NCBI GenBank assembly: GCA_017458085.1
Contig: JAFTGE010000010.1
Span: 1 to 58,855, forward strand
DNA length: 58,855 nt
Direction: 5' to 3'
DNA from: Oscillospiraceae bacterium
Lineage (GTDB): Bacteria; Bacillota; Clostridia; Oscillospirales; Oscillospiraceae
Each line of letters opens with the position of its first letter. Positions within the stretch are counted from its first letter, which is position 1. Positions 1 through 58,855 of this stretch are shown in pieces. The notes under the pieces are model-generated. The model ran no database searches. It saw only the letters and a program-made list of their open reading frames with translations, and was not told the origin of the DNA. The translations under genes and the position numbers were made by a program.

Positions 1-188
1 TCAGGATAGCCTTCCACGGAAACCTTTCTGATCTGATCCTGTTCGTAAAGCAGATTGAGATTATTATATACTGTAGCAAGAACGACCTTAGAGTTCGAGG
101 CTTTGAGGCGCAGATAGATCTGCTCAGCGGTCAGGTGCTCCGAAGATGCATTTATAATCTCGAGTATCTGTTGTGCGTACTTTGTCAT
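1..188 (-). CDS. Fur/PerR-family metal-responsive repressor (N-terminal part, runs off the left edge)
   Basis: Reads MTKYAQQILEIINASSEHLT onward: the N-terminal winged helix of the Fur superfamily, including the recognition-helix phrase LATVYNNLNLLYEQ. Members are dimeric DNA-binding repressors sensing iron, zinc, manganese or peroxide; the metal-binding C-terminal domain lies outside the window, so the subtype cannot be set. The ATG at 188 is chosen because GGAG sits 6 nt before it; an in-frame ATG at 200 would abut the operator and lacks a ribosome site. A Fur/PerR-type box at 202-216 suggests autoregulation. Probably a host gene flanking the prophage. Confidence 0.85.
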   Translation of the reverse strand, partial: MTKYAQQILEIINASSEHLTAEQIYLRLKASNSKVVLATVYNNLNLLYEQDQIRKVSVEGYP

Positions 189-201
189 GGTCTTCTCCAT
201 A

Positions 202-216
202 TTAGAATTATTCTAA
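202..216. promoter_or_regulatory. Fur/PerR-type operator (7-1-7 inverted repeat)
   Basis: The sequence TTAGAATTATTCTAA is a perfect 7-1-7 palindrome and resembles the Per-box consensus TTATAATNATTATAA. It lies directly upstream of the Fur-family gene, which is consistent with autoregulation by that protein. Seen directly; the regulator assignment is inference. Confidence 0.75.
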
Positions 217-348
217 ATCTATTTTATCCTAAAAGACAAATGATGTCAAGACAGGAACCGAATAATTTCAAGTAGCAGTTGTTCATATTACTGTTTGCCC
301 CTTATAAGGATGATAATAAAACAAGGCTATCGGCGGATTTTTCCACTA

Positions 349-382
349 TAAAAAATCGGCGCTCCGCAGTTTGCAGAGCGCC
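349..382 (-). terminator. Rho-independent terminator after the integrase gene
   Basis: On the minus strand a GGCGCTC/GAGCGCC stem (376-382 with 358-364) is followed by a run of six T (complement of 349-354). It lies 17 nt past the integrase stop codon. Confidence 0.8.
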
Positions 383-398
383 TTGCTGGCATATGCGA

Positions 399-1676
399 TT
401 ATACCACCTTGAACATTTTCTGAGTGGCGGGCGCCTTGCCCGCGATCTTCTCCTGCTCCTTGCGGGCGGCCTCGGCTTCCTCCATGCGGTGAAGCTCCTC
501 GGCAGCGTCTTCCAGCCCCAGGTGGGTGTAAGTGTTGAGCGTGACGCCGATATCGCTGTGGCCCATCAGGTACTGCAGCGTCTTCGGGTTCATGCCCGCC
601 TTGGCCTGATTGCTGCAGTAGGTATGGCGGCAGACGTGCGGGGTGATGTTCGGCATTTGGACCCGGTAGATATCATTGTAGCGCTTGACCATATGGTTGA
701 ACCGGTGCTCCCAGTGCATCGCCACTTCCGGCAGGCAGTCCTTGTCAAGAAACAGAAAACCGCTGCGGCCGTCGACCATGCGCTCGATCCTGGGGGTCGG
801 CCGGTCCTCAATGATGGCGCGGAAGCATTGCTCGACGTCTGCCGTCATCGGGAGCTTGCGGGTTCCGGCATGGGTCTTGGTCTCCTGGATCACAAGGCTC
901 ATGTCCGAATTGCGCTGAAGCTGATGGTCGATGTTGATCAGATGGTGCTCGAAGTCGATGTCCTTTATGGTCAGCCCGCAGAATTCCGATATGCGCATGC
1001 CGGTATGGAACAGGATATAAACAACCTCGTAGTATTTGCAGTAGCAGTTGTCGTCATGGACGAATTTCAGAAACTTCTTCATCTGGTCCCGGGTGATGGC
1101 TTCTCTGGTAACGCTGTCGTTTACCACCACGCCGGCAAGCTCAAAGGCGAAGGGATTCTTGATGAGCAGATCGTCGTCCACCGCCATCTGGAAAGCCGGA
1201 CGTAGCACACCGCGCACAGTTTTGACCGTGGAATAGCGCCTGCCGTCCTGTTGGAGCTTGATGAGAAACAGCTTCGCGTCCGAGGTCTTCACCTCACCGA
1301 TCGTCTTTAGGGCGAAGTCTTCCTTCTGCAGCAGGTTCATCACGAAATTGTAATTCATGAGCGTGTTCGGCCTGACGCCGGTTTTGGTGGAAAGGTACCG
1401 CTCCACCAGTTCCATCACCTGCATGTTCTTCTGCGTCGGATCGAGCAGGGTGTCAAGGTCGCGGCCGATCTGCTTCTCCAGTTCCCGGAGGGACGGCCCA
1501 GGCTTTTTGCCCTGGGGCGTTTTGTCCGTAGGCTCCAGCCGCCAGCTGTAAACGAACTTGATCTTGCCGCCTACATAGTATTTGAACTGGTATTTGCCGT
1601 CAGCCCTGACCGATTCGCCGTTTCTGAGCACACGGTGCTTTGAGTCACGTCTTTTTGGGTACGGGTGGTCTGCCAT
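399..1676 (-). CDS. int: Tyrosine-family site-specific integrase
   Basis: 425 aa. Catalyses integration and excision of the prophage by strand exchange at att sites. The N-terminal roughly 60 aa resemble the arm-binding domain of Tn916-type integrases, and a SAM-like core-binding domain follows at about 75-175. The catalytic set is visible: Arg in HTGMRISEF, Lys in KTHAGTRK, HVCRH (His-x-x-Arg), MGHSD (His) and LNTYTH (nucleophilic Tyr). It reads toward the left host gene and overlaps the 3' end of the preceding Xis-like gene by 32 nt, so the two are probably co-translated. It is clearly related to the broken integrase at 56652-57851. Confidence 0.95.
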   Translation of the reverse strand: MADHPYPKRRDSKHRVLRNGESVRADGKYQFKYYVGGKIKFVYSWRLEPTDKTPQGKKPGPSLRELEKQIGRDLDTLLDPTQKNMQVMELVERYLSTKTGVRPNTLMNYNFVMNLLQKEDFALKTIGEVKTSDAKLFLIKLQQDGRRYSTVKTVRGVLRPAFQMAVDDDLLIKNPFAFELAGVVVNDSVTREAITRDQMKKFLKFVHDDNCYCKYYEVVYILFHTGMRISEFCGLTIKDIDFEHHLINIDHQLQRNSDMSLVIQETKTHAGTRKLPMTADVEQCFRAIIEDRPTPRIERMVDGRSGFLFLDKDCLPEVAMHWEHRFNHMVKRYNDIYRVQMPNITPHVCRHTYCSNQAKAGMNPKTLQYLMGHSDIGVTLNTYTHLGLEDAAEELHRMEEAEAARKEQEKIAGKAPATQKMFKVV

Positions 1677-1887
1677 TTTTCAATGCCTCCTTTGTCTCCG
1701 GGTGGAATCTGAGAAACGCCTCAAACTCGGACCGTATGATGAGCTTTCTTGTCTTGTACATTGCCACAAAAGGGAGCCCGTCCGTCTCGTCCAGCATGCG
1801 GAAGAATTTCCTTCTGCTCAGATCATAGAATTCGGCGGCCTCGGACGGATTAAGCACGTCCTTTTCAGCCAGAGATGGCTTTTTCAC
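1645..1887 (-). CDS. Xis-like/helix-turn-helix protein (third of three)
   Basis: 80 aa when started at the GTG at 1887. That GTG is preceded 9 nt upstream by GGAAGGGGG and overlaps the upstream stop codon (GTGA), a coupling arrangement; a longer frame from 1941 would bury itself in the upstream gene. The segment VLNPSEAAEFYDLSRRKFF is a MerR/excisionase-type winged helix-turn-helix. Excisionases bind near att sites and direct integrase toward excision. Position next to int supports this, but a plain DNA-binding regulator is possible. Confidence 0.7.
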   Translation of the reverse strand: MKKPSLAEKDVLNPSEAAEFYDLSRRKFFRMLDETDGLPFVAMYKTRKLIIRSEFEAFLRFHPETKEALKNGRPPVPKKT

Positions 1888-2102
1888 AACGTTTTGCCCC
1901 CTTCCTCTGTCTTCAGACAGCTGATGATATATTCCTCGCACCTGCTGCGGATGATCAGGTATCTGTTGCCCTGGAATATGGAAAACGAGTCAAGATGATC
2001 CTCCGCTATACGGCGCATATTCTTTTGCCCAATATTGAAGTATTCTGAAGCCTCGTTTATCGTGAGCAGAAACTTGTCTTTGACTGGGATGGGCTGTTTC
2101 AT
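1884..2102 (-). CDS. Xis-like/helix-turn-helix protein (second of three)
   Basis: 72 aa; AAAGGAGG precedes the ATG at 2102. The phrase FLLTINEASEYFNIGQKNMR is the excisionase-type HTH, followed by the basic wing YLIIRSR. It resembles the Tn916 Xis family in size and layout. It overlaps the next Xis-like gene by 4 nt. Its 5' region carries the conserved intergenic element at 2141-2180. The exact role of having several Xis-like paralogues in a row is not known to me. Confidence 0.75.
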   Translation of the reverse strand: MKQPIPVKDKFLLTINEASEYFNIGQKNMRRIAEDHLDSFSIFQGNRYLIIRSRCEEYIISCLKTEEGGKTL

Positions 2103-2140
2103 TCCGGGGCCTCCTTTTCCGTGAAAACTCGCCCTCTGGC

Positions 2141-2180
2141 GGTGTCCTATCTATCACTCTTAAGCCCCCGGAAGTCAACT
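2141..2180 (-). promoter_or_regulatory. Conserved TTGACTT...GAGTGATA intergenic element, copy 1
   Basis: Read on the minus strand this gives TTGACTT, a short GC-rich spacer, then GAGTGATAGATA and GACACC, upstream of the Xis-like gene at 2102. The same layout recurs at 21831-21877 and 23221-23264. TTGACTT looks like a -35 box, but the spacing to the AT-rich part differs among copies, so an operator is also possible. Confidence 0.45.
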
Positions 2181-2203
2181 ACTATTTGCCAGATAAAAGG
2201 TAA

Positions 2204-2470
2204 TTAAATCGAGGAAGAATGGTCGAGATAATGCTCAAATTTTGGCCGTATGATGAGAAAGCGGTTCCCGCTCTCAACAGCAAATCTCCCCAGATTTTCC
2301 TCGGCGAGTCTGCGCAGCTTCTTGCTGCCAATATTGAAATAGATCGCGGCCTCCTTGATGGTGAGCGCGTACTTCTCGCTGAAAGGGATTCTCTCGGCTT
2401 CCGTGGTTTCATGCGCAACAGGCAGTTGACTGATTGCCATATACCCACTGTCTTGCTCTGCGTTCAGCAT
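2204..2470 (-). CDS. Xis-like/helix-turn-helix protein (first of three)
   Basis: 88 aa; GGAGGTGAAAAT precedes the ATG at 2470. It contains YALTIKEAAIYFNIGSKKLR (excisionase-type HTH) and the wing FLIIRPKFEHYL, closely matching the layout of the Xis gene at 57928. It is the first gene after the endolysin terminator and the conserved 40-bp element at 2512-2551, so it probably opens the xis-int transcription unit. The first 25 residues lie outside the HTH and look unstructured. Confidence 0.75.
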   Translation of the reverse strand: MLNAEQDSGYMAISQLPVAHETTEAERIPFSEKYALTIKEAAIYFNIGSKKLRRLAEENLGRFAVESGNRFLIIRPKFEHYLDHSSSI

Positions 2471-2511
2471 ATTTTCACCTCCGAAATCGTGGAAATGGTT
2501 ATGGGTTCCCC

Positions 2512-2551
2512 GGTTCCTAAAAGAGAAAAGTCAGCCGATTTGCCGAAAAAA
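2512..2551 (-). repeat. Phage 40-bp terminator-linked element, copy A
   Basis: Plus-strand text is GGTTCC, T, AAAAGAGAAAAG, a 6-nt variable spacer, then GATTTGCCGAAAAA. Two further copies lie at 34369-34408 and 34498-34536. In its functional orientation (minus) it follows the endolysin terminator and precedes the Xis-like gene. See findings. Confidence 0.75.
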
Positions 2552-2556
2552 CGGGC

Positions 2557-2596
2557 AAAAAAATTAGGCCCGCCACGGATTCTTCCGCAGCGGGCC
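2557..2596 (-). terminator. Rho-independent terminator of the late operon
   Basis: On the minus strand GGCCCGC pairs with GCGGGCC around an inner CGGA/TCCG stem, followed by AATTTTTTT. It lies 23 nt after the endolysin stop codon and ends the long lysis/structural transcription unit. Confidence 0.85.
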
Positions 2597-2619
2597 TTAT
2601 CAAGGTATCGTATGAAGTT

Positions 2620-3429
2620 TTAGCTGGTCAGCAGAGCTTTCCAGGTGGCGGCTCCGATGATCCCGTCCGCCGTCAGGTTTTTCTGCGCCTGGAAGCTCTT
2701 CACGGACTTCTCCGTAGTGGGGCCGAAGTCCCCATCGGCGGTTTCCCGTCCGGCGGTGACCTTGCCGCCGCAGGGGTAGCCCTTTGCGATGAGCAGAGTC
2801 TGCGCGTTCTTCACCGCCGCGCCCGTAGCGCCGTTCTTCAGCTGAGGAATGGAAACGATGCAGGTGACGGTTGAAGCCCCAGCCTCCGCCGCGGGCTTGG
2901 TCGGCTCGTCGGCATCAGAATCACTGTAGAGCGGATGCCCATACCCGGCAATGTAGCTGTTGGAGCGGCTGTAGGTGTTCCGCTTCACCTGATCGGAACT
3001 GTTGCCCTCGACCGTCACGATGGTGGAACCGGTGACTTCTACCACAATACCGGTATGCCCGATCTGCCTGCCGGTCTGAAAGAAGACCTGGTCGCCGACC
3101 TTCGGAGTCTTGTCATACCGGCCTTTCTGCTGGTAGTACTGAGCGGAGTAAATACAGCCGGCGCCGAGAGGACCGGACTGGCACTGGATGCGCTGGCCTT
3201 CGACGGCTCCGTAGGCTTTGAAAAAGCACCAGTCCACGAACACATCGCACCAGGCATACCCGTTCTTGTTCCCGTTGTAATAGCCTGCGGCGGCGAGGTC
3301 GCGGGCATACTTGGTCCAGTTGGCCGAACCGGCGTTGGCGCTTTTATCATCCAGAGAGGCGTTGGACGCCTTTTCCCGATATCCGACCTCCGCCAGCGCG
3401 ATGGCAACGATATCACTCGGTCTGCTCAT
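2620..3429 (-). CDS. Endolysin: CHAP amidase/endopeptidase with C-terminal peptidoglycan-binding domain
   Basis: 269 aa. Degrades host peptidoglycan at the end of the lytic cycle. The N-terminal part (about 1-165) is CHAP-like, with the nucleophile in GYAWCDVFVDWCF and the catalytic His in GHTGIVV; the C-terminal part (about 190-269) is PG_binding_1 (QLKNGATGAAVKNAQTLL, DGDFGPTTEKSVKSFQ). A Ser/Ala/Glu-rich linker joins them. The ATG at 3429 is preferred because GGAGG lies 6 nt upstream; the in-frame ATG at 3435 directly abuts that site. Overlaps the holin gene by 17 nt, the usual lysis cassette. Confidence 0.92.
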   Translation of the reverse strand: MSRPSDIVAIALAEVGYREKASNASLDDKSANAGSANWTKYARDLAAAGYYNGNKNGYAWCDVFVDWCFFKAYGAVEGQRIQCQSGPLGAGCIYSAQYYQQKGRYDKTPKVGDQVFFQTGRQIGHTGIVVEVTGSTIVTVEGNSSDQVKRNTYSRSNSYIAGYGHPLYSDSDADEPTKPAAEAGASTVTCIVSIPQLKNGATGAAVKNAQTLLIAKGYPCGGKVTAGRETADGDFGPTTEKSVKSFQAQKNLTADGIIGAATWKALLTS

Positions 3430-3841
3430 GGTCATCCTCCTTTTCCGCTCGGTCGTGCAGCTGCTCCAGGACAGCTTTCAGTTTCGCCGGGACGGGCAGA
3501 CCGAGATGCGCGGCGTTCTCTACCAGGGACACGCCTTCATTGGAGATGTAAAAGAAGATCACGGCGGTGCGAAGGACGCTGCCCGCGCCGATAACCTGGG
3601 TGTCGATAATATGCCCGACACCGACGAGCATGAAGATGAGCACCTTCCGGCAGATGCCTTTAAAGCCCACCTCGCTGGACAGATTCTTATCCGCCACAGC
3701 ACACATGACGCCTGTGATGTAGTCGATCGCAACAAAGGCGATCAGCGCGTAGAGCAGACCGTCACAGCCGCCGAGGAACCAGCCCAGCCAGCCGCCGACG
3801 GCGGTGAAGACAAGCTGAATGACATTCCAGAATTCTTTCAT
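3413..3841 (-). CDS. Phage holin, toxin-secretion/phage-lysis holin family
   Basis: 142 aa. Forms membrane lesions that release the endolysin. Hydrophobic stretches occur around 7-40 (VFTAVGGWLGWFLGG, LLYALIAFVAIDYITGV) and 65-110 (VLIFMLVGVGHIIDT, TAVIFFYISNEG). The phrase IAFVAIDYITGVMCA is typical of the Holin_4 family. The charged tail KAVLEQLHDRAEKEDDHEQ matches family members. Directly upstream of, and overlapping, the endolysin gene. Confidence 0.92.
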   Translation of the reverse strand: MKEFWNVIQLVFTAVGGWLGWFLGGCDGLLYALIAFVAIDYITGVMCAVADKNLSSEVGFKGICRKVLIFMLVGVGHIIDTQVIGAGSVLRTAVIFFYISNEGVSLVENAAHLGLPVPAKLKAVLEQLHDRAEKEDDHEQTE

Positions 3842-3856
3842 GATGATAGTCCTCCT

Positions 3857-3888
3857 TAAAAAATGAGCGGCCGCCGTAAAGCGACCGC
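3857..3888 (-). terminator. Terminator-like hairpin upstream of the holin
   Basis: On the minus strand GCGGTCGC pairs with GCGGCCGC (one G-T wobble) around a short loop and is followed by TCATTTTTT. It lies between the 3901-4311 gene and the holin, so it may partly separate tail and lysis transcription. Confidence 0.6.
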
Positions 3889-3900
3889 GAGTTTATGAGA

Positions 3901-4311
3901 TTACAGAAAGCCAAGAGGCGTGAGCGGGATGCGGGAAGAATCCGTGCTGTCGATCCAGGCCGGACGCTCTGGGATCTCTTTCGTGGCGGTCACGTTCAGC
4001 CATGCCAGGTACCAGGTCCGAAGCTCCCGCCATTGCGCGAGGGTCAGCGAGGAATACCAGATCCAGCCCCGGTTTACAACTGAGAAGCATTCCGTCTCCC
4101 GGCGCTCCCGCAGAGCTGCCAGTTCCGTTTCCAACCGATCCGCTTCCTCTTTCTCTTCATCCCGCACCAGCTTCCCATTGACCAGCTTGAACACATCAAA
4201 GCGGTCAAGGAAGCCGTCGAAATCCTCCGGGGGATCGTATTCCTCGCCGCCGTTGTCACCGACCATGCACCAGCCGCTGACGTAGCCGTTTTCATCAAAG
4301 GTTACTTTCAT
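3901..4311 (-). CDS. Small tail-fibre-associated protein (XkdW-like), function unknown
   Basis: 136 aa, with GGAGG 5 nt before the ATG at 4311. Begins MKVTFDENGYVSGWCMVGDN, has a short Glu/Arg-rich helical stretch (EEKEEADRLETELAALRERR), and ends with WYSSLTLAQWRELRTWYLAW, a Trp-rich segment of the kind seen in small proteins after phage tail fibres (XkdW/DUF4376-like). Such proteins are thought to assist tail-fibre assembly or form part of the baseplate tip. The assignment rests on position and composition; no catalytic motif is visible. Confidence 0.65.
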   Translation of the reverse strand: MKVTFDENGYVSGWCMVGDNGGEEYDPPEDFDGFLDRFDVFKLVNGKLVRDEEKEEADRLETELAALRERRETECFSVVNRGWIWYSSLTLAQWRELRTWYLAWLNVTATKEIPERPAWIDSTDSSRIPLTPLGFL

Positions 4312-4321
4312 GATGACCTCC

Positions 4322-6586
4322 TCAGTTGATACCGTAGACGGCAAGAATTTGACCGGAACTGTTGCGGCCTTTATATGACAGATACACCGTCCCGGATGAG
4401 ACATAGAGATTGAAGGAATAGTAATAGGATTCATCCGCCAACTGGAACGCAAGAGCACTGGTGGAGATTGCGCTCCTCGGAATAGTTATGGTAGCCCTCG
4501 ACCCTGTGGATGAAAGCTGACCGATGATAACGAAGAAGTTGTAGGAATAGGAAAAAGAAAGTGATCCTGTCGTGCAGGCACCTGACCAGAGGAGTGTTGC
4601 CGCGATCCCGAGATTCGTTCTCGCCGTCGCGGAGTTGTTTGCTCCGGTCCCTCCGTAAGCCACAGCCAGCGGATTTGTCAGCGTGATATCATCCCAGGAG
4701 TTCCGGTCATACGCAGCCTTGACCGCGGAGGCAGTGGCGGCAAGCGTCGTGCTGGTCGAGGACGTGCTGCTGGTGAGCCGCGTCAGCCCATAATAGCTGG
4801 TTGTGGCGGTGTTCAGCGTGAAAGCCACATAGTATGAGCCGTCATAGATGAACAGCACGGTCTGCATCGGCTTCCAGGCCAAAGTCGGCGGGAGATAGTT
4901 GTTGTAGGCGACAATGTACTTCAGCCCTGTCCCATTGACATTCATCTTCACCTGCTGTACCGTGTTATAGTTGGTGAACTTGATTGCCACCATAGCACCG
5001 GCTTTCAGTTCAAAACTCCCGGGAACGGTAGCTATCTTTTCACCTTCATCTGCCGCAGTATCGCAGGTACCAAAAACTATGCCGCCCGCAGCCTGTGTGC
5101 GGATATACTCCGCCAACAGCATGCCATATACTTTTACATCCCAGTTCTCGGCTACCTCGAAGCAACTGTCCGTCTCGGACACTTTACCTACTGCCAGTCC
5201 GGTACCGCCGGCTTTGAAATCCATCAGCACGGAGGCTGTGGACAGGCTGTCGATGACAGTCACGGTGCCGAAAGCATCGGTCAGCGTAAACCGGATATCG
5301 TAAGAAAAGTCTACGCTCAGGTTCCCGCCGCCGAAGATGAACTGCGTACCGCTGGTAAACGTCACACCAGCATCGGTGTAGGAACTGTCTGTGGATTTCT
5401 TGTACGCCACAGCGGTCGTGATCGTATTCTTCCCGCTGCAGGACCACCAGTAAAATGAGACCGTGCTCTTGGCGTAGGTGCCGTTGGAAGAGGAAGTTCC
5501 CGCGCTTGTGCACCGCTGTGTGCTGTAGGCGGTAAAGCGCGGCGAGGCATAGGCCACGACCGTAATCGTAACCGTCGCCTCATCCGACCATCGCCCACGG
5601 CTGTCGCAGACTTTACCCGTGAAAGTGATGGAGCCGGAGGTGTTCAGAAAGCCGGACGTGACCGAGGACTGCGTCGAGGAAAGCCCTCCGCCCGTTATGC
5701 TGTAGGAACTGATGGTAGAGCCCCCGGCCCCGGCAGCACCGTTTATCGCCAGCGTCACCTTGGACTTGGTCTGCACATAGATGCCCCAGGAGGCTGGGAC
5801 TGCGCCGTCCACCCGGGTGGCGGTAAAGCTGGAGATCGTCGGCTTGATAGACGCCGGAACCGTCAGCGTCACCGTCGTTGTGCTCGTTCCGACCAGCGTG
5901 TTGCCGTTGTAGGTATAGCAGGTCAGCGTACAGGTGCCGCTGGTGCTGTTGGGGATCTGCGTGGCCAGCGAGGTCGGCGGCGTCCAGGAAACCGACGTGG
6001 AAGTAGTTTTGGTGGCGATCGTCCCAGACGCGCTGCCAAAGGAATAGGTCAGCGTATGCGTAAAGGAAGATGACGCCCGGGTGATCGTGATGTTGTTCGC
6101 GCTGCCCATCGTGGTGGCGGGCATGGAGATGCTGGATGTGCGCGGGATGGTCTTCAGCGCAACGGTCTGGCTGCTGTTGACGTTCCAGCCGCTGCCGCCC
6201 TTGCCGTCCGCCGTGTAACAGGTGAAAACAGCGCCGATAGAGACCGACTTTGTGCCGTCTGCGTTTCCTGCGATATTGCTCAGCGTCCAGGGAGCGCCCT
6301 GATAGCCAGACGCGGCAATGACGTTATATCCCGCGCCCTGAGAACCGATGGTGCAGTTGTGGCTGCCGAGGTTGGAGTTGAAGGCAATGACCTGCGTCCC
6401 GTTGATATACAGACCACCGCTGGGATAATAGGTGAAGCCGTACCAGTTATAAGAGACAAGCTGGCAGGCCGTGATGCTGACGTTATGGGTATTGGCGGAT
6501 TCGTTGTGGGTCTCCGACCAATAGATAATGACGGCAAAATTCCCTGACGCGGAAAGCGTAAAACTGCCGCTGTTGCCTGTTGCCAT
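4322..6586 (-). CDS. Tail fibre / minor structural protein, DUF859 type
   Basis: 754 aa, rich in Ser, Thr, Gly and Asn. The N-terminal 150 aa form a beta-rich domain (FAVIIYWSETHNESANTHNV), followed by Ig-like repeats with recurring ITITRAS, VTLTVPAS and ATVTITV strands, as in the DUF859 siphovirus minor structural family. Residues about 640-690 (YGLTRLTSSTSSTSTTLAAT, PLAVAYGGTGANNSATART) match the Gly-rich tail-fibre motif common to Firmicutes phages. A C-terminal domain likely contacts the host surface. Fourteen nt separate it from the tail endopeptidase gene. Receptor role is inferred. Confidence 0.85.
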   Translation of the reverse strand: MATGNSGSFTLSASGNFAVIIYWSETHNESANTHNVSITACQLVSYNWYGFTYYPSGGLYINGTQVIAFNSNLGSHNCTIGSQGAGYNVIAASGYQGAPWTLSNIAGNADGTKSVSIGAVFTCYTADGKGGSGWNVNSSQTVALKTIPRTSSISMPATTMGSANNITITRASSSFTHTLTYSFGSASGTIATKTTSTSVSWTPPTSLATQIPNSTSGTCTLTCYTYNGNTLVGTSTTTVTLTVPASIKPTISSFTATRVDGAVPASWGIYVQTKSKVTLAINGAAGAGGSTISSYSITGGGLSSTQSSVTSGFLNTSGSITFTGKVCDSRGRWSDEATVTITVVAYASPRFTAYSTQRCTSAGTSSSNGTYAKSTVSFYWWSCSGKNTITTAVAYKKSTDSSYTDAGVTFTSGTQFIFGGGNLSVDFSYDIRFTLTDAFGTVTVIDSLSTASVLMDFKAGGTGLAVGKVSETDSCFEVAENWDVKVYGMLLAEYIRTQAAGGIVFGTCDTAADEGEKIATVPGSFELKAGAMVAIKFTNYNTVQQVKMNVNGTGLKYIVAYNNYLPPTLAWKPMQTVLFIYDGSYYVAFTLNTATTSYYGLTRLTSSTSSTSTTLAATASAVKAAYDRNSWDDITLTNPLAVAYGGTGANNSATARTNLGIAATLLWSGACTTGSLSFSYSYNFFVIIGQLSSTGSRATITIPRSAISTSALAFQLADESYYYSFNLYVSSGTVYLSYKGRNSSGQILAVYGIN

Positions 6587-6600
6587 AGATGCTCATCTCC

Positions 6601-8271
6601 TTATGCTGTGGGGTCCCTCCATTGGATGGACAGGTTCCCGGTCTCCCGGGGGATAAAGTCAAACCAGCCCCGTGCCGCCGTACCGAGGGAGAGCCTGTTG
6701 CGGATCTCCGCGTTGGTAATGACGAGGGACTGATTGGAAATATACGCGATCTCCTGCCCGTTCTCTTTGAAGGACAGGCTCTCGTTGGAAAGCTCCGCTG
6801 TGAAAGCGTTTCCCACTTTACCCAACTCTATGAGTGCGCCGCGGAAGCGGATGTACTCCTCAATCAGGGCAAAGTTGGAGGAAACGTTCTCCGTGAGCTC
6901 ATTGTTCATAGCGGTAAAATCCATGCGGATCTCTGACGCCGTCTGCGTGATGGCCGTCTGGAAATCCTGCTGGATGGTGGTCAGATCGTCCTTGCTGAGA
7001 TAGTTGTCGCGGACGGTAGACTGTATCTGCTCGGAAGTTCTGGAGATCTCGGCGTAGCACTCCCGGATCTCCTCACGCAGAGAATCCACATTTCCGAGAC
7101 CGTCGACCGTCTCCTCAAGATCATCCACCTTGCCGGAGATGTCCTCGATCCTGGAATCATAACCCAGAACATTTTCTTCCAGAGCGGAGATTGTATCATT
7201 CTGCTTTGTGGAGAGCCCGGTCAGCCTGACGCCGCTTGCGCCGATGGTAATCGTGTTCCCGGCTGGGTTCAGATAGTCCCGTGTCCGGCCGACGCACAGA
7301 TATCTGCCGTCAATGCCGTGAGGAGAAGATTTGCACTCCACATACATTCCCGCATGGATGTCCCCAATGTCCGCGCCCGTGTCCGATTCGTCCACGATGG
7401 TCAGTTCCATGCTTGTGACGCCCTGGGCCAGATCATGCAGTCGGGCCCGCGCCTTGGTGAGCAGATTGCCGGGGACGGTCACATCATCCCATATCTCGGT
7501 TTTCCAGATCATTCCGATCTCAGCCGCGGCGTCTTCATCAACAATGTAGTTTTTCCCGCCGTTCACGGATGTGATCTGTACCCGCTCACCAGTCTCCTCG
7601 TCTTTTGCCCCCAGGGGAAGCAGGACGGAAGCCCGGTCGGTATGGTCCCGGTTGATCTTCACATCGAGCAGGTTCTTGCCGTACTCCACTGTCTGCGGGG
7701 AGAGCGAATCGAAGTCTGCGATATAGTCCAGGTACTTCGTCGTACCGACATACCGTACCCTCAGATAGCCGCCGTGGGTCTTGATCAGCTTGTCCCGGAT
7801 GGCGTCGAGAGTAACGGAAAACTCGGTGTTGCTGTAGGAGATATAGTCGTTGCTATCCGTCACAGTCACGTTGCCGAGGATAAACCGCTTTTTCTCCTCC
7901 ACGGCTTCATTATGCTCGGAGATGAACTGCTCCAGAAGACCGCGCAGGGTGCCGCTGTAATCATAGGGCGGCTGGAGGCTGTCCTTCAGATAGGCAAGAC
8001 AGGACTCGCATGTCCATGTATGGGTGTTGTAAAAATCTGTTCCGTTATCCAGCGCCCGCCCCTCAAACACAACGGCATTGCCTTTTTTGCAGACGATGGT
8101 GGAGGCAAGCGGCTGGACGGCGGACAGGTACGGATGGTTGAAAGGCGCGGACAGCGTCATGCTGTCGATGTTCTCCGCGTCCTCTTCGATTCGGGCGTCC
8201 GTGATCGCCAGCTTCGACATCTGCGGATGATAGAACAGAGCGCCATCCACGTATACGCGAAAAAGGCTCAT
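6601..8271 (-). CDS. Prophage tail endopeptidase / tail-associated lysin (Tal-like minor structural protein)
   Basis: 556 aa. The N-terminal half resembles the phage minor structural protein family that forms the baseplate hub (YVDGALFYHPQMSKLAITDA; LSAPFNHPYLSAVQPLAST). Residues about 365-470 form a coiled coil (LEENVLGYDSRIEDISGKVD; LREEIRECYAEISRTSEQI). The C-terminal segment (SFKENGQEIAYISNQSLVIT) is found in many such hubs. It sits in the normal order Dit, Tal, fibre, but the crcB cargo gene is inserted between Dit and this gene. No peptidase motif was confirmed by eye. Confidence 0.85.
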   Translation of the reverse strand: MSLFRVYVDGALFYHPQMSKLAITDARIEEDAENIDSMTLSAPFNHPYLSAVQPLASTIVCKKGNAVVFEGRALDNGTDFYNTHTWTCESCLAYLKDSLQPPYDYSGTLRGLLEQFISEHNEAVEEKKRFILGNVTVTDSNDYISYSNTEFSVTLDAIRDKLIKTHGGYLRVRYVGTTKYLDYIADFDSLSPQTVEYGKNLLDVKINRDHTDRASVLLPLGAKDEETGERVQITSVNGGKNYIVDEDAAAEIGMIWKTEIWDDVTVPGNLLTKARARLHDLAQGVTSMELTIVDESDTGADIGDIHAGMYVECKSSPHGIDGRYLCVGRTRDYLNPAGNTITIGASGVRLTGLSTKQNDTISALEENVLGYDSRIEDISGKVDDLEETVDGLGNVDSLREEIRECYAEISRTSEQIQSTVRDNYLSKDDLTTIQQDFQTAITQTASEIRMDFTAMNNELTENVSSNFALIEEYIRFRGALIELGKVGNAFTAELSNESLSFKENGQEIAYISNQSLVITNAEIRNRLSLGTAARGWFDFIPRETGNLSIQWRDPTA

Positions 8272-8287
8272 GGGCAGCCCTCCTTCG

Positions 8288-8321
8288 TAAAATGAAAAGA
8301 GACCGGATTCCTCCGATCTCT
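8288..8321 (-). terminator. Terminator closing the crcB cargo unit
   Basis: On the minus strand AGAGATCGGA pairs with TCCGGTCTCT around a GGAA loop, followed by TTCATTTTA. It lies 34 nt after the crcB stop and before the tail endopeptidase gene. Confidence 0.7.
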
Positions 8322-8354
8322 TGGGTTGTATTCAATTAGCTAAACTGGAATCTG

Positions 8355-8720
8355 TTAAGCCATCAGCATGGCCAACTTTCTTCCAAGCATGATTCCCGTA
8401 ATACAAAAACCTACGCTGGCGACAATATAAACACCGCCCAAAGCAACCTGGTGGTTCTCGATCAGGGAGAAAGCTTCCAGGGAAAAGGTTGAAAAGGTCG
8501 TAAAACCGCCGCATACCCCGGTTTTCCAAAACAGCACCGCATTCGGTGAGATATCATTGCGCTTGCTGACGAGCCCGACGACGAAGCCGATCAGGACAGC
8601 ACCAAGACAATTCGTGATCAGTGTAAGAACAGGGAAAGCTGATTTCACCGGAATCAAGCTGATCGCATATCTTCCCATTGCTCCGATTGCCCCTCCGAGG
8701 GCTACGAAGAGAAAACGCAT
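8355..8720 (-). CDS. crcB: CrcB/Fluc fluoride channel
   Basis: 121 aa, full length for the family. Fluc proteins form antiparallel dimers in the membrane that let fluoride leave the cell. Four hydrophobic segments are visible, along with the family signatures GGAIGAMGRY near the N-terminus, TLITNCLGAVLIGF (conserved Asn) and CGGFTTFSTFS (the Phe box and central Na+-binding break). The ATG at 8720 has GGAGGTG 5 nt upstream. The gene interrupts the tail operon between Dit and the tail endopeptidase and has its own promoter (8756-8784) and terminator (8288-8321), so it is a phage cargo gene. No fluoride riboswitch fits in the short leader. Confidence 0.93.
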   Translation of the reverse strand: MRFLFVALGGAIGAMGRYAISLIPVKSAFPVLTLITNCLGAVLIGFVVGLVSKRNDISPNAVLFWKTGVCGGFTTFSTFSLEAFSLIENHQVALGGVYIVASVGFCITGIMLGRKLAMLMA

Positions 8721-8755
8721 ACGGCACCTCCGTAAATACCGAGTTGTCGAGATGG

Positions 8756-8784
8756 AGTATACCACATTTTCCATGCTATTGGAA
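8756..8784 (-). promoter_or_regulatory. Sigma-A-like promoter of crcB
   Basis: On the minus strand TTCCAA and TATACT are separated by exactly 17 nt, with GTGG directly before the -10. The same GTGGTATACT block recurs in the promoter at 27441-27469. It lies 36 nt upstream of the crcB start. Confidence 0.65.
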
Positions 8785-8790
8785 GACACC

Positions 8791-9441
8791 TTATAGCCGC
8801 CCCTGCCTATAAGTGAAGGCCGTAGTTCCTTCTCCCATAACGGATACCATGTTCTCCCCATGCCGCAGCTCCAGCTCCGGGATTTCCCATGTCCCAACAC
8901 TGACGGTCTTGTGGAAAGTTTCTCCATCAACGGCCCAGCGCAGCGTAGTCTCCGCTGTTGTTGTGATGACAGGTACTACCGGCATATAATCGTTGCCAAG
9001 TGTGATCGTACCGCTGCCCGTGATGCTCTCGACCGTTTCGGACACATAGTAGAGAAAGGCATCCCCGTCCGTGCAGGACAAAACCAGGGTGCCCTTGCCC
9101 GTAAGCGGATCATAGGTCGGCGCAACTTCCAGCGTCCCAAACGCGTACAGTTTGGGCTCCTCAGTCAGCGTCACCCGACAAAGCTGACCGACAAACTGAT
9201 TCACGACCACGCTGACAAGCAGATCATAGTCTGCCCTGTCACCCAGCATGGAGAAGGTCATATCAAAAGAGCGCGGCTGATAGGCCACACGCCCCAGTGC
9301 CTCTGTAAATCGAATAGGAGAATTTCTTCCCGGCACTGTAATCGTGTTGCTCTGTGATTGCGGTGTCGGGAAGTTTACTGTCTCACGCAGCCAGCCGAGG
9401 CTGAGCATGGAAATCCCGTTTATGGTTACGTCAGGCTTCAT
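8791..9441 (-). CDS. Distal tail protein (Dit)
   Basis: 216 aa. Dit hexamers cap the tail tube and anchor the baseplate. The opening (MKPDVTINGISMLSLGWLRE) and the phrases NTITVPGRNSPIRFTEALG and YQPRSFDMTFSMLGDRADYD are typical of the siphovirus tail component family; the C-terminal half is a galectin-like beta domain (VTIN, TTLRWAVDGETF). Overlaps the tape-measure stop by 4 nt. The crcB promoter overlaps its 3' flank. Confidence 0.9.
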   Translation of the reverse strand: MKPDVTINGISMLSLGWLRETVNFPTPQSQSNTITVPGRNSPIRFTEALGRVAYQPRSFDMTFSMLGDRADYDLLVSVVVNQFVGQLCRVTLTEEPKLYAFGTLEVAPTYDPLTGKGTLVLSCTDGDAFLYYVSETVESITGSGTITLGNDYMPVVPVITTTAETTLRWAVDGETFHKTVSVGTWEIPELELRHGENMVSVMGEGTTAFTYRQGRL

Positions 9442-12400
9442 AGGCTCAACCTCGCATTCAGCTTCTGCGTCTGGCCGAGACCGCTGTCAATAGCGGGCAG
9501 CAGGCGTCCGACCAGGGTGCCGTCATCCAGATAGATGCCCTTACCGCTGTTGGCGGCGATGACGGCCAGATATTTCTCGACATTGTGCATGTTCAGCTTT
9601 TCGGTCAGCATGGCTTCCAACTGTTTATAGAATCCGCTCAGAGGTAGGATCGCCTCAGATCCGGATTCTCCGCCCGCCATCAGCGCGCTGCCGTTCATGC
9701 CGAAAACCGTGGGCTTCGTCATGATGCCGCCTTCCTTGTACCAGTCGATGGACAGGTGCGGGACGCTCGGAGGAGAGATAGAGAGCGTTCCGGACACACG
9801 GAAATGCGGCAGCTTGATATGCGGCAGTTCCAGCTTCAGCCCGGAGAAGAAGCCCCTGACCGCATCAAGCGCGGAGCGGATCTTGTCCCGGGCTGCCTCG
9901 ATAGGCGTGATGATCGCGGTTTTAATTCCGTTCCACACATTTGTGGCCGTGGACTTGATCCCGTTGAACAGGTTTGTGGCGGTGCTCTTTACTGACTCAA
10001 ACACAGAGGAGACTTTGCTTTTGATGCCGTCCACGACCGTGGAGATGGCGGTCTTGATCCCGTTCCAGATCGTGGTGGCGGTAGTCTTTATAGCATTGAA
10101 AACTGTAGTGACCACAGTCTTTACGGCATTGATCTGCGCTGTGACCGTAGAAACAATAGCGTTCCAGATGCCGGAGAAGAAGGCAACGATCCCGTTCCAT
10201 ATAGTCTCGAAGAAGGATTTGATCCCCGTCCACACGGATTCCCATGTTGTGCCGAACCAGCCGAAAACGGTCTCCGCCAGGGATTTGAGCAGATTCAGCG
10301 CCGTATCGAACAGGCCGGTAATCCCGTCCCAGATGCCGGAGAAGATCTCCTTCACGCCTTCCCACATCTGAGACCAGTTCCCGGTGAACAGCCCGATAAA
10401 TACATCGAGCAGGCCGGTGATCACATCGAGCACCGTACCAAGAACTGTGGATACCGCATTGAAGGCCGCTTCAAATACGGGAGCGAGGAACTGGCAAAGC
10501 CCGTCCCACAGGCTTTTCAGCACGTCCACGATGGAACCGAAGTCAAATCCGAGAGCGTTCAGCCTGTCGACGATGCCCTGGCAAAAGGCGCTGATCTTGC
10601 TGACGATGCCCTCCCAAATAGCGGTGATGGCATTGCGGAACTCCTCATTGGTATCCCACAGATGCTTGAAGGCGGCAATCAGCACGGCGATTACCGCGAC
10701 GATAGCAAGCACGGGAGCGGAGATGCCGCCAAGAGCGGCTCCCAGCTTGCCGAAGACGCCGGTTCCTGCTTTGACGGCGACGCAGAGTTTCTTCACTCCG
10801 GTCGCCAGCTTCACAAAGCCCTGCATCGCGGCGCCTACCTTGGAGATCAGGGTCCCGATTATAACGAGGAAAGGTCCCAGCGCGGCCACAATCAGGCCGA
10901 TGGTCAGAATCGCTTTCCGCTGGCTTTCGCTCATGTTGTTCAACTTGTCCACGAACGCCTGGATCTTGCTGACAATGGCGCGGATGGCGGGCATCAGCAT
11001 CTCGCCGAAGGAAATGGCAAGTTCCTGGATCTGCGACTTGAGGATCGTCAGCTGACCGCCGAGGTTATCCTGCATGACAGCGGCCATCTGTTCCGACACA
11101 CCGTTGTATTCCTCGATCCAGTCAATTCCTTCCTCAAGCGCCTGGGACATGGGGATGATTGCCCCGTCCACGGTCTTGACGAAGGTATCCGAACAGTGGT
11201 CGATGGAACTGGCCAGCTTTTCAATATCCGCGTCCCCGGCGTTCATCAGCGCCAGGAAGCCCGACATGGCGTTCTTGCCGACAAGCGCCTCGGCCGCGGC
11301 GGCCTGCTCCGACTCGGAAAGCTGAGAAAAGGCCCCGCGGCAATCCGCCAGAATATCTGACAGATCTCGCATAGAGCCGTCGGCGTTCGTGGTGGCGATG
11401 GTAACGTCACCGAGCGCCTTGCCGGAGAGTTTGATCTCCCCGGTCAGGTTGTTCATGATGGTGCGGAGCGCGGTGCCTGCCTGGGAGCCCTTGATACCGG
11501 CGTTGGCCATCAGGCCGATGGCCTCGGCAGTGTCTTCCGCCGAGAAGCCCAGAGCCCCGGCGATAGGCGCACAGTACTTGAACGTTTCGCCCATCATGGA
11601 GACATTGGTATTAGCGTTGGAGGAAGCGGCGGCAAGGATATCCGCGAAGTGGGCGGAGTCCTGCGCCGACAGGCCAAAGGCGGTCAGCGCGTCCGTCACG
11701 ATGTCGGAGGTGGTCGCCAGGTCTTCGCCGGAAGCGGCGGCGAGGTTCATGATGCCCTCGATGCCCTCCAGCATATCCCCGGTCTTCCAGCCCGCCATCG
11801 CCATATAGTTCATGGCGTCAGCGGCCTCGGAAGCGGAGAACTTGGTCTTCGCGCCCATCTCCCGGGCTTTATCCCGCAGGGCATCCAGATCGTCCCCGGT
11901 CGCCCCAGATACAGCCGCGACCTTGCTCATGGAGGTATCAAAGTCGGCGGCGGTCTTCACGGCGGCGGCGCCGAGACCGGCGACAGCCATAGAAGCGGGC
12001 ATAATCGCCTGGCCGGCGTTGGTGACGGAATCGCCGAAGGCTTCTATCTTTTTGCCCGCCTCGTCGATCTTGGCAAGGGCCACACTGGTGGAGGCGGCTT
12101 CCTCCTGCAGACGGCGGAGCTCCTGCTCCGTCTCGATGATCTCCCGCTGCAGGGCGTCATACTTGTCCTGGCCGAGATCGCCGTTTTCGAGCTGCTGCTT
12201 GGCCTGTTCCTGCGCGGTCTTCAGAGAATCCAGCTTCTCTTTGGTCGCGCCGATGGCTTCCTTCAGCGCCCGCTGCTTCTGGGAGAGAAGCTCCGTATTG
12301 GAAGGATCCAGTTTGAGGAGGCGGTTTACGTCCTTCAGCTGGCTCTGTGTATTTCTGATCGTGGTATTAACGCTCTTGAGCGCCTTTTCCAGACCTGTGG

Positions 12401-12446
12401 TATCACCGCCGATTTCAACGGTAATGCCCTTAATGCGTCCGGCCAT
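9438..12446 (-). CDS. Tail tape measure protein
   Basis: 1002 aa, the longest gene of the prophage; its length sets tail length. Residues about 15-130 form a coiled coil (TTGLEKALKSVNTTIRNTQS, then QLKDVNRLLKL). Residues 150-430 match the TP901 tape-measure core (AAVKTAADFDTSMSKVAAVS; NYMAMAGWKTGDMLEGIEGI). Hydrophobic helices near 510-600 are likely inserted in the host membrane during DNA entry. Residues about 690-880 carry repeated W-x-G-I motifs (WEGVKEIFSGIWDGITGLF; TTIWNGIKTAISTVVDGIKS), common in tape measures. GGGAGG precedes the ATG. Confidence 0.95.
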   Translation of the reverse strand: MAGRIKGITVEIGGDTTGLEKALKSVNTTIRNTQSQLKDVNRLLKLDPSNTELLSQKQRALKEAIGATKEKLDSLKTAQEQAKQQLENGDLGQDKYDALQREIIETEQELRRLQEEAASTSVALAKIDEAGKKIEAFGDSVTNAGQAIMPASMAVAGLGAAAVKTAADFDTSMSKVAAVSGATGDDLDALRDKAREMGAKTKFSASEAADAMNYMAMAGWKTGDMLEGIEGIMNLAAASGEDLATTSDIVTDALTAFGLSAQDSAHFADILAAASSNANTNVSMMGETFKYCAPIAGALGFSAEDTAEAIGLMANAGIKGSQAGTALRTIMNNLTGEIKLSGKALGDVTIATTNADGSMRDLSDILADCRGAFSQLSESEQAAAAEALVGKNAMSGFLALMNAGDADIEKLASSIDHCSDTFVKTVDGAIIPMSQALEEGIDWIEEYNGVSEQMAAVMQDNLGGQLTILKSQIQELAISFGEMLMPAIRAIVSKIQAFVDKLNNMSESQRKAILTIGLIVAALGPFLVIIGTLISKVGAAMQGFVKLATGVKKLCVAVKAGTGVFGKLGAALGGISAPVLAIVAVIAVLIAAFKHLWDTNEEFRNAITAIWEGIVSKISAFCQGIVDRLNALGFDFGSIVDVLKSLWDGLCQFLAPVFEAAFNAVSTVLGTVLDVITGLLDVFIGLFTGNWSQMWEGVKEIFSGIWDGITGLFDTALNLLKSLAETVFGWFGTTWESVWTGIKSFFETIWNGIVAFFSGIWNAIVSTVTAQINAVKTVVTTVFNAIKTTATTIWNGIKTAISTVVDGIKSKVSSVFESVKSTATNLFNGIKSTATNVWNGIKTAIITPIEAARDKIRSALDAVRGFFSGLKLELPHIKLPHFRVSGTLSISPPSVPHLSIDWYKEGGIMTKPTVFGMNGSALMAGGESGSEAILPLSGFYKQLEAMLTEKLNMHNVEKYLAVIAANSGKGIYLDDGTLVGRLLPAIDSGLGQTQKLNARLSL

Positions 12447-12464
12447 GGTTCCCGCCTCCCTTCA

Positions 12465-12671
12465 TCAAAAATTGTCGAAGTCCTGCTGACGCGCCGTCCG
12501 CACGACTTCCTTTTCGTCGTATTTATAATCGTCGTTGCCTTTCTCCGTCCAGATATCCAGGACCATGCCGATGGTCAGGAGATCGAGGTCAGACATGGAC
12601 AGCCCGATCTCCAGGCATCGGAGCAGGAAAAGCGGCGTCGTTATTTCCCGGGCGCTGGGATTCCGTTTTTT
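12465..12671 (-). CDS. Tail assembly chaperone, frameshifted extension (gpT-like)
   Basis: Open -1 frame, 68 codons plus stop, with no ribosome site of its own. It continues the upstream chaperone after the slippery A_AAA_AAC. It encodes a helical tail with ITTPLFLLRCLEIGLSMSDL and LLTIGMVLDIWTEKGNDDYK, the usual content of the second chaperone reading frame in Firmicutes siphophages. The fusion product would be about 183 aa. Such G-GT fusions recruit the tail tube protein onto the tape measure. An internal ATG (MSDLDLL) exists but has no good ribosome site. Confidence 0.8.
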   Translation of the reverse strand, partial: KKRNPSAREITTPLFLLRCLEIGLSMSDLDLLTIGMVLDIWTEKGNDDYKYDEKEVVRTARQQDFDNF

Positions 12672-13015
12672 TTAGACTGGATGTCAGTAACCAGATTGGC
12701 ACCCCATAGTTCGAGAATCTCAGGGAGCACCTGGTAGATGGAGAACATCTCAAATTCATCCAGCCACTCCTCAATGGTGCCGGGGATGGTGGGGTCGGCA
12801 TGCCAGGCCATGATATAGGCCACATTCTCAAAGATCTCCAGATCCTCGATCTGCATCTCCTCACCGTCATCGGTCTTGCCCTTGTAGGACTTTTCCAGTT
12901 TGGTGAGATCCTTGAAGATATCACGTTTGAACTTAATGCGGTAAAGCCGCGGAACAGCGGCGGAGGAACGGAACCGCACCTCCTTGCCGCTGATCAGAAC
13001 CGTTTTTTCCTGCAT
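12641..13015 (-). CDS. Tail assembly chaperone (gpG-like)
   Basis: 124 aa. It lies between the major tail protein and the tape measure, the fixed position of the G/GT chaperones. The sequence is helical and acidic (LTKLEKSYKGKTDDGEEMQI, PTIPGTIEEWLDEFEMFSIY) and ends in QSKKNGIPAPGK just after the slippery site. GGAGGG precedes the ATG at 13015. A minority of ribosomes should shift at 12665-12671 to make the long form. Confidence 0.88.
   Translation of the reverse strand: MQEKTVLISGKEVRFRSSAAVPRLYRIKFKRDIFKDLTKLEKSYKGKTDDGEEMQIEDLEIFENVAYIMAWHADPTIPGTIEEWLDEFEMFSIYQVLPEILELWGANLVTDIQSKKNGIPAPGK
12665..12671 (-). other. Programmed -1 ribosomal frameshift site A_AAA_AAC
   Basis: In the zero frame the codons are TCT AAA AAA AAC; eight consecutive A then C form the canonical X_XXY_YYZ heptamer. 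Slippage joins the gpG-like frame to the -1 frame that runs to 12465. Position between tail chaperone frames is as in lambda and many siphophages. Confidence 0.85.
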
Positions 13016-13018
13016 GGC

Positions 13019-13609
13019 TTATCCCTCCGTGCCCGCGGTCTCTACAGCGGGCACATACACGGACTGGTACCAGCCGTCATAGGTGGCTTTTGCCGTAGTG
13101 TCGCCGGTGCGGCTCTTGACCAGGCCGTCCTCGCGGGGATCGGCGGTCAGGGACAGCGTCTCGGTGCCCGGCTCGATGGTTTCCTCCTTGGTGGAGGACT
13201 CAATGCTGGGACGGGAGGCGGAGCAGTTGTACATGACGTGCCGGATGGCGCGTTCGTCGCCGTCAAACTCAAAGAGCAGGGCGAATTTCACGCTCTCGGC
13301 ATTGTCCGCCTTCTCCACCAGAACGCCGTTGGTGTCCAGGACTTCCTTCAGGATCTCCGTGCGGAACCATTCCGGGATCAGCGCAATCTCCAGATCGCCG
13401 CTGTAGCCGTTGTTGGCATAGGAACGGAAATACACGATGCCGTCGGCGTAGAAGGGAGAACTGTCGCCCTCGGCGTCCAGGGTAATGCTGACAGCTCCCG
13501 GGATTGCCTGGGGCGTCGCGTAGGAATAGGTGGTCACGCCCTCTGTGACCGTTTCGGTCAGCTTGGCGGCGTGGACGTTTTTCAGATTGTATTTGACCTT
13601 ATTGCTCAT
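13019..13609 (-). CDS. Major tail (tube) protein
   Basis: 196 aa, phi13-type major tail protein. Opens MSNKVKYNLKNVHAAKLTET and has the beta-sandwich phrases QAIPGAVSITLDAEGDSSPF and NNGYSGDLEIALIPEWF typical of the family; the C-terminus (ATYDGWYQSVYVPA) matches too. It polymerises into the tail tube. GGAGG lies 8 nt before the ATG, and the stop of the preceding tail-completion gene overlaps its start by 4 nt. Followed directly by the chaperone frames. Confidence 0.9.
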   Translation of the reverse strand: MSNKVKYNLKNVHAAKLTETVTEGVTTYSYATPQAIPGAVSITLDAEGDSSPFYADGIVYFRSYANNGYSGDLEIALIPEWFRTEILKEVLDTNGVLVEKADNAESVKFALLFEFDGDERAIRHVMYNCSASRPSIESSTKEETIEPGTETLSLTADPREDGLVKSRTGDTTAKATYDGWYQSVYVPAVETAGTEG

Positions 13610-13929
13610 TGGGATACCTCCAGCTCAAAAGAATATAGGACTTCGTAGAGCTTTTCGCTCTCGATCCAGACCTCGGTCTTGTCATAAAAAAAGCCGTGCC
13701 CGTCGAGCACGGTTTCCACCCGGGATTCGGTTTCCGGGTTCTTTTCATCGGTGTACAGTTCGATATGGATCTGTCTCACCTTGAAGTAGACCCGGCCGTC
13801 GGCGGCGAAGTTGTCGCTGCCGGGGCTGAGGAAACAGATGAAGGGCGGCTCCGGGGATTCTCCCTCCGCGAAATGGTCGTAGGCAAAAGGAAGGCCCATT
13901 TCTTCCATCATGGCGATCAGATTATCCAT
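13606..13929 (-). CDS. Tail completion/terminator protein (gpU-like)
   Basis: 107 aa, started at the ATG at 13929 (GGGAGGAC upstream); a longer frame from 14142 would run through the gp10-like gene. The sequence (MDNLIAMMEEMGLPFAYDHF; YFKVRQIHIELYTDEKNPET; VLDGHGFFYDKTEVWIESEK) fits small phage proteins found between HK97 gp10 and the major tail protein, which finish the tail and attach it to the head. Overlaps both neighbours by a few nt. Assignment by position and general fold pattern. Confidence 0.75.
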   Translation of the reverse strand: MDNLIAMMEEMGLPFAYDHFAEGESPEPPFICFLSPGSDNFAADGRVYFKVRQIHIELYTDEKNPETESRVETVLDGHGFFYDKTEVWIESEKLYEVLYSFELEVSQ

Positions 13930-14305
13930 TCCGCAGCGTCCTCCCGATTTCTTCTTCCAGCTCCTCGATACCATCCTGCTCCGCCGGCGCGATGTGTACT
14001 TTCGCGGCGACCCTGCCGCCGTTGCGCATGGCGTGGCCGTGCTCCAGCAGATGCGCCAGCATGTATCTGGTCGGCGAATACACCGTGATCTCCAGCGCGG
14101 AGGAGCTTTCCCTCGTAGTCTTGGTGCGCCAGCTTTTGGCATAGCGCCCGGACTTCTCCGGCGCTCCCGCCGTGATCTCTTTCTTCACGGTATTGGCGGC
14201 TTTCCTTACGGCGGCCTTGACTCCGTCGGCGGTGGTGTCGGCGTAATTGTCCAGCTCTTCCATAACGGCGTCGGCCAGCCCGTCGATGCTTACCCTTCGC
14301 GCCAC
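13922..14305 (-). CDS. HK97 gp10-like head-tail joining protein
   Basis: 127 aa with a GTG start at 14305 preceded by AGAGGTGATCCT. The phrases VRKAANTVKKEITAGAPEKS, GRYAKSWRTKT and YMLAHLLEHGHAMRNGGRV are diagnostic of the HK97-gp10 family (the LLEHG core). It acts at the head-tail interface. It ends 8 nt inside the next gene. Confidence 0.9.
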   Translation of the reverse strand: MARRVSIDGLADAVMEELDNYADTTADGVKAAVRKAANTVKKEITAGAPEKSGRYAKSWRTKTTRESSSALEITVYSPTRYMLAHLLEHGHAMRNGGRVAAKVHIAPAEQDGIEELEEEIGRTLRNG

Positions 14306-14309
14306 AGGA

Positions 14310-14648
14310 TCACCTCTCAGTCAGTTCCGTATGGAACTTCCGGCTGTTGTGCCGGAAGCCCATCTCATCGATGCTCAGAATGTTGTAGACGCGGTCACCC
14401 AGAAGAACGCGGTACTGCTTGGAATTGACGGCGGCGGTCTCGGTAGACCAGCGCACCGTCATATCCAGGCGGTCAGCCTCCACGGTATGGCCGGCGGTTT
14501 CATCCTCGGAGGAGGACAGGCCGCTGGTCACCGCCGTAGCCCAGCAGGAGAAATAATCCTGCCAGACGGATTTGTGGTTGCCGTACTTGTCCGTTACAGT
14601 CTCGTTCTTCTGTATGGTGATCCGCACCCGGAGCCCAGAGATGTTCAT
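14310..14648 (-). CDS. Head-tail adaptor (phage head-tail joining family)
   Basis: 112 aa from the ATG at 14648, which overlaps the upstream stop (TGATG); AAGGAG is 8 nt before it. The family phrases MNISGLRVRITIQKNE, DYFSCWATAVTSG and YRVLLGDRVYNILSIDEMG match SPP1 gp16-like stoppers that close the portal after packaging. Confidence 0.88.
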   Translation of the reverse strand: MNISGLRVRITIQKNETVTDKYGNHKSVWQDYFSCWATAVTSGLSSSEDETAGHTVEADRLDMTVRWSTETAAVNSKQYRVLLGDRVYNILSIDEMGFRHNSRKFHTELTER

Positions 14649-14962
14649 CACACGACTCCTTCCCGGATGCCGAAGAGCAGGGATCGCAGCGTCAGCTGCA
14701 GACCGTGGTGGTCGGCTTCCTCCCGGTGCTCGAACAAGTAGCCGAGCGCGTAGAGGATCGCCACCCGCATGGTCTCCCTGACGGGGACAAGGTCGGCGTC
14801 CTCACTGCCGTTATCCACGGCGGCCCACTGTTCATCGGTGAGCCGCGCGACATCGGCGCAGAGCCGTCCCGCCGAGGACAGGAGGATGGCGATCATGGCG
14901 TCCTCATCCTCCGTGTCCACCCGGAGATAGCTCTTGGCTTCCTCAAGAGAAATCAGCGCCAT
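14648..14962 (-). CDS. Head-tail connector (gp6-like)
   Basis: 104 aa. Opens MALISLEEAKSYLRVDTEDE and contains IAILLSSAGRLCADVARLTD and VRVAILYALGYLFEHREEAD-like text (here VRETMRVAILYALGYLFEHR), the pattern of the HK97 gp6 / phage_connect family. Such proteins form a ring under the portal. GGAGGTG precedes the ATG, and the gene follows the capsid gene by 19 nt. Confidence 0.9.
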   Translation of the reverse strand: MALISLEEAKSYLRVDTEDEDAMIAILLSSAGRLCADVARLTDEQWAAVDNGSEDADLVPVRETMRVAILYALGYLFEHREEADHHGLQLTLRSLLFGIREGVV

Positions 14963-14981
14963 GACCGCTCACCTCCGTCCA

Positions 14982-16241
14982 TCAGGTGCCGGAAGAGGCG
15001 GCGCCGGTGCCGAGAGCCATGACCTGCATGGCTTCGGGCAGGATCAGCTTGCCGTCCACGCGCTGGGTGCCGATGAAGCCGACCTGGTCGGTCACGGCGT
15101 AGAGCTCGTTGAGGCGCTTGAGGGTGCGGGCCTTGCGGTCGGCGATCCAGTAGTAATTGAAATCGCCGAACAGGAGCACCTTCTTGTTCTTGTCCGCGGT
15201 TGCGCTGCCGGTGATGGCGGGCATATAGCAGCTGGTGTAGATCGGGCGGCCCAGAATGGTATCCGGCTCTGCCTCGTTCAGACCGGGCTTCCAGATATAG
15301 TTGCCGTTGAGATCCTTCAGCAGCATCAGCTGGAGCAGCAGGGTCTCGTTGCACAGGAAGGAAGCCTTTCTGCGGTACGGGGCCTTCAGGCTGTAATACA
15401 GCTTGTAGATGTTGTCGAAGTGGACGGTCTGGGCGTTGGCGGTGGTGTTGTCCGCGGTTGCGGTCACGCTGGTGAGGATGCCGGTGGGCTGGCTGGGCGT
15501 GGTCTGCGGATTGGCGGACGGGCCGGTGCCGTTGATGAAAGCGTCCTCCTCAGCGTTGCCGAAACGCACGCCGAAGCGCTGCGCGATATAACCGGCAATG
15601 TCGAAAGCGGAATCGTTCAGAAGCTCGTTGCTGACTTTGACCATGCAGCCCAGCTTGTACGCGGAGAGCGTCTCCTGGGCGAAGGTCATATCGGACTCTT
15701 GGATGGCCGCGCCCTCCTCGATCCAGGAGGCGGAACCGGTATCGGTCGCAAGAGGGATGATGCGGGAGCCGGAGTTGGTGTGGATGGTGTGCGCCAGGGT
15801 ACGGAAGATATTGTTCTCCTCAAGGCCCTGGATGAGCTGGCGCTCAAACTCGTCGGGGACGGTATAGCCGCCGTTCTGGTCGACGCCTACGGACAGCGCG
15901 TCCCGGACTTCCGGGGAACTGTGGCCGCGCATCATGTTCCAGAAGGCTTCGCCGTACTCGGCGGTAGCGGTGGGACGGACGTTTGCCTTGCGCTGACCGG
16001 GCTTGGGGTCGGCGTGCACGGGAGCGGAGGTCGCGGCGGACAGCTTGGCGTCCATCTCCATTTGGTCCTCCAGGCGCTGGATCTCGTCGCCCAGGGACTT
16101 CACGTCGGCGGCCATCTTGTTGTACTGCTCGACGGCGGAAGCCTCCACGAGACCGTTCTCATCGCGGTGCTCTTCCAGAAACGCCTTGGTCTGCTCCCAC
16201 AGGGTATTGCGCTTATTGCGCAGTTCGATGATCTTACTCAT
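14982..16241 (-). CDS. Major capsid protein, HK97 fold
   Basis: 419 aa. The first about 100 aa are a charged coiled-coil scaffold-like delta domain (LRNKRNTLWEQTKAFLEEHR; SLGDEIQRLEDQMEMDAKLS) that the upstream ClpP-like protease would remove. Then the HK97 core: GGYTVPDEFERQLIQGLEEN, SWIEEGAAIQESDMTFAQET, VKVSNELLNDSAFDIAGYIA and the C-terminal VGFIGTQRVDGKLILPEAM. ATGGAGGAAAAACGATC leads to the ATG. Confidence 0.95.
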   Translation of the reverse strand: MSKIIELRNKRNTLWEQTKAFLEEHRDENGLVEASAVEQYNKMAADVKSLGDEIQRLEDQMEMDAKLSAATSAPVHADPKPGQRKANVRPTATAEYGEAFWNMMRGHSSPEVRDALSVGVDQNGGYTVPDEFERQLIQGLEENNIFRTLAHTIHTNSGSRIIPLATDTGSASWIEEGAAIQESDMTFAQETLSAYKLGCMVKVSNELLNDSAFDIAGYIAQRFGVRFGNAEEDAFINGTGPSANPQTTPSQPTGILTSVTATADNTTANAQTVHFDNIYKLYYSLKAPYRRKASFLCNETLLLQLMLLKDLNGNYIWKPGLNEAEPDTILGRPIYTSCYMPAITGSATADKNKKVLLFGDFNYYWIADRKARTLKRLNELYAVTDQVGFIGTQRVDGKLILPEAMQVMALGTGAASSGT

Positions 16242-16278
16242 GATCGTTTTTCCTCCATAAAAAATATTGCCGGAGCCC

Positions 16279-17028
16279 TCAACGGAGGAACTCCAGCTGG
16301 TTTATAAGGATCTGATAGGGCACGGCCCCATCCTCGGTCTTGCCGTCCATGCCGATCACAGGAGCGGGCGGCTGCTCCTCCGCGCCCAGGCGATTGAGGA
16401 TCGCCCGGTCCATGACCCGGGTGGAATAGAGCTGCGCTTCCACAGATACAGCGGAATCGGTCTCTTCCTGCTCAGGCTCCGTTTCCTTGCCTTCGTACAG
16501 CACTTCGTCCGCAAAGCCAAGCTCCACAGCCTTTTTGGCGTTGAGCCAGGTTTCCTCGCTCATGAGATCGGCGATCTTGTTCCGCCTCATTCCGCTCTTG
16601 GCGGCGTAAGCGTTGATGATCGCTTCCTTGACTTCATTGAGCGCGGCGATGGCTTTTTCCATGTCGCGGGTATTGCCCATCGCGATGGTGGACGGGTCAT
16701 GCACCATGAGGAGCGCCGTCGGGGACATCTGCACCGTGTCTCCCGCCATCGCCACCACGGAAGCGGCGGAAGCGGCAAGGGACGCGATCTTCACCGTGAT
16801 CTTCCCGGCGTAGTCTCTCAGCATGGTGTATATCTCTGCGGCGGCGAAGACGTTCCCGCCGGGAGAGTTGATCCAGACGGTGATGTCGCCGTCCTCGGCT
16901 TCCAGGTCTTCACGGAACATCTGGGGCGTTATCTCGTCTCCCCAGAAATTCTCGTTGTCGATAGGCCCTTCCAGCCGGAGGACGCGGCCCCCGCCGTCGT
17001 CATGGATCCAGTTCCAGAATTTCTTCAT
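16279..17028 (-). CDS. ClpP-like prohead protease
   Basis: 249 aa. Cleaves the capsid scaffold domain during prohead maturation. It has the Clp fold signatures DITVWINSPGGNVFAA, the Ser region ASLAASAASVVAMAG and the His region ALLMVHDPSTIAMGNT, followed by LMSEETWLNAKKAVELGFAD. The C-terminal 70 aa are an acidic extension. The gene starts within the portal stop (4-nt overlap) and precedes the capsid gene, the normal HK97-like order. Confidence 0.93.
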   Translation of the reverse strand: MKKFWNWIHDDGGGRVLRLEGPIDNENFWGDEITPQMFREDLEAEDGDITVWINSPGGNVFAAAEIYTMLRDYAGKITVKIASLAASAASVVAMAGDTVQMSPTALLMVHDPSTIAMGNTRDMEKAIAALNEVKEAIINAYAAKSGMRRNKIADLMSEETWLNAKKAVELGFADEVLYEGKETEPEQEETDSAVSVEAQLYSTRVMDRAILNRLGAEEQPPAPVIGMDGKTEDGAVPYQILINQLEFLR

Positions 17029-18320
17029 GTCTTCCTCCTGTTTTTGCTCTGCCCGGTATCATCCGCGGCAGGCTCGGTCTTGATCTGCTTCCCGGCGTCC
17101 CGCAGCTTGACATAGCCGCCGTTGAGGTAGTAATCGTCGCCGCCATTCTCGGCGGGGATCAGGTTCATGTTCTCCAGACGGCGGATATCATTGGGAGACA
17201 GAAAGCCGTTGCTGATGCCCGTGGCGTAGCCCTGCATACGCGATGCGTAATCGCCGCGGAGCAGACCGTCCACATTGAATTTGGGGAAATAGGCGTCCTG
17301 TTCAGCTTCCAGAAGCAGATCCTTGGTGATGGCCTGCTCAAAGCGCACCAGCCAGGGCGTCAGGGTATGCACCACAAAGTCGATGCTCTGGTGCTCGATA
17401 TTGGAGAACGTGGCGTGCTCCAGATCCTGCACCATGTGCGGGGGTACCCGGAAGATGCGGCAGATCTCGTTGACGCCGAACTGCCTGGTGGAAAGGAACT
17501 GGCTGTCCTCCGGCGGGAGGGAGATCGCCTTATACGACATGCCCTCCTCCAGCACAGCGACCTTGTGGGCGTTGTTGGGTCCGCCGTAGATCTCCGACCA
17601 GTTCTCCCGCAGCTTCTCCGGGTTCTTCAGAACACCGGGATGCTCCAGGACGCCGGAAGGCTGGGCACCGTTTTTGAAGAAGGCGCTGCCGTATTTCTCC
17701 ACGGCCAGCGTGGTGCCGAGGCTGTTCTTCATCATGGCGATGGGCGAAAAGCCCACCAGTCCGTTGAAGCCCAGCCCGGGAATGTGGAAAATCTCATCCC
17801 TGCGGAAGTAGATATCCTTGTTCTGCTCCCCGGGAACCTCGTCTGTGTATGCGTGGTAGATGTAATAGATCTGCCCCTTCTCGTCACGGTCGGGCTCCAC
17901 GTTTTCCGGCAGAAGCGGGTACAGCGCCATGATGTTGTTCCTGCCGTCCCGGATGATCTGGGCGTAAGCGTTGCCCCAAAGGAGCAGGTGCGTCATCATG
18001 GTCTCCCGGAAGGAGAAGCTGGTCATCTCCGGATTTGGCTGACGGTACAGCAGCTTGTACAGCGGATGGTCTTTGGCGCGCTCTTTGTCCTTTTCGGCGT
18101 CGTCGGTGAAGCGGTACAGATGCAGCGGAAGCCCCGCCACCGTCTCCGCGAGGAGCCGGACGCAGGCATACACCGTCGCGATCTGCATGGCGGACTTTTC
18201 ATCCACACGTTCGCCGGAGTCAGCCTTGCCGAAGACGAAGGTCTGCCCAGAATCCCGGACGCTGTCGGTCACCTCGGGAGCGTCCCTTGCGCTGATGCCC
18301 AGCCATTCAAGAAATCCCAT
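17025..18320 (-). CDS. Portal protein, HK97 family
   Basis: 431 aa. Forms the dodecameric DNA channel at one capsid vertex. Family phrases: TVYACVRLLAETVAGLPLHL, PLYKLLYRQPNPEMTSFSFR, LLWGNAYAQIIRDGRNNIMA and RFGVNEICRIFRVPPHMV-like text (STRQFGVNEICRIFRVPPHM). Length is normal. GGGGGAAACG precedes the ATG at 18320. Located between terminase large subunit and protease. Confidence 0.95.
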   Translation of the reverse strand: MGFLEWLGISARDAPEVTDSVRDSGQTFVFGKADSGERVDEKSAMQIATVYACVRLLAETVAGLPLHLYRFTDDAEKDKERAKDHPLYKLLYRQPNPEMTSFSFRETMMTHLLLWGNAYAQIIRDGRNNIMALYPLLPENVEPDRDEKGQIYYIYHAYTDEVPGEQNKDIYFRRDEIFHIPGLGFNGLVGFSPIAMMKNSLGTTLAVEKYGSAFFKNGAQPSGVLEHPGVLKNPEKLRENWSEIYGGPNNAHKVAVLEEGMSYKAISLPPEDSQFLSTRQFGVNEICRIFRVPPHMVQDLEHATFSNIEHQSIDFVVHTLTPWLVRFEQAITKDLLLEAEQDAYFPKFNVDGLLRGDYASRMQGYATGISNGFLSPNDIRRLENMNLIPAENGGDDYYLNGGYVKLRDAGKQIKTEPAADDTGQSKNRRKT

Positions 18321-18335
18321 ATCTGCGTTTCCCCC

Positions 18336-19943
18336 TTAAAATGAAAGAAGACCGCGGGTGTCGTACACGCTTTCCCCGGTATCCAGACCGCAGCGGATGG
18401 CGCGGTCCAGAGCCATGATGGTTGCGACGGCTCCGTCGATCTTCTCTGTAGATTTTTCTTTGTCCGCCTTGATGTTCCCGGCGGGATCGGTGCGGATGAA
18501 GATGTTGTCCATCATCCAGCGAAGCACGGGATGCCCGCCGTGGCCGATCCGCTTTTCCAGCACCAGCTTCATCAGTTCCTTTGTCGGCGGGCTCATATCC
18601 TTGAAGCCCTGACCGAAGGGAACGACCGTGAAGCCCATGCCCTCAAGGTTTTGCACCATCTGCACGGCGCCCCAGCGGTCGAACGCGATCTCTCGGATGT
18701 TGAACCGTTCGCCCAGGCGCTCAATGAACTGCTCGATGAAGCCGTAGTGAATGACATTTCCCTCCGTGGTCATGATGTAGCCCTGCCGCTCCCAGATATC
18801 ATAGGGAACGTGGTCGCGCTTCACGCGCAGGTCAAGCGTGTCCTCCGGCACCCAGAAGTACGGAAGCACCCAGTATTTATCCTCATCGTCGGTCGGCGGG
18901 AACACCAGCACAAACGCTGTGATGTCCGTTGTGCTGGAGAGGTCAAGCCCGCCGTAGCAGATTCTGCCTTCCAGATCCTCCTCGGAAACCGGGAACGCGC
19001 AGGCGTCCCATTTATCCAACGGCATCCAGCGGACGGACTGCTTCACCCACTGATTGAGCCTCAGCTGACGGAAACTGTTCTCCTCGCCCGGGTTCTGCTT
19101 CGCGGACTCACAGGCGGCTTTCACCTTGTCGATGCCGACCGTGATGCCCAGGGACGGATTTGCTTTCTTCCATACCTTCGGATCAGTCCAGTCCTCATCC
19201 TCGGCGGCGCCGTAGATAACGGAGTAGAAAGTCGGGTCGATCTTGCGGCCTGCCTGGATGTCCAGGGCTTTCTGATGCACCTCATAGCAGATGCTGTTGG
19301 TATCGTTGCCCGCCGTGGTGATCAGGAAGTACAGCGGCTGCATTCGCGCGTCGCCGGAGCCCTGGAGCATGACATCAAAGAGCTTTCGGTTGGGCTGGGT
19401 ATGCAGCTCGTCAAAGATAACGCCGTGGGTATTGAAGCCGTGCTTGTTCGCCACGTCCGCCGACAGCACCTGGTAGGAACTGTTGGTGGGCAGGTAGGTG
19501 ATCTTCTTCTGCGATTCCAGGATCTTCACCCGCTTGGAAAGCGCGGGAGAAAAGCGGACCATGTCCACGGCCACGTCGAAGACGATCTTTGCCTGGTTGC
19601 GGTCAGCCGCGCAGCCGTAGACCTCGGCGCGCTCCTCGCCGTCGCCGCAGAGGAGCAGAAGCGCTACGGCGGCGGCAAGCTCACTTTTGCCCTGCTTCTT
19701 GGGTATCTCGATGTAGGCGGTGTTGAACTGCCGGTAGCCGTTGGGCTTGAGGATGCCGAACAGATCCCGGATGATCTGCTCCTGCCAGTCGATCAGTTCA
19801 AAGGGCTGACCGGCCCAGGTGCCTTTCGTATGGCACAGCGACTCGATGAACATGACGGCGTAGTCCGCGGCGGCCTTGTCGTAGTGACTGTCCTTCGCCT
19901 TGAACCTCGTCGGGGTATATTTCTTCAGCTTCCGCATCGCCAT
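18336..19943 (-). CDS. terL: Terminase large subunit
   Basis: 535 aa from the ATG at 19943, which has GGAGG 6 nt upstream; the frame continues 12 codons further but without a ribosome site. The ATPase motor shows Walker A (IEIPKKQGKSELAAA), Walker B (HGVIFDELHTQPN) and a C-motif region (LITTAGNDTNS). The C-terminal RNase H-like nuclease begins around GLDLSSTTDITAF and includes IREIAFDRWGAVQM and KSTEKIDGAVATIMALDRAI. It packages and cuts phage DNA. Terminase_1 (HK97-like) type. Confidence 0.95.
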   Translation of the reverse strand: MAMRKLKKYTPTRFKAKDSHYDKAAADYAVMFIESLCHTKGTWAGQPFELIDWQEQIIRDLFGILKPNGYRQFNTAYIEIPKKQGKSELAAAVALLLLCGDGEERAEVYGCAADRNQAKIVFDVAVDMVRFSPALSKRVKILESQKKITYLPTNSSYQVLSADVANKHGFNTHGVIFDELHTQPNRKLFDVMLQGSGDARMQPLYFLITTAGNDTNSICYEVHQKALDIQAGRKIDPTFYSVIYGAAEDEDWTDPKVWKKANPSLGITVGIDKVKAACESAKQNPGEENSFRQLRLNQWVKQSVRWMPLDKWDACAFPVSEEDLEGRICYGGLDLSSTTDITAFVLVFPPTDDEDKYWVLPYFWVPEDTLDLRVKRDHVPYDIWERQGYIMTTEGNVIHYGFIEQFIERLGERFNIREIAFDRWGAVQMVQNLEGMGFTVVPFGQGFKDMSPPTKELMKLVLEKRIGHGGHPVLRWMMDNIFIRTDPAGNIKADKEKSTEKIDGAVATIMALDRAIRCGLDTGESVYDTRGLLSF

Positions 19944-20045
19944 GCCGTTTCCTCCAAAACAAAACGGCCGCCTCCGCAATCGGAGCGACCGTCATAACGG
20001 AGAACAGGGCCTTTCGGCCCGTCCCCGGTGTATTTCTCTGTTAAC

Positions 20046-20243
20046 TCAGTCCCGCGTCCTGTGGATGATGGAGAGGATCTTGTCCTGCTCCTCCGGGCTG
20101 ATCCCTATGCTGTCCAGCGCCTGCCGCGTTCCGCAGTCAGGGCAGATGGGCGTCTCATTGTCCGTCCTGGACAGCGCCGGTGGTTCGGCGTATGCCTTTC
20201 CGCACAGCGGGCAGACACGGATCTGCCTGATCTCATTCTTCAT
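20046..20243 (-). CDS. Small zinc-ribbon protein, function unknown
   Basis: 65 aa from the ATG at 20243. Two CxxC pairs (RVCPLCGKAY and PICPDCGTRQ) about 28 residues apart form a probable zinc ribbon; the C-terminus (SIGISPEEQDKILSIIHR) is helical. It overlaps the cyclotransferase gene by 11 nt and precedes the terminase large subunit by about 100 nt. A nucleic-acid or protein-binding accessory role is likely but unproven. Confidence 0.7.
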   Translation of the reverse strand: MKNEIRQIRVCPLCGKAYAEPPALSRTDNETPICPDCGTRQALDSIGISPEEQDKILSIIHRTRD

Positions 20244-20748
20244 TTTCCGCAGCCTCCACACATTTATCATAGGCGTCCAGGAGAACGCTCTCATCAAAAC
20301 CGAAGGTGTCGTAGCCTTTCAGACAGGTTCTCATGTAGTAATCCGATGGGATGCCGATGGGCCTGTCCTCACGCATGATGTAAACGAAAGCGGTTACCGT
20401 GCGGTATCTGCCGGAGCGGATCCCCTTGTAGCGCACCTCCATTTCCCGTTTGTAGTAGAAATCGGGAAAGCCTTCATAACGGTCGAGCGCGGCCTCGTCG
20501 GTTTCCGTCACCGCCCATATGGCGACGGGTACCTTGCCGCCTTCGCGCTCCTCGATGGTGAGGTAGGAGCCGGTCTTGCTGCCCCTGAAAAGCAGCTCCC
20601 AGCCGTCCAGTTCCGCGGTGCCGAGCGCGGCGGCATACGGGCAGCGCATCCGCATCTGCTGTACATTGAGGTTGCTGCCGTAAGCGATGTAGTACTTCTT
20701 TTCCATGTCGCGCACCCTGCCGAAATCAAAACAGTATCTGCTTGCCAT
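20233..20748 (-). CDS. Gamma-glutamylcyclotransferase/AIG2-like protein
   Basis: 171 aa from the ATG at 20748 (AAGGATCAGACT upstream); an ATG at 20706 (MEKKYYIAYG) is an alternative start. The GGCT fold signature is clear: YYIAYGSNLN at the start, a central ELLFRGSKTGSYLTIEE strand pair, and the catalytic Glu region LDRYEGFPDFYYKREMEV. GGCT proteins release 5-oxoproline from gamma-glutamyl amines. It lies next to an amidoligase gene, a pairing known from phages in which one enzyme makes and the other breaks gamma-glutamyl or isopeptide links. Substrate unknown. Confidence 0.85.
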   Translation of the reverse strand: MASRYCFDFGRVRDMEKKYYIAYGSNLNVQQMRMRCPYAAALGTAELDGWELLFRGSKTGSYLTIEEREGGKVPVAIWAVTETDEAALDRYEGFPDFYYKREMEVRYKGIRSGRYRTVTAFVYIMREDRPIGIPSDYYMRTCLKGYDTFGFDESVLLDAYDKCVEAAENEE

Positions 20749-20837
20749 AGTCTGATCCTTCCTTTCCGGGGCTGCTGCCCCTTCTACCACCGAAAGCCCG
20801 CTTCTCAGCGGGTTCGGGGGCCTCTGGGCGGCGTCCT

Positions 20838-21788
<951 letters not shown>

Positions 21789-21830
21789 GGTCGAATCCTC
21801 CTTGATGTGGGGCTGTCCGCTCCCTTTTGT

Positions 21831-21877
21831 CGTGTACATATATCACTCTGAAGGGCGGATATATCAAGTTAATTCGG
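21831..21877 (-). promoter_or_regulatory. Conserved TTGACTT...GAGTGATA intergenic element, copy 2
   Basis: On the minus strand: AATTAACTTGATATATC, CGCCCTTCA, GAGTGATATATGTACACGAC, about 43 nt upstream of the amidoligase start. It shares order and most bases with the copies at 2141-2180 and 23221-23264. Promoter or operator; undecided. Confidence 0.5.
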
Positions 21878-21906
21878 AGCCATGATCTGCACAAAGATAC
21901 AGCGGA

Positions 21907-22197
21907 TTATGTGTGTATATCTGGCAGCTCTGAAGGCTTGTCCAAGGCCTCCAGGAGCAGTCGGACGCCGAGCTTCACGCCGGTCCGAAAGAACTCCAGA
22001 TTGTAAAGGTCGGTCACAATAGCGGTTTCTTCTTTGTACTCATCCAAAAGAGCGCACTGTTCTTCGCTCAGGTTCTGAGCAAGCTGCCTGGAGAGCTTCT
22101 CCGCTTTTTCCAGGTGCTCCCGAAAAGTGTCGGAATCCGGCCTGACCAGTTCCGCGGGGTAATACCCGCCGTTGTAGATATCATCGATCAGGCTCAT
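21907..22197 (-). CDS. DUF6809-type small protein
   Basis: 96 aa from the ATG at 22197. MSLIDDIYNGGYYPAELVRP, then helical EKAEKLSRQLAQNLSEEQCA and FRTGVKLGVRLLLEALDKP, the pattern of the DUF6809 family common in Clostridia phages and integrated elements. Function unknown. Three nt separate its start from the preceding DUF4314 stop, so the two are co-translated. Confidence 0.75.
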   Translation of the reverse strand: MSLIDDIYNGGYYPAELVRPDSDTFREHLEKAEKLSRQLAQNLSEEQCALLDEYKEETAIVTDLYNLEFFRTGVKLGVRLLLEALDKPSELPDIHT

Positions 22198-22199
22198 GA

Positions 22200-22424
22200 T
22201 CACCCATCCGCCTTTCTGACCAGGTCCTCACCGTAGACCACGTTGAGGCCACTGCCGTTGTCCCAGCGCATCAGAAGGGAGCCGGTATCGTCAACGCCCA
22301 GCACCGTACCGAGCGTTCCAATGGGCGGCGCCTGGACGTCCTCCATGCGGAGAAGCTCTACGCGGGTGCCCGCCGGGTACTCCCGACGGACACGCTCGAC
22401 CGTTTCTCTGGATGGGAATCTCAT
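22200..22424 (-). CDS. DUF4314 protein
   Basis: 74 aa. ERVRREYPAGTRVELLRMED, then PIGTLGTVLGVDDTGSLLM and WDNGSGLNVVYGED: the DUF4314 family, an SH3-like beta barrel of unknown role found across Firmicutes phages and conjugative elements. GGAGGAACAGGC precedes the ATG. Overlaps the upstream gene by 4 nt. Confidence 0.85.
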   Translation of the reverse strand: MRFPSRETVERVRREYPAGTRVELLRMEDVQAPPIGTLGTVLGVDDTGSLLMRWDNGSGLNVVYGEDLVRKADG

Positions 22425-23173
22425 GCCTGTTCCTCCTTCGCTGCGTCACGCTTGGCTTTCTGCGCCGCGCTGAAAGCGTCGGCTTTCTCTTTGTTGGGGA
22501 AGGCCGCGCTGCCGGAGAGGTTCTTCAGCAGGAACTTCCGCTGTTCCTTGCTCTCCGCGCCGATGAAGCCGAGCCGGAGGAGGAAGCCCCGGAAGGCGTA
22601 CTTCTCGCTTTCCACGTCCTTCTCCGTCGCGGTGACGCGCTTGGCTTCCTTCGCCATCCGGCAAAGGGCCGCGATGAAAGCGGTGTAGGCGCTTGTTTCT
22701 TCTGGGCTGGGCATCGTGTCCCACCAGGGGAAGCAGACGGCCCCGTCCCGTCTCTGAACCGTGAGCCGGTCAGCGCCGAGCGCCTTGCGGATCAGGTTCG
22801 CCTTGCTGTCGATCAGCCTGGTGAGCCGGTCAAGACTGTCAGGCTCAAAGCCGTCCAGCGGCAGGAGGATCTGGAGCCCGGTGTCGGGGATCTCGGCCGG
22901 CTCTTCTTCGGCGGGCATGGTCTCGGGGGCCTCGGCGGTGAAGCCCTCGGCCGCAAGCGCCTCGATGAGGTTTTCGATCACCTCGCTGTCGGCGCGGTCG
23001 TCGAAGCTCACGCGGCCGTTTTTGTCGATGTGGAAGAAGTCCACCTGGTAGGCGCAGGACGGAACGCCGAGGTACTTTGCATCCGCGCCTGTGAAGCCGC
23101 TGATGGCTTTGACCAGGCGCTTGCGCTCCGCTCCGGTCACGTTGTAATCAAGGGTGAAAGTGTTCTGGGTCAT
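22421..23173 (-). CDS. Phage protein of the 'virulence-related' type sharing the amidoligase C-terminal module
   Basis: 250 aa from the ATG at 23173 (GGAGG upstream). The N-terminus (MTQNTFTLDYNVTGAERKRL; GFTGADAKYLGVPSCAYQVD) matches proteins annotated in Clostridia phages as virulence-related; the middle (SKANLIRKALGADRLTVQRR) is an alpha/beta domain. The end (YAFRGFLLRLGFIGAESKEQ; KFLLKNLSGSAAFPNKEKAD) is clearly related to the C-terminus of the amidoligase at 20838. Biochemical role unknown. The first gene behind the conserved element at 23221-23264. Confidence 0.65.
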   Translation of the reverse strand: MTQNTFTLDYNVTGAERKRLVKAISGFTGADAKYLGVPSCAYQVDFFHIDKNGRVSFDDRADSEVIENLIEALAAEGFTAEAPETMPAEEEPAEIPDTGLQILLPLDGFEPDSLDRLTRLIDSKANLIRKALGADRLTVQRRDGAVCFPWWDTMPSPEETSAYTAFIAALCRMAKEAKRVTATEKDVESEKYAFRGFLLRLGFIGAESKEQRKFLLKNLSGSAAFPNKEKADAFSAAQKAKRDAAKEEQA

Positions 23174-23220
23174 GGTGGTAAGCCTCCGTATGTTATTCCG
23201 CGGGCGGTGGCCCTTCGGTA

Positions 23221-23264
23221 GTGTATTCATCACTCTTTTGGGCACATATAGCAAGTCAATTCTT
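23221..23264 (-). promoter_or_regulatory. Conserved TTGACTT...GAGTGATA intergenic element, copy 3
   Basis: On the minus strand: GAATTGACTTGCTATATG, TGCCCAAAA, GAGTGATGAATACACTACC, about 48 nt upstream of the gene starting at 23173. Closest relative is the copy at 21831-21877, with identical spacing. Confidence 0.5.
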
Positions 23265-23292
23265 GCCCCGCGGCCGCAGAAAACAGGGAGAA

Positions 23293-25149
23293 TTATATGT
23301 CCTCGTTCTGGTGACAGTACACAATGCCAGCCAGCACGAACCATACGCATGGGAGCGCCACGCCGTTGCCCCAGAGACGGTAAGCGGAACTGTCCAGGTA
23401 GGGGTCTTGCAGCCACTTTACGATCTGCGCTCTGGTCTTCGGCTTCTTCGCCCCGGTGATCACGCGGCGGTGGGTCTCAAAGACCTCTGTCCAGAACGCG
23501 ATGTCCTCCTCGCTTGGCTCGGCGGTTTCCAGCCCGGAACACCACCAGTCGGGAAAGCCCTGGAGGCGGGCGCACTCGGTCGGCGTGAGACGGCGCACGA
23601 TGTAGTACGGCTCCGCGCTCACCACGGGCGGCTCCTTGTACTCGGAAGCCACCAGCGTGTCCACGGCGGGCTCATCGGAGAACTTTGTCACATGCGAGTT
23701 CTTGGAAGCGTGGTAGGCGGCCGCGACGCCTTGCTGGTCGGCGGTGTTGAGGGTAAACGCCACATCGTCTCCGACGCCGCTGCCCTGGGGGCCGTTCTCA
23801 TCGGCCCGGCCGATCATGTTGCCCTGCAGGGAGTAAGCCTTTTCCACCACGCACACGCCGCCCTGGTTACAGCCGGGGTGCCCGCCGCTCTGGTCGAGCG
23901 TCCGCGAGGTGTCCGCCTCATAGATCCCGGCGTGAGGATTGCCCGAGAGCATGGCGTGGCTCTTGTCGGAACTGATGCCGAAGACGGTCGGCGCGAACAC
24001 GGTCTGGTCGTTGCCTGTGGCAAGGGTAGCGGATTTCTCCTCCTGCACCAGAGCGCCTTTGCCGCCGCCTTCTTTCCCACAGCGGATCTTCAGCGTGTAT
24101 GCCAGAGGACCATCCGGCGTCATGACCAGCGGTACGTTCCCGCCGCCGGTTCCCATACGCTGGGTCAGCGTCTGCACGACATTGTCCTCGTCGATACCGA
24201 TGCGGCTGTCCACAGGATGGTGCTCCAGCGCGATGGCCGCCGGAACGACTCCGGCGCGGAGCGTGGGAGAGGTCTCGTCCTCGTACCCGATGGTGCGGCT
24301 CTTCGCGGAATGCTCCGTGCAGAAGCCCGCAGCCAGCACCGCGGGAGGATGGCCGTGGTCCTGGGCGCGGAGCGTTCCTGTCACATCCCCGGACACATCC
24401 ATCCGTTCGCCGCCCTGGTCGTTCAGGCAGAGGCCGCCTGACGCTCCAGCGCCAGCCGCAGGATCTCGGGCAGCTCTTTCCCACGCCTGGAAGCCCGCCG
24501 CAGAATACCCAGACAGGCCTTCGGACTTAAAGAGTATGTCTCCGGCACGTTCGCCTCCAAAATCCGCGACAAGAAAGATTCTTGCTCTGCGCTGGGGTAC
24601 ACCCCAGAATTGAGCGTCGAGAAGCCGGTAAGCCACGCTCCATCCGTCTCCCAGGTACACGTCGGCGTAGGGCCATCCGTTTTTACCAGGCGGAGGCACC
24701 TGGGCGGCCGGTTCTTTAACGCCGATGACCGCTTCGAGGACAGCCTTGAAGTCGTCGCCGCCGTTTGAACTGAAGGCGCCGGGGACGTTTTCCCAGACGC
24801 AGTATCTCGGATATTCTCCATTTGTTGCTTCCCTCATTTCTCTGATGATGCGGATCGCCTGATGGAACAGGCCGGAGCGTTCTCCGTCAAGTCCGGCGCG
24901 GCGGCCCGCGATGGACATGTCCTGGCACGGACTGCCGAAGGTGATAATGTCCACGGGCGGGAGATCGCCGCCTTTGAGAGCGGACACATCGCCGTAGTGG
25001 ATCATCCCGGGCAGGCGCTTTGTGGTGACGCGCACGGCGAAGGGCTCCACCTCGGAAGCCCATACCGGTTCGATGCCGGCGAGGATGCCGGCCAAAGGAA
25101 AGCCCCCGGAGCCGTCGAAGAGGCTGCCGAGGGTCAGACGCTTATTCAT
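23293..25149 (-). CDS. C5-cytosine DNA methyltransferase (phage-encoded, enlarged)
   Basis: 618 aa, about 200 longer than typical. Motif I GSLFDGSGGFPLAG, motif IV with catalytic Cys FGSPCQDMSIAG, motif VI VWENVPGAF, motif VIII QRRARIFLVAD, motif IX region RLTPTECARLQGFPDWW and motif X YRLWGNGVALP are all present. Between VIII and IX lies a region of about 270 aa with recurring T-L phrases (GTLRAQDHGHPP, PTLRAGVVP, QTLTQRMGTGGGN, ATLATGNDQ, RTLDQSGGHPG, FTLNTADQQG) that replaces the usual target-recognition domain. Likely protects phage DNA from host restriction. Overlaps the next methyltransferase by 8 nt. Confidence 0.92.
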   Translation of the reverse strand: MNKRLTLGSLFDGSGGFPLAGILAGIEPVWASEVEPFAVRVTTKRLPGMIHYGDVSALKGGDLPPVDIITFGSPCQDMSIAGRRAGLDGERSGLFHQAIRIIREMREATNGEYPRYCVWENVPGAFSSNGGDDFKAVLEAVIGVKEPAAQVPPPGKNGWPYADVYLGDGWSVAYRLLDAQFWGVPQRRARIFLVADFGGERAGDILFKSEGLSGYSAAGFQAWERAARDPAAGAGASGGLCLNDQGGERMDVSGDVTGTLRAQDHGHPPAVLAAGFCTEHSAKSRTIGYEDETSPTLRAGVVPAAIALEHHPVDSRIGIDEDNVVQTLTQRMGTGGGNVPLVMTPDGPLAYTLKIRCGKEGGGKGALVQEEKSATLATGNDQTVFAPTVFGISSDKSHAMLSGNPHAGIYEADTSRTLDQSGGHPGCNQGGVCVVEKAYSLQGNMIGRADENGPQGSGVGDDVAFTLNTADQQGVAAAYHASKNSHVTKFSDEPAVDTLVASEYKEPPVVSAEPYYIVRRLTPTECARLQGFPDWWCSGLETAEPSEEDIAFWTEVFETHRRVITGAKKPKTRAQIVKWLQDPYLDSSAYRLWGNGVALPCVWFVLAGIVYCHQNEDI

Positions 25150-26404
25150 GTTCCACCTCTTTCACCAGATCGGCGTACCCGATCCGTACCCCATTGCGCT
25201 CCACATACACCTGATCCGCGCTGCCGAAGTCCTCGACAAAGCGGCGGAGGATAACGGAGGCGTATTTGGGGTCGAGTTCCATCATCCGGCAGATACGGTT
25301 GGTCTGCTCACAGGCCATCATGGTGGAGCCGGAGCCGCCGAAGGTGTCTATCACGATGCTGTTTTCCTGCGAGGAATTGCGGATGGGATACGCCAGCAGA
25401 TCCAGAGGCTTGCTGGTGGGATGGTTGGCGTTCCGCTTGGGCTTGGCGTAGTTCCAGATCGTGGTCTGTTTGCGATCTGAATTCCAGAAATGCTTCCCGT
25501 TCTGCAGAAAACCATAGAGTATGGGTTCGTGCTGCCACTGGTAATCCGAGCGTCCGAGCACCAGGGAGTCCTTCACCCAAATACAGCATCCGGCGAGGTG
25601 GAACCCGGCGTCGATGAACGCTCTGCGGAAGTTCAGCCCCTCCGTGTCGGCGTGGAAAACATAGGCAGCTCCGCCTTTCTCCAGCACGTCCGCCATATTC
25701 TTGAACGCGGAAAGCAGGAAGGCGTAGAACTCCTCGTTCTTCATGCTGTCGTTCTGGATCGTCAGGCCGCTGGAGCTTTTGAAAGACACACCATACGGAG
25801 GGTCGGTCACGATCAGGTTTGCCCGGGCACCGTCCATCAGCTTCTGTACATCTTCCGCTTTGGTAGCGTCTCCGCACATAAGCCTGTGGCGGCCGACCGT
25901 CCAGATATCTCCCGGCTCCACGAAGGAGGCTTTCTCCAGCGCGGCGGTCAGGTCGAAATCATCATCATTTATGTCATTGTCATTCGCGCCGTAGAGCGCG
26001 GCGAGTTCTTTCTCATCAAAGCCGGACAGCAGAGGGTCCATGCCCATTTCCTGCAGGGCTTCGATCTCCACCGCCAGCAGTTCCTCGTCCCATCCGGCGT
26101 CCAGGGCGGAGCGGTTGACGGCGAGGATGTAGGCTTTCTTTTCGGCTTCCGTCATGCCCGTGAGCATGACATAGGGCAGTTCTTTCATGCCCTCCGCCTT
26201 CGCCGCCTCAACGCGCCCGTGACCGGAAAGGATGGTGAAGTTCTCATCCACCTCCACAGGATCGCCGTAGCCGATGCCCCGGTAGATCGAGCGGAGCTTG
26301 TTGATCTGCTCTTTGCTGTGGGTGCGGGCGTTGTTAGCGTAGGGGATGAACTTGTCCACGGGCGCCATTGGATAGTCCTTGGCGAACACCTTGATCTCAC
26401 TCAT
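25142..26404 (-). CDS. ParB-like domain fused to a DNA (N4/N6) methyltransferase
   Basis: 420 aa. Residues about 10-110 are a ParB/sulfiredoxin-like domain (KFIPYANNARTHSKEQINKL; ILSGHGRVEAAKAEGMKELP). Residues about 165-410 are a beta-class amino-methyltransferase with motif IV NLIVTDPPYGVSF followed by motif I VIDTFGGSGSTMMACEQTNR and CRMMELDPKYASVILRR. It methylates adenine N6 or cytosine N4. This fusion is common next to terminase genes in Firmicutes phages. GGGAGG precedes the ATG; it abuts terS. Confidence 0.93.
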   Translation of the reverse strand: MSEIKVFAKDYPMAPVDKFIPYANNARTHSKEQINKLRSIYRGIGYGDPVEVDENFTILSGHGRVEAAKAEGMKELPYVMLTGMTEAEKKAYILAVNRSALDAGWDEELLAVEIEALQEMGMDPLLSGFDEKELAALYGANDNDINDDDFDLTAALEKASFVEPGDIWTVGRHRLMCGDATKAEDVQKLMDGARANLIVTDPPYGVSFKSSSGLTIQNDSMKNEEFYAFLLSAFKNMADVLEKGGAAYVFHADTEGLNFRRAFIDAGFHLAGCCIWVKDSLVLGRSDYQWQHEPILYGFLQNGKHFWNSDRKQTTIWNYAKPKRNANHPTSKPLDLLAYPIRNSSQENSIVIDTFGGSGSTMMACEQTNRICRMMELDPKYASVILRRFVEDFGSADQVYVERNGVRIGYADLVKEVEHE

Positions 26405-26959
26405 TTATCTGCCCTCCCTGGCTCTGAGCAGCCGCTCCATCAGATCGTCCTGCGGGGACGGCGCGCTGTCGTAATCTGTCGAACAGTTTTCCTTCACGAT
26501 TTGGAAGATCTCGTTCCACAGCCTGTTGGCCTGGTTCATGTACTGGATGCCGATGTTGACGAACGGGGACGGGATCGGACTGCCCGTGGTCGGATGCTTG
26601 GAGAGGAAGCCCAGCTTGCTGGTGGTCTCCTCGCACTGGATCCAGCGGGCGGAGCTCATGGCGTAGCGTTCGATCAGGTCAGGAGAGACCTTCGCCGCGC
26701 AGCCGACGCGCTTCAACCAGTTCCAGGTGCTTGTGTAAATATCCCGCGCCTGCAGAGGATTCCCGTCGCGCTGTTCAGCCGAGAGGAAATTATGGGGCTC
26801 CGGCATCTCCACGCCCTCCATCTCCGGGATGTCGAGCACAAGGAGCGGACGGCCACCCGGATTGCCCGCGGCGGCTTTGTCTTTTACAGCGGACTTCTTG
26901 CGTCCGGCGCCCGGTCTGGCGCCGCCGTGACCGCCGATGTTATTGCTTTTTGTGGGCAT
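26405..26959 (-). CDS. terS: Terminase small subunit, P27 family
   Basis: 184 aa. GGARPGAGRKKSAVK opening, LSAEQRDGNPLQARDIYTST, NWLKRVGCAAKVSPDLIERY and FVNIGIQYMNQANRLWNEIF are the P27-family pattern. The subunit recognises cos/pac DNA and loads the large subunit. AAAGGAAG precedes the ATG. An HNH gene lies upstream, a pairing typical of cos-type HK97-like phages in which HNH, TerS and TerL act together. Confidence 0.92.
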   Translation of the reverse strand: MPTKSNNIGGHGGARPGAGRKKSAVKDKAAAGNPGGRPLLVLDIPEMEGVEMPEPHNFLSAEQRDGNPLQARDIYTSTWNWLKRVGCAAKVSPDLIERYAMSSARWIQCEETTSKLGFLSKHPTTGSPIPSPFVNIGIQYMNQANRLWNEIFQIVKENCSTDYDSAPSPQDDLMERLLRAREGR

Positions 26960-26977
26960 GCTTTTTATCTTCCTTTC

Positions 26978-27051
26978 CAGGGACCCTTAATAACCCGCTT
27001 GAAATCGCCATTTTCACACGCGAAGGGGGCCGACGGTCTCCAGGGACCCTG
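26978..27051. other. Candidate cos/terminase-binding region with a repeated CCAGGGACCCT
   Basis: The 122-nt gap between the HNH and small terminase genes carries CCAGGGACCCT at 26978-26988 and again at 27041-27051; the core AGGGACCCT is itself palindromic. Position and symmetry suggest terminase binding or cutting, but nothing proves it. Confidence 0.35.
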
Positions 27052-27081
27052 ACCGTAGAGGTAAAACCCCGGCCCCGGCGG

Positions 27082-27441
27082 TCAGTACCGGTACACCGGG
27101 TCATGATCCTCGCGGCGGGTCTTCTCGCTGTGGTGTTTATGGCAGAGCGGCTGCCAGTTGCTCTCGTCCCAGAACAGGACAGGATCGCCTCGGTGCGCTT
27201 TGATGTGGTCAACGTCGGTAGCCTTGACATACCGTCCGTCCTTGAGGCACTCCACGCACAACGGGTGCGCTTCCAGGTAACGCTTCCTGGCTCTCTGCCA
27301 CTTGGAGCCGTAGCCCCGGACAGCGGCGGACCGTATTTCCTCGGGATGCTGAGCGGCATGCGCCTCACAGTATTTCTTTCCCCTGGACACCAGCTTTGGA
27401 CAGCCGGGGTGGGCGCATGGATGGTCCGGCATTCGCGGCAT
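27082..27441 (-). CDS. HNH endonuclease adjacent to terminase
   Basis: 119 aa. A zinc-binding framework is visible (CAHPGCPKLVSRGKKYCEAH; HPLCVECLKDGRYVKATDVD), then the HNH core DVDHIKAHRGDPVLFWDESN and PLCHKHHSEKTRREDHD. In HK97-like phages this HNH protein is needed for terminase cutting at cos rather than homing. GAGGGAG lies 6 nt before the ATG. Its start region overlaps the promoter of the divergent small gene at 27495. Confidence 0.92.
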   Translation of the reverse strand: MPRMPDHPCAHPGCPKLVSRGKKYCEAHAAQHPEEIRSAAVRGYGSKWQRARKRYLEAHPLCVECLKDGRYVKATDVDHIKAHRGDPVLFWDESNWQPLCHKHHSEKTRREDHDPVYRY

Positions 27442-27469
27442 TGCAATCTCCCTCGTTCCGTGGTATACT
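27441..27469 (+). promoter_or_regulatory. Sigma-A-like promoter of the small plus-strand gene
   Basis: TTGCAA and TATACT are separated by exactly 17 nt, with GTGG before the -10, as in the crcB promoter. It lies 26 nt upstream of the ATG at 27495 and overlaps the start of the opposing HNH gene. Confidence 0.7.
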
Positions 27470-27494
27470 GCGTCCCACTGAAGGAGGTGTCCGT

Positions 27495-27689
27495 ATGGAA
27501 AAATTCATTCCCTACGAAAAGCTCTCCAAAAAGAAACAGCGGGAGCTTGACAGAAAACGCAGAAACACATGGGGCAGCCTCAGCCCGGTCACCCGGAACA
27601 CGGCGAACCCCAAAGCGTACAACAGACAGAAGGCACGGAAGTGGAATCGTGATGATTACCCGACCGTGCCTTCTTCGTTATGCGCGTGA
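27495..27689 (+). CDS. Small basic protein of unknown function (cargo gene on the opposite strand)
   Basis: 64 aa. AAGGAGGTG sits 6 nt before the ATG, and a promoter and a hairpin flank it, which together make it a real gene despite its size and orientation against the late operon. It is very basic (KLSKKKQRELDRKRRNTWGS; AYNRQKARKWNRDDYP). Short proteins with this kind of opening (MEKFIPYEKLSKKKQREL) occur in gut Firmicutes genomes. A nucleic-acid-binding role is possible from composition only. Confidence 0.75.
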   Translation: MEKFIPYEKLSKKKQRELDRKRRNTWGSLSPVTRNTANPKAYNRQKARKWNRDDYPTVPSSLCA

Positions 27690-27691
27690 AA

Positions 27692-27719
27692 AGCCCCGCG
27701 GAGAAAAACCCGCGAGGCT
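27692..27719 (+). terminator. Hairpin after the small plus-strand gene
   Basis: AGCC plus CGCGG pair with CCGCG plus GGCT around a GAGAAAAA loop with one internal mismatch. It starts 3 nt after the stop codon. The T run (CATTACGCTTTTT) is a little distal. Confidence 0.6.
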
Positions 27720-27784
27720 CATTACGCTTTTTGCTGATTATACTATATCACAAAGGCAATAAGCTCATCTCGGTTCAAAACGGG

Positions 27785-28216
27785 TCAATTTTCGATCTGA
27801 ATGAAATTTTCCGGCAGGACAGCGTGGTCAAGCGCGGATCTGTGCCGGCGTTTGACCGTACTGACGCTCTCGTTCAGCTCATCTGAAATCTCCTCCCAGG
27901 TGAGATTGTGTACGTACCGATAGCTGAGGACCATGCGCTCGTCTGTGTCGGGGACTGCCGCGATGACGCCGCGGATCTGCTCTTTGAGGCTGATCAGCAG
28001 ATCGATCTCGGAATTGATCTTTTCCTCCAACGCCATGATCTTCTCCAAGCTGCGGACAAAGGGCGCTTCCGCCGGACGGGAGGTCTGCACCCTGTCCCCA
28101 AGCACCGGAGAGGAGATGCTCCCCATCATCTTCCGCAGAGTCGACACCTCCCGGATATTGCTGTCGATTCTCTGGTCAAGCCTGTACGCCTGGAAAAGAT
28201 AATCTCTAATCGTCAT
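27785..28216 (-). CDS. Sigma-70 region 4-like/ArpU-like phage transcription regulator
   Basis: 143 aa. The N-terminal 90 aa are helical (SLEKIMALEEKINSEIDLLI), and the C-terminal 50 aa form a sigma region 4-type HTH: DERMVLSYRYVHNLTWEEIS followed by DELNESVSTVKRRHRSALDH. Proteins of this type sit before the terminase genes of Firmicutes phages and are thought to activate late transcription. GGAGG precedes the ATG at 28216. No sigma region 2 is present, so it likely works with host RNA polymerase as an activator or partial sigma. Confidence 0.82.
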   Translation of the reverse strand: MTIRDYLFQAYRLDQRIDSNIREVSTLRKMMGSISSPVLGDRVQTSRPAEAPFVRSLEKIMALEEKINSEIDLLISLKEQIRGVIAAVPDTDERMVLSYRYVHNLTWEEISDELNESVSTVKRRHRSALDHAVLPENFIQIEN

Positions 28217-28436
28217 TGATACCAGCCTCCTGTTTCAGTTTCCGCAGTATGACGCTTCCGTCCACACTGGTCAGTTCCTCAAACCACTCGGAGCGGAAGA
28301 ACCGCTCACACTCGTCCCTCATCTGCTTCGCGGTCTCATACCGGGGCCGCTTTTTCAGCGTTTTCACCGCCTTGCGCCAGTCCTTCACCGCCTGGAGGAC
28401 GATAGCGTTGGCGAGGTTTTCGTAGGCGTCGGTCAT
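28206..28436 (-). CDS. Small phage protein of unknown function
   Basis: 76 aa from the ATG at 28436, which overlaps the helicase stop (ATGA). MTDAYENLANAIVLQAVKDW, then basic helical text (RKAVKTLKKRPRYETAKQMR) and ECERFFRSEWFEELTSVDGS. It recurs between the SNF2-type helicase and the sigma-like regulator in Clostridia phages. Overlaps the sigma-like gene by 11 nt. No catalytic motif. Confidence 0.75.
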   Translation of the reverse strand: MTDAYENLANAIVLQAVKDWRKAVKTLKKRPRYETAKQMRDECERFFRSEWFEELTSVDGSVILRKLKQEAGINDD

Positions 28437-29806
28437 GCCAGCACCGCCTTCACGGCGTCGATCAGCGCCGACTGCGTATCGTCTTTGTCCTTCAGCGCCT
28501 TCACGATCCTGCCGTCGATGGTGCCCTTCGTCACGATGTGGATGACGGAGACCGTTTCGGACTCCTGCCCCTGGCGGAAAAGCCTGTCCACGGTCTGGGT
28601 GTAAAGCTCCAGCGACCACGGGATCGAGAACCAGACGATGGTGCTGCCGCCATGCTGCAGATTCAGCCCGTGACCGGCGGAGGCGGGATGGATCAGCATC
28701 ACGGGGTACTCTCCGCTGTTCCATCTGCGGATATCCTCGGGCTTGTCCAGGCGGGCGAAGGGGATGTGCAGCTTACGGAGCCGCTCGGATATGCGCTCCA
28801 GATCGTGTTTGTACCAGTAGGCGATCAGAAGCGGACTGCCGTTGGCGGACTCGATGATATCCTCCAGCGCGTCCAGCTTCCGGTCATGGACAGCGGTGAC
28901 GGAGCCGTCGTCGGCATACACCGCGCCGTTGGCCATCTGGGAGAGCTTGCCAGAGAGGGACGCCGCGTTCGCCGCCGTGACCTCGCCGTCGGGGAGCCGC
29001 AGGAGCAGGTCCCGCTTCATGGCGTCGTATTTCTCACGTTCCGCCTCGTCCAGGGTGACCGTGTATTCGGAAGTAACCAGCTCCGGCATATCCAGGAAGT
29101 CCGTGGACCGCATGCTGATGGTGATGTCGCCGATCCTGCGGTAGATCTCGTCCTCCGCGCCGGGAAGCGGCTTATAGCTGTATATGATATTGCCGTTGCG
29201 CCTGTCCGGGGCGAAGAAGACTTCACGGTACCTCCCAATAAACCGGCCGAGCCGTTCGCCCATGTCCAGGCACCTGTATTCCGCGAAGAGATCCATCAGG
29301 CCATTGCTGCTGGGCGTTCCGGTCATGCCCACCACGCGCTTCAGCTTCGGCCGAACCTTCATAAAGGCCCGGAAGCGTTTTGACTGCCAGTTCTTGAAGC
29401 TGGACAGCTCGTCCAGTACGCACATATCGTAGTCAAAGGGCAGACCGCTTTCTTCCACCAGCCAGGGGAGGTTTTCACGGTTGATGATGTAGATATCTGC
29501 GTCTGTGCGCAGGGCGCTTAAACGTTCCGCTCGAGTCCCATTTGCTATAGAACAGGTGAGCTCAGTCAAATGCTCCCATTTCATGATTTCATCCTGCCAA
29601 ACATAGCAAACCCGCAGTGGGCAGACGACAAGCACTTTGTGGATACAGAACTCGTCATACATTAGATCGCCTATCGCGGTAAGGGCGGTTACAGTTTTAC
29701 CTAATCCGCATGAGAGCAACAGCGCAGACACCGCATGATTCTTGATAAACTGAACTGAATACTCCTGGTATTGATGAAGATCAGTTCTTTTTAACAAATC
29801 TGCCAT
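28433..29806 (-). CDS. SNF2/DEAD-type superfamily 2 helicase
   Basis: 457 aa from the ATG at 29806 (GAGAGG upstream); the frame extends further but into the HNH gene. Motif I LLSCGLGKTVTALTAIGDLM, motif II CVLDELSSFKN (DELS rather than DEAH), motif III RVVGMTGTPSSNGLMD, motif V region MLIHPASAGHGLNLQHGG and motif VI YTQTVDRLFRQGQ. It probably remodels DNA or displaced proteins during phage replication, commonly next to a VRR-NUC gene as here. An HNH gene has come between the two. Confidence 0.92.
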   Translation of the reverse strand: MADLLKRTDLHQYQEYSVQFIKNHAVSALLLSCGLGKTVTALTAIGDLMYDEFCIHKVLVVCPLRVCYVWQDEIMKWEHLTELTCSIANGTRAERLSALRTDADIYIINRENLPWLVEESGLPFDYDMCVLDELSSFKNWQSKRFRAFMKVRPKLKRVVGMTGTPSSNGLMDLFAEYRCLDMGERLGRFIGRYREVFFAPDRRNGNIIYSYKPLPGAEDEIYRRIGDITISMRSTDFLDMPELVTSEYTVTLDEAEREKYDAMKRDLLLRLPDGEVTAANAASLSGKLSQMANGAVYADDGSVTAVHDRKLDALEDIIESANGSPLLIAYWYKHDLERISERLRKLHIPFARLDKPEDIRRWNSGEYPVMLIHPASAGHGLNLQHGGSTIVWFSIPWSLELYTQTVDRLFRQGQESETVSVIHIVTKGTIDGRIVKALKDKDDTQSALIDAVKAVLA

Positions 29807-30371
29807 TTGAGTTCCTCTCTTTCTGTGCTGCGTGGATCCTGGCGTGTTCATTTGCCGTAAGAACCTGCAGATTTTCCGGTGAATTATTATTGTGGTTGCC
29901 GTCAATATGGTGAACTTCTTCATTGGAAGTTAGCGGACGCCCGATTTTCTTCGCGGCGAGGTATCTGTACAGCCGTTCACCAGCAACAATTTTGTTCCCA
30001 TCAGCTGGTCTGGCTATGTCGATATAGTCCTGACAGCATCCGCGACTGCAAAAGTTGTGTTCGGATCTTGCAATATCAGATCTCTTTTTCAGAAATTCCC
30101 GTCCGCACCATTCACAAATAACAGATGCCTTTTGGCTTCTAAATGCATAAGCACATTCTGGGGAACAGAAGTGATGCTTATCGCGGTTGCCATGCTTGTT
30201 CTTCCGATCGAATGTCTTCCCGCAGTATTCACAGACCTGTGTATTTGATTTCCTGCTCCTCGCGCCATTCGCTTTGCCAAGACATGATCTGCAGCAATAG
30301 TTATGCTTCTTTATACTGGCGGGCTTTCTCTCAAATTCCTTACCACACCAATCACATTTGACCGATATCAT
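29781..30371 (-). CDS. HNH homing-type endonuclease with repeated zinc ribbons
   Basis: 196 aa. Three CxxC/CC zinc modules (CDWCGKEFERKP...CCRSC, CEYCGKTFDRKN...CSPEC, CEWCGREFLKKR...CSRGC) precede the HNH core EEVHHIDGNHNNNSPENLQV and LTANEHARIH. AT-richer and less codon-biased than its neighbours. It lies between VRR-NUC and the helicase, overlapping both (20 and 26 nt), so the intruder has been fitted into the translational chain. Likely a free-standing homing gene rather than a packaging HNH. Confidence 0.9.
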   Translation of the reverse strand: MISVKCDWCGKEFERKPASIKKHNYCCRSCLGKANGARSRKSNTQVCEYCGKTFDRKNKHGNRDKHHFCSPECAYAFRSQKASVICEWCGREFLKKRSDIARSEHNFCSRGCCQDYIDIARPADGNKIVAGERLYRYLAAKKIGRPLTSNEEVHHIDGNHNNNSPENLQVLTANEHARIHAAQKERNSNGRFVKKN

Positions 30372-30633
30372 TCAAAATTCCTCCAATCTGCTCCGGGGCG
30401 TCAAGGACGTACATCTTGAAGCCCAGGCGCGTCAGCATCTCATGTCTCGCGGTCTGCAGCGGGCGCGGCTTTTTGCCGGGAGCCTTCACCTCCACAAAGC
30501 CCAGCCTCCCATGAGGGAGGAGGACCATGCGGTCGGGCATTCCGTCAAAGCCGGGGCAGACCAGTTTGGGGCAGACGCCGCCGGCGGCCTTGACCGCTTT
30601 CACCAGCTTCTGTTCGATGCTTTTTTCTCTCAT
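30352..30633 (-). CDS. VRR-NUC domain nuclease
   Basis: 93 aa from the ATG at 30633 (AAGGAACAG upstream). The PD-(D/E)XK fold is compressed: EQKLVKAVKAAGGVCPKLVC, GFDGMPDRMVLLPHGRLGFV, EVKAPGKKPRPLQ and HEMLTRLGFKMYVLD. Stand-alone VRR-NUC proteins in phages are thought to act as Holliday-junction-type or structure-specific nucleases, usually with the SNF2 helicase. Size and motifs are typical. Confidence 0.92.
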   Translation of the reverse strand: MREKSIEQKLVKAVKAAGGVCPKLVCPGFDGMPDRMVLLPHGRLGFVEVKAPGKKPRPLQTARHEMLTRLGFKMYVLDAPEQIGGILNDIGQM

Positions 30634-30683
30634 TGTGCTGTTCCTTCCGCCGCCGTTTTTCATCAGCGGCTCTGTTTTGAAAA

Positions 30684-30785
30684 AGTGACACTCATGGCTG
30701 TCGTCCCTAAAAATCTCTATATGGATATTTTTTATAAAATTTTCTCTATAGGGACTTTTTAGAGTAGAGAGACATGAGTGTCACT
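30684..30785. repeat. 13-bp perfect inverted repeat around an AT-rich loop in the primase/VRR-NUC gap
   Basis: AGTGACACTCATG (30684-30696) is the exact reverse complement of 30773-30785. The loop is very AT-rich (ATATTTTTTATAAAATTTT) and holds nested CCCTA/TAGGG and CTCTA/TAGAG pairs. The whole gap 30634-30933 has no gene. Could be an origin, an operator region or an RNA structure. Confidence 0.5.
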
Positions 30786-30881
30786 ATTACTGTTTTTTCA
30801 TAAGGCGATTTTTCAGATATGACCGACATGACCGGCATTTTCCGCCGTCCGCTGTAACATCGTCCGCAAAATGACTGTCAC

Positions 30882-30948
30882 GACCGCCACTCCGAAAAAT
30901 CTCGATGATTTGCCGTTATAAGCGGCATGACCGTCACTCCAGAAAATC
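30882..30948. repeat. 20-bp direct repeat at the 3' end of the primase gene
   Basis: 30882-30901 and 30929-30948 match at 17 of 20 positions (GACCGCCACTCCGAAAAATC versus GACCGTCACTCCAGAAAATC). The second copy covers the last primase codons, so the first looks like a duplicated gene end or an iteron. Related GTCA/TGAC words continue through the gap. Confidence 0.45.
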
Positions 30949-33222
30949 CTGTCCGTCTTTCAGCCGGAGTCCCGTGATCATCCGGCCGACGTTCGTGCGT
31001 CTGCGCTGGAACCCCGCTTTCTCCAGGCTCCCATAGAAATCCGTGGTGCTGCGGGTATACTCCCCGGTCATCATGCAGACGTTGCGGTATGCCTGGTAAA
31101 GGTCCCCGGACTTTTCGGAGAACGACTTGTCCACTTCGCAGTGCTCTTCAATGAACTGCGCCAGCCAGTCGTTTTCCTCGCGGTATGCGTCGATGGCGTC
31201 CTGCACCACCTGGGGCTTGTCGGTGTGGAAGCCGGACTCGATGGCTTTGCCGGCACCTTCGATGATCCACTTCATGATGGCCTCCCCGGACTCGCTGAAG
31301 AGATGGTCGGCGAAGTTTTTGATATCCGACTTGCCGGTGATCTTGGCGTTGAAGGGAATGACGATAAGCCGCCGCCATGTGCCGTCGTCATTGGCGGACA
31401 CCCGGGGCAGATGGTTCGTATAGAGCACCAGGGTATGGGACGGGTCGAAGCTGAAGGGATCCTTGTATTTCTTTTCCGCCTGGATGGGATCGGTGCTGCA
31501 CAGCTGCTTTACCATGCCCGTGTTCAGCCGGGTGCCTTCCTCCAGCTCAGACGCGATGATGAGCCGCTTTCCCTTCAGTTCCGCCATTTCCGGCTTCACA
31601 TTGCGCTTGCAGTTCATGGTCAGGGCCTCGGCGGAGATCTTGCCGCTGTAGTTGCCCAGCACCCGGGCGATGGTGTTCCAGAACGTGCTCTTGCCATTGG
31701 CACCGCCGCCGTAGGCGATGATCATGTGCTCCTCATGGACCCTGCCGATGGCGGCCTGTCCCACGATGCGCTGCACATAGTCGATAAGCTCTGCGTCGCC
31801 GCAGAAGAACAGGTTCAGCGTATCCAGCCAGAGCTGCATGCCCTTGTCGCTGGGAGCGCAGTTGGTGATCTTGGTGATAAGATCGTCGGGATCGTGAGGC
31901 GCACAGCCGTCCAGCCCCTTTGACAGGTCGTAGGTCCCGGCGGGCGTATTCAGCAGTTCCGCGTCATAGTCCAGCTCGGAGACATCGATGGCTACCATCG
32001 GCTTGGCCGCGTTCATGGTGTTGACGATGTTTTTATAGTTGCGGTATCTCATGACGAACTTCTGGTAGGTGAGAGCGCCGATCAGGGCGTACAGCAGACC
32101 GAGCTTGTCATCGGGCACGGCTTTTTCCAGATCCTTTCCGTGCCCTTTGACGATCTCCTCCGCGATTCCCAGACCGATAAGCGCGTCCTCGGCGGCGGTG
32201 ATGGCCTCCTGGGCGTCGGAAAGCTGCGCGTCCAGGAAAGCCTCGACTACGCCGAGGGACTTCTCCTTGTTCTCGTACCAGCGGTCTCCGCCGAAAGCGA
32301 GGTAGTCCGTGGCGCTGGTGTATCTGAGCGTCCCGGCGCACTCCGCCGCCAACACCCGCGCTTCGCCGATATCCGAGTAATCCTCGGGTTTCAGCCGGCC
32401 GGAGCCGAACTCGTCGTTATACTCTTCGGGCGGGATGTAGTTGGGATCGGCCTGCACCTTCTGGGCGAACTTGACGGCGCTTTTCCAGATGGTCTTCAGT
32501 TCCGACGCGGGGAGCGGCGGTTCGCACTTGGCGGCGCGTTCCAGGAAAAGCTCATGGGCTTTGTCGCAGACGCCGTATTTCTTCAGCACCCGTCCGGCAA
32601 AGTGCGACATGGTGTTGTTCCGCGCGCCTTCAAGGATCGCGTCATCCGCCGAGAGGACGGCGGTATCCTCTTCCGGCTCATAATCCAGATCGGTAAGGAT
32701 CTCGTCCACCGTCAGGAAGCCTTCATGCCAGAACACATCATCCGCTGTGATGCGGGTACCGTACATGAAGCGTCCGGCGTCCAGGGCTTTTTTATCGAAA
32801 AAGGGGTACTTCTTTCGCAGAGCCGTTTTTATGGCGGAGATTCTGTCCGCGCTCACGCAGTGTTCAATGGTCGCGTGGAAGTGGAAGCGCGGCCGGGCGC
32901 ATTTGCCGCCCTTGGGGAGCATGTTATGTCGGCTCGGCGTGGTGGCGAACTCCACATCCCTCAGATCGGCGTCCTCCGCCAGCTTTTCCGGCGTTATCCA
33001 TTCGGCGGGATCTTCCGTGTGGTCGTTATCACAGTCCATTTCGATGACCGTGGCTTCGATGAAATTGTCGATGCTGCGGTAGTCGTTCAGATACCTGGCG
33101 GCGACATGGTCGCGCGCGACCGCCGCGGCCAGCTCCGCCGCGTTCGTGACTTCCTGCTTGTGCGGGTACAGGCAGTTGGTTTTGTCGCCCGTGCAATCTG
33201 CTGTGTAAATGGTGAGTTTCAT
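30934..33222 (-). CDS. Phage primase-helicase (D5-like, superfamily 3 helicase)
   Basis: 762 aa. Residues about 1-200 hold a primase-like domain (ATVIEMDCDNDHTEDPAEWI; RPRFHFHATIEHCVSADRIS); about 205-270 a primase C-terminal helical domain (GARNNTMSHFAGRVLKKYG); about 470-690 the D5/SF3 ATPase with Walker A AYGGGANGKSTFWNTIA, Walker B region ELKGKRLIIASELEEG and sensor VLYTNHLPRVSANDDGTWRR. The C-terminus is a wHTH (FIEEHCEVDKSFSEKSGDLY). It primes and unwinds phage DNA. Starts in the stop of a 27-aa frame. Confidence 0.93.
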   Translation of the reverse strand: MKLTIYTADCTGDKTNCLYPHKQEVTNAAELAAAVARDHVAARYLNDYRSIDNFIEATVIEMDCDNDHTEDPAEWITPEKLAEDADLRDVEFATTPSRHNMLPKGGKCARPRFHFHATIEHCVSADRISAIKTALRKKYPFFDKKALDAGRFMYGTRITADDVFWHEGFLTVDEILTDLDYEPEEDTAVLSADDAILEGARNNTMSHFAGRVLKKYGVCDKAHELFLERAAKCEPPLPASELKTIWKSAVKFAQKVQADPNYIPPEEYNDEFGSGRLKPEDYSDIGEARVLAAECAGTLRYTSATDYLAFGGDRWYENKEKSLGVVEAFLDAQLSDAQEAITAAEDALIGLGIAEEIVKGHGKDLEKAVPDDKLGLLYALIGALTYQKFVMRYRNYKNIVNTMNAAKPMVAIDVSELDYDAELLNTPAGTYDLSKGLDGCAPHDPDDLITKITNCAPSDKGMQLWLDTLNLFFCGDAELIDYVQRIVGQAAIGRVHEEHMIIAYGGGANGKSTFWNTIARVLGNYSGKISAEALTMNCKRNVKPEMAELKGKRLIIASELEEGTRLNTGMVKQLCSTDPIQAEKKYKDPFSFDPSHTLVLYTNHLPRVSANDDGTWRRLIVIPFNAKITGKSDIKNFADHLFSESGEAIMKWIIEGAGKAIESGFHTDKPQVVQDAIDAYREENDWLAQFIEEHCEVDKSFSEKSGDLYQAYRNVCMMTGEYTRSTTDFYGSLEKAGFQRRRTNVGRMITGLRLKDGQDFLE

Positions 33223-33302
33223 TTCATTACCTCCGCAATCAGCCCTCCGTCCGGGAGGGTATATTCTCTGCCCGCGTATTGTTCCGTCGGATGGTCACGC
33301 AT
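33219..33302 (-). CDS. 27-aa protein encoded just upstream of the primase
   Basis: Starts at the ATG at 33302 with GGAGGTACCGCA upstream and ends in TGA overlapping the primase ATG (ATGA). Sequence opens MRDHPTEQYAGREYTLPDGG. It also overlaps the preceding gene by 8 nt, so it fills an otherwise unexplained gap in a tightly packed operon. Either a microprotein or a translational coupler for the primase. Confidence 0.6.
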   Translation of the reverse strand: MRDHPTEQYAGREYTLPDGGLIAEVMK

Positions 33303-33915
33303 TGCGGTACCTCCTCATGCGCGGCGTCTCGCCGTACTCGAACCGCGCCTGACGGGCAAGCCGGTACGCGCGTTCCGTGGCGCCCTTGTTCATGTCATAG
33401 GTGTAGTTGCTGTCAGCGCCGAAGAGCTGGAACTTGCCGTCCTTGCCGACGCCGGGCATGGCTCCGAAGTAGTCTCCGTCAACGGTCTCAAAATTGAAAA
33501 GGGACACGCCATAGGGAGCCGGACCGAAGCCCGTCTCAAAGACCTCGTCCTCAAGATCGCGGGCGCAGTCGCCGGCGGGGATATTGCCCACGACCAGGAG
33601 CGGATTGATCTCCGCGGCGTCCCAATCCTCATCATCAAACGGGAAAGCGAAGCCTTTGATCTTCTCCGCGTCCTCGGCGGTCATCTTTCCCTTGACCTCC
33701 ACATAAAGGTCGTTGCCCTCGCTGTATCCGGCGTGGTTGAAAGTGACGTCATGGAGCAGAAAGTCCGGCAGATACTGCTGACCGTTGGGCAGGATGAAGC
33801 CCTCCGGCTCGTATTCCCACTTCACTCCGCAGGCGTCAAAGAAGACCGCCCAACGCGCCTCCAGTCTGGAGCGGAAGCGATAGCCTTTGTATTCTGTTTC
33901 AATTGCTTTTAACAT
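33295..33915 (-). CDS. PD-(D/E)XK nuclease-like phage protein
   Basis: 206 aa from the ATG at 33915 (GAGGAGAG upstream). The opening TEYKGYRFRSRLEARWAVFF, then GVKWEYEPEGFILPNGQQYL, PDFLLHD and LYVEVKGKMTAED match the nuclease fold of very-short-patch/T7 Endo I-like phage proteins: conserved E in SRLEARW, D in PDF and ExK in VEVKG. The C-terminal 100 aa are of unknown fold. It probably acts on phage DNA intermediates. Confidence 0.75.
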   Translation of the reverse strand: MLKAIETEYKGYRFRSRLEARWAVFFDACGVKWEYEPEGFILPNGQQYLPDFLLHDVTFNHAGYSEGNDLYVEVKGKMTAEDAEKIKGFAFPFDDEDWDAAEINPLLVVGNIPAGDCARDLEDEVFETGFGPAPYGVSLFNFETVDGDYFGAMPGVGKDGKFQLFGADSNYTYDMNKGATERAYRLARQARFEYGETPRMRRYRNA

Positions 33916-34321
33916 CGATTCTCTCCTCACAGTCTTCATTGAAATAGCGGATCGGCATCTGCCGTTTTTCCGCCTTGGCGATCTCCGCGGCCATGCCGGC
34001 GGTGATCCTGTCTCCAAACACCCACAGCTGCTCGCACTTGCCGAGGAACACCATGTTCATGAACATGGCATCGTTCCTCTCCGTCGCTTCCGACATGAAG
34101 CGCGGCAGGAACAGGTGCGGCGCCAGGGGGATTGCTCCGCTGTCGACGGCGAAGCGGCAGTAGCGTATGGCGTTCTCCGTGTTCCGGGCTTCATCCCCGG
34201 CGAACGGCGACGCCACATACACAAGCGGTTTCCATACGCGCGCTTCCTTTTCTATATTGGAAAGCGCCTCATGCGGCACGGGGTCGTAATAGCCCTCGCG
34301 GTTGAATCTGCTGACTCCCAC
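33899..34321 (-). CDS. DUF4406/DUF7768-type nucleoside deoxyribosyltransferase-like protein
   Basis: 140 aa with a GTG start at 34321 and AAAGGAGGACG upstream. The Rossmann-like text LVYVASPFAGDEARNTENAI, YCRFAVDSGAIPLAPHLFLP and LWVFGDRITAGMAAEIAKAE matches the deoxyribosyltransferase-like superfamily frequent in phages. It may act on nucleotides or nucleotide-like ligands; the substrate is unknown. It is the first gene of the long minus-strand unit, behind the 40-bp element at 34369-34408. Confidence 0.8.
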   Translation of the reverse strand: MGVSRFNREGYYDPVPHEALSNIEKEARVWKPLVYVASPFAGDEARNTENAIRYCRFAVDSGAIPLAPHLFLPRFMSEATERNDAMFMNMVFLGKCEQLWVFGDRITAGMAAEIAKAEKRQMPIRYFNEDCEERIDVKSN

Positions 34322-34368
34322 AGGCTCGTCCTCCTTTTCGTTAAAAGATGAAGGGCACGGCCCTTCTC

Positions 34369-34408
34369 AGCCCCTAAAAGAGAAAAACTCCCTGATTTGC
34401 CGAAAAAA
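34369..34408 (-). repeat. Phage 40-bp terminator-linked element, copy B
   Basis: Plus-strand text: AGCCCCTAAAAGAGAAAAA, 6-nt spacer, GATTTGCCGAAAAAA. In the minus direction it follows the shared terminator hairpin and precedes the first gene of the minus operon (start 34321). See copy A at 2512 and copy C at 34498. Confidence 0.75.
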
Positions 34409-34435
34409 TCTGAAAAAATTTTTTAAATGAGAAAA

Positions 34436-34482
34436 GCCCGCTGGTCTCATTCCGAAATTGGAAGAGACCGGCGGGCCTTTTT
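34436..34482. terminator. Bidirectional terminator between the two divergent phage operons
   Basis: GCCCGC-GGTCTC-TTCC pairs with GGAA-GACC-GCGGGC (34436-34476) around GAAATT; TTTTT follows on the plus strand and TTTTCTC on the minus strand. It sits upstream of both divergent operons, between copies B and C of the 40-bp element. Confidence 0.85.
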
Positions 34483-34497
34483 CATTTTCTTCAAAAA

Positions 34498-34536
34498 TTT
34501 TTCGGCAAAACGCCCCGCTTTTCTCTTTTGGGAACC
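34498..34536 (+). repeat. Phage 40-bp terminator-linked element, copy C
   Basis: Plus-strand text begins TTTTTCGGCAAAAC, then a 6-nt block, then CTTTTCTCTTTTGGGAACC: the reverse complement of copies A and B. It precedes the first gene of the plus operon (ATG at 34575), so all three copies point toward a downstream operon. Confidence 0.75.
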
Positions 34537-34574
34537 GGAGAGGCAGTGAAGCCTCCCGGAAAGGAGGAGCGGAC

Positions 34575-34748
34575 ATGAACGTCACGCCTAATAAACCACC
34601 CGGCAGAGACGCCGAAGAGGAACGGCTCAACGTCCTCATTGCCGTCTGCGTAATTGTCAGATGGCTGGCCGAACAGGCACGAAAGCAACTGGAAAAAGAA
34701 AAAGCCCTCCGCCGCGGCGGAAGGCAGGGAGGAAATCAAGATGAGTAA
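34575..34748 (+). CDS. Small phage protein, function unknown
   Basis: 57 aa. AGGAGG lies 7 nt before the ATG. A helical core LNVLIAVCVIVRWLAEQARK is followed by a basic, Gly-rich tail (LEKEKALRRGGRQGGNQ). It may be a small membrane-associated or DNA-binding protein. First gene of the plus-strand replication unit; overlaps the next gene by 8 nt. Confidence 0.7.
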   Translation: MNVTPNKPPGRDAEEERLNVLIAVCVIVRWLAEQARKQLEKEKALRRGGRQGGNQDE

Positions 34749-35058
34749 AATGAGCGAACTGTCGCAGGCGCTCGACGAACTGACGGCCTGCGGTGAAGGG
34801 CTGATCCGAGCGGCCAACGCCATCCGGGAGATCTTCTCGGCCGAGGCGGAGCCTGAGGCACAGTCCGCGGACACCCCGGCAGAGGAGCCGGCGAGATACA
34901 CCTTCGCGGAAGTCAGGAAGGCGTTCTCCGCCAAGTCCCACGCCGGATACACCGAGCAGATCCGGGCGCTGATCGCCCGCTACGGCGCGGACAAGCTCTC
35001 CACCGTGAGGGAGGAGGACTACCCGGCGCTGATGGCGGATCTGGAGGCAATCGAATGA
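34741..35058 (+). CDS. Small phage replication-module protein
   Basis: 105 aa, GGAGGAAATCAAG before the ATG. N-terminal helix (MSKMSELSQALDELTACGEG), an acidic linker (AEAEPEAQSADTPAEEPA), then a C-terminal helical domain (YTFAEVRKAFSAKSHAGYTE; LIARYGADKLSTVREEDYPA) resembling the rRNA-biogenesis-protein/rrp5-like annotations in Firmicutes phages. The layout suggests a single-strand-binding accessory or loader. Overlaps the DUF2800 start by 4 nt. Confidence 0.7.
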   Translation: MSKMSELSQALDELTACGEGLIRAANAIREIFSAEAEPEAQSADTPAEEPARYTFAEVRKAFSAKSHAGYTEQIRALIARYGADKLSTVREEDYPALMADLEAIE

Positions 35059-36191
35059 GCGCCCACAGCATTTTCTCGCCGTCGGCAAGCCACCGCATCC
35101 TGAACTGCCCGCCGAGCCTGATGCTCTGCGCGAAGCAGCCGGATCAGTCCAGCGCCTACGCCGCCGAAGGCACCAGTGCCCATGAGCTCTGCGCCTATCT
35201 GGTAGAGAAAGCCCTGGGCCGCAGCGTGAAAGACCCGACCGAGAACCTCGATTACTACAACGCCGAGATGCAGACCTGTGCCGAGGGGTACGCTTCCTTT
35301 GTCATGGAGGAGTATGAGAAGGCGAAAGCGGCCTGCCCTGACGCCCAGGTGTTCGTGGAGCAGCGCGTGGACATTTCCCGCTGGGTTCCCGGGTGCGGCG
35401 GCACCGCCGACTGCATCATCCTATCGGACGGCGCGGTCGAGGTGATCGACTACAAACACGGCGTCGGCGTTCCGGTCAGCGCCTCCTCCGAGGAATTCGG
35501 CGGCAATCCGCAGCTCATGTGCTATTGCCTGGGCGTCCTGGAAATGTTCGACGGCATCTATGACGTCAGCACCGTGAAGATGGTGATCTTTCAGCCCAGG
35601 CGCGAGAACGTGAGCGAATACACTATGAGCAAGGCTGACCTGCTACGCTGGGCGAACGAGGTGCTTGCCCCAGTGGCCGCGCTTGCCCTGGAAGGCAAGG
35701 GCGAATTCAAAGCTGGCGACCATTGCAGGTTCTGCAAGGTCAAAGCCACCTGCCGCAAACGCGCCGAGTTCAACCTGGAAGCCGCCAAGTACGACTTCGT
35801 TATGCCCGCCGAGCTGGAGGACTATGAGATCGACGCCATCCTCATGATGGTGGATCACCTGACCGAATGGGCGAACGACGTAAAAGAGTACGCCCTGGCC
35901 GAAGCCCTCAACGGCAAGGAGTATGGGCATTTCAAAGTAGTCGAAGGCCGCAGCAATCGGAAGTACACCTCCGAGGAGGATGTGTCGAAAACTGTCGAAG
36001 CCGCCGGCTACGATCCCTGGGAGCGGAAGCTCATGGGCATCACCGCCATGACCTCGCTTCTGGGAAAGAAGAAGTTTGAGGAGCTGCTCGGCCCTCTGAC
36101 TTACAAACCGCGCGGCAAGCCCGCGCTCGTCCCCAAGTCGGACAAGCGTCCGGCAATGAAGAATTCAGCACAAGCAGATTTTAATGAGTAA
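35055..36191 (+). CDS. DUF2800 RecB/Cas4-like nuclease
   Basis: 378 aa. A PD-(D/E)XK core is visible: FSPSASHRILNCPPSLMLCA, EGTSAHELCAYLVEKALG, CGGTADCIILSDGAVEVIDY, KHGVGVPVSA, QLMCYCLGVLE, and a cysteine set (HCRFCKVKATCRKR) that could hold an iron-sulfur cluster or zinc as in Cas4/AddB-type nucleases. In Firmicutes phages it sits before the DUF2815 protein and polymerase, implying an exonuclease role in recombination or replication. GGAGG precedes the ATG. Confidence 0.88.
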   Translation: MSAHSIFSPSASHRILNCPPSLMLCAKQPDQSSAYAAEGTSAHELCAYLVEKALGRSVKDPTENLDYYNAEMQTCAEGYASFVMEEYEKAKAACPDAQVFVEQRVDISRWVPGCGGTADCIILSDGAVEVIDYKHGVGVPVSASSEEFGGNPQLMCYCLGVLEMFDGIYDVSTVKMVIFQPRRENVSEYTMSKADLLRWANEVLAPVAALALEGKGEFKAGDHCRFCKVKATCRKRAEFNLEAAKYDFVMPAELEDYEIDAILMMVDHLTEWANDVKEYALAEALNGKEYGHFKVVEGRSNRKYTSEEDVSKTVEAAGYDPWERKLMGITAMTSLLGKKKFEELLGPLTYKPRGKPALVPKSDKRPAMKNSAQADFNE

Positions 36192-36205
36192 AGGAGAAAA
36201 ACATC

Positions 36206-36766
36206 ATGGCAAAATTCGTTAATCCCACCAAGGTCGTAACCGGCGTCTGCACTTTCAGCTATCTCAACTGCTGGGAGCCGAAAGCAATCGAAGGCGGCAA
36301 GCCCAAGTTCAGCGTCAGCCTGATCATTCCGAAGAGCGACACCCGCACCGTGGAGAAGATCCGCGCGGCCATCGAGGCGGCCTACCAGGAAGGCCAGAGC
36401 AAACTGAAGGGCAACGGCAAGTCCGTCCCGCCGCTGTCTTCCATCCGCACCCCGCTCCGCGACGGAGACGTCGACCGCCCGGACGATGAAGCCTATAAGG
36501 GCAGCTGGTTCATCAACGCCAATTCCGACAGCGCCCCCGGCATCGTGGACGCCGACTGTCAGGAGATCCTGACGCGCTCCGAGATGTACAGCGGAGTGAA
36601 GGGCCGCGCCTCCATCAATCTGTACGCCTACAACGTCAACGGCAATCGCGGCATCGCCTGCGGTCTCAACAACCTGCAGAAGATCGCCGACGGCACTCCT
36701 CTCGGCGGCAAGTCCCGCGCAGAGGATGACTTCGCCACCGAAGACGAAGAGGACTTCCTGGACTAA
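36206..36766 (+). CDS. DUF2815 protein, probable ssDNA-binding/annealing protein
   Basis: 186 aa. MAKFVNPTKVVTGVCTFSYL, then PKFSVSLIIPKSDTRTVEKI, YKGSWFINANSDSAPGIVDA and YSGVKGRASINLYAYNVNGN: the DUF2815 family, an OB-like beta-barrel protein. The acidic tail (AEDDFATEDEEDFLD) resembles the protein-recruiting C-terminus of ssDNA-binding proteins. It works with the DUF2800 nuclease and the polymerase encoded nearby. AAAGGAG precedes the ATG. Confidence 0.87.
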   Translation: MAKFVNPTKVVTGVCTFSYLNCWEPKAIEGGKPKFSVSLIIPKSDTRTVEKIRAAIEAAYQEGQSKLKGNGKSVPPLSSIRTPLRDGDVDRPDDEAYKGSWFINANSDSAPGIVDADCQEILTRSEMYSGVKGRASINLYAYNVNGNRGIACGLNNLQKIADGTPLGGKSRAEDDFATEDEEDFLD

Positions 36767-36777
36767 AGACAAAAAAA

Positions 36778-36814
36778 GGGCGGCGGGAACCCTGTCATAG
36801 GACTCCTGCCGCCC
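36778..36814 (-). terminator. Hairpin whose T run lies only on the minus strand
   Basis: GGGCGGCGGGA (36778-36788) pairs with TCCTGCCGCCC (36804-36814). Seven A precede it on the plus strand, giving a T7 run on the minus strand. In the plus operon it would act only as a stem-loop, but it could stop antisense transcripts entering the replication unit. Confidence 0.55.
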
Positions 36815-36835
36815 GGAAAAGAGAGGTAAAAGAAT

Positions 36836-37018
36836 ATGGAATTTTTCGCTTACGATCACATCAAGGAACTTGTCGTCTACAGTGCCTTCGGCTGGATGGC
36901 CGGCATGTCCATCTGGGCATACGGCTGGCTGATCGTCACAGGCGTCAAGGCGCTTATCCAGAAGCTGAAGAAACGCTTCGGCAGAAAGAACACTGAGGAG
37001 GAAACCGTCAATGAGTAA
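36836..37018 (+). CDS. Small single-pass membrane protein
   Basis: 60 aa. One transmembrane helix is clear (YSAFGWMAGMSIWAYGWLIV), followed by a basic cytoplasmic segment (KALIQKLKKRFGRK) and an acidic end. AGAGG lies before the ATG. It overlaps the metK start by 8 nt. It may anchor part of the phage replication machinery to the membrane, an inference from topology. Confidence 0.7.
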   Translation: MEFFAYDHIKELVVYSAFGWMAGMSIWAYGWLIVTGVKALIQKLKKRFGRKNTEEETVNE

Positions 37019-38108
37019 AATCATCACCTGCGAACAGGTATCCCGCGGGCACGTCGACAAGATCTGCGATCAGATCTCCGACGCCATCGTCACCGACTGC
37101 CTCAGGCATGACCGCCGCAGCCGCGTGGCTGTGGAATGCCTGATCAAGAACAACACCGTCGTGATCGCCGGGGAGATCACGAGCAAGCATGAGCCGGATT
37201 ACGCCAAGCTGGTCAGCAGCGTCTTTGGGCGCGTCGGCATCACCGACCAGTACGATAAGGTCATCGTGCATACCCTCGTCACCCGACAGTCCCCGGATAT
37301 CGCGATGGGCGTGGACAAGGGCGGCGCCGGCGACCAGGGCGTCATGTACGGCTATGCCACCGACGAGACACCGGAGCTGCTGCCGATCCCGTTCGCCCTT
37401 GCCACACGCTTCCTGGAACTGCTCCGGGATGTGAAAGCGCCTATGCTTCTGCCCGACGCGAAGGCCCAGGTCAGCTTTGACTATGAGACCGGGAAGATCA
37501 CCGTCTTCCTCTGCTCCGTTCAGCACACCGCCGACAGCGAGGTGGAGGACTTCCGTCCCGTCATTGAGAGCCTCATGACGCTGACCGCTTCCGAGTACGG
37601 TCTGAACACCGACTTTGAGAAGCTTATCAATCCAACGGGCAAATTCGTGGTCGGCGGCTCCAACGCCGATACGGGCGTGACCGGGCGCAAGCTGGCATGC
37701 GACACCTACGGCGGCGTTGGCAGAATCGGCGGCGGCGCGCTCACCGGCAAGGACCCCACCACGGTCGACCGCAGCGCCGCGTACATGGCGCGGAAGATCG
37801 CCGTCGACCTGGTCAAAGCCGGATACTGCTCCCGCTGCGAGGTGCAGATCGCCTATGCCATCGGCAGAGCGGAGCCGGTCTCCGTGGACGTGAACACCTT
37901 CGGCACCGCGGTCGTATGTCCCAGATGCATTGACGCGTACATCGAGGAGAACTACGACCTTACCCCGCAGGGGATCATCGGCTTCCTCCGCCTTCTGGAC
38001 GTGGACTACAACGACGTCTCCTCCGGCGGCCATTTCGGCAAGGAATGGCTCCCTTGGGAGATCGTTGACGATGAGGAAGTCTACCGCATCTACGGCGACG
38101 GCAATTAA
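37011..38108 (+). CDS. metK: S-adenosylmethionine synthetase (phage-encoded)
   Basis: 365 aa, slightly short of the about 390 aa usual for MetK. It makes SAM from methionine and ATP. Signatures: CEQVSRGHVDKICDQISDAI (N-terminal His/Asp/Lys active site), KGGAGDQGVMYGYA, NPTGKFVVGGSNADTGVTGR, DTYGGVGRIGGGALTGKDP and VDRSAAYMARKIA. The ATP and methionine contacts look intact, and the insertion VVCPRCID is unusual. It lies between the DUF2815 and polymerase genes. The same phage carries three DNA methyltransferase genes, so it probably feeds them SAM. Confidence 0.93.
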   Translation: MSKIITCEQVSRGHVDKICDQISDAIVTDCLRHDRRSRVAVECLIKNNTVVIAGEITSKHEPDYAKLVSSVFGRVGITDQYDKVIVHTLVTRQSPDIAMGVDKGGAGDQGVMYGYATDETPELLPIPFALATRFLELLRDVKAPMLLPDAKAQVSFDYETGKITVFLCSVQHTADSEVEDFRPVIESLMTLTASEYGLNTDFEKLINPTGKFVVGGSNADTGVTGRKLACDTYGGVGRIGGGALTGKDPTTVDRSAAYMARKIAVDLVKAGYCSRCEVQIAYAIGRAEPVSVDVNTFGTAVVCPRCIDAYIEENYDLTPQGIIGFLRLLDVDYNDVSSGGHFGKEWLPWEIVDDEEVYRIYGDGN

Positions 38109-38163
38109 AGGGTATCGGGACGGCGGCAAAACTGCCGTCCCATCTCTTTTAGAAGATGTGATT

Positions 38164-38685
38164 ATGAAAGAAATATGGAAAGACATCCCCGGATATGAGG
38201 GGAGATACCAGGCAAGTACGGAAGGAAATATCCGCAGCGTGGACAGGGTCGTATATAGCCGCAACTGGTACACAGGCCAGCCGTTTGCGAGACACATCAA
38301 GGGTCGTATCTTGCGCCCGGGTCGTTTCTGCAAAAATGGTCATGTGTCTGTTGTTCTGGGGCATGGAGCTGTAGGAAGTCCCGTCCATCAACTGATCATG
38401 TTGACCTTCGTCGGCCCACCTCCAGCAGGGCAGGAGGTTCGCCATAAGAACGGAGACCCTACAGATAACCGGCTAAGCAACCTGGAATATGGCACCCGCA
38501 CTGATAACATTCTTGATGTGTTCTATCAGGGAAAGGCGTGGAGGAAGCTCAGCATTGAAGATGTCGAACAGATCAGGTTTGGCATAAGCACGGGAATTTC
38601 CGGTGCCGACCTCGCCGGAATGTACGGTGTCTCTGAAACTGCCATAAGCAACATAAAAAACGGGAGGTCATTTTCATGGCTATAA
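38164..38685 (+). CDS. NUMOD4/HNH homing endonuclease
   Basis: 173 aa. NUMOD4 opening (KEIWKDIPGYEGRYQASTEG, then NIRSVDR), an HNH core (HVSVVLGHGAVGSPVHQLIM; VRHKNGDPTDNRLSNLEYGT) and a C-terminal HTH (GADLAGMYGVSETAISNIKN). AT-richer than its neighbours. It lies between metK and polA and overlaps the polymerase start by 10 nt. Typical free-standing homing gene; the start ATG at 38164 has only a weak ribosome site. Confidence 0.9.
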   Translation: MKEIWKDIPGYEGRYQASTEGNIRSVDRVVYSRNWYTGQPFARHIKGRILRPGRFCKNGHVSVVLGHGAVGSPVHQLIMLTFVGPPPAGQEVRHKNGDPTDNRLSNLEYGTRTDNILDVFYQGKAWRKLSIEDVEQIRFGISTGISGADLAGMYGVSETAISNIKNGRSFSWL

Positions 38686-40661
38686 AAACTTTAGATTGTG
38701 ACATCGAAACTTTCAGCAGCGTGGATCTGCCGAAAGCCGGCGTGTATAAGTACAGCGAGTCTGAGGATTTTGAGGTGCTGCTGTTTGCGTACTCCGCTGA
38801 CGGCGGCCCCGTCCAGGTTGTCGATCTGGTACGGGGAGAGACGATCCCCACGGAAGTTCTGGAAGCCCTGACCGATGACAGCGTTCTCAAGTGGGCGCAC
38901 AACTGTGCCTTTGAGCGCGTGTGTCTGTCAGCGTACTTACGCCGGAACTATCCGCAATACTTCCGCTCTTACAGCGTCACGGAAGACTCGGTCGGAAACT
39001 ATCTCGATCCCGCCGCTTGGCGCTGCAGCATGATCTGGGCGTCGTATCTTGGCCTGCCCAGGTCCCTCAAAGGCGTCGGCGCTGTGCTGAAGCTGACCGA
39101 GCAGAAGATGGAGGAAGGCACCGACCTTGTGAAATACTTCTGCAAGCCCTGTCGGCCTACGAAGAAGAACGGCGGCCGCACCAGGAACCTGCCCGACCAC
39201 GATCCGGAGAAGTGGGAAACGTTCAAAGCCTACAACAAGCGCGACGTCGAGGTGGAGCTTGCCATTAAAGCGCGGCTTGGAAAATACCCCGTGCCGGACT
39301 TTCTGTGGGATGAGTTTTGCCTCGACCAGGAGATAAACGACCGGGGCATTCTGGTGGACACCGTGTTGGTGGAACAGGCCATCGAGATCGACGGCAAGAC
39401 CAAGGACTATCTTCGCGGTCGGATGTACGACCGTACCGGGCTGGAGAACCCCAACAGCGTCAGCCAGATGAAGGAATGGCTCTCCGAGCAGGGCATCGAA
39501 GCGGAATCCCTGGACAAGAAGGCGGTAAAGGAACTGCTGTCCGAGACCGACGAAGATGTGGCCGACGTGCTGTCCTGCCGCCAGCAGCTCGCCAAGGCGT
39601 CCGTCAGCAAATACCGCGCCATGAAAAACGCCGTGTGCGACGACGGCCGCGCTCGGGGCATGTTCGCGTTTTACGGTGCCAACAGAACCGGCCGATGGGC
39701 CGGGCGCATCATTCAATTGCAAAACTTACCGCAGAACCACATGGACGATCTCGCCGAGGCGAGGGATCTTGTCCGGGCCGGGGATTTCCGCGCCCTGGAG
39801 ATGATGTACGACAACATCCCCAACGTGCTCTCGGAACTGATCCGCACGGCGTTCGTTCCCAAGCCTGGGTACAAGTACATCGTCAGCGACTTCAGCGCGA
39901 TTGAGGCGAGAGTCCTCAGCTTCCTCGCCGGGGAACAGTGGCGCATTGACGTGTTCCGCGAGGGAAAGGACATTTACTGCAGCTCCGCCAGCATGATGTT
40001 CCATGTCCCGGTCGAGAAGCACGGCGTCAACTCCCACCTCCGGCAGAAGGGCAAGATCGCGGAACTTGCTCTCGGCTACGGCGGCTCCATCGGCGCGCTC
40101 CGGGCGATGGGAGCCCTGGAGATGGGGCTGACCGAGGAGGAACTTCAGCCGCTGGTGACGGCATGGCGCGAAGCGAACCCGCACATTACCCGGTTCTGGT
40201 GGGACGTGGATGCCGCCGTGAAGAAGGCTGTGGCGAATAAGACCTCGGTCGCATCACATGGCTTCCGGTTCTACTACCAGAGCGGAATGCTGTTCATCGA
40301 CCTGCCCTCCGGCAGACGGCTATCTTACGTCAAGCCCCGCATCGGCATGAACCGCTTCGGATCCGAGTGCGTGACCTACGAAGGCACCAACCTGGGCAAG
40401 TGGACCCGGCTGGAGACCTATGGGCCGAAGATCACGGAAAACATCGTCCAGGCGGTGGCCCGGGACATTCTGGCCTACGCCATGAAGACGCTCCGGCACT
40501 GCTTTATCGTGGGGTCGGTGCACGACGAGTTGATCATTGAATGCTCCCCGGGCGTCGACCTCCAGGCAATCTGCGACCAAATGGGCCGGACCCCGCCGTG
40601 GATCAGCGGTCTGCTCCTGCGGGCTGACGGCTACGAATGCGGGTTCTATAAGAAAGAGTGA
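38676..40661 (+). CDS. Family A DNA polymerase (phage replicative)
   Basis: 661 aa. The N-terminal 3'-5' exonuclease has the ExoI motif LDCDIETFSS and later exonuclease motifs (WAHNCAFERVCLSAYL; YNKRDVEVELAIKARLG). Polymerase motif A SDFSAIEARVLSFLAG (about 403-418), motif B RQKGKIAELALGYGGSIGAL and motif C GSVHDELIIECSPG (about 612). Phage DNA synthesis. GGGAGG precedes the ATG. The exonuclease Asp residues are retained, so proofreading is likely. Confidence 0.95.
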   Translation: MAIKTLDCDIETFSSVDLPKAGVYKYSESEDFEVLLFAYSADGGPVQVVDLVRGETIPTEVLEALTDDSVLKWAHNCAFERVCLSAYLRRNYPQYFRSYSVTEDSVGNYLDPAAWRCSMIWASYLGLPRSLKGVGAVLKLTEQKMEEGTDLVKYFCKPCRPTKKNGGRTRNLPDHDPEKWETFKAYNKRDVEVELAIKARLGKYPVPDFLWDEFCLDQEINDRGILVDTVLVEQAIEIDGKTKDYLRGRMYDRTGLENPNSVSQMKEWLSEQGIEAESLDKKAVKELLSETDEDVADVLSCRQQLAKASVSKYRAMKNAVCDDGRARGMFAFYGANRTGRWAGRIIQLQNLPQNHMDDLAEARDLVRAGDFRALEMMYDNIPNVLSELIRTAFVPKPGYKYIVSDFSAIEARVLSFLAGEQWRIDVFREGKDIYCSSASMMFHVPVEKHGVNSHLRQKGKIAELALGYGGSIGALRAMGALEMGLTEEELQPLVTAWREANPHITRFWWDVDAAVKKAVANKTSVASHGFRFYYQSGMLFIDLPSGRRLSYVKPRIGMNRFGSECVTYEGTNLGKWTRLETYGPKITENIVQAVARDILAYAMKTLRHCFIVGSVHDELIIECSPGVDLQAICDQMGRTPPWISGLLLRADGYECGFYKKE

Positions 40662-40730
40662 GAAGAGGGGCGGTTCTTATGATGGAATCGCCCGTCATGA
40701 TGACCAAACGTGGTATATTAAAAGATCAAC

Positions 40731-40759
40731 TTGATTAGTTGCCAGTAAAATGCTATACT
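40731..40759 (+). promoter_or_regulatory. Sigma-A-like promoter of the HTH-methyltransferase pair
   Basis: TTGATT and TATACT are 17 nt apart. It lies 55 nt upstream of the ATG at 40815. Confidence 0.7.
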
Positions 40760-40814
40760 TGTGACTGTGTTATGAGTGCCTTTTGCGGGTGCTAAAAAAT
40801 GAGGAGTTGAAATA

Positions 40815-41051
40815 ATGAGTATAGCGAGTGAAATTAAGGAGATCCGGCAGAAGTGCTTTCTCAGTCAAAATTCGTTTGCTACTGAACTCGGCGTGTCCTT
40901 CTCAACAGTTAATCGCTGGGAAACTGGCAAGACAGTCCCCAATTGCATTATGATGAAGCGAATTGTGGAATTTTGCAAAGCCCAAGGAATTGACTATCAT
41001 CTTGCTGATGAGGCATGGAAGGAGTCGAAGAATGCCGTACACACATATTGA
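40815..41051 (+). CDS. XRE-family helix-turn-helix regulator
   Basis: 78 aa. IASEIKEIRQKCFLSQNSFA, ELGVSFSTVNRWETGKTVPN and CIMMKRIVEFCKAQGIDYHL form the XRE fold. It overlaps the methyltransferase gene by 20 nt and is expressed from the promoter at 40731. Position suggests a control (C) protein of the restriction-modification unit rather than a phage CI repressor. Confidence 0.85.
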   Translation: MSIASEIKEIRQKCFLSQNSFATELGVSFSTVNRWETGKTVPNCIMMKRIVEFCKAQGIDYHLADEAWKESKNAVHTY

Positions 41052-42198
41052 TTGTTTTAGCGGCCCCGGTGGTATTTGCACTGGCCTTCATGCCGCAGGC
41101 TTTGAAACACTGGTAGCAATCGAATATATAAAGAGCTGTGTTGATACATACGCTGCAAATCATCCTGAAGTGCATGTTATTCATTCAGATATTCGTAACG
41201 TAACAGCTGAACAGATTTTGCCATATATCCCAGAATCGGGAGTTGATTTGGTCACATCTGGCATGCCTTGCGAAACATTCTCGACTGCCGGGAATTCGTC
41301 CCGCGCATCATATGATGATAGGCAGTTCTTGTTCCGTGAGGGGATTAGAATTGCTAAAATAGCAAAGGCCAGGATGATTCTCTTTGAAAATGTCCCTATG
41401 ATTACGACAAAACGTGTGGCAAAAGATTCAAAGACACTCGTCTTAGATGTATTAAAGAAAGAATTGGTCGAAGCTGGATACTCAAATTACCGGCAGTTTA
41501 TTATCGATGCAGAAAAATACGGAGTACCCCAAAAGAGGAAACGCTTCTTCATTCTTGCTTCACGAAACCCTGAAGACGAAATAACTGCTCCGGCTCCTAC
41601 CGCGAAAAAGATCGTTACTGTAGAAGATGCTTTCTGTGATATTCCGCCGGTTGAAGCAAATACCTGGAAAGAGAATCCCAATTATCTACCAAATCGCCAC
41701 TCGGATTATACGGAATTGATGCAAGATGATGCTTTCTGGCGGAGAGAAACCACAGAGCACAAGTTACTCAATCATCTCCCGATGAATCATAGAGCACATA
41801 TCATAGAGCGTTTCCATATTTTGAAGCAAGGTGAAGGCCTCAAAGGCCTATTCGCACGATTGGAGCCTGAGGAGCTTGAGGCGCTTCAAAAACGCAAGGT
41901 CGTTCCGAAAGTGATATATGTCAAGCGCAACTACAGGCTGCGTTGGGACGAACCGAGTCCGACAGTCACAAGCCATGCATTAGATGAGTTTGTTCATCCT
42001 GAGCAGGATCGTGCTCTGACCGTGAGAGAATGTGCACGTTTGCAAAGCTTTCCTGATTCATATGATTTTGTGGGTGGACCGTATCTGGTTGCGCATGATG
42101 ATCGCTCCCAACAGGATAAATACGAGCAAATCGGAGATGCTGTTCCACCTTTAGTAGCATACGCATGGGGAAAACATATAATGGAGATTTTAGGATAG
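41032..42198 (+). CDS. C5-cytosine DNA methyltransferase of a restriction-modification unit
   Basis: 388 aa. AAGGAG lies 8 nt before the ATG at 41032. Motif I HIDCFSGPGGICTGLHAAGF, motif IV with catalytic Cys VTSGMPCETFSTAGN, motif VI ILFENVPMITT, motif VIII QKRKRFFILAS and motifs IX/X RECARLQSFPDSYDFVG, QIGDAVPPLVAYAWG are in order. AT-rich DNA unlike the phage genes nearby, pointing to separate origin. It converges with the restriction-endonuclease-like gene at 42247. Specificity cannot be read off. Confidence 0.93.
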   Translation: MPYTHIDCFSGPGGICTGLHAAGFETLVAIEYIKSCVDTYAANHPEVHVIHSDIRNVTAEQILPYIPESGVDLVTSGMPCETFSTAGNSSRASYDDRQFLFREGIRIAKIAKARMILFENVPMITTKRVAKDSKTLVLDVLKKELVEAGYSNYRQFIIDAEKYGVPQKRKRFFILASRNPEDEITAPAPTAKKIVTVEDAFCDIPPVEANTWKENPNYLPNRHSDYTELMQDDAFWRRETTEHKLLNHLPMNHRAHIIERFHILKQGEGLKGLFARLEPEELEALQKRKVVPKVIYVKRNYRLRWDEPSPTVTSHALDEFVHPEQDRALTVRECARLQSFPDSYDFVGGPYLVAHDDRSQQDKYEQIGDAVPPLVAYAWGKHIMEILG

Positions 42199-42204
42199 AT
42201 AGTT

Positions 42205-42240
42205 AAAGCCAGCTGGGTGTCAATTCAGCTGGCTTTTTTT
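42205..42240. terminator. Bidirectional terminator between methyltransferase and restriction gene
   Basis: AAAGCCAGCTG pairs with CAGCTGGCTTT around GGTGTCAATT, with T7 on the plus strand and a short T run on the minus strand. It separates the convergent genes. Confidence 0.85.
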
Positions 42241-42246
42241 ATTCTG

Positions 42247-43140
42247 TCAATCGAACAGATGTTCAGATTCGTGGAAATACTCTCCGAATTCTTTAACATG
42301 GATCTTGGGGAAACGATCATTGAGCTCTCTGTATTTTTCTGGAATATCAAGATAATAAGCGCGGGTAATCTGGGCTACAAACAGCTGATAATTCATCCAT
42401 TGATTTGGTACGCAAGTAATCCCTACAGACATATTTTTTTCCAGATTGGTTTCGCCAATGCAAGTCAGAAGGCAGAAGAAGCGACCGACTCCGAATGCGC
42501 CATCCAAAATTCGTTGCTGTGCCCATACTTCAACAACCCTCTCGCGGGTAGAGGTTTTCACAGGGATATGAAGCTTTGGCCTTCCCGGTCCGAGATTGAA
42601 AATGAAATCCGTGGGCAGCGATATGGATTCACCATCTAATTCCACAGCGTTCATTTGGGTAGAAGGCTCAATCCCGAGATGCCTTGCATAAAGGTGCCCA
42701 ATCAGTTTTTCAAAATACGCGCCAGCGTTATTCTTAAGTCCCGGGAGAGTATCTGCGCAGGTGCAGTAGTTCATCGCGATAACATACAGTGCTGTTGTGA
42801 TATCGCGCGCTGGCTGATTAGAAATAGTTTGAGCGCGTACATTTTCCCAGAAGACCTCAACTTTTGAATTACCATCGGCATCCGCTGATGTGCCTTCCGT
42901 GTATAGGTCGATATTTACAGGGCGGGATCTTTTCCCGTTCTCATGCTCAAAAAGAACATAATTTTTCCCACGGGCAGTCGCGCTGCTTGTTAAAGGAAGA
43001 CGCTGCATGGCATCTGCCTCAAGCTGGCATAAATCGTTTATTTCCTTGAACACTTGTGTAATGGCTGGATCGAGCGGAGAGGCGCTAAACAGCCGTTTCA
43101 TGGCATCAAACTTTGATTGAATCTCTCTTCCATCTGGCAT
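42247..43140 (-). CDS. Restriction endonuclease-like protein (PD-(D/E)XK type)
   Basis: 297 aa. The likely nuclease core is GAYFEKLIGHLYARHLG, SISLPTDFIFNLG, LHIPVKTSTRERVVEVW and AQQRILDGAFGVGRFF: Glu, Asp, then a strand with VKTS in the position of (D/E)XK. Shape and context fit type II restriction enzymes. It converges with the methyltransferase gene and follows an XRE gene. It is also the last gene of the ABC-3C-type operon, so it may be an effector of that system. The classical ExK is not obvious (VKTS). Confidence 0.72.
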   Translation of the reverse strand: MPDGREIQSKFDAMKRLFSASPLDPAITQVFKEINDLCQLEADAMQRLPLTSSATARGKNYVLFEHENGKRSRPVNIDLYTEGTSADADGNSKVEVFWENVRAQTISNQPARDITTALYVIAMNYCTCADTLPGLKNNAGAYFEKLIGHLYARHLGIEPSTQMNAVELDGESISLPTDFIFNLGPGRPKLHIPVKTSTRERVVEVWAQQRILDGAFGVGRFFCLLTCIGETNLEKNMSVGITCVPNQWMNYQLFVAQITRAYYLDIPEKYRELNDRFPKIHVKEFGEYFHESEHLFD

Positions 43141-43164
43141 TTTTTATTCCCCACCTTTCCCTTA

Positions 43165-43368
43165 TCAATCATCTATTGTTTCGAGTATATCCTCTATGTG
43201 GCAATTCAACGTCTCGCAGATTTTGAGAAGCACATCTGTAGTAATGTTGCCTCCTTTGCCGAGCTTGGCGATAGAGGTGGCGCTGACACCTGCAGCATCT
43301 TTTAACTCCATTTTTGTCATGCCCTTATCAATCAGCAATTTCCAGAGCTTGTTATAACTGATTCTCAT
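43165..43368 (-). CDS. XRE-family helix-turn-helix regulator (Cro/CI-like)
   Basis: 67 aa. RISYNKLWKLLIDKGMTKME, LKDAAGVSATSIAKLGKGGN and ITTDVLLKICETLNCHIEDI are the XRE fold in the short form commonly found beside restriction and toxin genes. AGGAG is 8 nt upstream. It sits 11 nt downstream of the ABC ATPase stop and 24 nt before the restriction gene, so it is in the same operon. Confidence 0.88.
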   Translation of the reverse strand: MRISYNKLWKLLIDKGMTKMELKDAAGVSATSIAKLGKGGNITTDVLLKICETLNCHIEDILETIDD

Positions 43369-43379
43369 CCCTTTTCTCC

Positions 43380-45188
43380 TTATTTTACATCTGCCAGAAA
43401 TCCGTATCTTCCGTCTTCCAGCCCTTTCGTGAAGGTGATTACATTGGCACCGGAAGCCTTATAATCCAGTTTTGGGATATGCCGGATGTTTTCCAGGATG
43501 ATTATCTGACCATCGCCCTGGTGATTCATAAAGTATCTGAACAACGCTGTCCGCATGCTTTCCGGCGCAGCGTCATCAACACCCTGATCTAACCCCAGCA
43601 GCGGCGTATCGATAATTGTAAACCCCGGATCGTATACAGCATGAGTTCGCATATACCGTCTAAACACCAGGGCTACAACACTGTTCAGATATGAGCAGTA
43701 TCCCTGTCCGTTTATCTGGGATTTTTTGTGCCCATTAACCTCGATGTCAAAATCGGACATATTGAACCGGGCTGTAGTAAGGTTCTCATAAGCACATTCT
43801 GTAAGCGCCTCTTTCAACATACCATCAAGCTGTTCCTGGAAGGAATCGTCAAAGTATTCTTTCGGATGGTATTCGATATGGCTCTCGTCTTCGCTTGGTA
43901 GTTCGCGTAGATCGGTTTCCCAGCTTGCCGCAAAATCATCGATGACCTGCAGCTCTTGCTGCAGGGAAATATAAGTTCTGTAGCCATTGAGGGATGCACG
44001 GAGTTCTTCCGCCCGCGGTTGCAGCTCTTTTTTTATCAAGGACTCAATGCTATCTCGCTGCTTTTGCAATTCAAGGAGCTTTGCTTCAATTTCAGCTTTC
44101 TCCTGCGCGATGTCCCGTTCTGTTTCAGTAAGGCCATCCATTTGGGCGGTGATGCGGTTTAGCTCGGCTTGTGCAGAAGCTATGTACGACTTTTGATCCC
44201 GGGAGGGGATTTTGCCATCACAAAACGGACAGGTTTGGATCTTGGGGACACGCTTTATTTCAACTTCGCCATTGACAATAAACGAGAGTCGTTTGATATC
44301 AGATACATATTGCGTCTTCAGCGCAGCATATCGGGATGTAAGAAGATCGCATTCTGCCGCTCTGTTCTGCAGGCGGAGAATCTGGCTTAGCAATTCACGG
44401 CTTTGATCCACTGCCGAGGAGATCTCGGCCTCAGTGGACTGAAGGCTATCAATGACGTCCTGCATAGCTCTTTCAACATCAATGCCCTCAAAAGCCTTGA
44501 GGCTGCCCAACAAGCCCTCCCTTTTATCAGCAACCGCCTGGATTTTCCTGTTTACATACTCCTCGACTGCTTTTTTCCGAGCGACACGGATTTCCTTCTT
44601 GGTCTGAGCATCAGCTTCAGCAAAGTCCTTTCCCGTTAAAAGGAACAGCAATGCGGACAGCAGAGCCGTTTTTTCCGTAGCCTGCTCTGGCAGAATAATA
44701 GAAGTCTCCTTGGCAATATCCGCAACATGGAAAAGCAGGAGATGGAGGAACGTGCGCCAGGTAAGACGTTTCTTTTCAAAATTCTTGTTCTTAATAATGA
44801 GGTGTTCACCCTCAATACCAATGGATGCCAGCAGCAGATCACTTAGTATCGGCAAGGGCTCCTTCTTTTTCGTGGGTTTTAGATCGTAGGTGCCGTTATC
44901 GAATCCGGGTACATCAGTTACCACTTCAACCTGATTCTTACCCAATGTACGGGTAATAGTAATGTTGCCTTTCCCCGTGTGGACGCAAAGGTCGATCGAG
45001 GTGTAGCCAAAACTGTCGTCAAACGGCTTGTTATTGCTTCCAAGGCAATAATCGATACATTTGATGATGCATGTCTTTCCCGTATTAGAGCGCCCCTGAA
45101 TAATATTCAGTCCGGGGAACAATTCAATCACAGAGTCTGTTTTCCCGGGGCCTCTGGCAATTACCTTTGAGATATAAAACTCACTCAT
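43380..45188 (-). CDS. Rad50/SMC-like ABC ATPase (ABC-3C-type system)
   Basis: 602 aa. Walker A NIIQGRSNTGKTCIIKCIDY, a coiled-coil arm at about 185-290, a zinc-hook-like CPFC (KIQTCPFCDGKIPS) near 325, a return coiled coil (LTETERDIAQEKAEIEAKLL), then the signature/Walker B segment TIIDTPLLGLDQG and IIILENIRHIP. The layout matches the ABC ATPase of ABC-three-component conflict systems, in which it is encoded with a winged-helix middle component and a C-terminal component. Likely a sensor on DNA that gates the effector. AGGAGG precedes the ATG. Confidence 0.85.
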   Translation of the reverse strand: MSEFYISKVIARGPGKTDSVIELFPGLNIIQGRSNTGKTCIIKCIDYCLGSNNKPFDDSFGYTSIDLCVHTGKGNITITRTLGKNQVEVVTDVPGFDNGTYDLKPTKKKEPLPILSDLLLASIGIEGEHLIIKNKNFEKKRLTWRTFLHLLLFHVADIAKETSIILPEQATEKTALLSALLFLLTGKDFAEADAQTKKEIRVARKKAVEEYVNRKIQAVADKREGLLGSLKAFEGIDVERAMQDVIDSLQSTEAEISSAVDQSRELLSQILRLQNRAAECDLLTSRYAALKTQYVSDIKRLSFIVNGEVEIKRVPKIQTCPFCDGKIPSRDQKSYIASAQAELNRITAQMDGLTETERDIAQEKAEIEAKLLELQKQRDSIESLIKKELQPRAEELRASLNGYRTYISLQQELQVIDDFAASWETDLRELPSEDESHIEYHPKEYFDDSFQEQLDGMLKEALTECAYENLTTARFNMSDFDIEVNGHKKSQINGQGYCSYLNSVVALVFRRYMRTHAVYDPGFTIIDTPLLGLDQGVDDAAPESMRTALFRYFMNHQGDGQIIILENIRHIPKLDYKASGANVITFTKGLEDGRYGFLADVK

Positions 45189-45191
45189 GTT

Positions 45192-45638
45192 TTACCTCCT
45201 CAGAGACTGCACTGCTTTGCCGTTTATTTCTTTTAGCAATGCAGAATCCGACTTTCTGGAGTATTTTGCATCGACGGCTTTTACGATTTCGAGATACTGC
45301 TGCTTGTAGTCAGATTCAAGGCTGTCGACATATTTCCGGCCTGCCGCTGTCAATGCATACAGAAAACCGCCTTGAGTTCGCTTTACAGTGATGAGCCCGT
45401 CAAGGACAAAAGCCTTGACACCCTCAGAGCAGATAGTCCGCTTTGCGGACAGTTCGCTGAAATTGAAGCTATTATCGCCGTGAAGGTTTTTCTGGGAGAC
45501 TTCAAAATCACTACCGTATATGCAGATAAAATCGTATGCAGCTATCCTGTCGATGGTCATTCCGTTGTTTTTTACACCATACAGAATCAGCAGAGCTCGA
45601 AGGCCGGTTTCAAACGGAGTGTTGAACAGCTTATTCAT
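45192..45638 (-). CDS. ABC-3C middle component (winged helix)
   Basis: 148 aa. FNTPFETGLRALLILYGVKN, GMTIDRIAAYDFICIYGSDF, then ICSEGVKAFVLDGLITVKRT and FLYALTAAGRKYVDSLESDY: the compact winged-helix middle component that bridges the ATPase and the effector in ABC-3C systems. Overlaps the preceding gene by 8 nt and is 3 nt from the ATPase start. Confidence 0.82.
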   Translation of the reverse strand: MNKLFNTPFETGLRALLILYGVKNNGMTIDRIAAYDFICIYGSDFEVSQKNLHGDNSFNFSELSAKRTICSEGVKAFVLDGLITVKRTQGGFLYALTAAGRKYVDSLESDYKQQYLEIVKAVDAKYSRKSDSALLKEINGKAVQSLRR

Positions 45639-46329
45639 CGATGTTTACCCACGATTTTATTACGTCATCGTTCACCAGCATGTGACAGATGCCTTTCTTT
45701 TCGAGGTTACCGATCATACCGACGATGTTCATAAGCGCAGACTTTGTCAGCGTCGTACTGGTTATTTTCTCAAGAACAGCCTGGAGTCGTTCATACCCAG
45801 ATTGATGCCGGTCATCATAATAGGTAGTTGATATTCCTTCATATGCGTCTTCCTTGAGAGCGGAAAACTGTGCCTCGCCCTCTGCAAAAACCTCTCGCAC
45901 CGACCGATGAACGCTCTCCGCGCTGTAATATGCTTTTCGCTGATCAGCGTAGAATCGCCGCAAGTTGCCGGGAAGCGTATCAATCACATCTGGGGTAATA
46001 GCCCGCTGCAGCTTCTCAGCATAAACCTCGCACAGGGCATTGATATACGGGAGTTCTTGGGAAGACAGAACGCTCATCGGAGTTAGCTGCACAGGAAGCT
46101 TTATCTGCTCCGTACCCAGATAAATGACCCTTGTTGTGCTGTCGAATCTGGTAGGAACGATAGGGGTCAGGGGTCTGCCAGATTCATCGTAAGAGTCAGA
46201 GCCTCGATCCATGTACACATTCATGCTGAGGTTTTCAACATTGCCAATGTGCATAGGGTGATCACCGTATTGATTTACTTCCGTAGTTGGAGGGGTGCTC
46301 GGCGATTGCTTATTTAATTCTTCTGCCAA
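45631..46329 (-). CDS. ABC-3C C-terminal component-like protein
   Basis: 232 aa, with a TTG start at 46329 and GGAGGTG 8 nt upstream. After a low-complexity start comes NQYGDHPMHIGNVENLSM, also present at the C-terminus of the adjacent 374-aa protein. The C-terminal half (LPYINALCEVYAEKLQRAIT; DLPGNLRRFYADQRKAYYSA-like text; LMNIVGMIGNLEKKGICHML) is helical, as in the small C-terminal component of ABC-3C systems. It probably docks the effector on the ATPase complex. Confidence 0.7.
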   Translation of the reverse strand: MAEELNKQSPSTPPTTEVNQYGDHPMHIGNVENLSMNVYMDRGSDSYDESGRPLTPIVPTRFDSTTRVIYLGTEQIKLPVQLTPMSVLSSQELPYINALCEVYAEKLQRAITPDVIDTLPGNLRRFYADQRKAYYSAESVHRSVREVFAEGEAQFSALKEDAYEGISTTYYDDRHQSGYERLQAVLEKITSTTLTKSALMNIVGMIGNLEKKGICHMLVNDDVIKSWVNIDE

Positions 46330-46344
46330 GAACAGTCACCTCCA

Positions 46345-47469
46345 TTATAGTTTCAAATTCTCGACGTGATCGATGTGTACGGGATGATCACCATACTGAT
46401 TCACTATCGTTTGATGAACAACTGTTGCTGCCGGTTTTTGTGCGGCATCAGTTTCGCTTTCCGCAGCCTCGTCAGTTGGAACCGAAGAGGCACCCTGAGC
46501 GTTTTCCTCAGATTTCTTTTTTGCCTCATTCTTTCGGATATCTTCTGCCATTTGATGCTCTTGTGCTTCAACTGCTGCGGCGAAATGAAGCAGAGGCTTG
46601 GCCAACTTTTCTGCATCGATTGTCGGCGGCTTATGTGCTTCCAGCACAGTAAGTACCGAGGAGAGAGACTTTGCCATGTGATCTGTAATAACCTGCCGGT
46701 CACTACGGGTATCTGCTGAAGAAATCTCTTCTGATGGATCGGGAAGTGCTGCGCTCACAGCAGATTGTGGTGTAGGGGCCGTGGCGGCTGCCGTCGGTAT
46801 GTCAGTTGTAAGGTTAATGGGGGCAATTGTATCGCCGAGGTCTGTGCGATTGAGCTTCCATTCAGCCCGTGGAGAAGATTGCGTGTACCAAGCCTCAAAG
46901 GTGGGCCTTCCAGATTCCGCATCTGGGCTGTGAAGCAATACATATTGGAGCACACTCAGCATAAACGGATACAATGCCACATTTCGCACGGTGTGCAGGT
47001 CATGTTTTTGAATATAGCAATCATAATCGACAGCAAACTCAGCAGAGTTTTCTATCTCCTCGTCGCCTTGGATGGTTTCAATGATCGTTCGGACGAGCCA
47101 CTCGCACTTGGCAACATTCAAATACTTATCTATGAAGCCCGACATTCTTCGAAGAAGGTCGGGATCTTTTCTTTTTATCGCAGAATTAAAAGCCGATGCG
47201 GTGCCTGGCTTGGTAAATGGTACATAGTAGCCAGTACTGGTCTGACATTTCTTGTAGTCGGAAGCGCACTTTTCGAGGGTTGAAGTTTTATATAGCGATT
47301 CGTCCTCCCCGGTCACCACATGGATCAGTCCTGCAAAAACATTTGGGGCGGCAAGGCCATCAGTTCCGCCATGTAATTTATCGCGGGCCTTTTTCCCCGG
47401 CTTACGCGCCTCCAGAAGAAGGCAATAGAGTATCCCACCGCAAAGATGCGGAACAGATGTTTTTGCCAT
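46345..47469 (-). CDS. Additional ABC-3C operon protein, 374 aa, unknown fold
   Basis: The first gene of the operon, GGAGG upstream of the ATG. An N-terminal globular domain (PHLCGGILYCLLLEARKPGK; FAGLIHVVTGEDESLYKTST; CEWLVRTIIETIQGDEEIEN) is followed by a Ser/Ala/Thr/Pro-rich linker (about 225-270), a coiled-coil segment (HQMAEDIRKNEAKKKSEENA) and the C-terminal motif NQYGDHPVHIDHVENLKL shared with the next protein. It may be the sensor or effector adaptor of the system. I do not recognise an enzyme in it. Confidence 0.6.
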   Translation of the reverse strand: MAKTSVPHLCGGILYCLLLEARKPGKKARDKLHGGTDGLAAPNVFAGLIHVVTGEDESLYKTSTLEKCASDYKKCQTSTGYYVPFTKPGTASAFNSAIKRKDPDLLRRMSGFIDKYLNVAKCEWLVRTIIETIQGDEEIENSAEFAVDYDCYIQKHDLHTVRNVALYPFMLSVLQYVLLHSPDAESGRPTFEAWYTQSSPRAEWKLNRTDLGDTIAPINLTTDIPTAAATAPTPQSAVSAALPDPSEEISSADTRSDRQVITDHMAKSLSSVLTVLEAHKPPTIDAEKLAKPLLHFAAAVEAQEHQMAEDIRKNEAKKKSEENAQGASSVPTDEAAESETDAAQKPAATVVHQTIVNQYGDHPVHIDHVENLKL

Positions 47470-47602
47470 CTCTATAACCTCCCTCGAAAATAGTAACCTT
47501 ACGCGACCTTAGAAACCTCAAAAACGGGATTTCAATTCTTGACAAGCACCCTATCTACCATAGGTTAAAGACCGAAGATGAGAAATCCCTGATTCGGAAT
47601 CG

Positions 47603-47647
47603 GATTTGTTCAGCTTTTCCAGTATATCACACAAGCTCGAACAAATC
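47603..47647. promoter_or_regulatory. 9-bp inverted repeat in the ABC-3C operon leader
   Basis: GATTTGTTC (47603-47611) and GAACAAATC (47639-47647) are exact reverse complements, 27 nt apart. Between them on the minus strand lies a TATACT -10-like word. A probable operator covering the operon promoter; the binding protein may be one of the XRE proteins. Confidence 0.5.
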
Positions 47648-47962
47648 TACATTTTTGCGGAATCACATCTGTTAACGCAAAAATAAAACCTTTCTTGTGG
47701 ATTTTTCATCCATCGCATCACCGCCCCGGGCATGGCGTAAAACCGTCCCGTCAGCGCCAATGGTGCTCGTCTCCGGAGACGAGGGTTCACCGCCGGCGGC
47801 GCGGACGCAAACTGAATAGGCAGCCACCTCAGTGAACAGAGGGGGCACGGAAACTGAAACGGAGCGCTGGAAACGGCTCTCGGGTTCGGGTAGATTCGTG
47901 CACCCTTCTATAGTGGGCATTGACGGCTCTCCGTTTCGCGATGACGACAAGGAGAGTCGAAT
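47648..47962 (+). other. 315-nt GC-rich leader without a gene, with a perfect 18-bp palindrome
   Basis: No frame with a usable ribosome site. CTCGTCTCCGGAGACGAG at 47766-47783 is a perfect palindrome. CTCTCC (47927-47932) can pair with the ribosome site GGAGAG (47951-47956) of the next gene, so translation may be controlled. A long structured RNA leader is possible; short frames on both strands look like shadows. Confidence 0.4.
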
Positions 47963-48724
47963 ATGTCAAGCATTCACAACAATTCCTACCAGCACGTACG
48001 CAAGAACCCCATCACCGGCGAAGACGATTATTTCTACCCGATGGAGATCACCGACCCCAGCATCACAGCCCTCGCCCGGGAGCGCGGCTTGGAAATCACC
48101 AGAACCCGCCTCGGGAACAGGACCATCGACGCGGTCATGGTTCCCTGCAAAAACACCGCCACCATCAACGGCGTGGAGGTCTTCGTGGACACGCCGACCG
48201 ATGTGCAGCGCCAGCGGTATCTGGAGTACATCCGCGACGAACTCGCCGAGCAGGACGCCAAGAGGCAGGATGGCCGCTGCCAGATTCCCGATGGGCGCGG
48301 CGGCGTCAAGCGGTGCCCGTGCCGGGTGCCGAATCCAGACTACGTCCCCGGCGGCGATCAGCCGAAGACCCTGCCCGTCAAGTGCCAGGGTTGCAAATTC
48401 GAGCAGTTCAAGCAGGCGCACACGACCATCGTGGTCAGCGCCCTTGACCATGAGAACGAGGCCGGTGAGTTTGAAAGCTACGAAATCCCGGCGACGAAGG
48501 ACATGCTTGCCGCCGATCGCTTTTTGGAACTGCGTCAGGAATTCATCGCTTTCGTCAGAGAGCGGCATCCCAAGCTGGCAGACCAGGCGGAGTTGAAGAC
48601 CCTTGAATTCACAAACAGCGAGATTGCACGTCTGCTGGATCAGCCCACATCCACGGTCACCAGCCGTGGCGAGAAGCTGAAAGCCCTGGTAGCGGCCTTC
48701 ATTGACACCATTATTATCCCTTAA
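47963..48724 (+). CDS. Sigma-region-4-like regulator with a cysteine cluster
   Basis: 253 aa. GGAGAG lies 6 nt before the ATG. N-terminus YQHVRKNPITGEDDYFYPME; a middle cysteine cluster (GRCQIPDGRGGVKRCPCRVP; PVKCQGCKFEQF) that could bind zinc; and a C-terminal HTH TNSEIARLLDQPTSTVTSRG like sigma region 4.2. The type is frequent at the edge of Clostridia mobile elements, often labelled sigma-70 or hypothetical. It may switch mobile-element genes. GC-rich like the phage, unlike the neighbouring defence island. Confidence 0.7.
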   Translation: MSSIHNNSYQHVRKNPITGEDDYFYPMEITDPSITALARERGLEITRTRLGNRTIDAVMVPCKNTATINGVEVFVDTPTDVQRQRYLEYIRDELAEQDAKRQDGRCQIPDGRGGVKRCPCRVPNPDYVPGGDQPKTLPVKCQGCKFEQFKQAHTTIVVSALDHENEAGEFESYEIPATKDMLAADRFLELRQEFIAFVRERHPKLADQAELKTLEFTNSEIARLLDQPTSTVTSRGEKLKALVAAFIDTIIIP

Positions 48725-48733
48725 GCACACGAA

Positions 48734-48760
48734 GCCCCGGGGCCATTACGGCTCCGGGGC
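48734..48760 (+). terminator. Hairpin after the sigma-like gene
   Basis: GCCCCGG pairs with CCGGGGC, with an inner GCC/GGC pair around ATTAC. It lies 10 nt past the stop codon. No T run follows, so termination may be weak. Confidence 0.5.
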
Positions 48761-48796
48761 AATTGCGTCCTGATACCTTTTAACGATGCCCAAACC

Positions 48797-48818
48797 TTTT
48801 AACGATATATCGTTAAAA
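48797..48818. repeat. Perfect 22-bp palindrome in the prophage/host junction region
   Basis: The half-site TTTTAACGATA is followed by its exact reverse complement. The word CCTTTTAACGAT also occurs 20 nt earlier. It lies in the 360-nt gap 48725-49084, which holds no gene. Operator or recombination site. Confidence 0.5.
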
Positions 48819-49043
48819 AGTGCATCCCCCTGACTGCCGCCGAGCACTCCCACGCCCGGATTCGGCGGCGTTTTGCGCGGAAAATAAGAAGGGCAAACAA
48901 GGCTGATGTGCCGAAAAGCCCCTGATTTCAAGGGCTTTCCTGGCTTTTGAACTAAAAAAGTGTTGTATCAAATCCACGAAGAAAATAGACATGATCATTA
49001 CGAAATGTATATATCGGTTTTCCGATGATGAGGATACAATTGA

Positions 49044-49075
49044 GACAATTACTGTCAGAGTATAATTGTCTTTTT
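49044..49075. terminator. Hairpin between the prophage end and hxlR-type gene
   Basis: GACAATTA pairs with TAATTGTC around CTGTCAGAGTA; T5 follows on the plus strand. It is placed to terminate the minus-strand HxlR gene (ends 49085). Confidence 0.6.
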
Positions 49076-49084
49076 CTCAATTTC

Positions 49085-49414
49085 TTACTGCGCCTTCTGC
49101 TCCTTATAGTTGTTTCCCCATTCCTGCATTGACATCAGAATCGGACGCATACTTTCGCCGAGTTCAGACAGGGCATACTCCACCCGCGGCGGGACTTCGG
49201 GATAAACGGTACGGGTAATGATCCCGTCTGCTTCCATCTGACGCAGACTGTCCGTCAGCACTTTCTGGCTGATCCCCTCAAGGTTTTTGTGCAGTTCATT
49301 GAAACGCCAGGGGCGAACAAGGAGATTCCGCATAATAAGCAGCTTCCACTTGTTGCCGATCAAGGAAACTGTCGTTGCCACCGGGCAATCCGGAAGTTCA
49401 TCTTTTGTCTTCAT
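49085..49414 (-). CDS. HxlR-family transcription regulator
   Basis: 109 aa. CPVATTVSLIGNKWKLLIMR, then HKNLEGISQKVLTDSLRQME and VPPRVEYALSELGESMRPIL: the full HxlR winged helix. A conserved Cys near the N-terminus (ELPDCPVATT) lies where the redox-sensing Cys of YodB/HypR sits. Such proteins control nitroreductases and quinone-detoxifying enzymes. It is divergent to the ACGX peptide operon, which includes two nitroreductases and a quinone-reductase-like gene. Confidence 0.92.
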   Translation of the reverse strand: MKTKDELPDCPVATTVSLIGNKWKLLIMRNLLVRPWRFNELHKNLEGISQKVLTDSLRQMEADGIITRTVYPEVPPRVEYALSELGESMRPILMSMQEWGNNYKEQKAQ

Positions 49415-49554
49415 AAGAGCACCTCAATACTTTCAATTTGAATGTAGCAATCATATTATACTGCAACATCCATAAAAAATCAATGGGGTTGGCTCCATTC
49501 ATAAAAAAGATACAATCTGTTTTTTGACCTGAAAGCCCCTGCAACTACGCAATA

Positions 49555-49570
49555 GTTACTAAAAGGTAAC
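49555..49570 (+). promoter_or_regulatory. Candidate HxlR operator
   Basis: GTTACTAAAAGGTAAC is an inverted repeat (GTTAC/GTAAC, 6-nt gap). It lies 24 nt upstream of the -35 of the peptide promoter, in the intergenic region shared with the HxlR gene. Assignment is inferred. Confidence 0.45.
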
Positions 49571-49593
49571 CATAGTTATAAAAAAGTGCGTAC

Positions 49594-49621
49594 TTGTGCG
49601 AACTTTCTGCGTCCGTATAAT
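49594..49621 (+). promoter_or_regulatory. Promoter of the ACGX peptide operon
   Basis: TTGTGC and a perfect TATAAT are 16 nt apart, 53 nt upstream of the precursor start codon. Confidence 0.65.
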
Positions 49622-49674
49622 TGATAGTGCAGAGAGCAAAACGCCCTCTGACTACAACCAAGGAGGACATACAT

Positions 49675-49983
49675 ATGGCACTGAAAAACCTGTTCGGATG
49701 GGGCAAGAAGGACGAAGAGAATAAGGCTCCCGCTGCTGCTTGCGGCGCTGCCGAGAAGCCCGCTGAGACTCCCGCTGCTTGCGGCGCTGCCGAAGCTCCT
49801 GCTGCCTGTGGTGCGGCCGACAAGCCTGCTGAGGCTCCTGCCGCCTGTGGCGCTGCCGAGAAGCCCGCTGAGGCTCCTGCTGCTTGCGGAGCTGCCGAGG
49901 CTCCTGCCGCTTGTGGCGCTGCTGACAAGCCGGAAGAAAAGCCCGCTGCCTGTGGCTCTGCCTGTGGCGCTGGCGACAAGTAA
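49675..49983 (+). CDS. ACGX-repeat peptide (probable radical-SAM-modified RiPP precursor)
   Basis: 102 aa. AAGGAGGACATACAT leads to the ATG at 49675. The first 21 residues (MALKNLFGWGKKDEENKAPA) form a leader; then eight ACG motifs follow (ACGAAEKP, ACGAAEAP, ACGAADKP and variants), separated by 9-13 residues of Ala/Pro/Glu/Lys, so each carries one Cys. The block ACGAAEKP - ACGAAEAPA - ACGAADKP occurs twice. Codons differ between copies, so the repeat is kept at protein level. The partner radical SAM enzyme gene is 113 nt downstream. It matches the ACGX-repeat peptide family known from genome surveys; product unknown. Confidence 0.9.
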   Translation: MALKNLFGWGKKDEENKAPAAACGAAEKPAETPAACGAAEAPAACGAADKPAEAPAACGAAEKPAEAPAACGAAEAPAACGAADKPEEKPAACGSACGAGDK

Positions 49984-49989
49984 TCGCTT

Positions 49990-50035
49990 CTTCCCACCCA
50001 AAACCGTTCCCGGTGGGAAGATTCTTGCCGGGAAC
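49990..50035 (+). promoter_or_regulatory. Two mutually exclusive hairpins between precursor and enzyme genes
   Basis: CTTCCCACC (49990-49998) pairs with GGTGGGAAG (50012-50020), while GTTCCCGG (50006-50013) pairs with CCGGGAAC (50028-50035). Both use the 50012-50013 GG, so only one can form. Probably sets the precursor-to-enzyme ratio by attenuation or RNA stability; no T run is present. Confidence 0.55.
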
Positions 50036-50096
50036 CTCGCTTATTACTCGGTCTTACCGATTTATGATAGAAACAAGAAACAGTAAGGTGACAACG

Positions 50097-51185
50097 ATGA
50101 AACAGTACTTTTCCTTCCAATGGCATATCACGGATGAATGTGATCAGCGCTGCAAGCACTGCTATATTTTCTCCGGTGATCCCTGCCGCAAGCTGGATTC
50201 CATGACCTGGGAGCAGATGCAGGACACGTTCTATAACTGCCTCGATTTCTGCGAGGTGTATGGGCGACTGCCGTATTTTTATCTGACCGGCGGAGATCCC
50301 ATCCTGCATCCGGATTTCTGGCGGCTGCTGGAGCTGTTTCATGAGCATGACGTGCCTTTCACGATCCTGGGTAATCCATTCCATCTGAACGATCAGGTAT
50401 GCCGGGAGCTGAAATACTATGGCTGCCAGAAGTACCAGCTCTCGCTGGACGGCCTGCGAGAAACGCACGACTGGTTCCGCAAGCCCGGCAGCTTCGAATG
50501 TACATTGGAGAAGATCGGTTGTATTAACCGCGCGGGTATCCGCAGTGTCATCATGACCACCGTCTCCAAACAGAACTATATGGAAGTGCCCGGCATCATC
50601 GACGCCGTGGTGAAAGCGGGTGTGAACATCTTCGCCTTTTCGCGCTATGTACCGTCAGGCGGCGAACTCGATACTTCCATGACACCGCAGGAGTACCGGA
50701 GCCTTCTTGCCATGTGCGACAAAAAGTTCAAGGAATATGAGGCGGAAGGCTGCGACACCTATTTCAACAAGAAGGATCATCTTTGGACTTTGTACGAATA
50801 TGAGACAGGTACATTCAAAATCCCTGCTTACGCCTGCGACGGCATGATCTATGGCGGCTGCAACTGCGGCAACTGTCACATCACCATCCTGCCCACCGGC
50901 GATATCTACGCCTGCCGCAGGGTGGCGGAGAGCAAGGTCGGCAACATCTTTGAAGACCGCCTCGCAGACATCTGGGTCACGAGCATGGAGGCATACCGAA
51001 ACTACGATGAATTCTCCAAGTGCTCCAGATGCAAGCTCCGTCAGTTCTGCCGTGGTTGTCCTGCTGTGGCAAAAGGCTACACCGGCGATTTCTACGGGGA
51101 CGATCCGCAATGCTGGGCCAGTGAGGAAAACGGCCTGCTGATACTAAAAACGGAGGTACATGAAAATGAAAGCCGTAGTGCTTAA
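50097..51185 (+). CDS. Radical SAM/SPASM maturase of the ACGX peptide system
   Basis: 362 aa from the ATG at 50097 (AAGGTG upstream). The CxxxCxxC cluster is TDECDQRCKHCYIF (C15, C19, C22). A TIM-barrel core (YFYLTGGDPILHPDFWRLLE; YQLSLDGLRETHDWFRKPGS) follows. The SPASM region at about 245-345 has many Cys (ACDGMIYGGCNCGNCH, ILPTGDIYACRR, FSKCSRCKLRQFCRGCPAVA, DDPQCW) that would hold auxiliary 4Fe-4S clusters. It belongs with SPASM enzymes that act on Cys-rich peptides, often forming thioether bonds. Overlaps the next gene by 20 nt. Confidence 0.93.
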   Translation: MKQYFSFQWHITDECDQRCKHCYIFSGDPCRKLDSMTWEQMQDTFYNCLDFCEVYGRLPYFYLTGGDPILHPDFWRLLELFHEHDVPFTILGNPFHLNDQVCRELKYYGCQKYQLSLDGLRETHDWFRKPGSFECTLEKIGCINRAGIRSVIMTTVSKQNYMEVPGIIDAVVKAGVNIFAFSRYVPSGGELDTSMTPQEYRSLLAMCDKKFKEYEAEGCDTYFNKKDHLWTLYEYETGTFKIPAYACDGMIYGGCNCGNCHITILPTGDIYACRRVAESKVGNIFEDRLADIWVTSMEAYRNYDEFSKCSRCKLRQFCRGCPAVAKGYTGDFYGDDPQCWASEENGLLILKTEVHENESRSA

Positions 51186-52113
51186 CAAGATCACGGAAGG
51201 AAAAGATATTGTTCTCTCTGATGTTTTGATTCCTGACGTCCGCCCCGGATGGGTGCTGGTAAAGGTGAAAGCCTTTGGGCTGAATCATTCTGAGAAGCTG
51301 CTGCGGCTCAATGAGATCCGTGCGGACTATATCCAAAAGCCGGTCATCCCCGGCATTGAGTGCGTGGGAGAGATTGTCGATCCCTCCGACAGCGGACTTG
51401 CTGTCGGGCAAAAGATCGTGGCGCTGATGGGCGGCATGGGACGCAGTTTCAACGGCAGTTACGCCGAATACGCCCTGCTGCCGCGCCGGATCGTTTTTCC
51501 GATAAGCAGCGAGCTGTCATGGGAAGAGCTTGGTGCCGTTCCGGAAACGTATTTTACGGCTTGGGGCAGTCTGTTTGAATGCCTGCATTTGACGGAGAAA
51601 GATACGCTCCTGATCCGTGGCGCGACCTGTGCGCTTGGGTATGCTTCCTTACAGATCGCCAAGGCATTGGGCTGCAAGGTGATCGCTACCACCCATAGAG
51701 AGGATAAGCTGCCGCTGATTGCCCAAGCGGACGAGACCGTCATGGATGATGGCAAACTGACGGGAACGGTAAGCGGTGTCACCAAAGCTCTTGACCTGAT
51801 CGGTCCCCGCAATCTGAAGGATACGCTGAGCGCAGTGGAAAAGGGCGGGATCGTCTGCCAGACCGGGCTTTTGGGCGGCGTCTATGCCTTGAACGGATTT
51901 GATCCCATCAAGGACATCCCCAATGGCGTCTATCTGACAGGGTTCTTCTCCAACTATCCGACGCAGCAGGTCATGGATGAAATCTTTGCCTTCCTGCATG
52001 AGAAGAAGCTCGTCCCTGTCAGCGGAAAAGTGTTTGGCTTTGATGAAATCCGGGAGGCTGTTATCGCGCAGGACGAAGGCAAGGTCAATGGAAAGATCAT
52101 TGTAAGAGTCTGA
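51166..52113 (+). CDS. Zinc-free MDR oxidoreductase (quinone reductase-like)
   Basis: 315 aa from the ATG at 51166 (GGAGG 9 nt upstream; the in-frame ATG at 51160 is only 3 nt from it). Medium-chain dehydrogenase fold: KVKAFGLNHSEKLLRL, VIPGIECVGEIVDPSDS, nucleotide-binding TLLIRGATCALGYASLQIAK and KALDLIGPRNLKDTLSAVEK. No structural or catalytic zinc Cys set, as in quinone oxidoreductases. It likely reduces quinone or enone electrophiles with NADPH. Downstream of the radical SAM gene by overlap. Confidence 0.88.
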   Translation: MKAVVLNKITEGKDIVLSDVLIPDVRPGWVLVKVKAFGLNHSEKLLRLNEIRADYIQKPVIPGIECVGEIVDPSDSGLAVGQKIVALMGGMGRSFNGSYAEYALLPRRIVFPISSELSWEELGAVPETYFTAWGSLFECLHLTEKDTLLIRGATCALGYASLQIAKALGCKVIATTHREDKLPLIAQADETVMDDGKLTGTVSGVTKALDLIGPRNLKDTLSAVEKGGIVCQTGLLGGVYALNGFDPIKDIPNGVYLTGFFSNYPTQQVMDEIFAFLHEKKLVPVSGKVFGFDEIREAVIAQDEGKVNGKIIVRV

Positions 52114-52124
52114 GAGGGAATACC

Positions 52125-53006
52125 ATGGGAGCAGAACAGAAAACACAGTTTCAGATTGATAAAACCAAATGCATCAAATGCGGCAAGTGTATCAACACCT
52201 GCTCCGGCATGGTGATCGAGTTCGGCGCGGACGGATATCCTAAGATGAAGGAGTTTGAGCGTTTTGGCTGGCGTGGCTGCTGGCGGTGCCAGCACTGCCT
52301 TGCGGTATGTCCGGCCGGAGCGATCTCCATTTTCGGCAAGAAGCCGGAGGATTCCTTGCCGCCGGCTCCCAAAGAAATGGGAGACTATTTGGAAAGGCTT
52401 GTGACGAACCGCCGTTCCTGCCGTAGGTTCCTCGACAAGAATGTTGATCCGCAGGTAATCACACGTATCCTCTCTGCCATGGCGGCCGCCCCCACAGGCG
52501 GCAATGCAATGGGCGTGGAATATACGGTTATAGACGATAAAGACCGTGTGGAAGCTATTCGACGGGTCGCTTATGCCAAGATGGATGCAGACGCCAAGCG
52601 ACATATCTATACCCACAGCTTCAGTGATTTCTACTATGGGAAAATGAAGGAATCCGAGAAAACCGTCCGCAAAGACGATCTACTCTTCTGCGGAGCGCCG
52701 CACCTGTTTATCGCTCATGAGAAATGCACCGGCAAATGGGCGGAGGACAGCAAAACGAACTGTCATCTTGCCGCCGCCTATTTTGAGCTCCTCTGTAATG
52801 CACATGGGCTCGGAACGACGATCATGAGCTACTCCGCCGAAGTGCTGAATGAACTGGCACCGGAAGCAAGAGCCATGTTGAACATCCCCAAGGATCATTA
52901 CACCGGGCTGATTATCGGCTTCGGCTACCCGGAGATCGAGTATGCAAGAGGCGTACAGAAGGATCGCTCGGCAAAAACACACCGCTGGACACAGGCGCAC
53001 AAATGA
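52125..53006 (+). CDS. Ferredoxin-nitroreductase fusion
   Basis: 293 aa. Two 4Fe-4S modules in the first 65 aa (DKTKCIKCGKCINTCSG; WRGCWRCQHCLAVCPAGAIS), then a nitroreductase domain at about 95-290 (VTNRRSCRRFLDKNVDPQVI; AAAPTGGNAMGVEYTVIDDK; NCHLAAAYFELLCNAHGLGT). Uses FMN and electrons from the ferredoxin part to reduce nitro or quinone compounds. RBS GAGGG lies upstream. Overlaps the next gene by 4 nt. Confidence 0.92.
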   Translation: MGAEQKTQFQIDKTKCIKCGKCINTCSGMVIEFGADGYPKMKEFERFGWRGCWRCQHCLAVCPAGAISIFGKKPEDSLPPAPKEMGDYLERLVTNRRSCRRFLDKNVDPQVITRILSAMAAAPTGGNAMGVEYTVIDDKDRVEAIRRVAYAKMDADAKRHIYTHSFSDFYYGKMKESEKTVRKDDLLFCGAPHLFIAHEKCTGKWAEDSKTNCHLAAAYFELLCNAHGLGTTIMSYSAEVLNELAPEARAMLNIPKDHYTGLIIGFGYPEIEYARGVQKDRSAKTHRWTQAHK

Positions 53007-53518
53007 GCGAGCTGATGTGGGCGTGTGCCATACTTCCAGAAAAGGAAGAGACGGCGATCAAAGGTATTTGCAAGCGACTGAACAAGGGGGTCGGCCTGCC
53101 GGAAACGGTATTCCGGTTCCCTCTGCACATCTCTCTGAAAAAGAGCTGGGATTGTGACAGATTTGAAGCAGCGCAAACAGACGTTGCCGATTATTTGAAA
53201 CACTGCGGAAGCTTTGATATTGATATCGGCAAACCGATTATGCACAGGAATATGATCTGGCTTCCTGTGGGCGTTACTGAGAAACTGCAAGAGATCCATA
53301 ACGGACTTGACCTGCTTCTTGAGCGAAAATATGCTGTGCCGCGTACCGCATTTGATACAAGCTTCCATCCTCATATCAGCCTGTTCACGAAAGGTGATCA
53401 CAGGCATATGGCTGCGATGCATGAGCTGCTTGTAAAAGAGACTATGCCACAAACAGCGCGGATACGGAATGTCGTGATTGGCGGCGCTGTCCATCGGGAT
53501 ACCTACTATACGATTTGA
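53003..53518 (+). CDS. 2H phosphoesterase / 2'-5' RNA ligase-like protein
   Basis: 171 aa. Two H-x-(S/T) motifs, FPLHISLKKSWDC (about 35) and FHPHISLFTKGDH (about 122), mark the LigT/2H superfamily, which opens cyclic phosphates or handles RNA ends and nucleotide derivatives. KPIMHRNMIWLPVG is the usual central strand. Overlaps the preceding gene. Its substrate may be an ADP-ribose derivative given the neighbours, which is inference. Confidence 0.82.
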   Translation: MSELMWACAILPEKEETAIKGICKRLNKGVGLPETVFRFPLHISLKKSWDCDRFEAAQTDVADYLKHCGSFDIDIGKPIMHRNMIWLPVGVTEKLQEIHNGLDLLLERKYAVPRTAFDTSFHPHISLFTKGDHRHMAAMHELLVKETMPQTARIRNVVIGGAVHRDTYYTI

Positions 53519-53529
53519 GAGGACTATTG

Positions 53530-53955
53530 ATGAAATACAGAAGAAACGGCGATCAGATATTGATCCGTATAGACAAGGGTGAGGAGATTCTCGATATCAT
53601 TCGCAAGATTTGCACAGCCGAAAAGATATACGGAGCGGTTTTCTCCGGTATCGGGGCTTGCAGCAAGGCTGTGGTATCTTCCTATATTCCGGAAGAAAAC
53701 GATTTTACGAATCACGAGGCAGACGGCTTGCTGGAGCTGATCTCCTTAAGCGGCAATATCTCACGGGAGGATAATGCGCCCTTTGAGCACACGCATGCGC
53801 TGTTCTCATATTTGGAAGACGGCGAGCAGAAAATGCTGGCAGGACACTTGAAACATGCGCTTGTCAGTTATACGGCTGAAATCCTTCTGACCGTGACGGA
53901 CACGATTGAAAAAGCATTTGATCCAACTGTCGGAATCACGGTATGGGATCTGTGA
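53530..53955 (+). CDS. PPC/DUF296 domain protein
   Basis: 141 aa from the ATG at 53530 (AGAGGACTATTG upstream). MKYRRNGDQILIRIDKGEEI, AVFSGIGACSKAVVSSYIPE, ELISLSGNISREDNAPFEHT and HLKHALVSYTAEILLTVTDT: the PPC fold with its conserved His residues. Bacterial members form trimers, some bind metal or DNA, and the function is not settled. It follows the 2H phosphoesterase gene by 11 nt. Confidence 0.85.
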   Translation: MKYRRNGDQILIRIDKGEEILDIIRKICTAEKIYGAVFSGIGACSKAVVSSYIPEENDFTNHEADGLLELISLSGNISREDNAPFEHTHALFSYLEDGEQKMLAGHLKHALVSYTAEILLTVTDTIEKAFDPTVGITVWDL

Positions 53956-54020
53956 TGGTGATATAGAAAAGCATTATTGAGTTACTGGATCGTTCTATCG
54001 AAACAAAGGAGCAGTGACAT

Positions 54021-54620
54021 ATGGACTTCATGGAAATATCAAAAAAGCGGGTAACCGTGCGGAAGTTTTCGCAGAAGCCCGTTGAAGATGAAAAGATCGA
54101 AAAGATTCTGGAAGCCGGGCGCTGGTCGCCTACCGCTGTTAACCTGCAGCCCCAGCGGATTATGGTGTTGAACACACCGGAGAGCCTGGATAAGGTCAGA
54201 CAGTTCTGCTCCTTCGGCTATGATCAGAAGTATGTGGATCTGGCGAAAGAATGTGACGATAAAGAAAAAGGCAAGGTCAACTTCTATTATGGTGCGCCGC
54301 TTGTACTGTTCGTCGCTTACGACAAAGACGAATGCTGGACGCATCCGCAGAGCGGAAAATCCAGCGGAGCTACGGATGCGACAATCGTTGCCACACACAT
54401 GATGCTGGAGGCGGCAAGCTTGGATCTGGGTAGTGTATGGATCTCATATTTTGACGAAGAAAAAGCAAGGGAATTGCTTGAGCTGCCCGAAAGCTGGCAA
54501 AGCGTATGTATGCTCTACATCGGCTATCCGGCAGACGATTTTGAGCCAAATGCGAAAATGAGCGGCCATCGCAAACCGCTGACAGAAACCTGCTTCTGGA
54601 ATGAAGCACCGAAGAATTAA
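54021..54620 (+). CDS. Nitroreductase-family protein
   Basis: 199 aa. RVTVRKFSQKPVEDEKIEKI, LEAGRWSPTAVNLQPQRIMV, TDATIVATHMMLEAASLDLG and CMLYIGYPADDFEPN: an FMN-dependent nitroreductase of normal size, without the ferredoxin part of the one at 52125. AAAGGAG sits 8 nt before the ATG. Probably acts with its neighbours on electrophiles or on quinones; the substrate is not predictable. Confidence 0.92.
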   Translation: MDFMEISKKRVTVRKFSQKPVEDEKIEKILEAGRWSPTAVNLQPQRIMVLNTPESLDKVRQFCSFGYDQKYVDLAKECDDKEKGKVNFYYGAPLVLFVAYDKDECWTHPQSGKSSGATDATIVATHMMLEAASLDLGSVWISYFDEEKARELLELPESWQSVCMLYIGYPADDFEPNAKMSGHRKPLTETCFWNEAPKN

Positions 54621-54629
54621 GGTGATTTA

Positions 54630-55403
54630 ATGAACCAGACAGAAAAACGGCAGTTCCTGATCAGGCGGCTCTTGGACGAGCAACCGAGATACCGGAATAT
54701 GGAGATCCCGTCTGACGTGATGGAGCAGAGACAGCTCCTTCGGAGTCTCTTCAATATTCGCATGCCGGGTACAATCGATGAAAGCATTCTCAAGGTACAG
54801 GACGAATATCTGCGAGAAGAAACAAAGAGGAAAGGTGTCACCACGCTTGCTGATCTGACGCCTATCCAGCCAGGGCTTTATCTTTGGCAGGGAGACATCA
54901 CGACCCTTGCCTGCGACGCGATTGTGAATGCCGCAAACTCCGGCATGACCGGTTGTTATCAGCCTTGCCATAACTGCATCGATAACTGCATCCACACCTA
55001 TGCCGGTATCCAGCTTCGGATCGCCTGCGCTGAGATTATGAAAAAGCAGGGATATGAGGAACCCACCGGGCAAGCTAAGATTACGTCAGCCTACAATCTT
55101 CCGTGTAAATATGTAATTCATACAGTTGGCCCCATTGTGCAAGGAAGACTTACAAATAAACATGAAAAACTGCTTGCTTCATGCTACCGATCCTGTTTGG
55201 AGCTTGCAGAAGAAAACGGATGCGGAAGCATTGCGTTTTGCTGCATCTCCACCGGTGTCTTCGGATTTCCACAGAAAAGGGCGGCTGAGATCGCAGTACA
55301 GACAGTACGTGATTACAGGGCAGAAACGAACAGCAATATCGAGGTGATTTTCAATGTTTTCAAGAATGTCGATTACGAAATCTACCGGGACTTACTCGGA
55401 TAA
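54630..55403 (+). CDS. Zinc-dependent macrodomain ADP-ribosylhydrolase
   Basis: 257 aa. A helical N-terminal cap (about 1-80), then the macrodomain: YLWQGDITTLACDAIVNAAN, SGMTGCYQPCHNCIDNCIHT (Cys/His zinc site of the Zn-Macro subgroup), NLPCKYVIHTVGPIV and IAFCCISTGVFGFPQKRAAE. It removes ADP-ribose from proteins. The next gene encodes an M-class sirtuin, the enzyme that attaches it; the two genes overlap by 50 nt, as in SirTM operons of other Firmicutes. Confidence 0.93.
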   Translation: MNQTEKRQFLIRRLLDEQPRYRNMEIPSDVMEQRQLLRSLFNIRMPGTIDESILKVQDEYLREETKRKGVTTLADLTPIQPGLYLWQGDITTLACDAIVNAANSGMTGCYQPCHNCIDNCIHTYAGIQLRIACAEIMKKQGYEEPTGQAKITSAYNLPCKYVIHTVGPIVQGRLTNKHEKLLASCYRSCLELAEENGCGSIAFCCISTGVFGFPQKRAAEIAVQTVRDYRAETNSNIEVIFNVFKNVDYEIYRDLLG

Positions 55404-56271
55404 TATCAAGAAGTTGAAGGAAACCCTTATTGATGCCGATACGGTAGTTATCGGTGCAGGTGCGGGGCTGTCCACTTCTGCCGGCTTCGTATATAACGGA
55501 GAACGGTTTGAAAAATACTTCTTCGATTTTGCGGCCAAGTACCGCTTTGCGGATATGTATTCCGGCGGCTTCTATCCCTATGCCACACAGGAGGAGTTCT
55601 GGGCATACTGGAGCCGGTATATCTGGGTCAACCGTTACATGGACGCTCCCAAGCCGGTCTATGAAGAACTGTTCCGGCTGGTGAAGGACAAGGACTACTT
55701 TGTGATAACCACCAACGTGGATCACTGTTTTCAGAAAGCAGGCTTCGATAAGAAGCGTTTGTTCTATACGCAGGGTGACTACGGTCTGTTCCAATGCAGC
55801 GAACCGTGTCATAGCAAGACCTACGAAAACGAAAATATGATTCGTGAGATGGTTCTTTCGCAGGGGTGGGTGATCGGAGAAAACAACGAACTGGTTCTTC
55901 CAAATGGCACTTCGCTGAAAATGGCCGTTCCCACCGAGCTTTTGCCTCGATGCCCCGTGTGCGGGAAGCCGCTGACGATGAATCTGCGATCCGATGATAA
56001 GTTTGTTGAGGATGAAGGCTGGCATCAGGCGGCGGAACATTATGAGAATTTTCTGCGCACCCGCAATGGCAAGATGCTTTTTCTGGAGCTCGGCGTAGGT
56101 TACAACACCCCTGTCATCATCAAATACCCCTTCTGGCAGATGACTGCGCAGAACCCAGATGCCTCATATGTCTGCATCAACTATGGAGAAGCACTCTGCC
56201 CGGAGCAAATCAAAGAACGCTCCATCTGTATTGACGGCGATATCGGAAAGGTTCTTGCGGATCTAATATAA
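55354..56271 (+). CDS. M-class sirtuin (SirTM), protein ADP-ribosyltransferase
   Basis: 305 aa, ATG at 55354 with AGGTGATTTTCA upstream. Rossmann motif VVIGAGAGLSTSAGFVYNG, TTNVDHCFQKAGF, a zinc-site-like pair of Cys clusters (FQCSEPCHSKT; PRCPVCGKPLTM) and LFLELGVGYNTPVIIKYPF. SirTM enzymes ADP-ribosylate lipoylated proteins; the macrodomain reverses it. In staphylococci and streptococci the operon also carries GcvH-L and LplA2, but neither is present here, so the target is open. Confidence 0.93.
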   Translation: MFSRMSITKSTGTYSDNIKKLKETLIDADTVVIGAGAGLSTSAGFVYNGERFEKYFFDFAAKYRFADMYSGGFYPYATQEEFWAYWSRYIWVNRYMDAPKPVYEELFRLVKDKDYFVITTNVDHCFQKAGFDKKRLFYTQGDYGLFQCSEPCHSKTYENENMIREMVLSQGWVIGENNELVLPNGTSLKMAVPTELLPRCPVCGKPLTMNLRSDDKFVEDEGWHQAAEHYENFLRTRNGKMLFLELGVGYNTPVIIKYPFWQMTAQNPDASYVCINYGEALCPEQIKERSICIDGDIGKVLADLI

Positions 56272-56286
56272 CGCACAACAAAACAA

Positions 56287-56330
56287 ACTCCCGATCATCG
56301 TTTATTTTCACCGATGATCGGGAGTCTTTT
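56287..56330 (+). terminator. Strong terminator of the ACGX/SirTM operon
   Basis: A 14-bp perfect stem: ACTCCCGATCATCG (56287-56300) with CGATGATCGGGAGT (56312-56325), followed by CTTTTT. It lies 15 nt after the sirtuin stop. Confidence 0.9.
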
Positions 56331-56651
56331 TCATGGTTGATAATAATACATATTCTGCTTTCAGTCTCCTGGACGGTAGTAAAACGGTAGTCAGCTGCCG
56401 GTAGCGTTGCCGCAGTTTGCTGCGATTTATCGCAATCAATTTCAATCTGCCGGGGGCAGGGAACTCCTGCCGTGGCAAACGAATAGTATTTTCATCATCC
56501 TTGAAATTCCTCAAAAAAGCCCTAAAATCAGCCTTTTTCCGGCTAATTCCTCACTTCGTTTCGTGGCATCTGGTGGCACCTCGTGGCATGGGAAAGTGCA
56601 AAAAAGGTGCAAAATAAGGTGTAAAACCATCGCGTTTACACCTCGGCTTTT
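56331..56651. other. Likely attachment-arm region and terminator of the second integrase
   Basis: No gene in 320 nt. GTGGCA occurs three times at about 56567-56590, GTGCAAAA-type words three times at about 56596-56626, and GGTAGT-type words at about 56376-56404, like the direct repeats bound by integrase arm domains. GGTGTAAA (56618-56625) pairs with TTTACACC (56635-56642), a terminator for the minus-strand integrase. Confidence 0.4.
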
Positions 56652-57851
56652 TCAGCCTGCACTCATGCGCTTCACTTCGGCCTGCGCATCTTCGAAGCTG
56701 ACATGGGTGTAGGTGTTGAGTGTAACGCTGATGTCGCTGTGGCCCATGATGTATTGCAGCGTTTTGGGGTTCATCCCGTTCTATGCCATCTTGGAGCAGA
56801 ACGTATGCCTGCAAACATGGGGCGTGATCTTCGGCAATTGCACCTTATAAATCTTATTGTACTTCTCTACGATATGCTGGAAATACTTCTCCCAATGGAG
56901 CGCGACCATCGGCATCCCGTTCTTATCAAGGAAAAGGAATCCGGAACGTCCGTCAATGATGGGCTCGATCTTTGGCTTTGCACGCGCTTCTAGGATCCTG
57001 CGGAAGCAGGCCTCGACCTCCGGCGTCATAGGCACCATGCGCTTTCCGCTTTCCGTCTTGGTGTCCTCGATCACATATTCCATCTGCGACGTGCGCAACA
57101 GCTGATGGTCAACGATGATCTTATGGCCCTTGAAATCAATACAGCCCTTGGTCAGTCCGCAAAACTCGGAGATCCGCAGGCCGGTATGGAGCAGGATGTA
57201 GATCCCATCATAGTAACGGCAGAAGTGTTTGTCACCTTTTATGAAGGCAAGAAACCTTCGCTCCTGGTCTCGTGTGATGGCCTCTCTTGTCACGCTGTCA
57301 TTCACAATGACGGTGGCAAGCTCAAAGTCAAAGGGATTCTTCCGGATCAGATCATCATCGACGGCCATGCGGAAAGCCGGGCGCAGTACGCCGCGGATCG
57401 TGTGGATCGCGCTGTAGCTTTTGCCCTGTTCCTGCTGCAATTTGATCAGCCAGATCTTTGCATCGGACAGCTTGACTTTATCAATGCGCCGATTGCCCAT
57501 TGGGTCTTTTTCTAAGAAGTTGGTCACAGTCTTATAGCCGGCTCTTGTAGAATTGCGCACCCCGGTCTTGGTGGAAATATATCTTTCGACCAGCTCCAGC
57601 ACGGTATAATTCCCGCCGTTGGAAACGATCTGATCGAACAGATCCGCCTGGATTTTTCGCTCCTTTTCCCGCAAGGGAATATCGTTCTTTCTCCCATCGG
57701 GCGTGCGGTCATTCTTATCCAGTCTCCAGCTATAAACATATCGTACCTGTCCTGTGTGATCCAGATACTTGAAACGATACCTCCCATCTGCAAGCTGCAT
57801 CTCACCGTTGTGCAGGATGCGGTTTCTGCTGTCTCTTCTTTTTTCACTCAC
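56652..57851 (-). pseudogene. int: Tyrosine integrase gene interrupted by an amber codon
   Basis: Related to the integrase at 399. It starts MSEKRRDSRNRILHNGEMQL and runs to HVCRHTFCSKMA, then TAG at 56781-56783, and continues in the same frame NGMNPKTLQYIMGHSDISVT and LNTYTHVSFEDAQAEVKRMS to a TGA at 56652. The TAG replaces the Lys codon of the AKAGMNPK phrase in the intact copy. The truncated product lacks the last His and the nucleophilic Tyr, so it should be inactive unless the amber codon is read through. Confidence 0.9.
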
Positions 57852-57927
57852 GTGGCGGCTCCTTTCTAAAAAAAGCAGCCCGCCATGACATACTCACTAT
57901 ATCACATGGCGGGCCTCTTGTCACGAC

Positions 57928-58194
57928 TCAAAGTGCGCTGGCGTTGTCCAAATACGCTTCAAACTGGCGGCGCTTTATCAGGACGTGCCTGCCGATCTCC
58001 AGAAAGAAATCCCCGCTGGGGTTATCCGCGATAATCTGGCGCAGTTTTTTCGTGCCGATCCCGTAGTAGCGAGCCGCCTCATCGATCCCGATTGTGTACT
58101 TCCGATAGGTCGGGACACTGACCGCTTTTGCTCCTTCGGAAGAAACCACGCTCTCATCCATACCATCTATCTTGCAATTATTGATCATTTCCAT
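57928..58194 (-). CDS. Xis-like excisionase of the second element
   Basis: 88 aa. The ATG at 58194 is chosen (GAGGGAG 9 nt upstream); another ATG at 58203 directly abuts that site. YTIGIDEAARYYGIGTKKLR, then FFLEIGRHVLIKRRQFEAYL: the Tn916 Xis family. It lies 76 nt upstream of the amber-interrupted integrase on the same strand. Confidence 0.85.
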   Translation of the reverse strand: MEMINNCKIDGMDESVVSSEGAKAVSVPTYRKYTIGIDEAARYYGIGTKKLRQIIADNPSGDFFLEIGRHVLIKRRQFEAYLDNASAL

Positions 58195-58258
58195 CAGCAA
58201 CATCTCCCTCTTAAAAAATCTCTATGCTTTTTCTTTCTCATCGCGTGCGTTTGGAATA

Positions 58259-58311
58259 TAAAAAATCCGTGGCCTCCGGTAGCGCTCCCGGTGGTCACGG
58301 ATGGATTTTTT
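58259..58311. terminator. Bidirectional terminator
   Basis: ATCCGTG (58265-58271) pairs with CACGGAT (58296-58302); A-runs before and T-runs after the stem let it work on both strands. Confidence 0.75.
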
Positions 58312-58322
58312 GTTCATAAAAA

Positions 58323-58352
58323 CCGCAGCGCATTTTCAAAAATGGGCTGCGG
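58323..58352. other. Long near-perfect hairpin
   Basis: CCGCAGC-G-CATTTT pairs with AAAATG-G-GCTGCGG around CA, with a single G-G mismatch. No T run; purpose unknown. Twelve nt after the previous terminator. Confidence 0.45.
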
Positions 58353-58440
58353 CTGTGAGATTATTATAATCGAACCATGCGGGATTGGGGTGCATTAACC
58401 CCAACAAGTGCCGGGCACAAATTCATTTTTGGCGGCCAGG

Positions 58441-58560
58441 GCGAAACTTGCTCTTAGCAAGTGGAGCCGCATAAATGACAGACAGTGCGAAACTTGCTCT
58501 TGGCAAGTGGAGCCGCATAAATGACAGACAGTGCGAAACTTGCTCTAGGCAAGAGACGCC
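58441..58560. repeat. Tandem 46-bp repeat, 2.6 copies
   Basis: Units at 58441-58486 and 58487-58532 are identical except for one base (TTAG versus TTGG); a partial third starts at 58533. Each has a CTTGC...GCAAG hairpin. The unit begins GCGAAACTTGCTCT and includes GTGGAGCCGCATAAATGACA. It is too short and too direct to be CRISPR. It is part of the gene-free tail 58195-58855. Confidence 0.85.
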
Positions 58561-58601
58561 CACTCCGCGCATAAAAAAAGCCGGTTCCACAGAAATCACT
58601 C

Positions 58602-58630
58602 TGTAAAATCGACATCCCTTGTGCTATAAT
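58602..58630 (+). promoter_or_regulatory. Candidate promoter near the right edge
   Basis: TGTAAA and a perfect TATAAT are 17 nt apart, preceded by ACTC. No gene follows within the remaining 225 nt, so it may drive an RNA or a gene outside the window. Confidence 0.4.
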
Positions 58631-58855
58631 TTATCTTGTGATTTTAGACGCTGGACGCGGCTGGGAAACTATTAGTCCTCTCGATGCTTCCCGTCAATCA
58701 TCATCTAATCAAGACTAAAAATGTAGGAGCTTAAGGCCGTACTTCATAAAGCACCAGGCCTCAGACCCCTTGATTTTACAGGCTTTTTTGAAGGTCTCCG
58801 AAAAATTAACCCCTAAATTAACCCGTAATTTTTCTCGGAGGTTTAACCACCGTCA

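Follow-up and report, generated by a model that had tools for sequence, protein, structure and literature searches.

An ACGX-repeat peptide and its radical SAM/SPASM enzyme in a putative redox-stress cassette often linked to a class-M sirtuin and a zinc macrodomain

In the stretch of DNA analysed here (the window, 58,855 nucleotides from an Oscillospiraceae bacterium), a gene for a short peptide rich in ACG motifs lies immediately upstream of a gene for a radical SAM/SPASM enzyme. This raises the question of what the enzyme makes of the peptide, and where the product acts. Both genes had been described correctly, coordinates included, in a first-pass annotation made from the letters of the sequence. 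The peptide gene (acgA) starts with ATG behind an AAGGAGG site and encodes 102 residues with eight ACG motifs. The Cys residues (23, 36, 45, 58, 71, 80, 93 and 97) are spaced 13, 9, 13, 13, 9, 13 and 4 residues apart, a 13/9 pattern closed by a terminal CGSAC pair. The window has 469 stop-to-stop stretches that reach 60 amino acids or more; acgA alone among them held three or more ACG motifs, and 20,000 shufflings of its residues gave a mean of 0.33 motifs and a maximum of 4; eight motifs far exceed chance at this composition.

Profile searches indicated that the pair, presented at first as a RiPP system, has already been catalogued. Against NCBIfam models, acgA scored 94.9 bits on TIGR04341 ('ACGX-repeat peptide', curated cut-off 28) and acgM 586.8 bits on TIGR04340 ('radical SAM/SPASM domain protein, ACGX system', curated cut-off 400), which places an adjacent enzyme and peptide in the ACGX family; one copy above these cut-offs was found in the window's genome. 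RefSeq uses the names acgA and acgM on a Roseburia plasmid with a closely similar gene order. To the named family, the present analysis adds a regulator, an operator-like site, an oxidoreductase and sirtuin (SirTM) setting, and an archaeal version. The features of the locus are listed in Table 1; four neighbouring gene pairs overlap in the window, suggesting a single operon.

Table 1 Features of the ACGX locus in the window
Feature	Position	Strand	Evidence and remarks
HxlR/DUF24 regulator (RrpB-like), divergent	49085..49414	-	PF01638, 112.3 bits; N-terminal Cys10
Operator-like sequence GTTACTAAAAGGTAACCATAGTTATAAAAAAGTGCGTACTT	49555..49595	+	Conserved before the peptide; presumed HxlR site
TATAAT, presumed -10 box	49616..49621	+	By eye
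5' leader hairpin, presumed transcript start	49630..49650	+	Covariation over 38 distinct leaders
ACGX-repeat peptide (acgA)	49675-49983	+	102 aa; 8 Cys, 7 in C-G-x-x-[DE]; TIGR04341
Radical SAM/SPASM enzyme, ACGX system (acgM)	50097-51185	+	362 aa; TIGR04340; Pfam Radical_SAM and SPASM; model pLDDT 84
Zinc-binding-dehydrogenase-type oxidoreductase (MDR)	51160..52113	+	PF08240, PF00107, PF13602; overlaps the end of acgM
Ferredoxin-nitroreductase fusion	52125..53006	+	PF00881, 73.1 bits, and 4Fe-4S domains
2'-5' RNA ligase superfamily protein	53003..53518	+	PF13563, 37.7 bits
PCC-domain protein	53515..53955	+	PF03479, 79.8 bits
Nitroreductase	54021..54620	+	PF00881, 122.9 bits
Zinc-dependent macrodomain (protein-ADP-ribose hydrolase)	54630..55403	+	NF003163, 365.9 bits (cut-off 272); best PDB match 8rsi, E 1.4e-84
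Class-M sirtuin (SirTM)	55354..56271	+	PDB 5a3a (SIR2 family protein), E 7.9e-66; overlaps the macrodomain gene

The enzyme carries the cluster motif C15-x3-C19-x2-C22, and ten Cys of its second half were invariant, with one more nearly so, in an alignment of 26 sequences (the window and 25 of 46 distinct full-length relatives). Structure comparison of the predicted model indicated the fold of RiPP maturases. Sequence similarity to the PDB profiles of the SCIFF maturase CteB (E 1.8e-10) and the sactipeptide-type SkfB (E 2.5e-15) was low, and the ACGX system further differs from both in its free repeat number and in a radical SAM domain that begins at residue 11. The enzyme has no room for an N-terminal recognition domain, which PapB possesses. 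On the PapB model NF047865, acgM scored 67.8 bits against a cut-off of 340, placing it outside the PapB type; a PapB structure was absent among the structure matches listed for the model, an absence that is uninformative. The best non-self NCBIfam match was the thio(seleno)oxazole maturase SbtM (TIGR04082), at 164.8 bits, less than half its cut-off of 350.

A pattern search of species-level genomes recovered 48 related loci, or 49 with the window, mostly from gut and rumen Clostridia, with a few from Erysipelotrichaceae and from Fretibacterium fastidiosum. Patterns built on the window enzyme favour close relatives, and this set includes several near-copies (L029-L032); a sample of 391 genomes of the class is less biased, although its genera repeat. 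As the first-pass annotation had proposed, the pair was sought in other genomes and its repeat numbers compared. The peptide preceded acgM in 42 of the 42 loci whose contig reaches that far (41 by script, L043 by reading), with 25-356 bases between the acgA stop and acgM in 41 loci, and the number of Cys varied freely from 3 to 10. Of the remaining loci, L024 shows the peptide's end only and six are cut. In the class sample, acgM exceeded its cut-off in 16 genomes and the peptide in 17, with both in 15; G332 has acgM beside a peptide that TIGR04341 missed and that was recognised by reading. A peptide without the enzyme, named beforehand as the case that would speak against a partnership, occurred in 2 of the 17 peptide-bearing genomes. 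In G215 the contig ends right past the peptide. G197 has a shortened peptide with HxlR, PNPOx/ferredoxin, macrodomain and SirTM genes and no acgM; judged by its gene content, this locus is a decayed cassette that has lost the enzyme gene.

The residues around each Cys were then compared in 50 distinct peptides, a set that omits the partial L024, G051, the two plasmid peptides and the archaeal peptide described below. Ala preceded Cys in 296 of 301 cases and Gly followed it in 300 of 301. At position +4 we found Asp or Glu in 211 of 301 cases, Cys in 82, Gly in 5 and Pro in 1, with 2 running past the end; positions +1 to +3, +5 and +6 were acidic in at most 3%. Acids were also common at +8 (197/254), -5 (160/301), -6 (85/301) and +7 (62/255), so that +4 is not the sole acidic place. 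In 8 of the 50 peptides a unit lacked both an acid and a Cys at +4, and the second Cys of a C-X3-C pair had an acid at +4 in 52 of 57 cases (37 peptides). Where leaders or spacers differ, the Cys/acid unit was still retained: in G332 (ACGAGD, ACGASD) despite unrelated spacers, in G142 and G265, which have PAPS spacers, and in G296. The peptide on a Methanosphaera plasmid, which TIGR04341 misses, has seven C-G-x-E units with the acid at +3.

Repeated Cys-X3-Asp/Glu units next to a SPASM radical SAM enzyme resemble the PapA/PapB (freyrasin) system. The excerpted text of PMC9413430 describes PapB as joining such units and as tolerating Cys-Xn-Asp with n = 0-6. By analogy with PapB, we favour, by a modest degree, the formation of a Cys-to-acid thioether ring at +4 by acgM. 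As in a PapB-type precursor, seven of the eight Cys of the window peptide lie in Cys-X3-Asp/Glu units; because C93 has Cys97 at +4 and no acid, seven ring sites are predicted. The eight Cys-centred crosslinks of the first-pass annotation thus appear plausible in kind and one too many in number. The ACGX system is set apart from PapA/PapB by its A-C-G context, its stress-operon setting, and an enzyme that lacks space for the recognition domain and falls far below the PapB cut-off. The Cys-acid spacing could instead stem from repeat duplication or from another role. The 82 of 301 positions with Cys at +4 count against a Cys-to-acid ring, the ring partner being ambiguous there.

A different bond (from Cys to an alpha carbon, a C-C bond, an epimer or a thiazoline-like ring), with the +4 acid merely aiding binding, is a less likely alternative that we still take seriously. 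SbtM as best non-self match would fit a thio(seleno)oxazole-type modification, and the flanking Ala and Gly are kept more strictly than the acid. Such a bond leaves the acid itself to be explained: it persists at +4, or at +3 in the archaeal peptide, through a complete change of spacers, with only 3% acids at +5 and +6. We regard as improbable a peptide that stays unmodified or lightly modified and serves as a thiol or metal scaffold, its free Cys acting as thiol buffer or metal ligand in stress. Free Cys would suit redox use better than thioethers, a CGxxC pair closes many of the compared peptides, and thiol stress triggers HxlR/DUF24 regulons according to the excerpted text of PMC6943732. 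Against such a scaffold, acgM adjoins every full peptide whose contig reaches it, and the Cys of the window peptide stand 9 or 13 residues apart save for the last pair. Metallothionein Cys clusters do not resemble this spacing. With Cys-to-acid rings, on the other hand, a redox use is not obvious, since no thiol would be left if all Cys became thioethers.

Upstream of the pair, a divergent HxlR gene was found in 42 of 42 readable loci (49 in total, 7 cut). The window gene has both the HxlR domain and the conserved N-terminal Cys that characterise HxlR/DUF24 proteins; on the RrpB model it scored 120.5 bits, under the cut-off of 175. All 44 HxlR genes compared, those of two plasmids among them, retain the N-terminal Cys. 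This residue, according to the excerpted text of PMC6943732, lets the HxlR/DUF24 proteins HypR, YodB and CatR detect HOCl, quinones and diamide. A conserved sequence, GTTACaaaaaGGTGAC...AAAAAGTGCGTACTT, precedes acgA across loci. Its core AAAAAGTGCGTACTT was found with 0-2 mismatches in 39 of 41 loci (21 exact); L041 has 3 mismatches and L051 has 4. Since the best matches in shuffled upstream regions had 4-7 mismatches, the L051 core taken alone is no better than chance. Tandem copies were visible in L009, L013 and L050. In the leader, the hairpin was paired in 72.1% of cells over 38 distinct leaders, against 23-46% when slid, and its covariation score was 0.262 against 0.142 for shuffled leaders; a hand-chosen and hand-trimmed subset of 27 of the 38 gave 84.9%, and the full-set value is the one to quote.

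Copies of the core were also sought elsewhere. In the window's genome the exact core occurred solely at the ACGX locus. A one-mismatch copy on contig C109 lies ahead of a shortened acgM-like frame and a ferredoxin-nitroreductase gene, and a SirTM paralogue is encoded on the same contig; on C49, a two-mismatch copy separates an HxlR gene from another SirTM. The one-mismatch copy on C119 and the two-mismatch copies on C52, C53, C62, C71 and C76 have no HxlR, SirTM or acgM-like genes beside them. This genome held 24 core matches in all, 15 of them one identical variant that is probably a dispersed repeat; a reversed control pattern gave 7. Four named genomes had seven copies with at most one mismatch: four are ACGX sites, one (Fretibacterium) precedes another HxlR-like frame, and two lie at unrelated genes.

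Downstream of acgM, an oxidoreductase gene (an MDR dehydrogenase, a nitroreductase or a PNPOx/ferredoxin protein, domain names verified on the window and two plasmids) started within 1.3 kb in 44 of the 44 loci with enough DNA, and within 250 bases in 40. In the other four (L015, L024, L046 and L054) it began about 600 bases past acgM, leaving space for one other gene. The MDR gene of the window scored 137.8 bits on the PIG3 quinone-oxidoreductase model, under the cut-off of 296.8. The 2'-5' RNA ligase and PCC-domain genes were found 3' of acgM in the window and L008 only, among 49 loci.

The earlier remark that no exporter or protease adjoins the pair held for the window, and none was recognised, reading by eye, among the roughly 20 recurring neighbour families of the 49 loci. 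This bears on a peptide secreted or displayed as a RiPP, in the manner of sactipeptides or SCIFF-derived ranthipeptides, to act as a bacteriocin or signal, with cleavage and export enzymes encoded elsewhere. The RiPP-maturase fold predicted for acgM would suit such a product, and the excerpted text of PMC8326336 lists a quorum-sensing role for SCIFF peptides while leaving open the nature of the active form. An ABC-ATPase-like family appeared at just 3 of 49 loci, and an MFS transporter only on the Roseburia plasmid, where its gene follows that for HxlR; HxlR and oxidoreductase genes recur instead, and the acgA N-terminus showed neither a double-Gly motif nor a signal peptide on inspection by eye. 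We therefore consider secretion a poor prospect. The destination of the peptide, left open at first, now looks less open: the HxlR gene, the operator-like site and the oxidoreductases point to an intracellular role in redox or electrophile stress, with a SirTM and a macrodomain at the end of the cassette.

The window sirtuin aligned its TQGDYGLFQCS with QGEYGLWQCS of PDB 5a3a, which we take to be the SpySirTM structure; Gln replaces the usual catalytic His, as in class M, and the gene adjoins the zinc macrodomain gene as in extended SirTM operons. Among the 34 loci that extend 4.5 kb or more past acgM, a macrodomain was present in 19, SirTM in 22, both in 18, at least one in 23 and neither in 11. 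In the class sample, both were present in 16 of 16 acgM genomes, against 71 (macrodomain) and 66 (SirTM) of the 391 overall; the macrodomain-acgM co-occurrence gave a Fisher value of 3e-13 in a test that ignores kinship. In 13 of these 16 genomes the macrodomain gene followed on the same strand at a distance below 5 kb; it was elsewhere in G316 and G296, and the G332 contig stops 1.7 kb on. G215, which has the peptide, no acgM and a fragmentary assembly, had neither. Of 12 genomes without a macrodomain at the locus, six had one elsewhere and six had no full-length one, the complete Fretibacterium genome included. SirTM is thus a frequent partner of the ACGX cassette and not a required one.

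A second set of 19 SirTM/macrodomain loci without ACGX (L083-L101) contained an HxlR gene in 8 and a PNPOx-like gene in 7, and no Cys-repeat peptide in the 18 scanned. Nine HxlR intergenic regions were tested at SirTM loci that lack an intact ACGX pair (the eight HxlR-bearing loci and the decayed L082), and six held the operator core with 0-3 mismatches; the exceptions were L092, L091 and L098, with 4, 5 and 7 mismatches. When 42 macrodomains and 45 SirTMs were placed on trees, the members linked to ACGX did not form a single clade: well-supported branches forced at least 3 changes of linkage in the macrodomain tree and at least 6 in the SirTM tree, and the linkage spans two distant SirTM lineages. 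An ACGX-specific SirTM or macrodomain lineage was rejected on this basis, though the labels cluster somewhat (1 and 9 of 500 shuffles were as low).

These observations make it probable that the linkage reflects shared regulation alone, with HxlR-controlled stress genes gathering in one mobile cassette and the peptide never ADP-ribosylated; the HxlR and PNPOx-like genes at loci without ACGX, the lack of an own clade, and ACGX loci without SirTM or macrodomain all fit. Repeated linkage with two distant lineages could equally mean a working partnership. A known SirTM target family, GcvH, was clear (>100 bits) in only 1 of 16 ACGX genomes, which speaks against shared regulation alone, though in just 4 of 50 other SirTM genomes as well; weak matches (22-29 bits, above the Pfam cut-off) added 2 of the 16 and 12 of the 50. 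GcvH absence as an ACGX-specific sign was dropped, GcvH being rare in both groups. The window's genome (93.5% complete) had no GCV_H match and hence no candidate GcvH-L carrier, and no LplA2 was found among the cassette genes identified by NCBIfam and Pfam annotation.

The excerpted texts of PMC4518038 and PMC11490716 describe an extended SirTM operon, tied to oxidative stress in staphylococci and streptococci, that consists of GcvH-L, LplA2, a zinc macrodomain, SirTM, OYE and LLM; the ADP-ribose pair there stands beside oxidoreductases, a carrier that bears sulfur and the enzyme that modifies it. The ACGX cassette follows the same logic, by analogy, with other parts: it shares the SirTM and zinc macrodomain, oxidoreductases, a small protein with its modifying enzyme, and a presumed stress link, and it has a Cys-repeat peptide and radical SAM enzyme in place of GcvH-L and LplA2, other oxidoreductases, and an HxlR regulator. 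A bolder and quite unlikely reading is that this is a second kind of extended SirTM operon. SirTM would ADP-ribosylate the acgM-modified peptide, either at the modified unit or at its numerous Asp/Glu residues, and the mark would be cleared by the zinc macrodomain; the peptide would replace lipoyl-GcvH-L, and its ADP-ribosylation would gate a peptide-borne sulfur cofactor for the adjacent oxidoreductase under electrophile stress. The cassette supplies a concrete candidate for a SirTM target, encoded beside SirTM, in a field where, according to the excerpted text of PMC11490716, targets beyond the extended operon are still elusive.

Gene order, protein identities, the Cys/acid rule and the conservation of the hairpin and the operator-like site are read directly from sequence; from them we infer the regulation, ring chemistry, cell location and partner enzymes as follows. 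An HxlR/DUF24 regulator with a sensing Cys would bind the putative operator and answer electrophile or disulfide stress, whereupon the peptide would be produced. By PapB-like chemistry, acgM may join each Cys to the acid four places on (C-G-x-x-[DE]), giving one independent ring per repeat. The working part would be the repeat unit and no fixed fold, in keeping with a repeat number that varies freely. The finished peptide would remain in the cell and work with the NAD(P)H/flavin oxidoreductase encoded beside it; in many hosts, the SirTM/zinc-macrodomain pair may, more speculatively, add and remove ADP-ribose on the peptide or on another stress target. We hold the stress-operon part of this reading to be very probable, and give the combination with intracellular Cys-to-acid thioether rings even odds. 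The orphan radical SAM family would thereby gain a likely regulator (HxlR), a reaction site (Cys and the acid at +3 or +4) and a location inside the cell. Operator-core copies at unrelated genes, and the 11 of 34 loci without either ADP-ribose gene nearby, run counter to this reading.

In the open-access literature we found no paper on the ACGX pair under TIGR04340/TIGR04341 or acgA/acgM, and none joining SirTM with HxlR, ranthipeptides with HxlR, or any three of macrodomain, sirtuin, HxlR and radical SAM; most subscription papers and all preprints lay outside this scope. Relative to that literature, what looks new is the conserved regulator with its operator-like site, the regular presence of an oxidoreductase gene, the linkage to SirTM and the macrodomain, the Cys/acid rule and the existence of an archaeal form.

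Several lineages of bacteria and one archaeon have the module, which also occurs on plasmids. In Roseburia sp. 831b and Subdoligranulum variabile the acgA/acgM pair is plasmid-borne, in the company of HxlR, nitroreductase, PNPOx/ferredoxin, macrodomain and SirTM genes. On the archaeal Methanosphaera plasmid, an HxlR gene that scores 66.4 bits and retains the N-terminal Cys is accompanied by genes for a PNPOx/ferredoxin protein, the peptide, acgM and a zinc-binding dehydrogenase. Its acgM is annotated as two pieces, which score 203 and 328 bits on TIGR04340, and neither SirTM nor a macrodomain was seen in the 15 kb examined. This shorter version suggests that the core cassette consists of regulator, peptide, enzyme and oxidoreductase, and that the ADP-ribose pair was added in many hosts. 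A phage or virus origin was set aside, as three pattern matches in viral_contigs yielded no confirmed relative. Sister enzymes in G180, G112 and G348 (285-308 bits, under the TIGR04340 cut-off) showed no ACGX peptide beside them and were excluded from all counts; the one in G180 adjoins an AgrB gene (138 bits).

Two RNA structures flank the gene of the repeat peptide. In a comparison of 38 distinct leaders (the window and 37 others), 72.1% of the cells were paired in the 5' leader hairpin, against 23-46% on sliding. Two-sided changes numbered 37 versus 16.6 in shuffles, a count from an alignment in which several of the 38 rows are misaligned; the leader of locus L029 carried no corresponding hairpin. 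This element may protect the peptide mRNA at its 5' end. The intergenic stem-loop, read in the window sequence only, is not followed by a run of T; a high peptide to enzyme ratio could be set by this structure.

Coordinates and characteristics of the features described
Feature	Location	Description
5' leader hairpin	window 49630-49650	just 3' of the presumed -10 box; covariation
Stem-loop	window 49984-50096	in the intergenic region separating acgA from acgM; -31 kcal/mol (z -2.2)
Prophage-type genes	window 399-42198	Tn916-type integrase, tail, tape measure, capsid, portal, terminase; also DNA polymerase A, two C5 methylases, S-adenosylmethionine synthetase
LmuB, LmuC and LmuA-like genes	window 43380-46329	Lamassu defence models
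Tn916-type integrase and excisionase	window 56781-58203	immediately adjoining the ACGX cassette
acgM-like frame, 137 aa	contig C109 of the same genome (G000), locus L103, 2389-2802	42.1 bits to the acgM model
Sister radical SAM enzymes	L070 2597-3232; L072 2562-3161	285-308 bits, below the TIGR04340 cut-off

The window contains genes that match defence models, with scores of 797 (LmuB), 178 (LmuC) and 227 bits (LmuA-like); the Pfam model MC2 of ABC-three-component systems also matched in this Lamassu-type region. On the Methanosphaera plasmid (L135), the BREX genes brxL and pglZ (12287-15013) lie near the archaeal ACGX cassette, at a distance of a few kb. A DUF1848 protein was a recurrent member of SirTM/macrodomain or ACGX cassettes (loci L009, L014, L020, L048, L050, L073, L084, L087 and L133, the copy in the latter matching PF08902 with 327 bits).

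The short frame on contig C109, which also bears a SirTM paralogue, resembles acgM over model positions 23-92 and lacks the CxxxCxxC motif. It is preceded by the operator core found at ACGX and followed by a ferredoxin-nitroreductase gene. The sister radical SAM enzymes of L070 and L072 were accompanied by a small two-Cys peptide and adjoined by an AgrB protein, identified in L070 with 138 bits and in L072 by eye. Together, enzyme, AgrB and peptide possibly constitute a modified autoinducer system.
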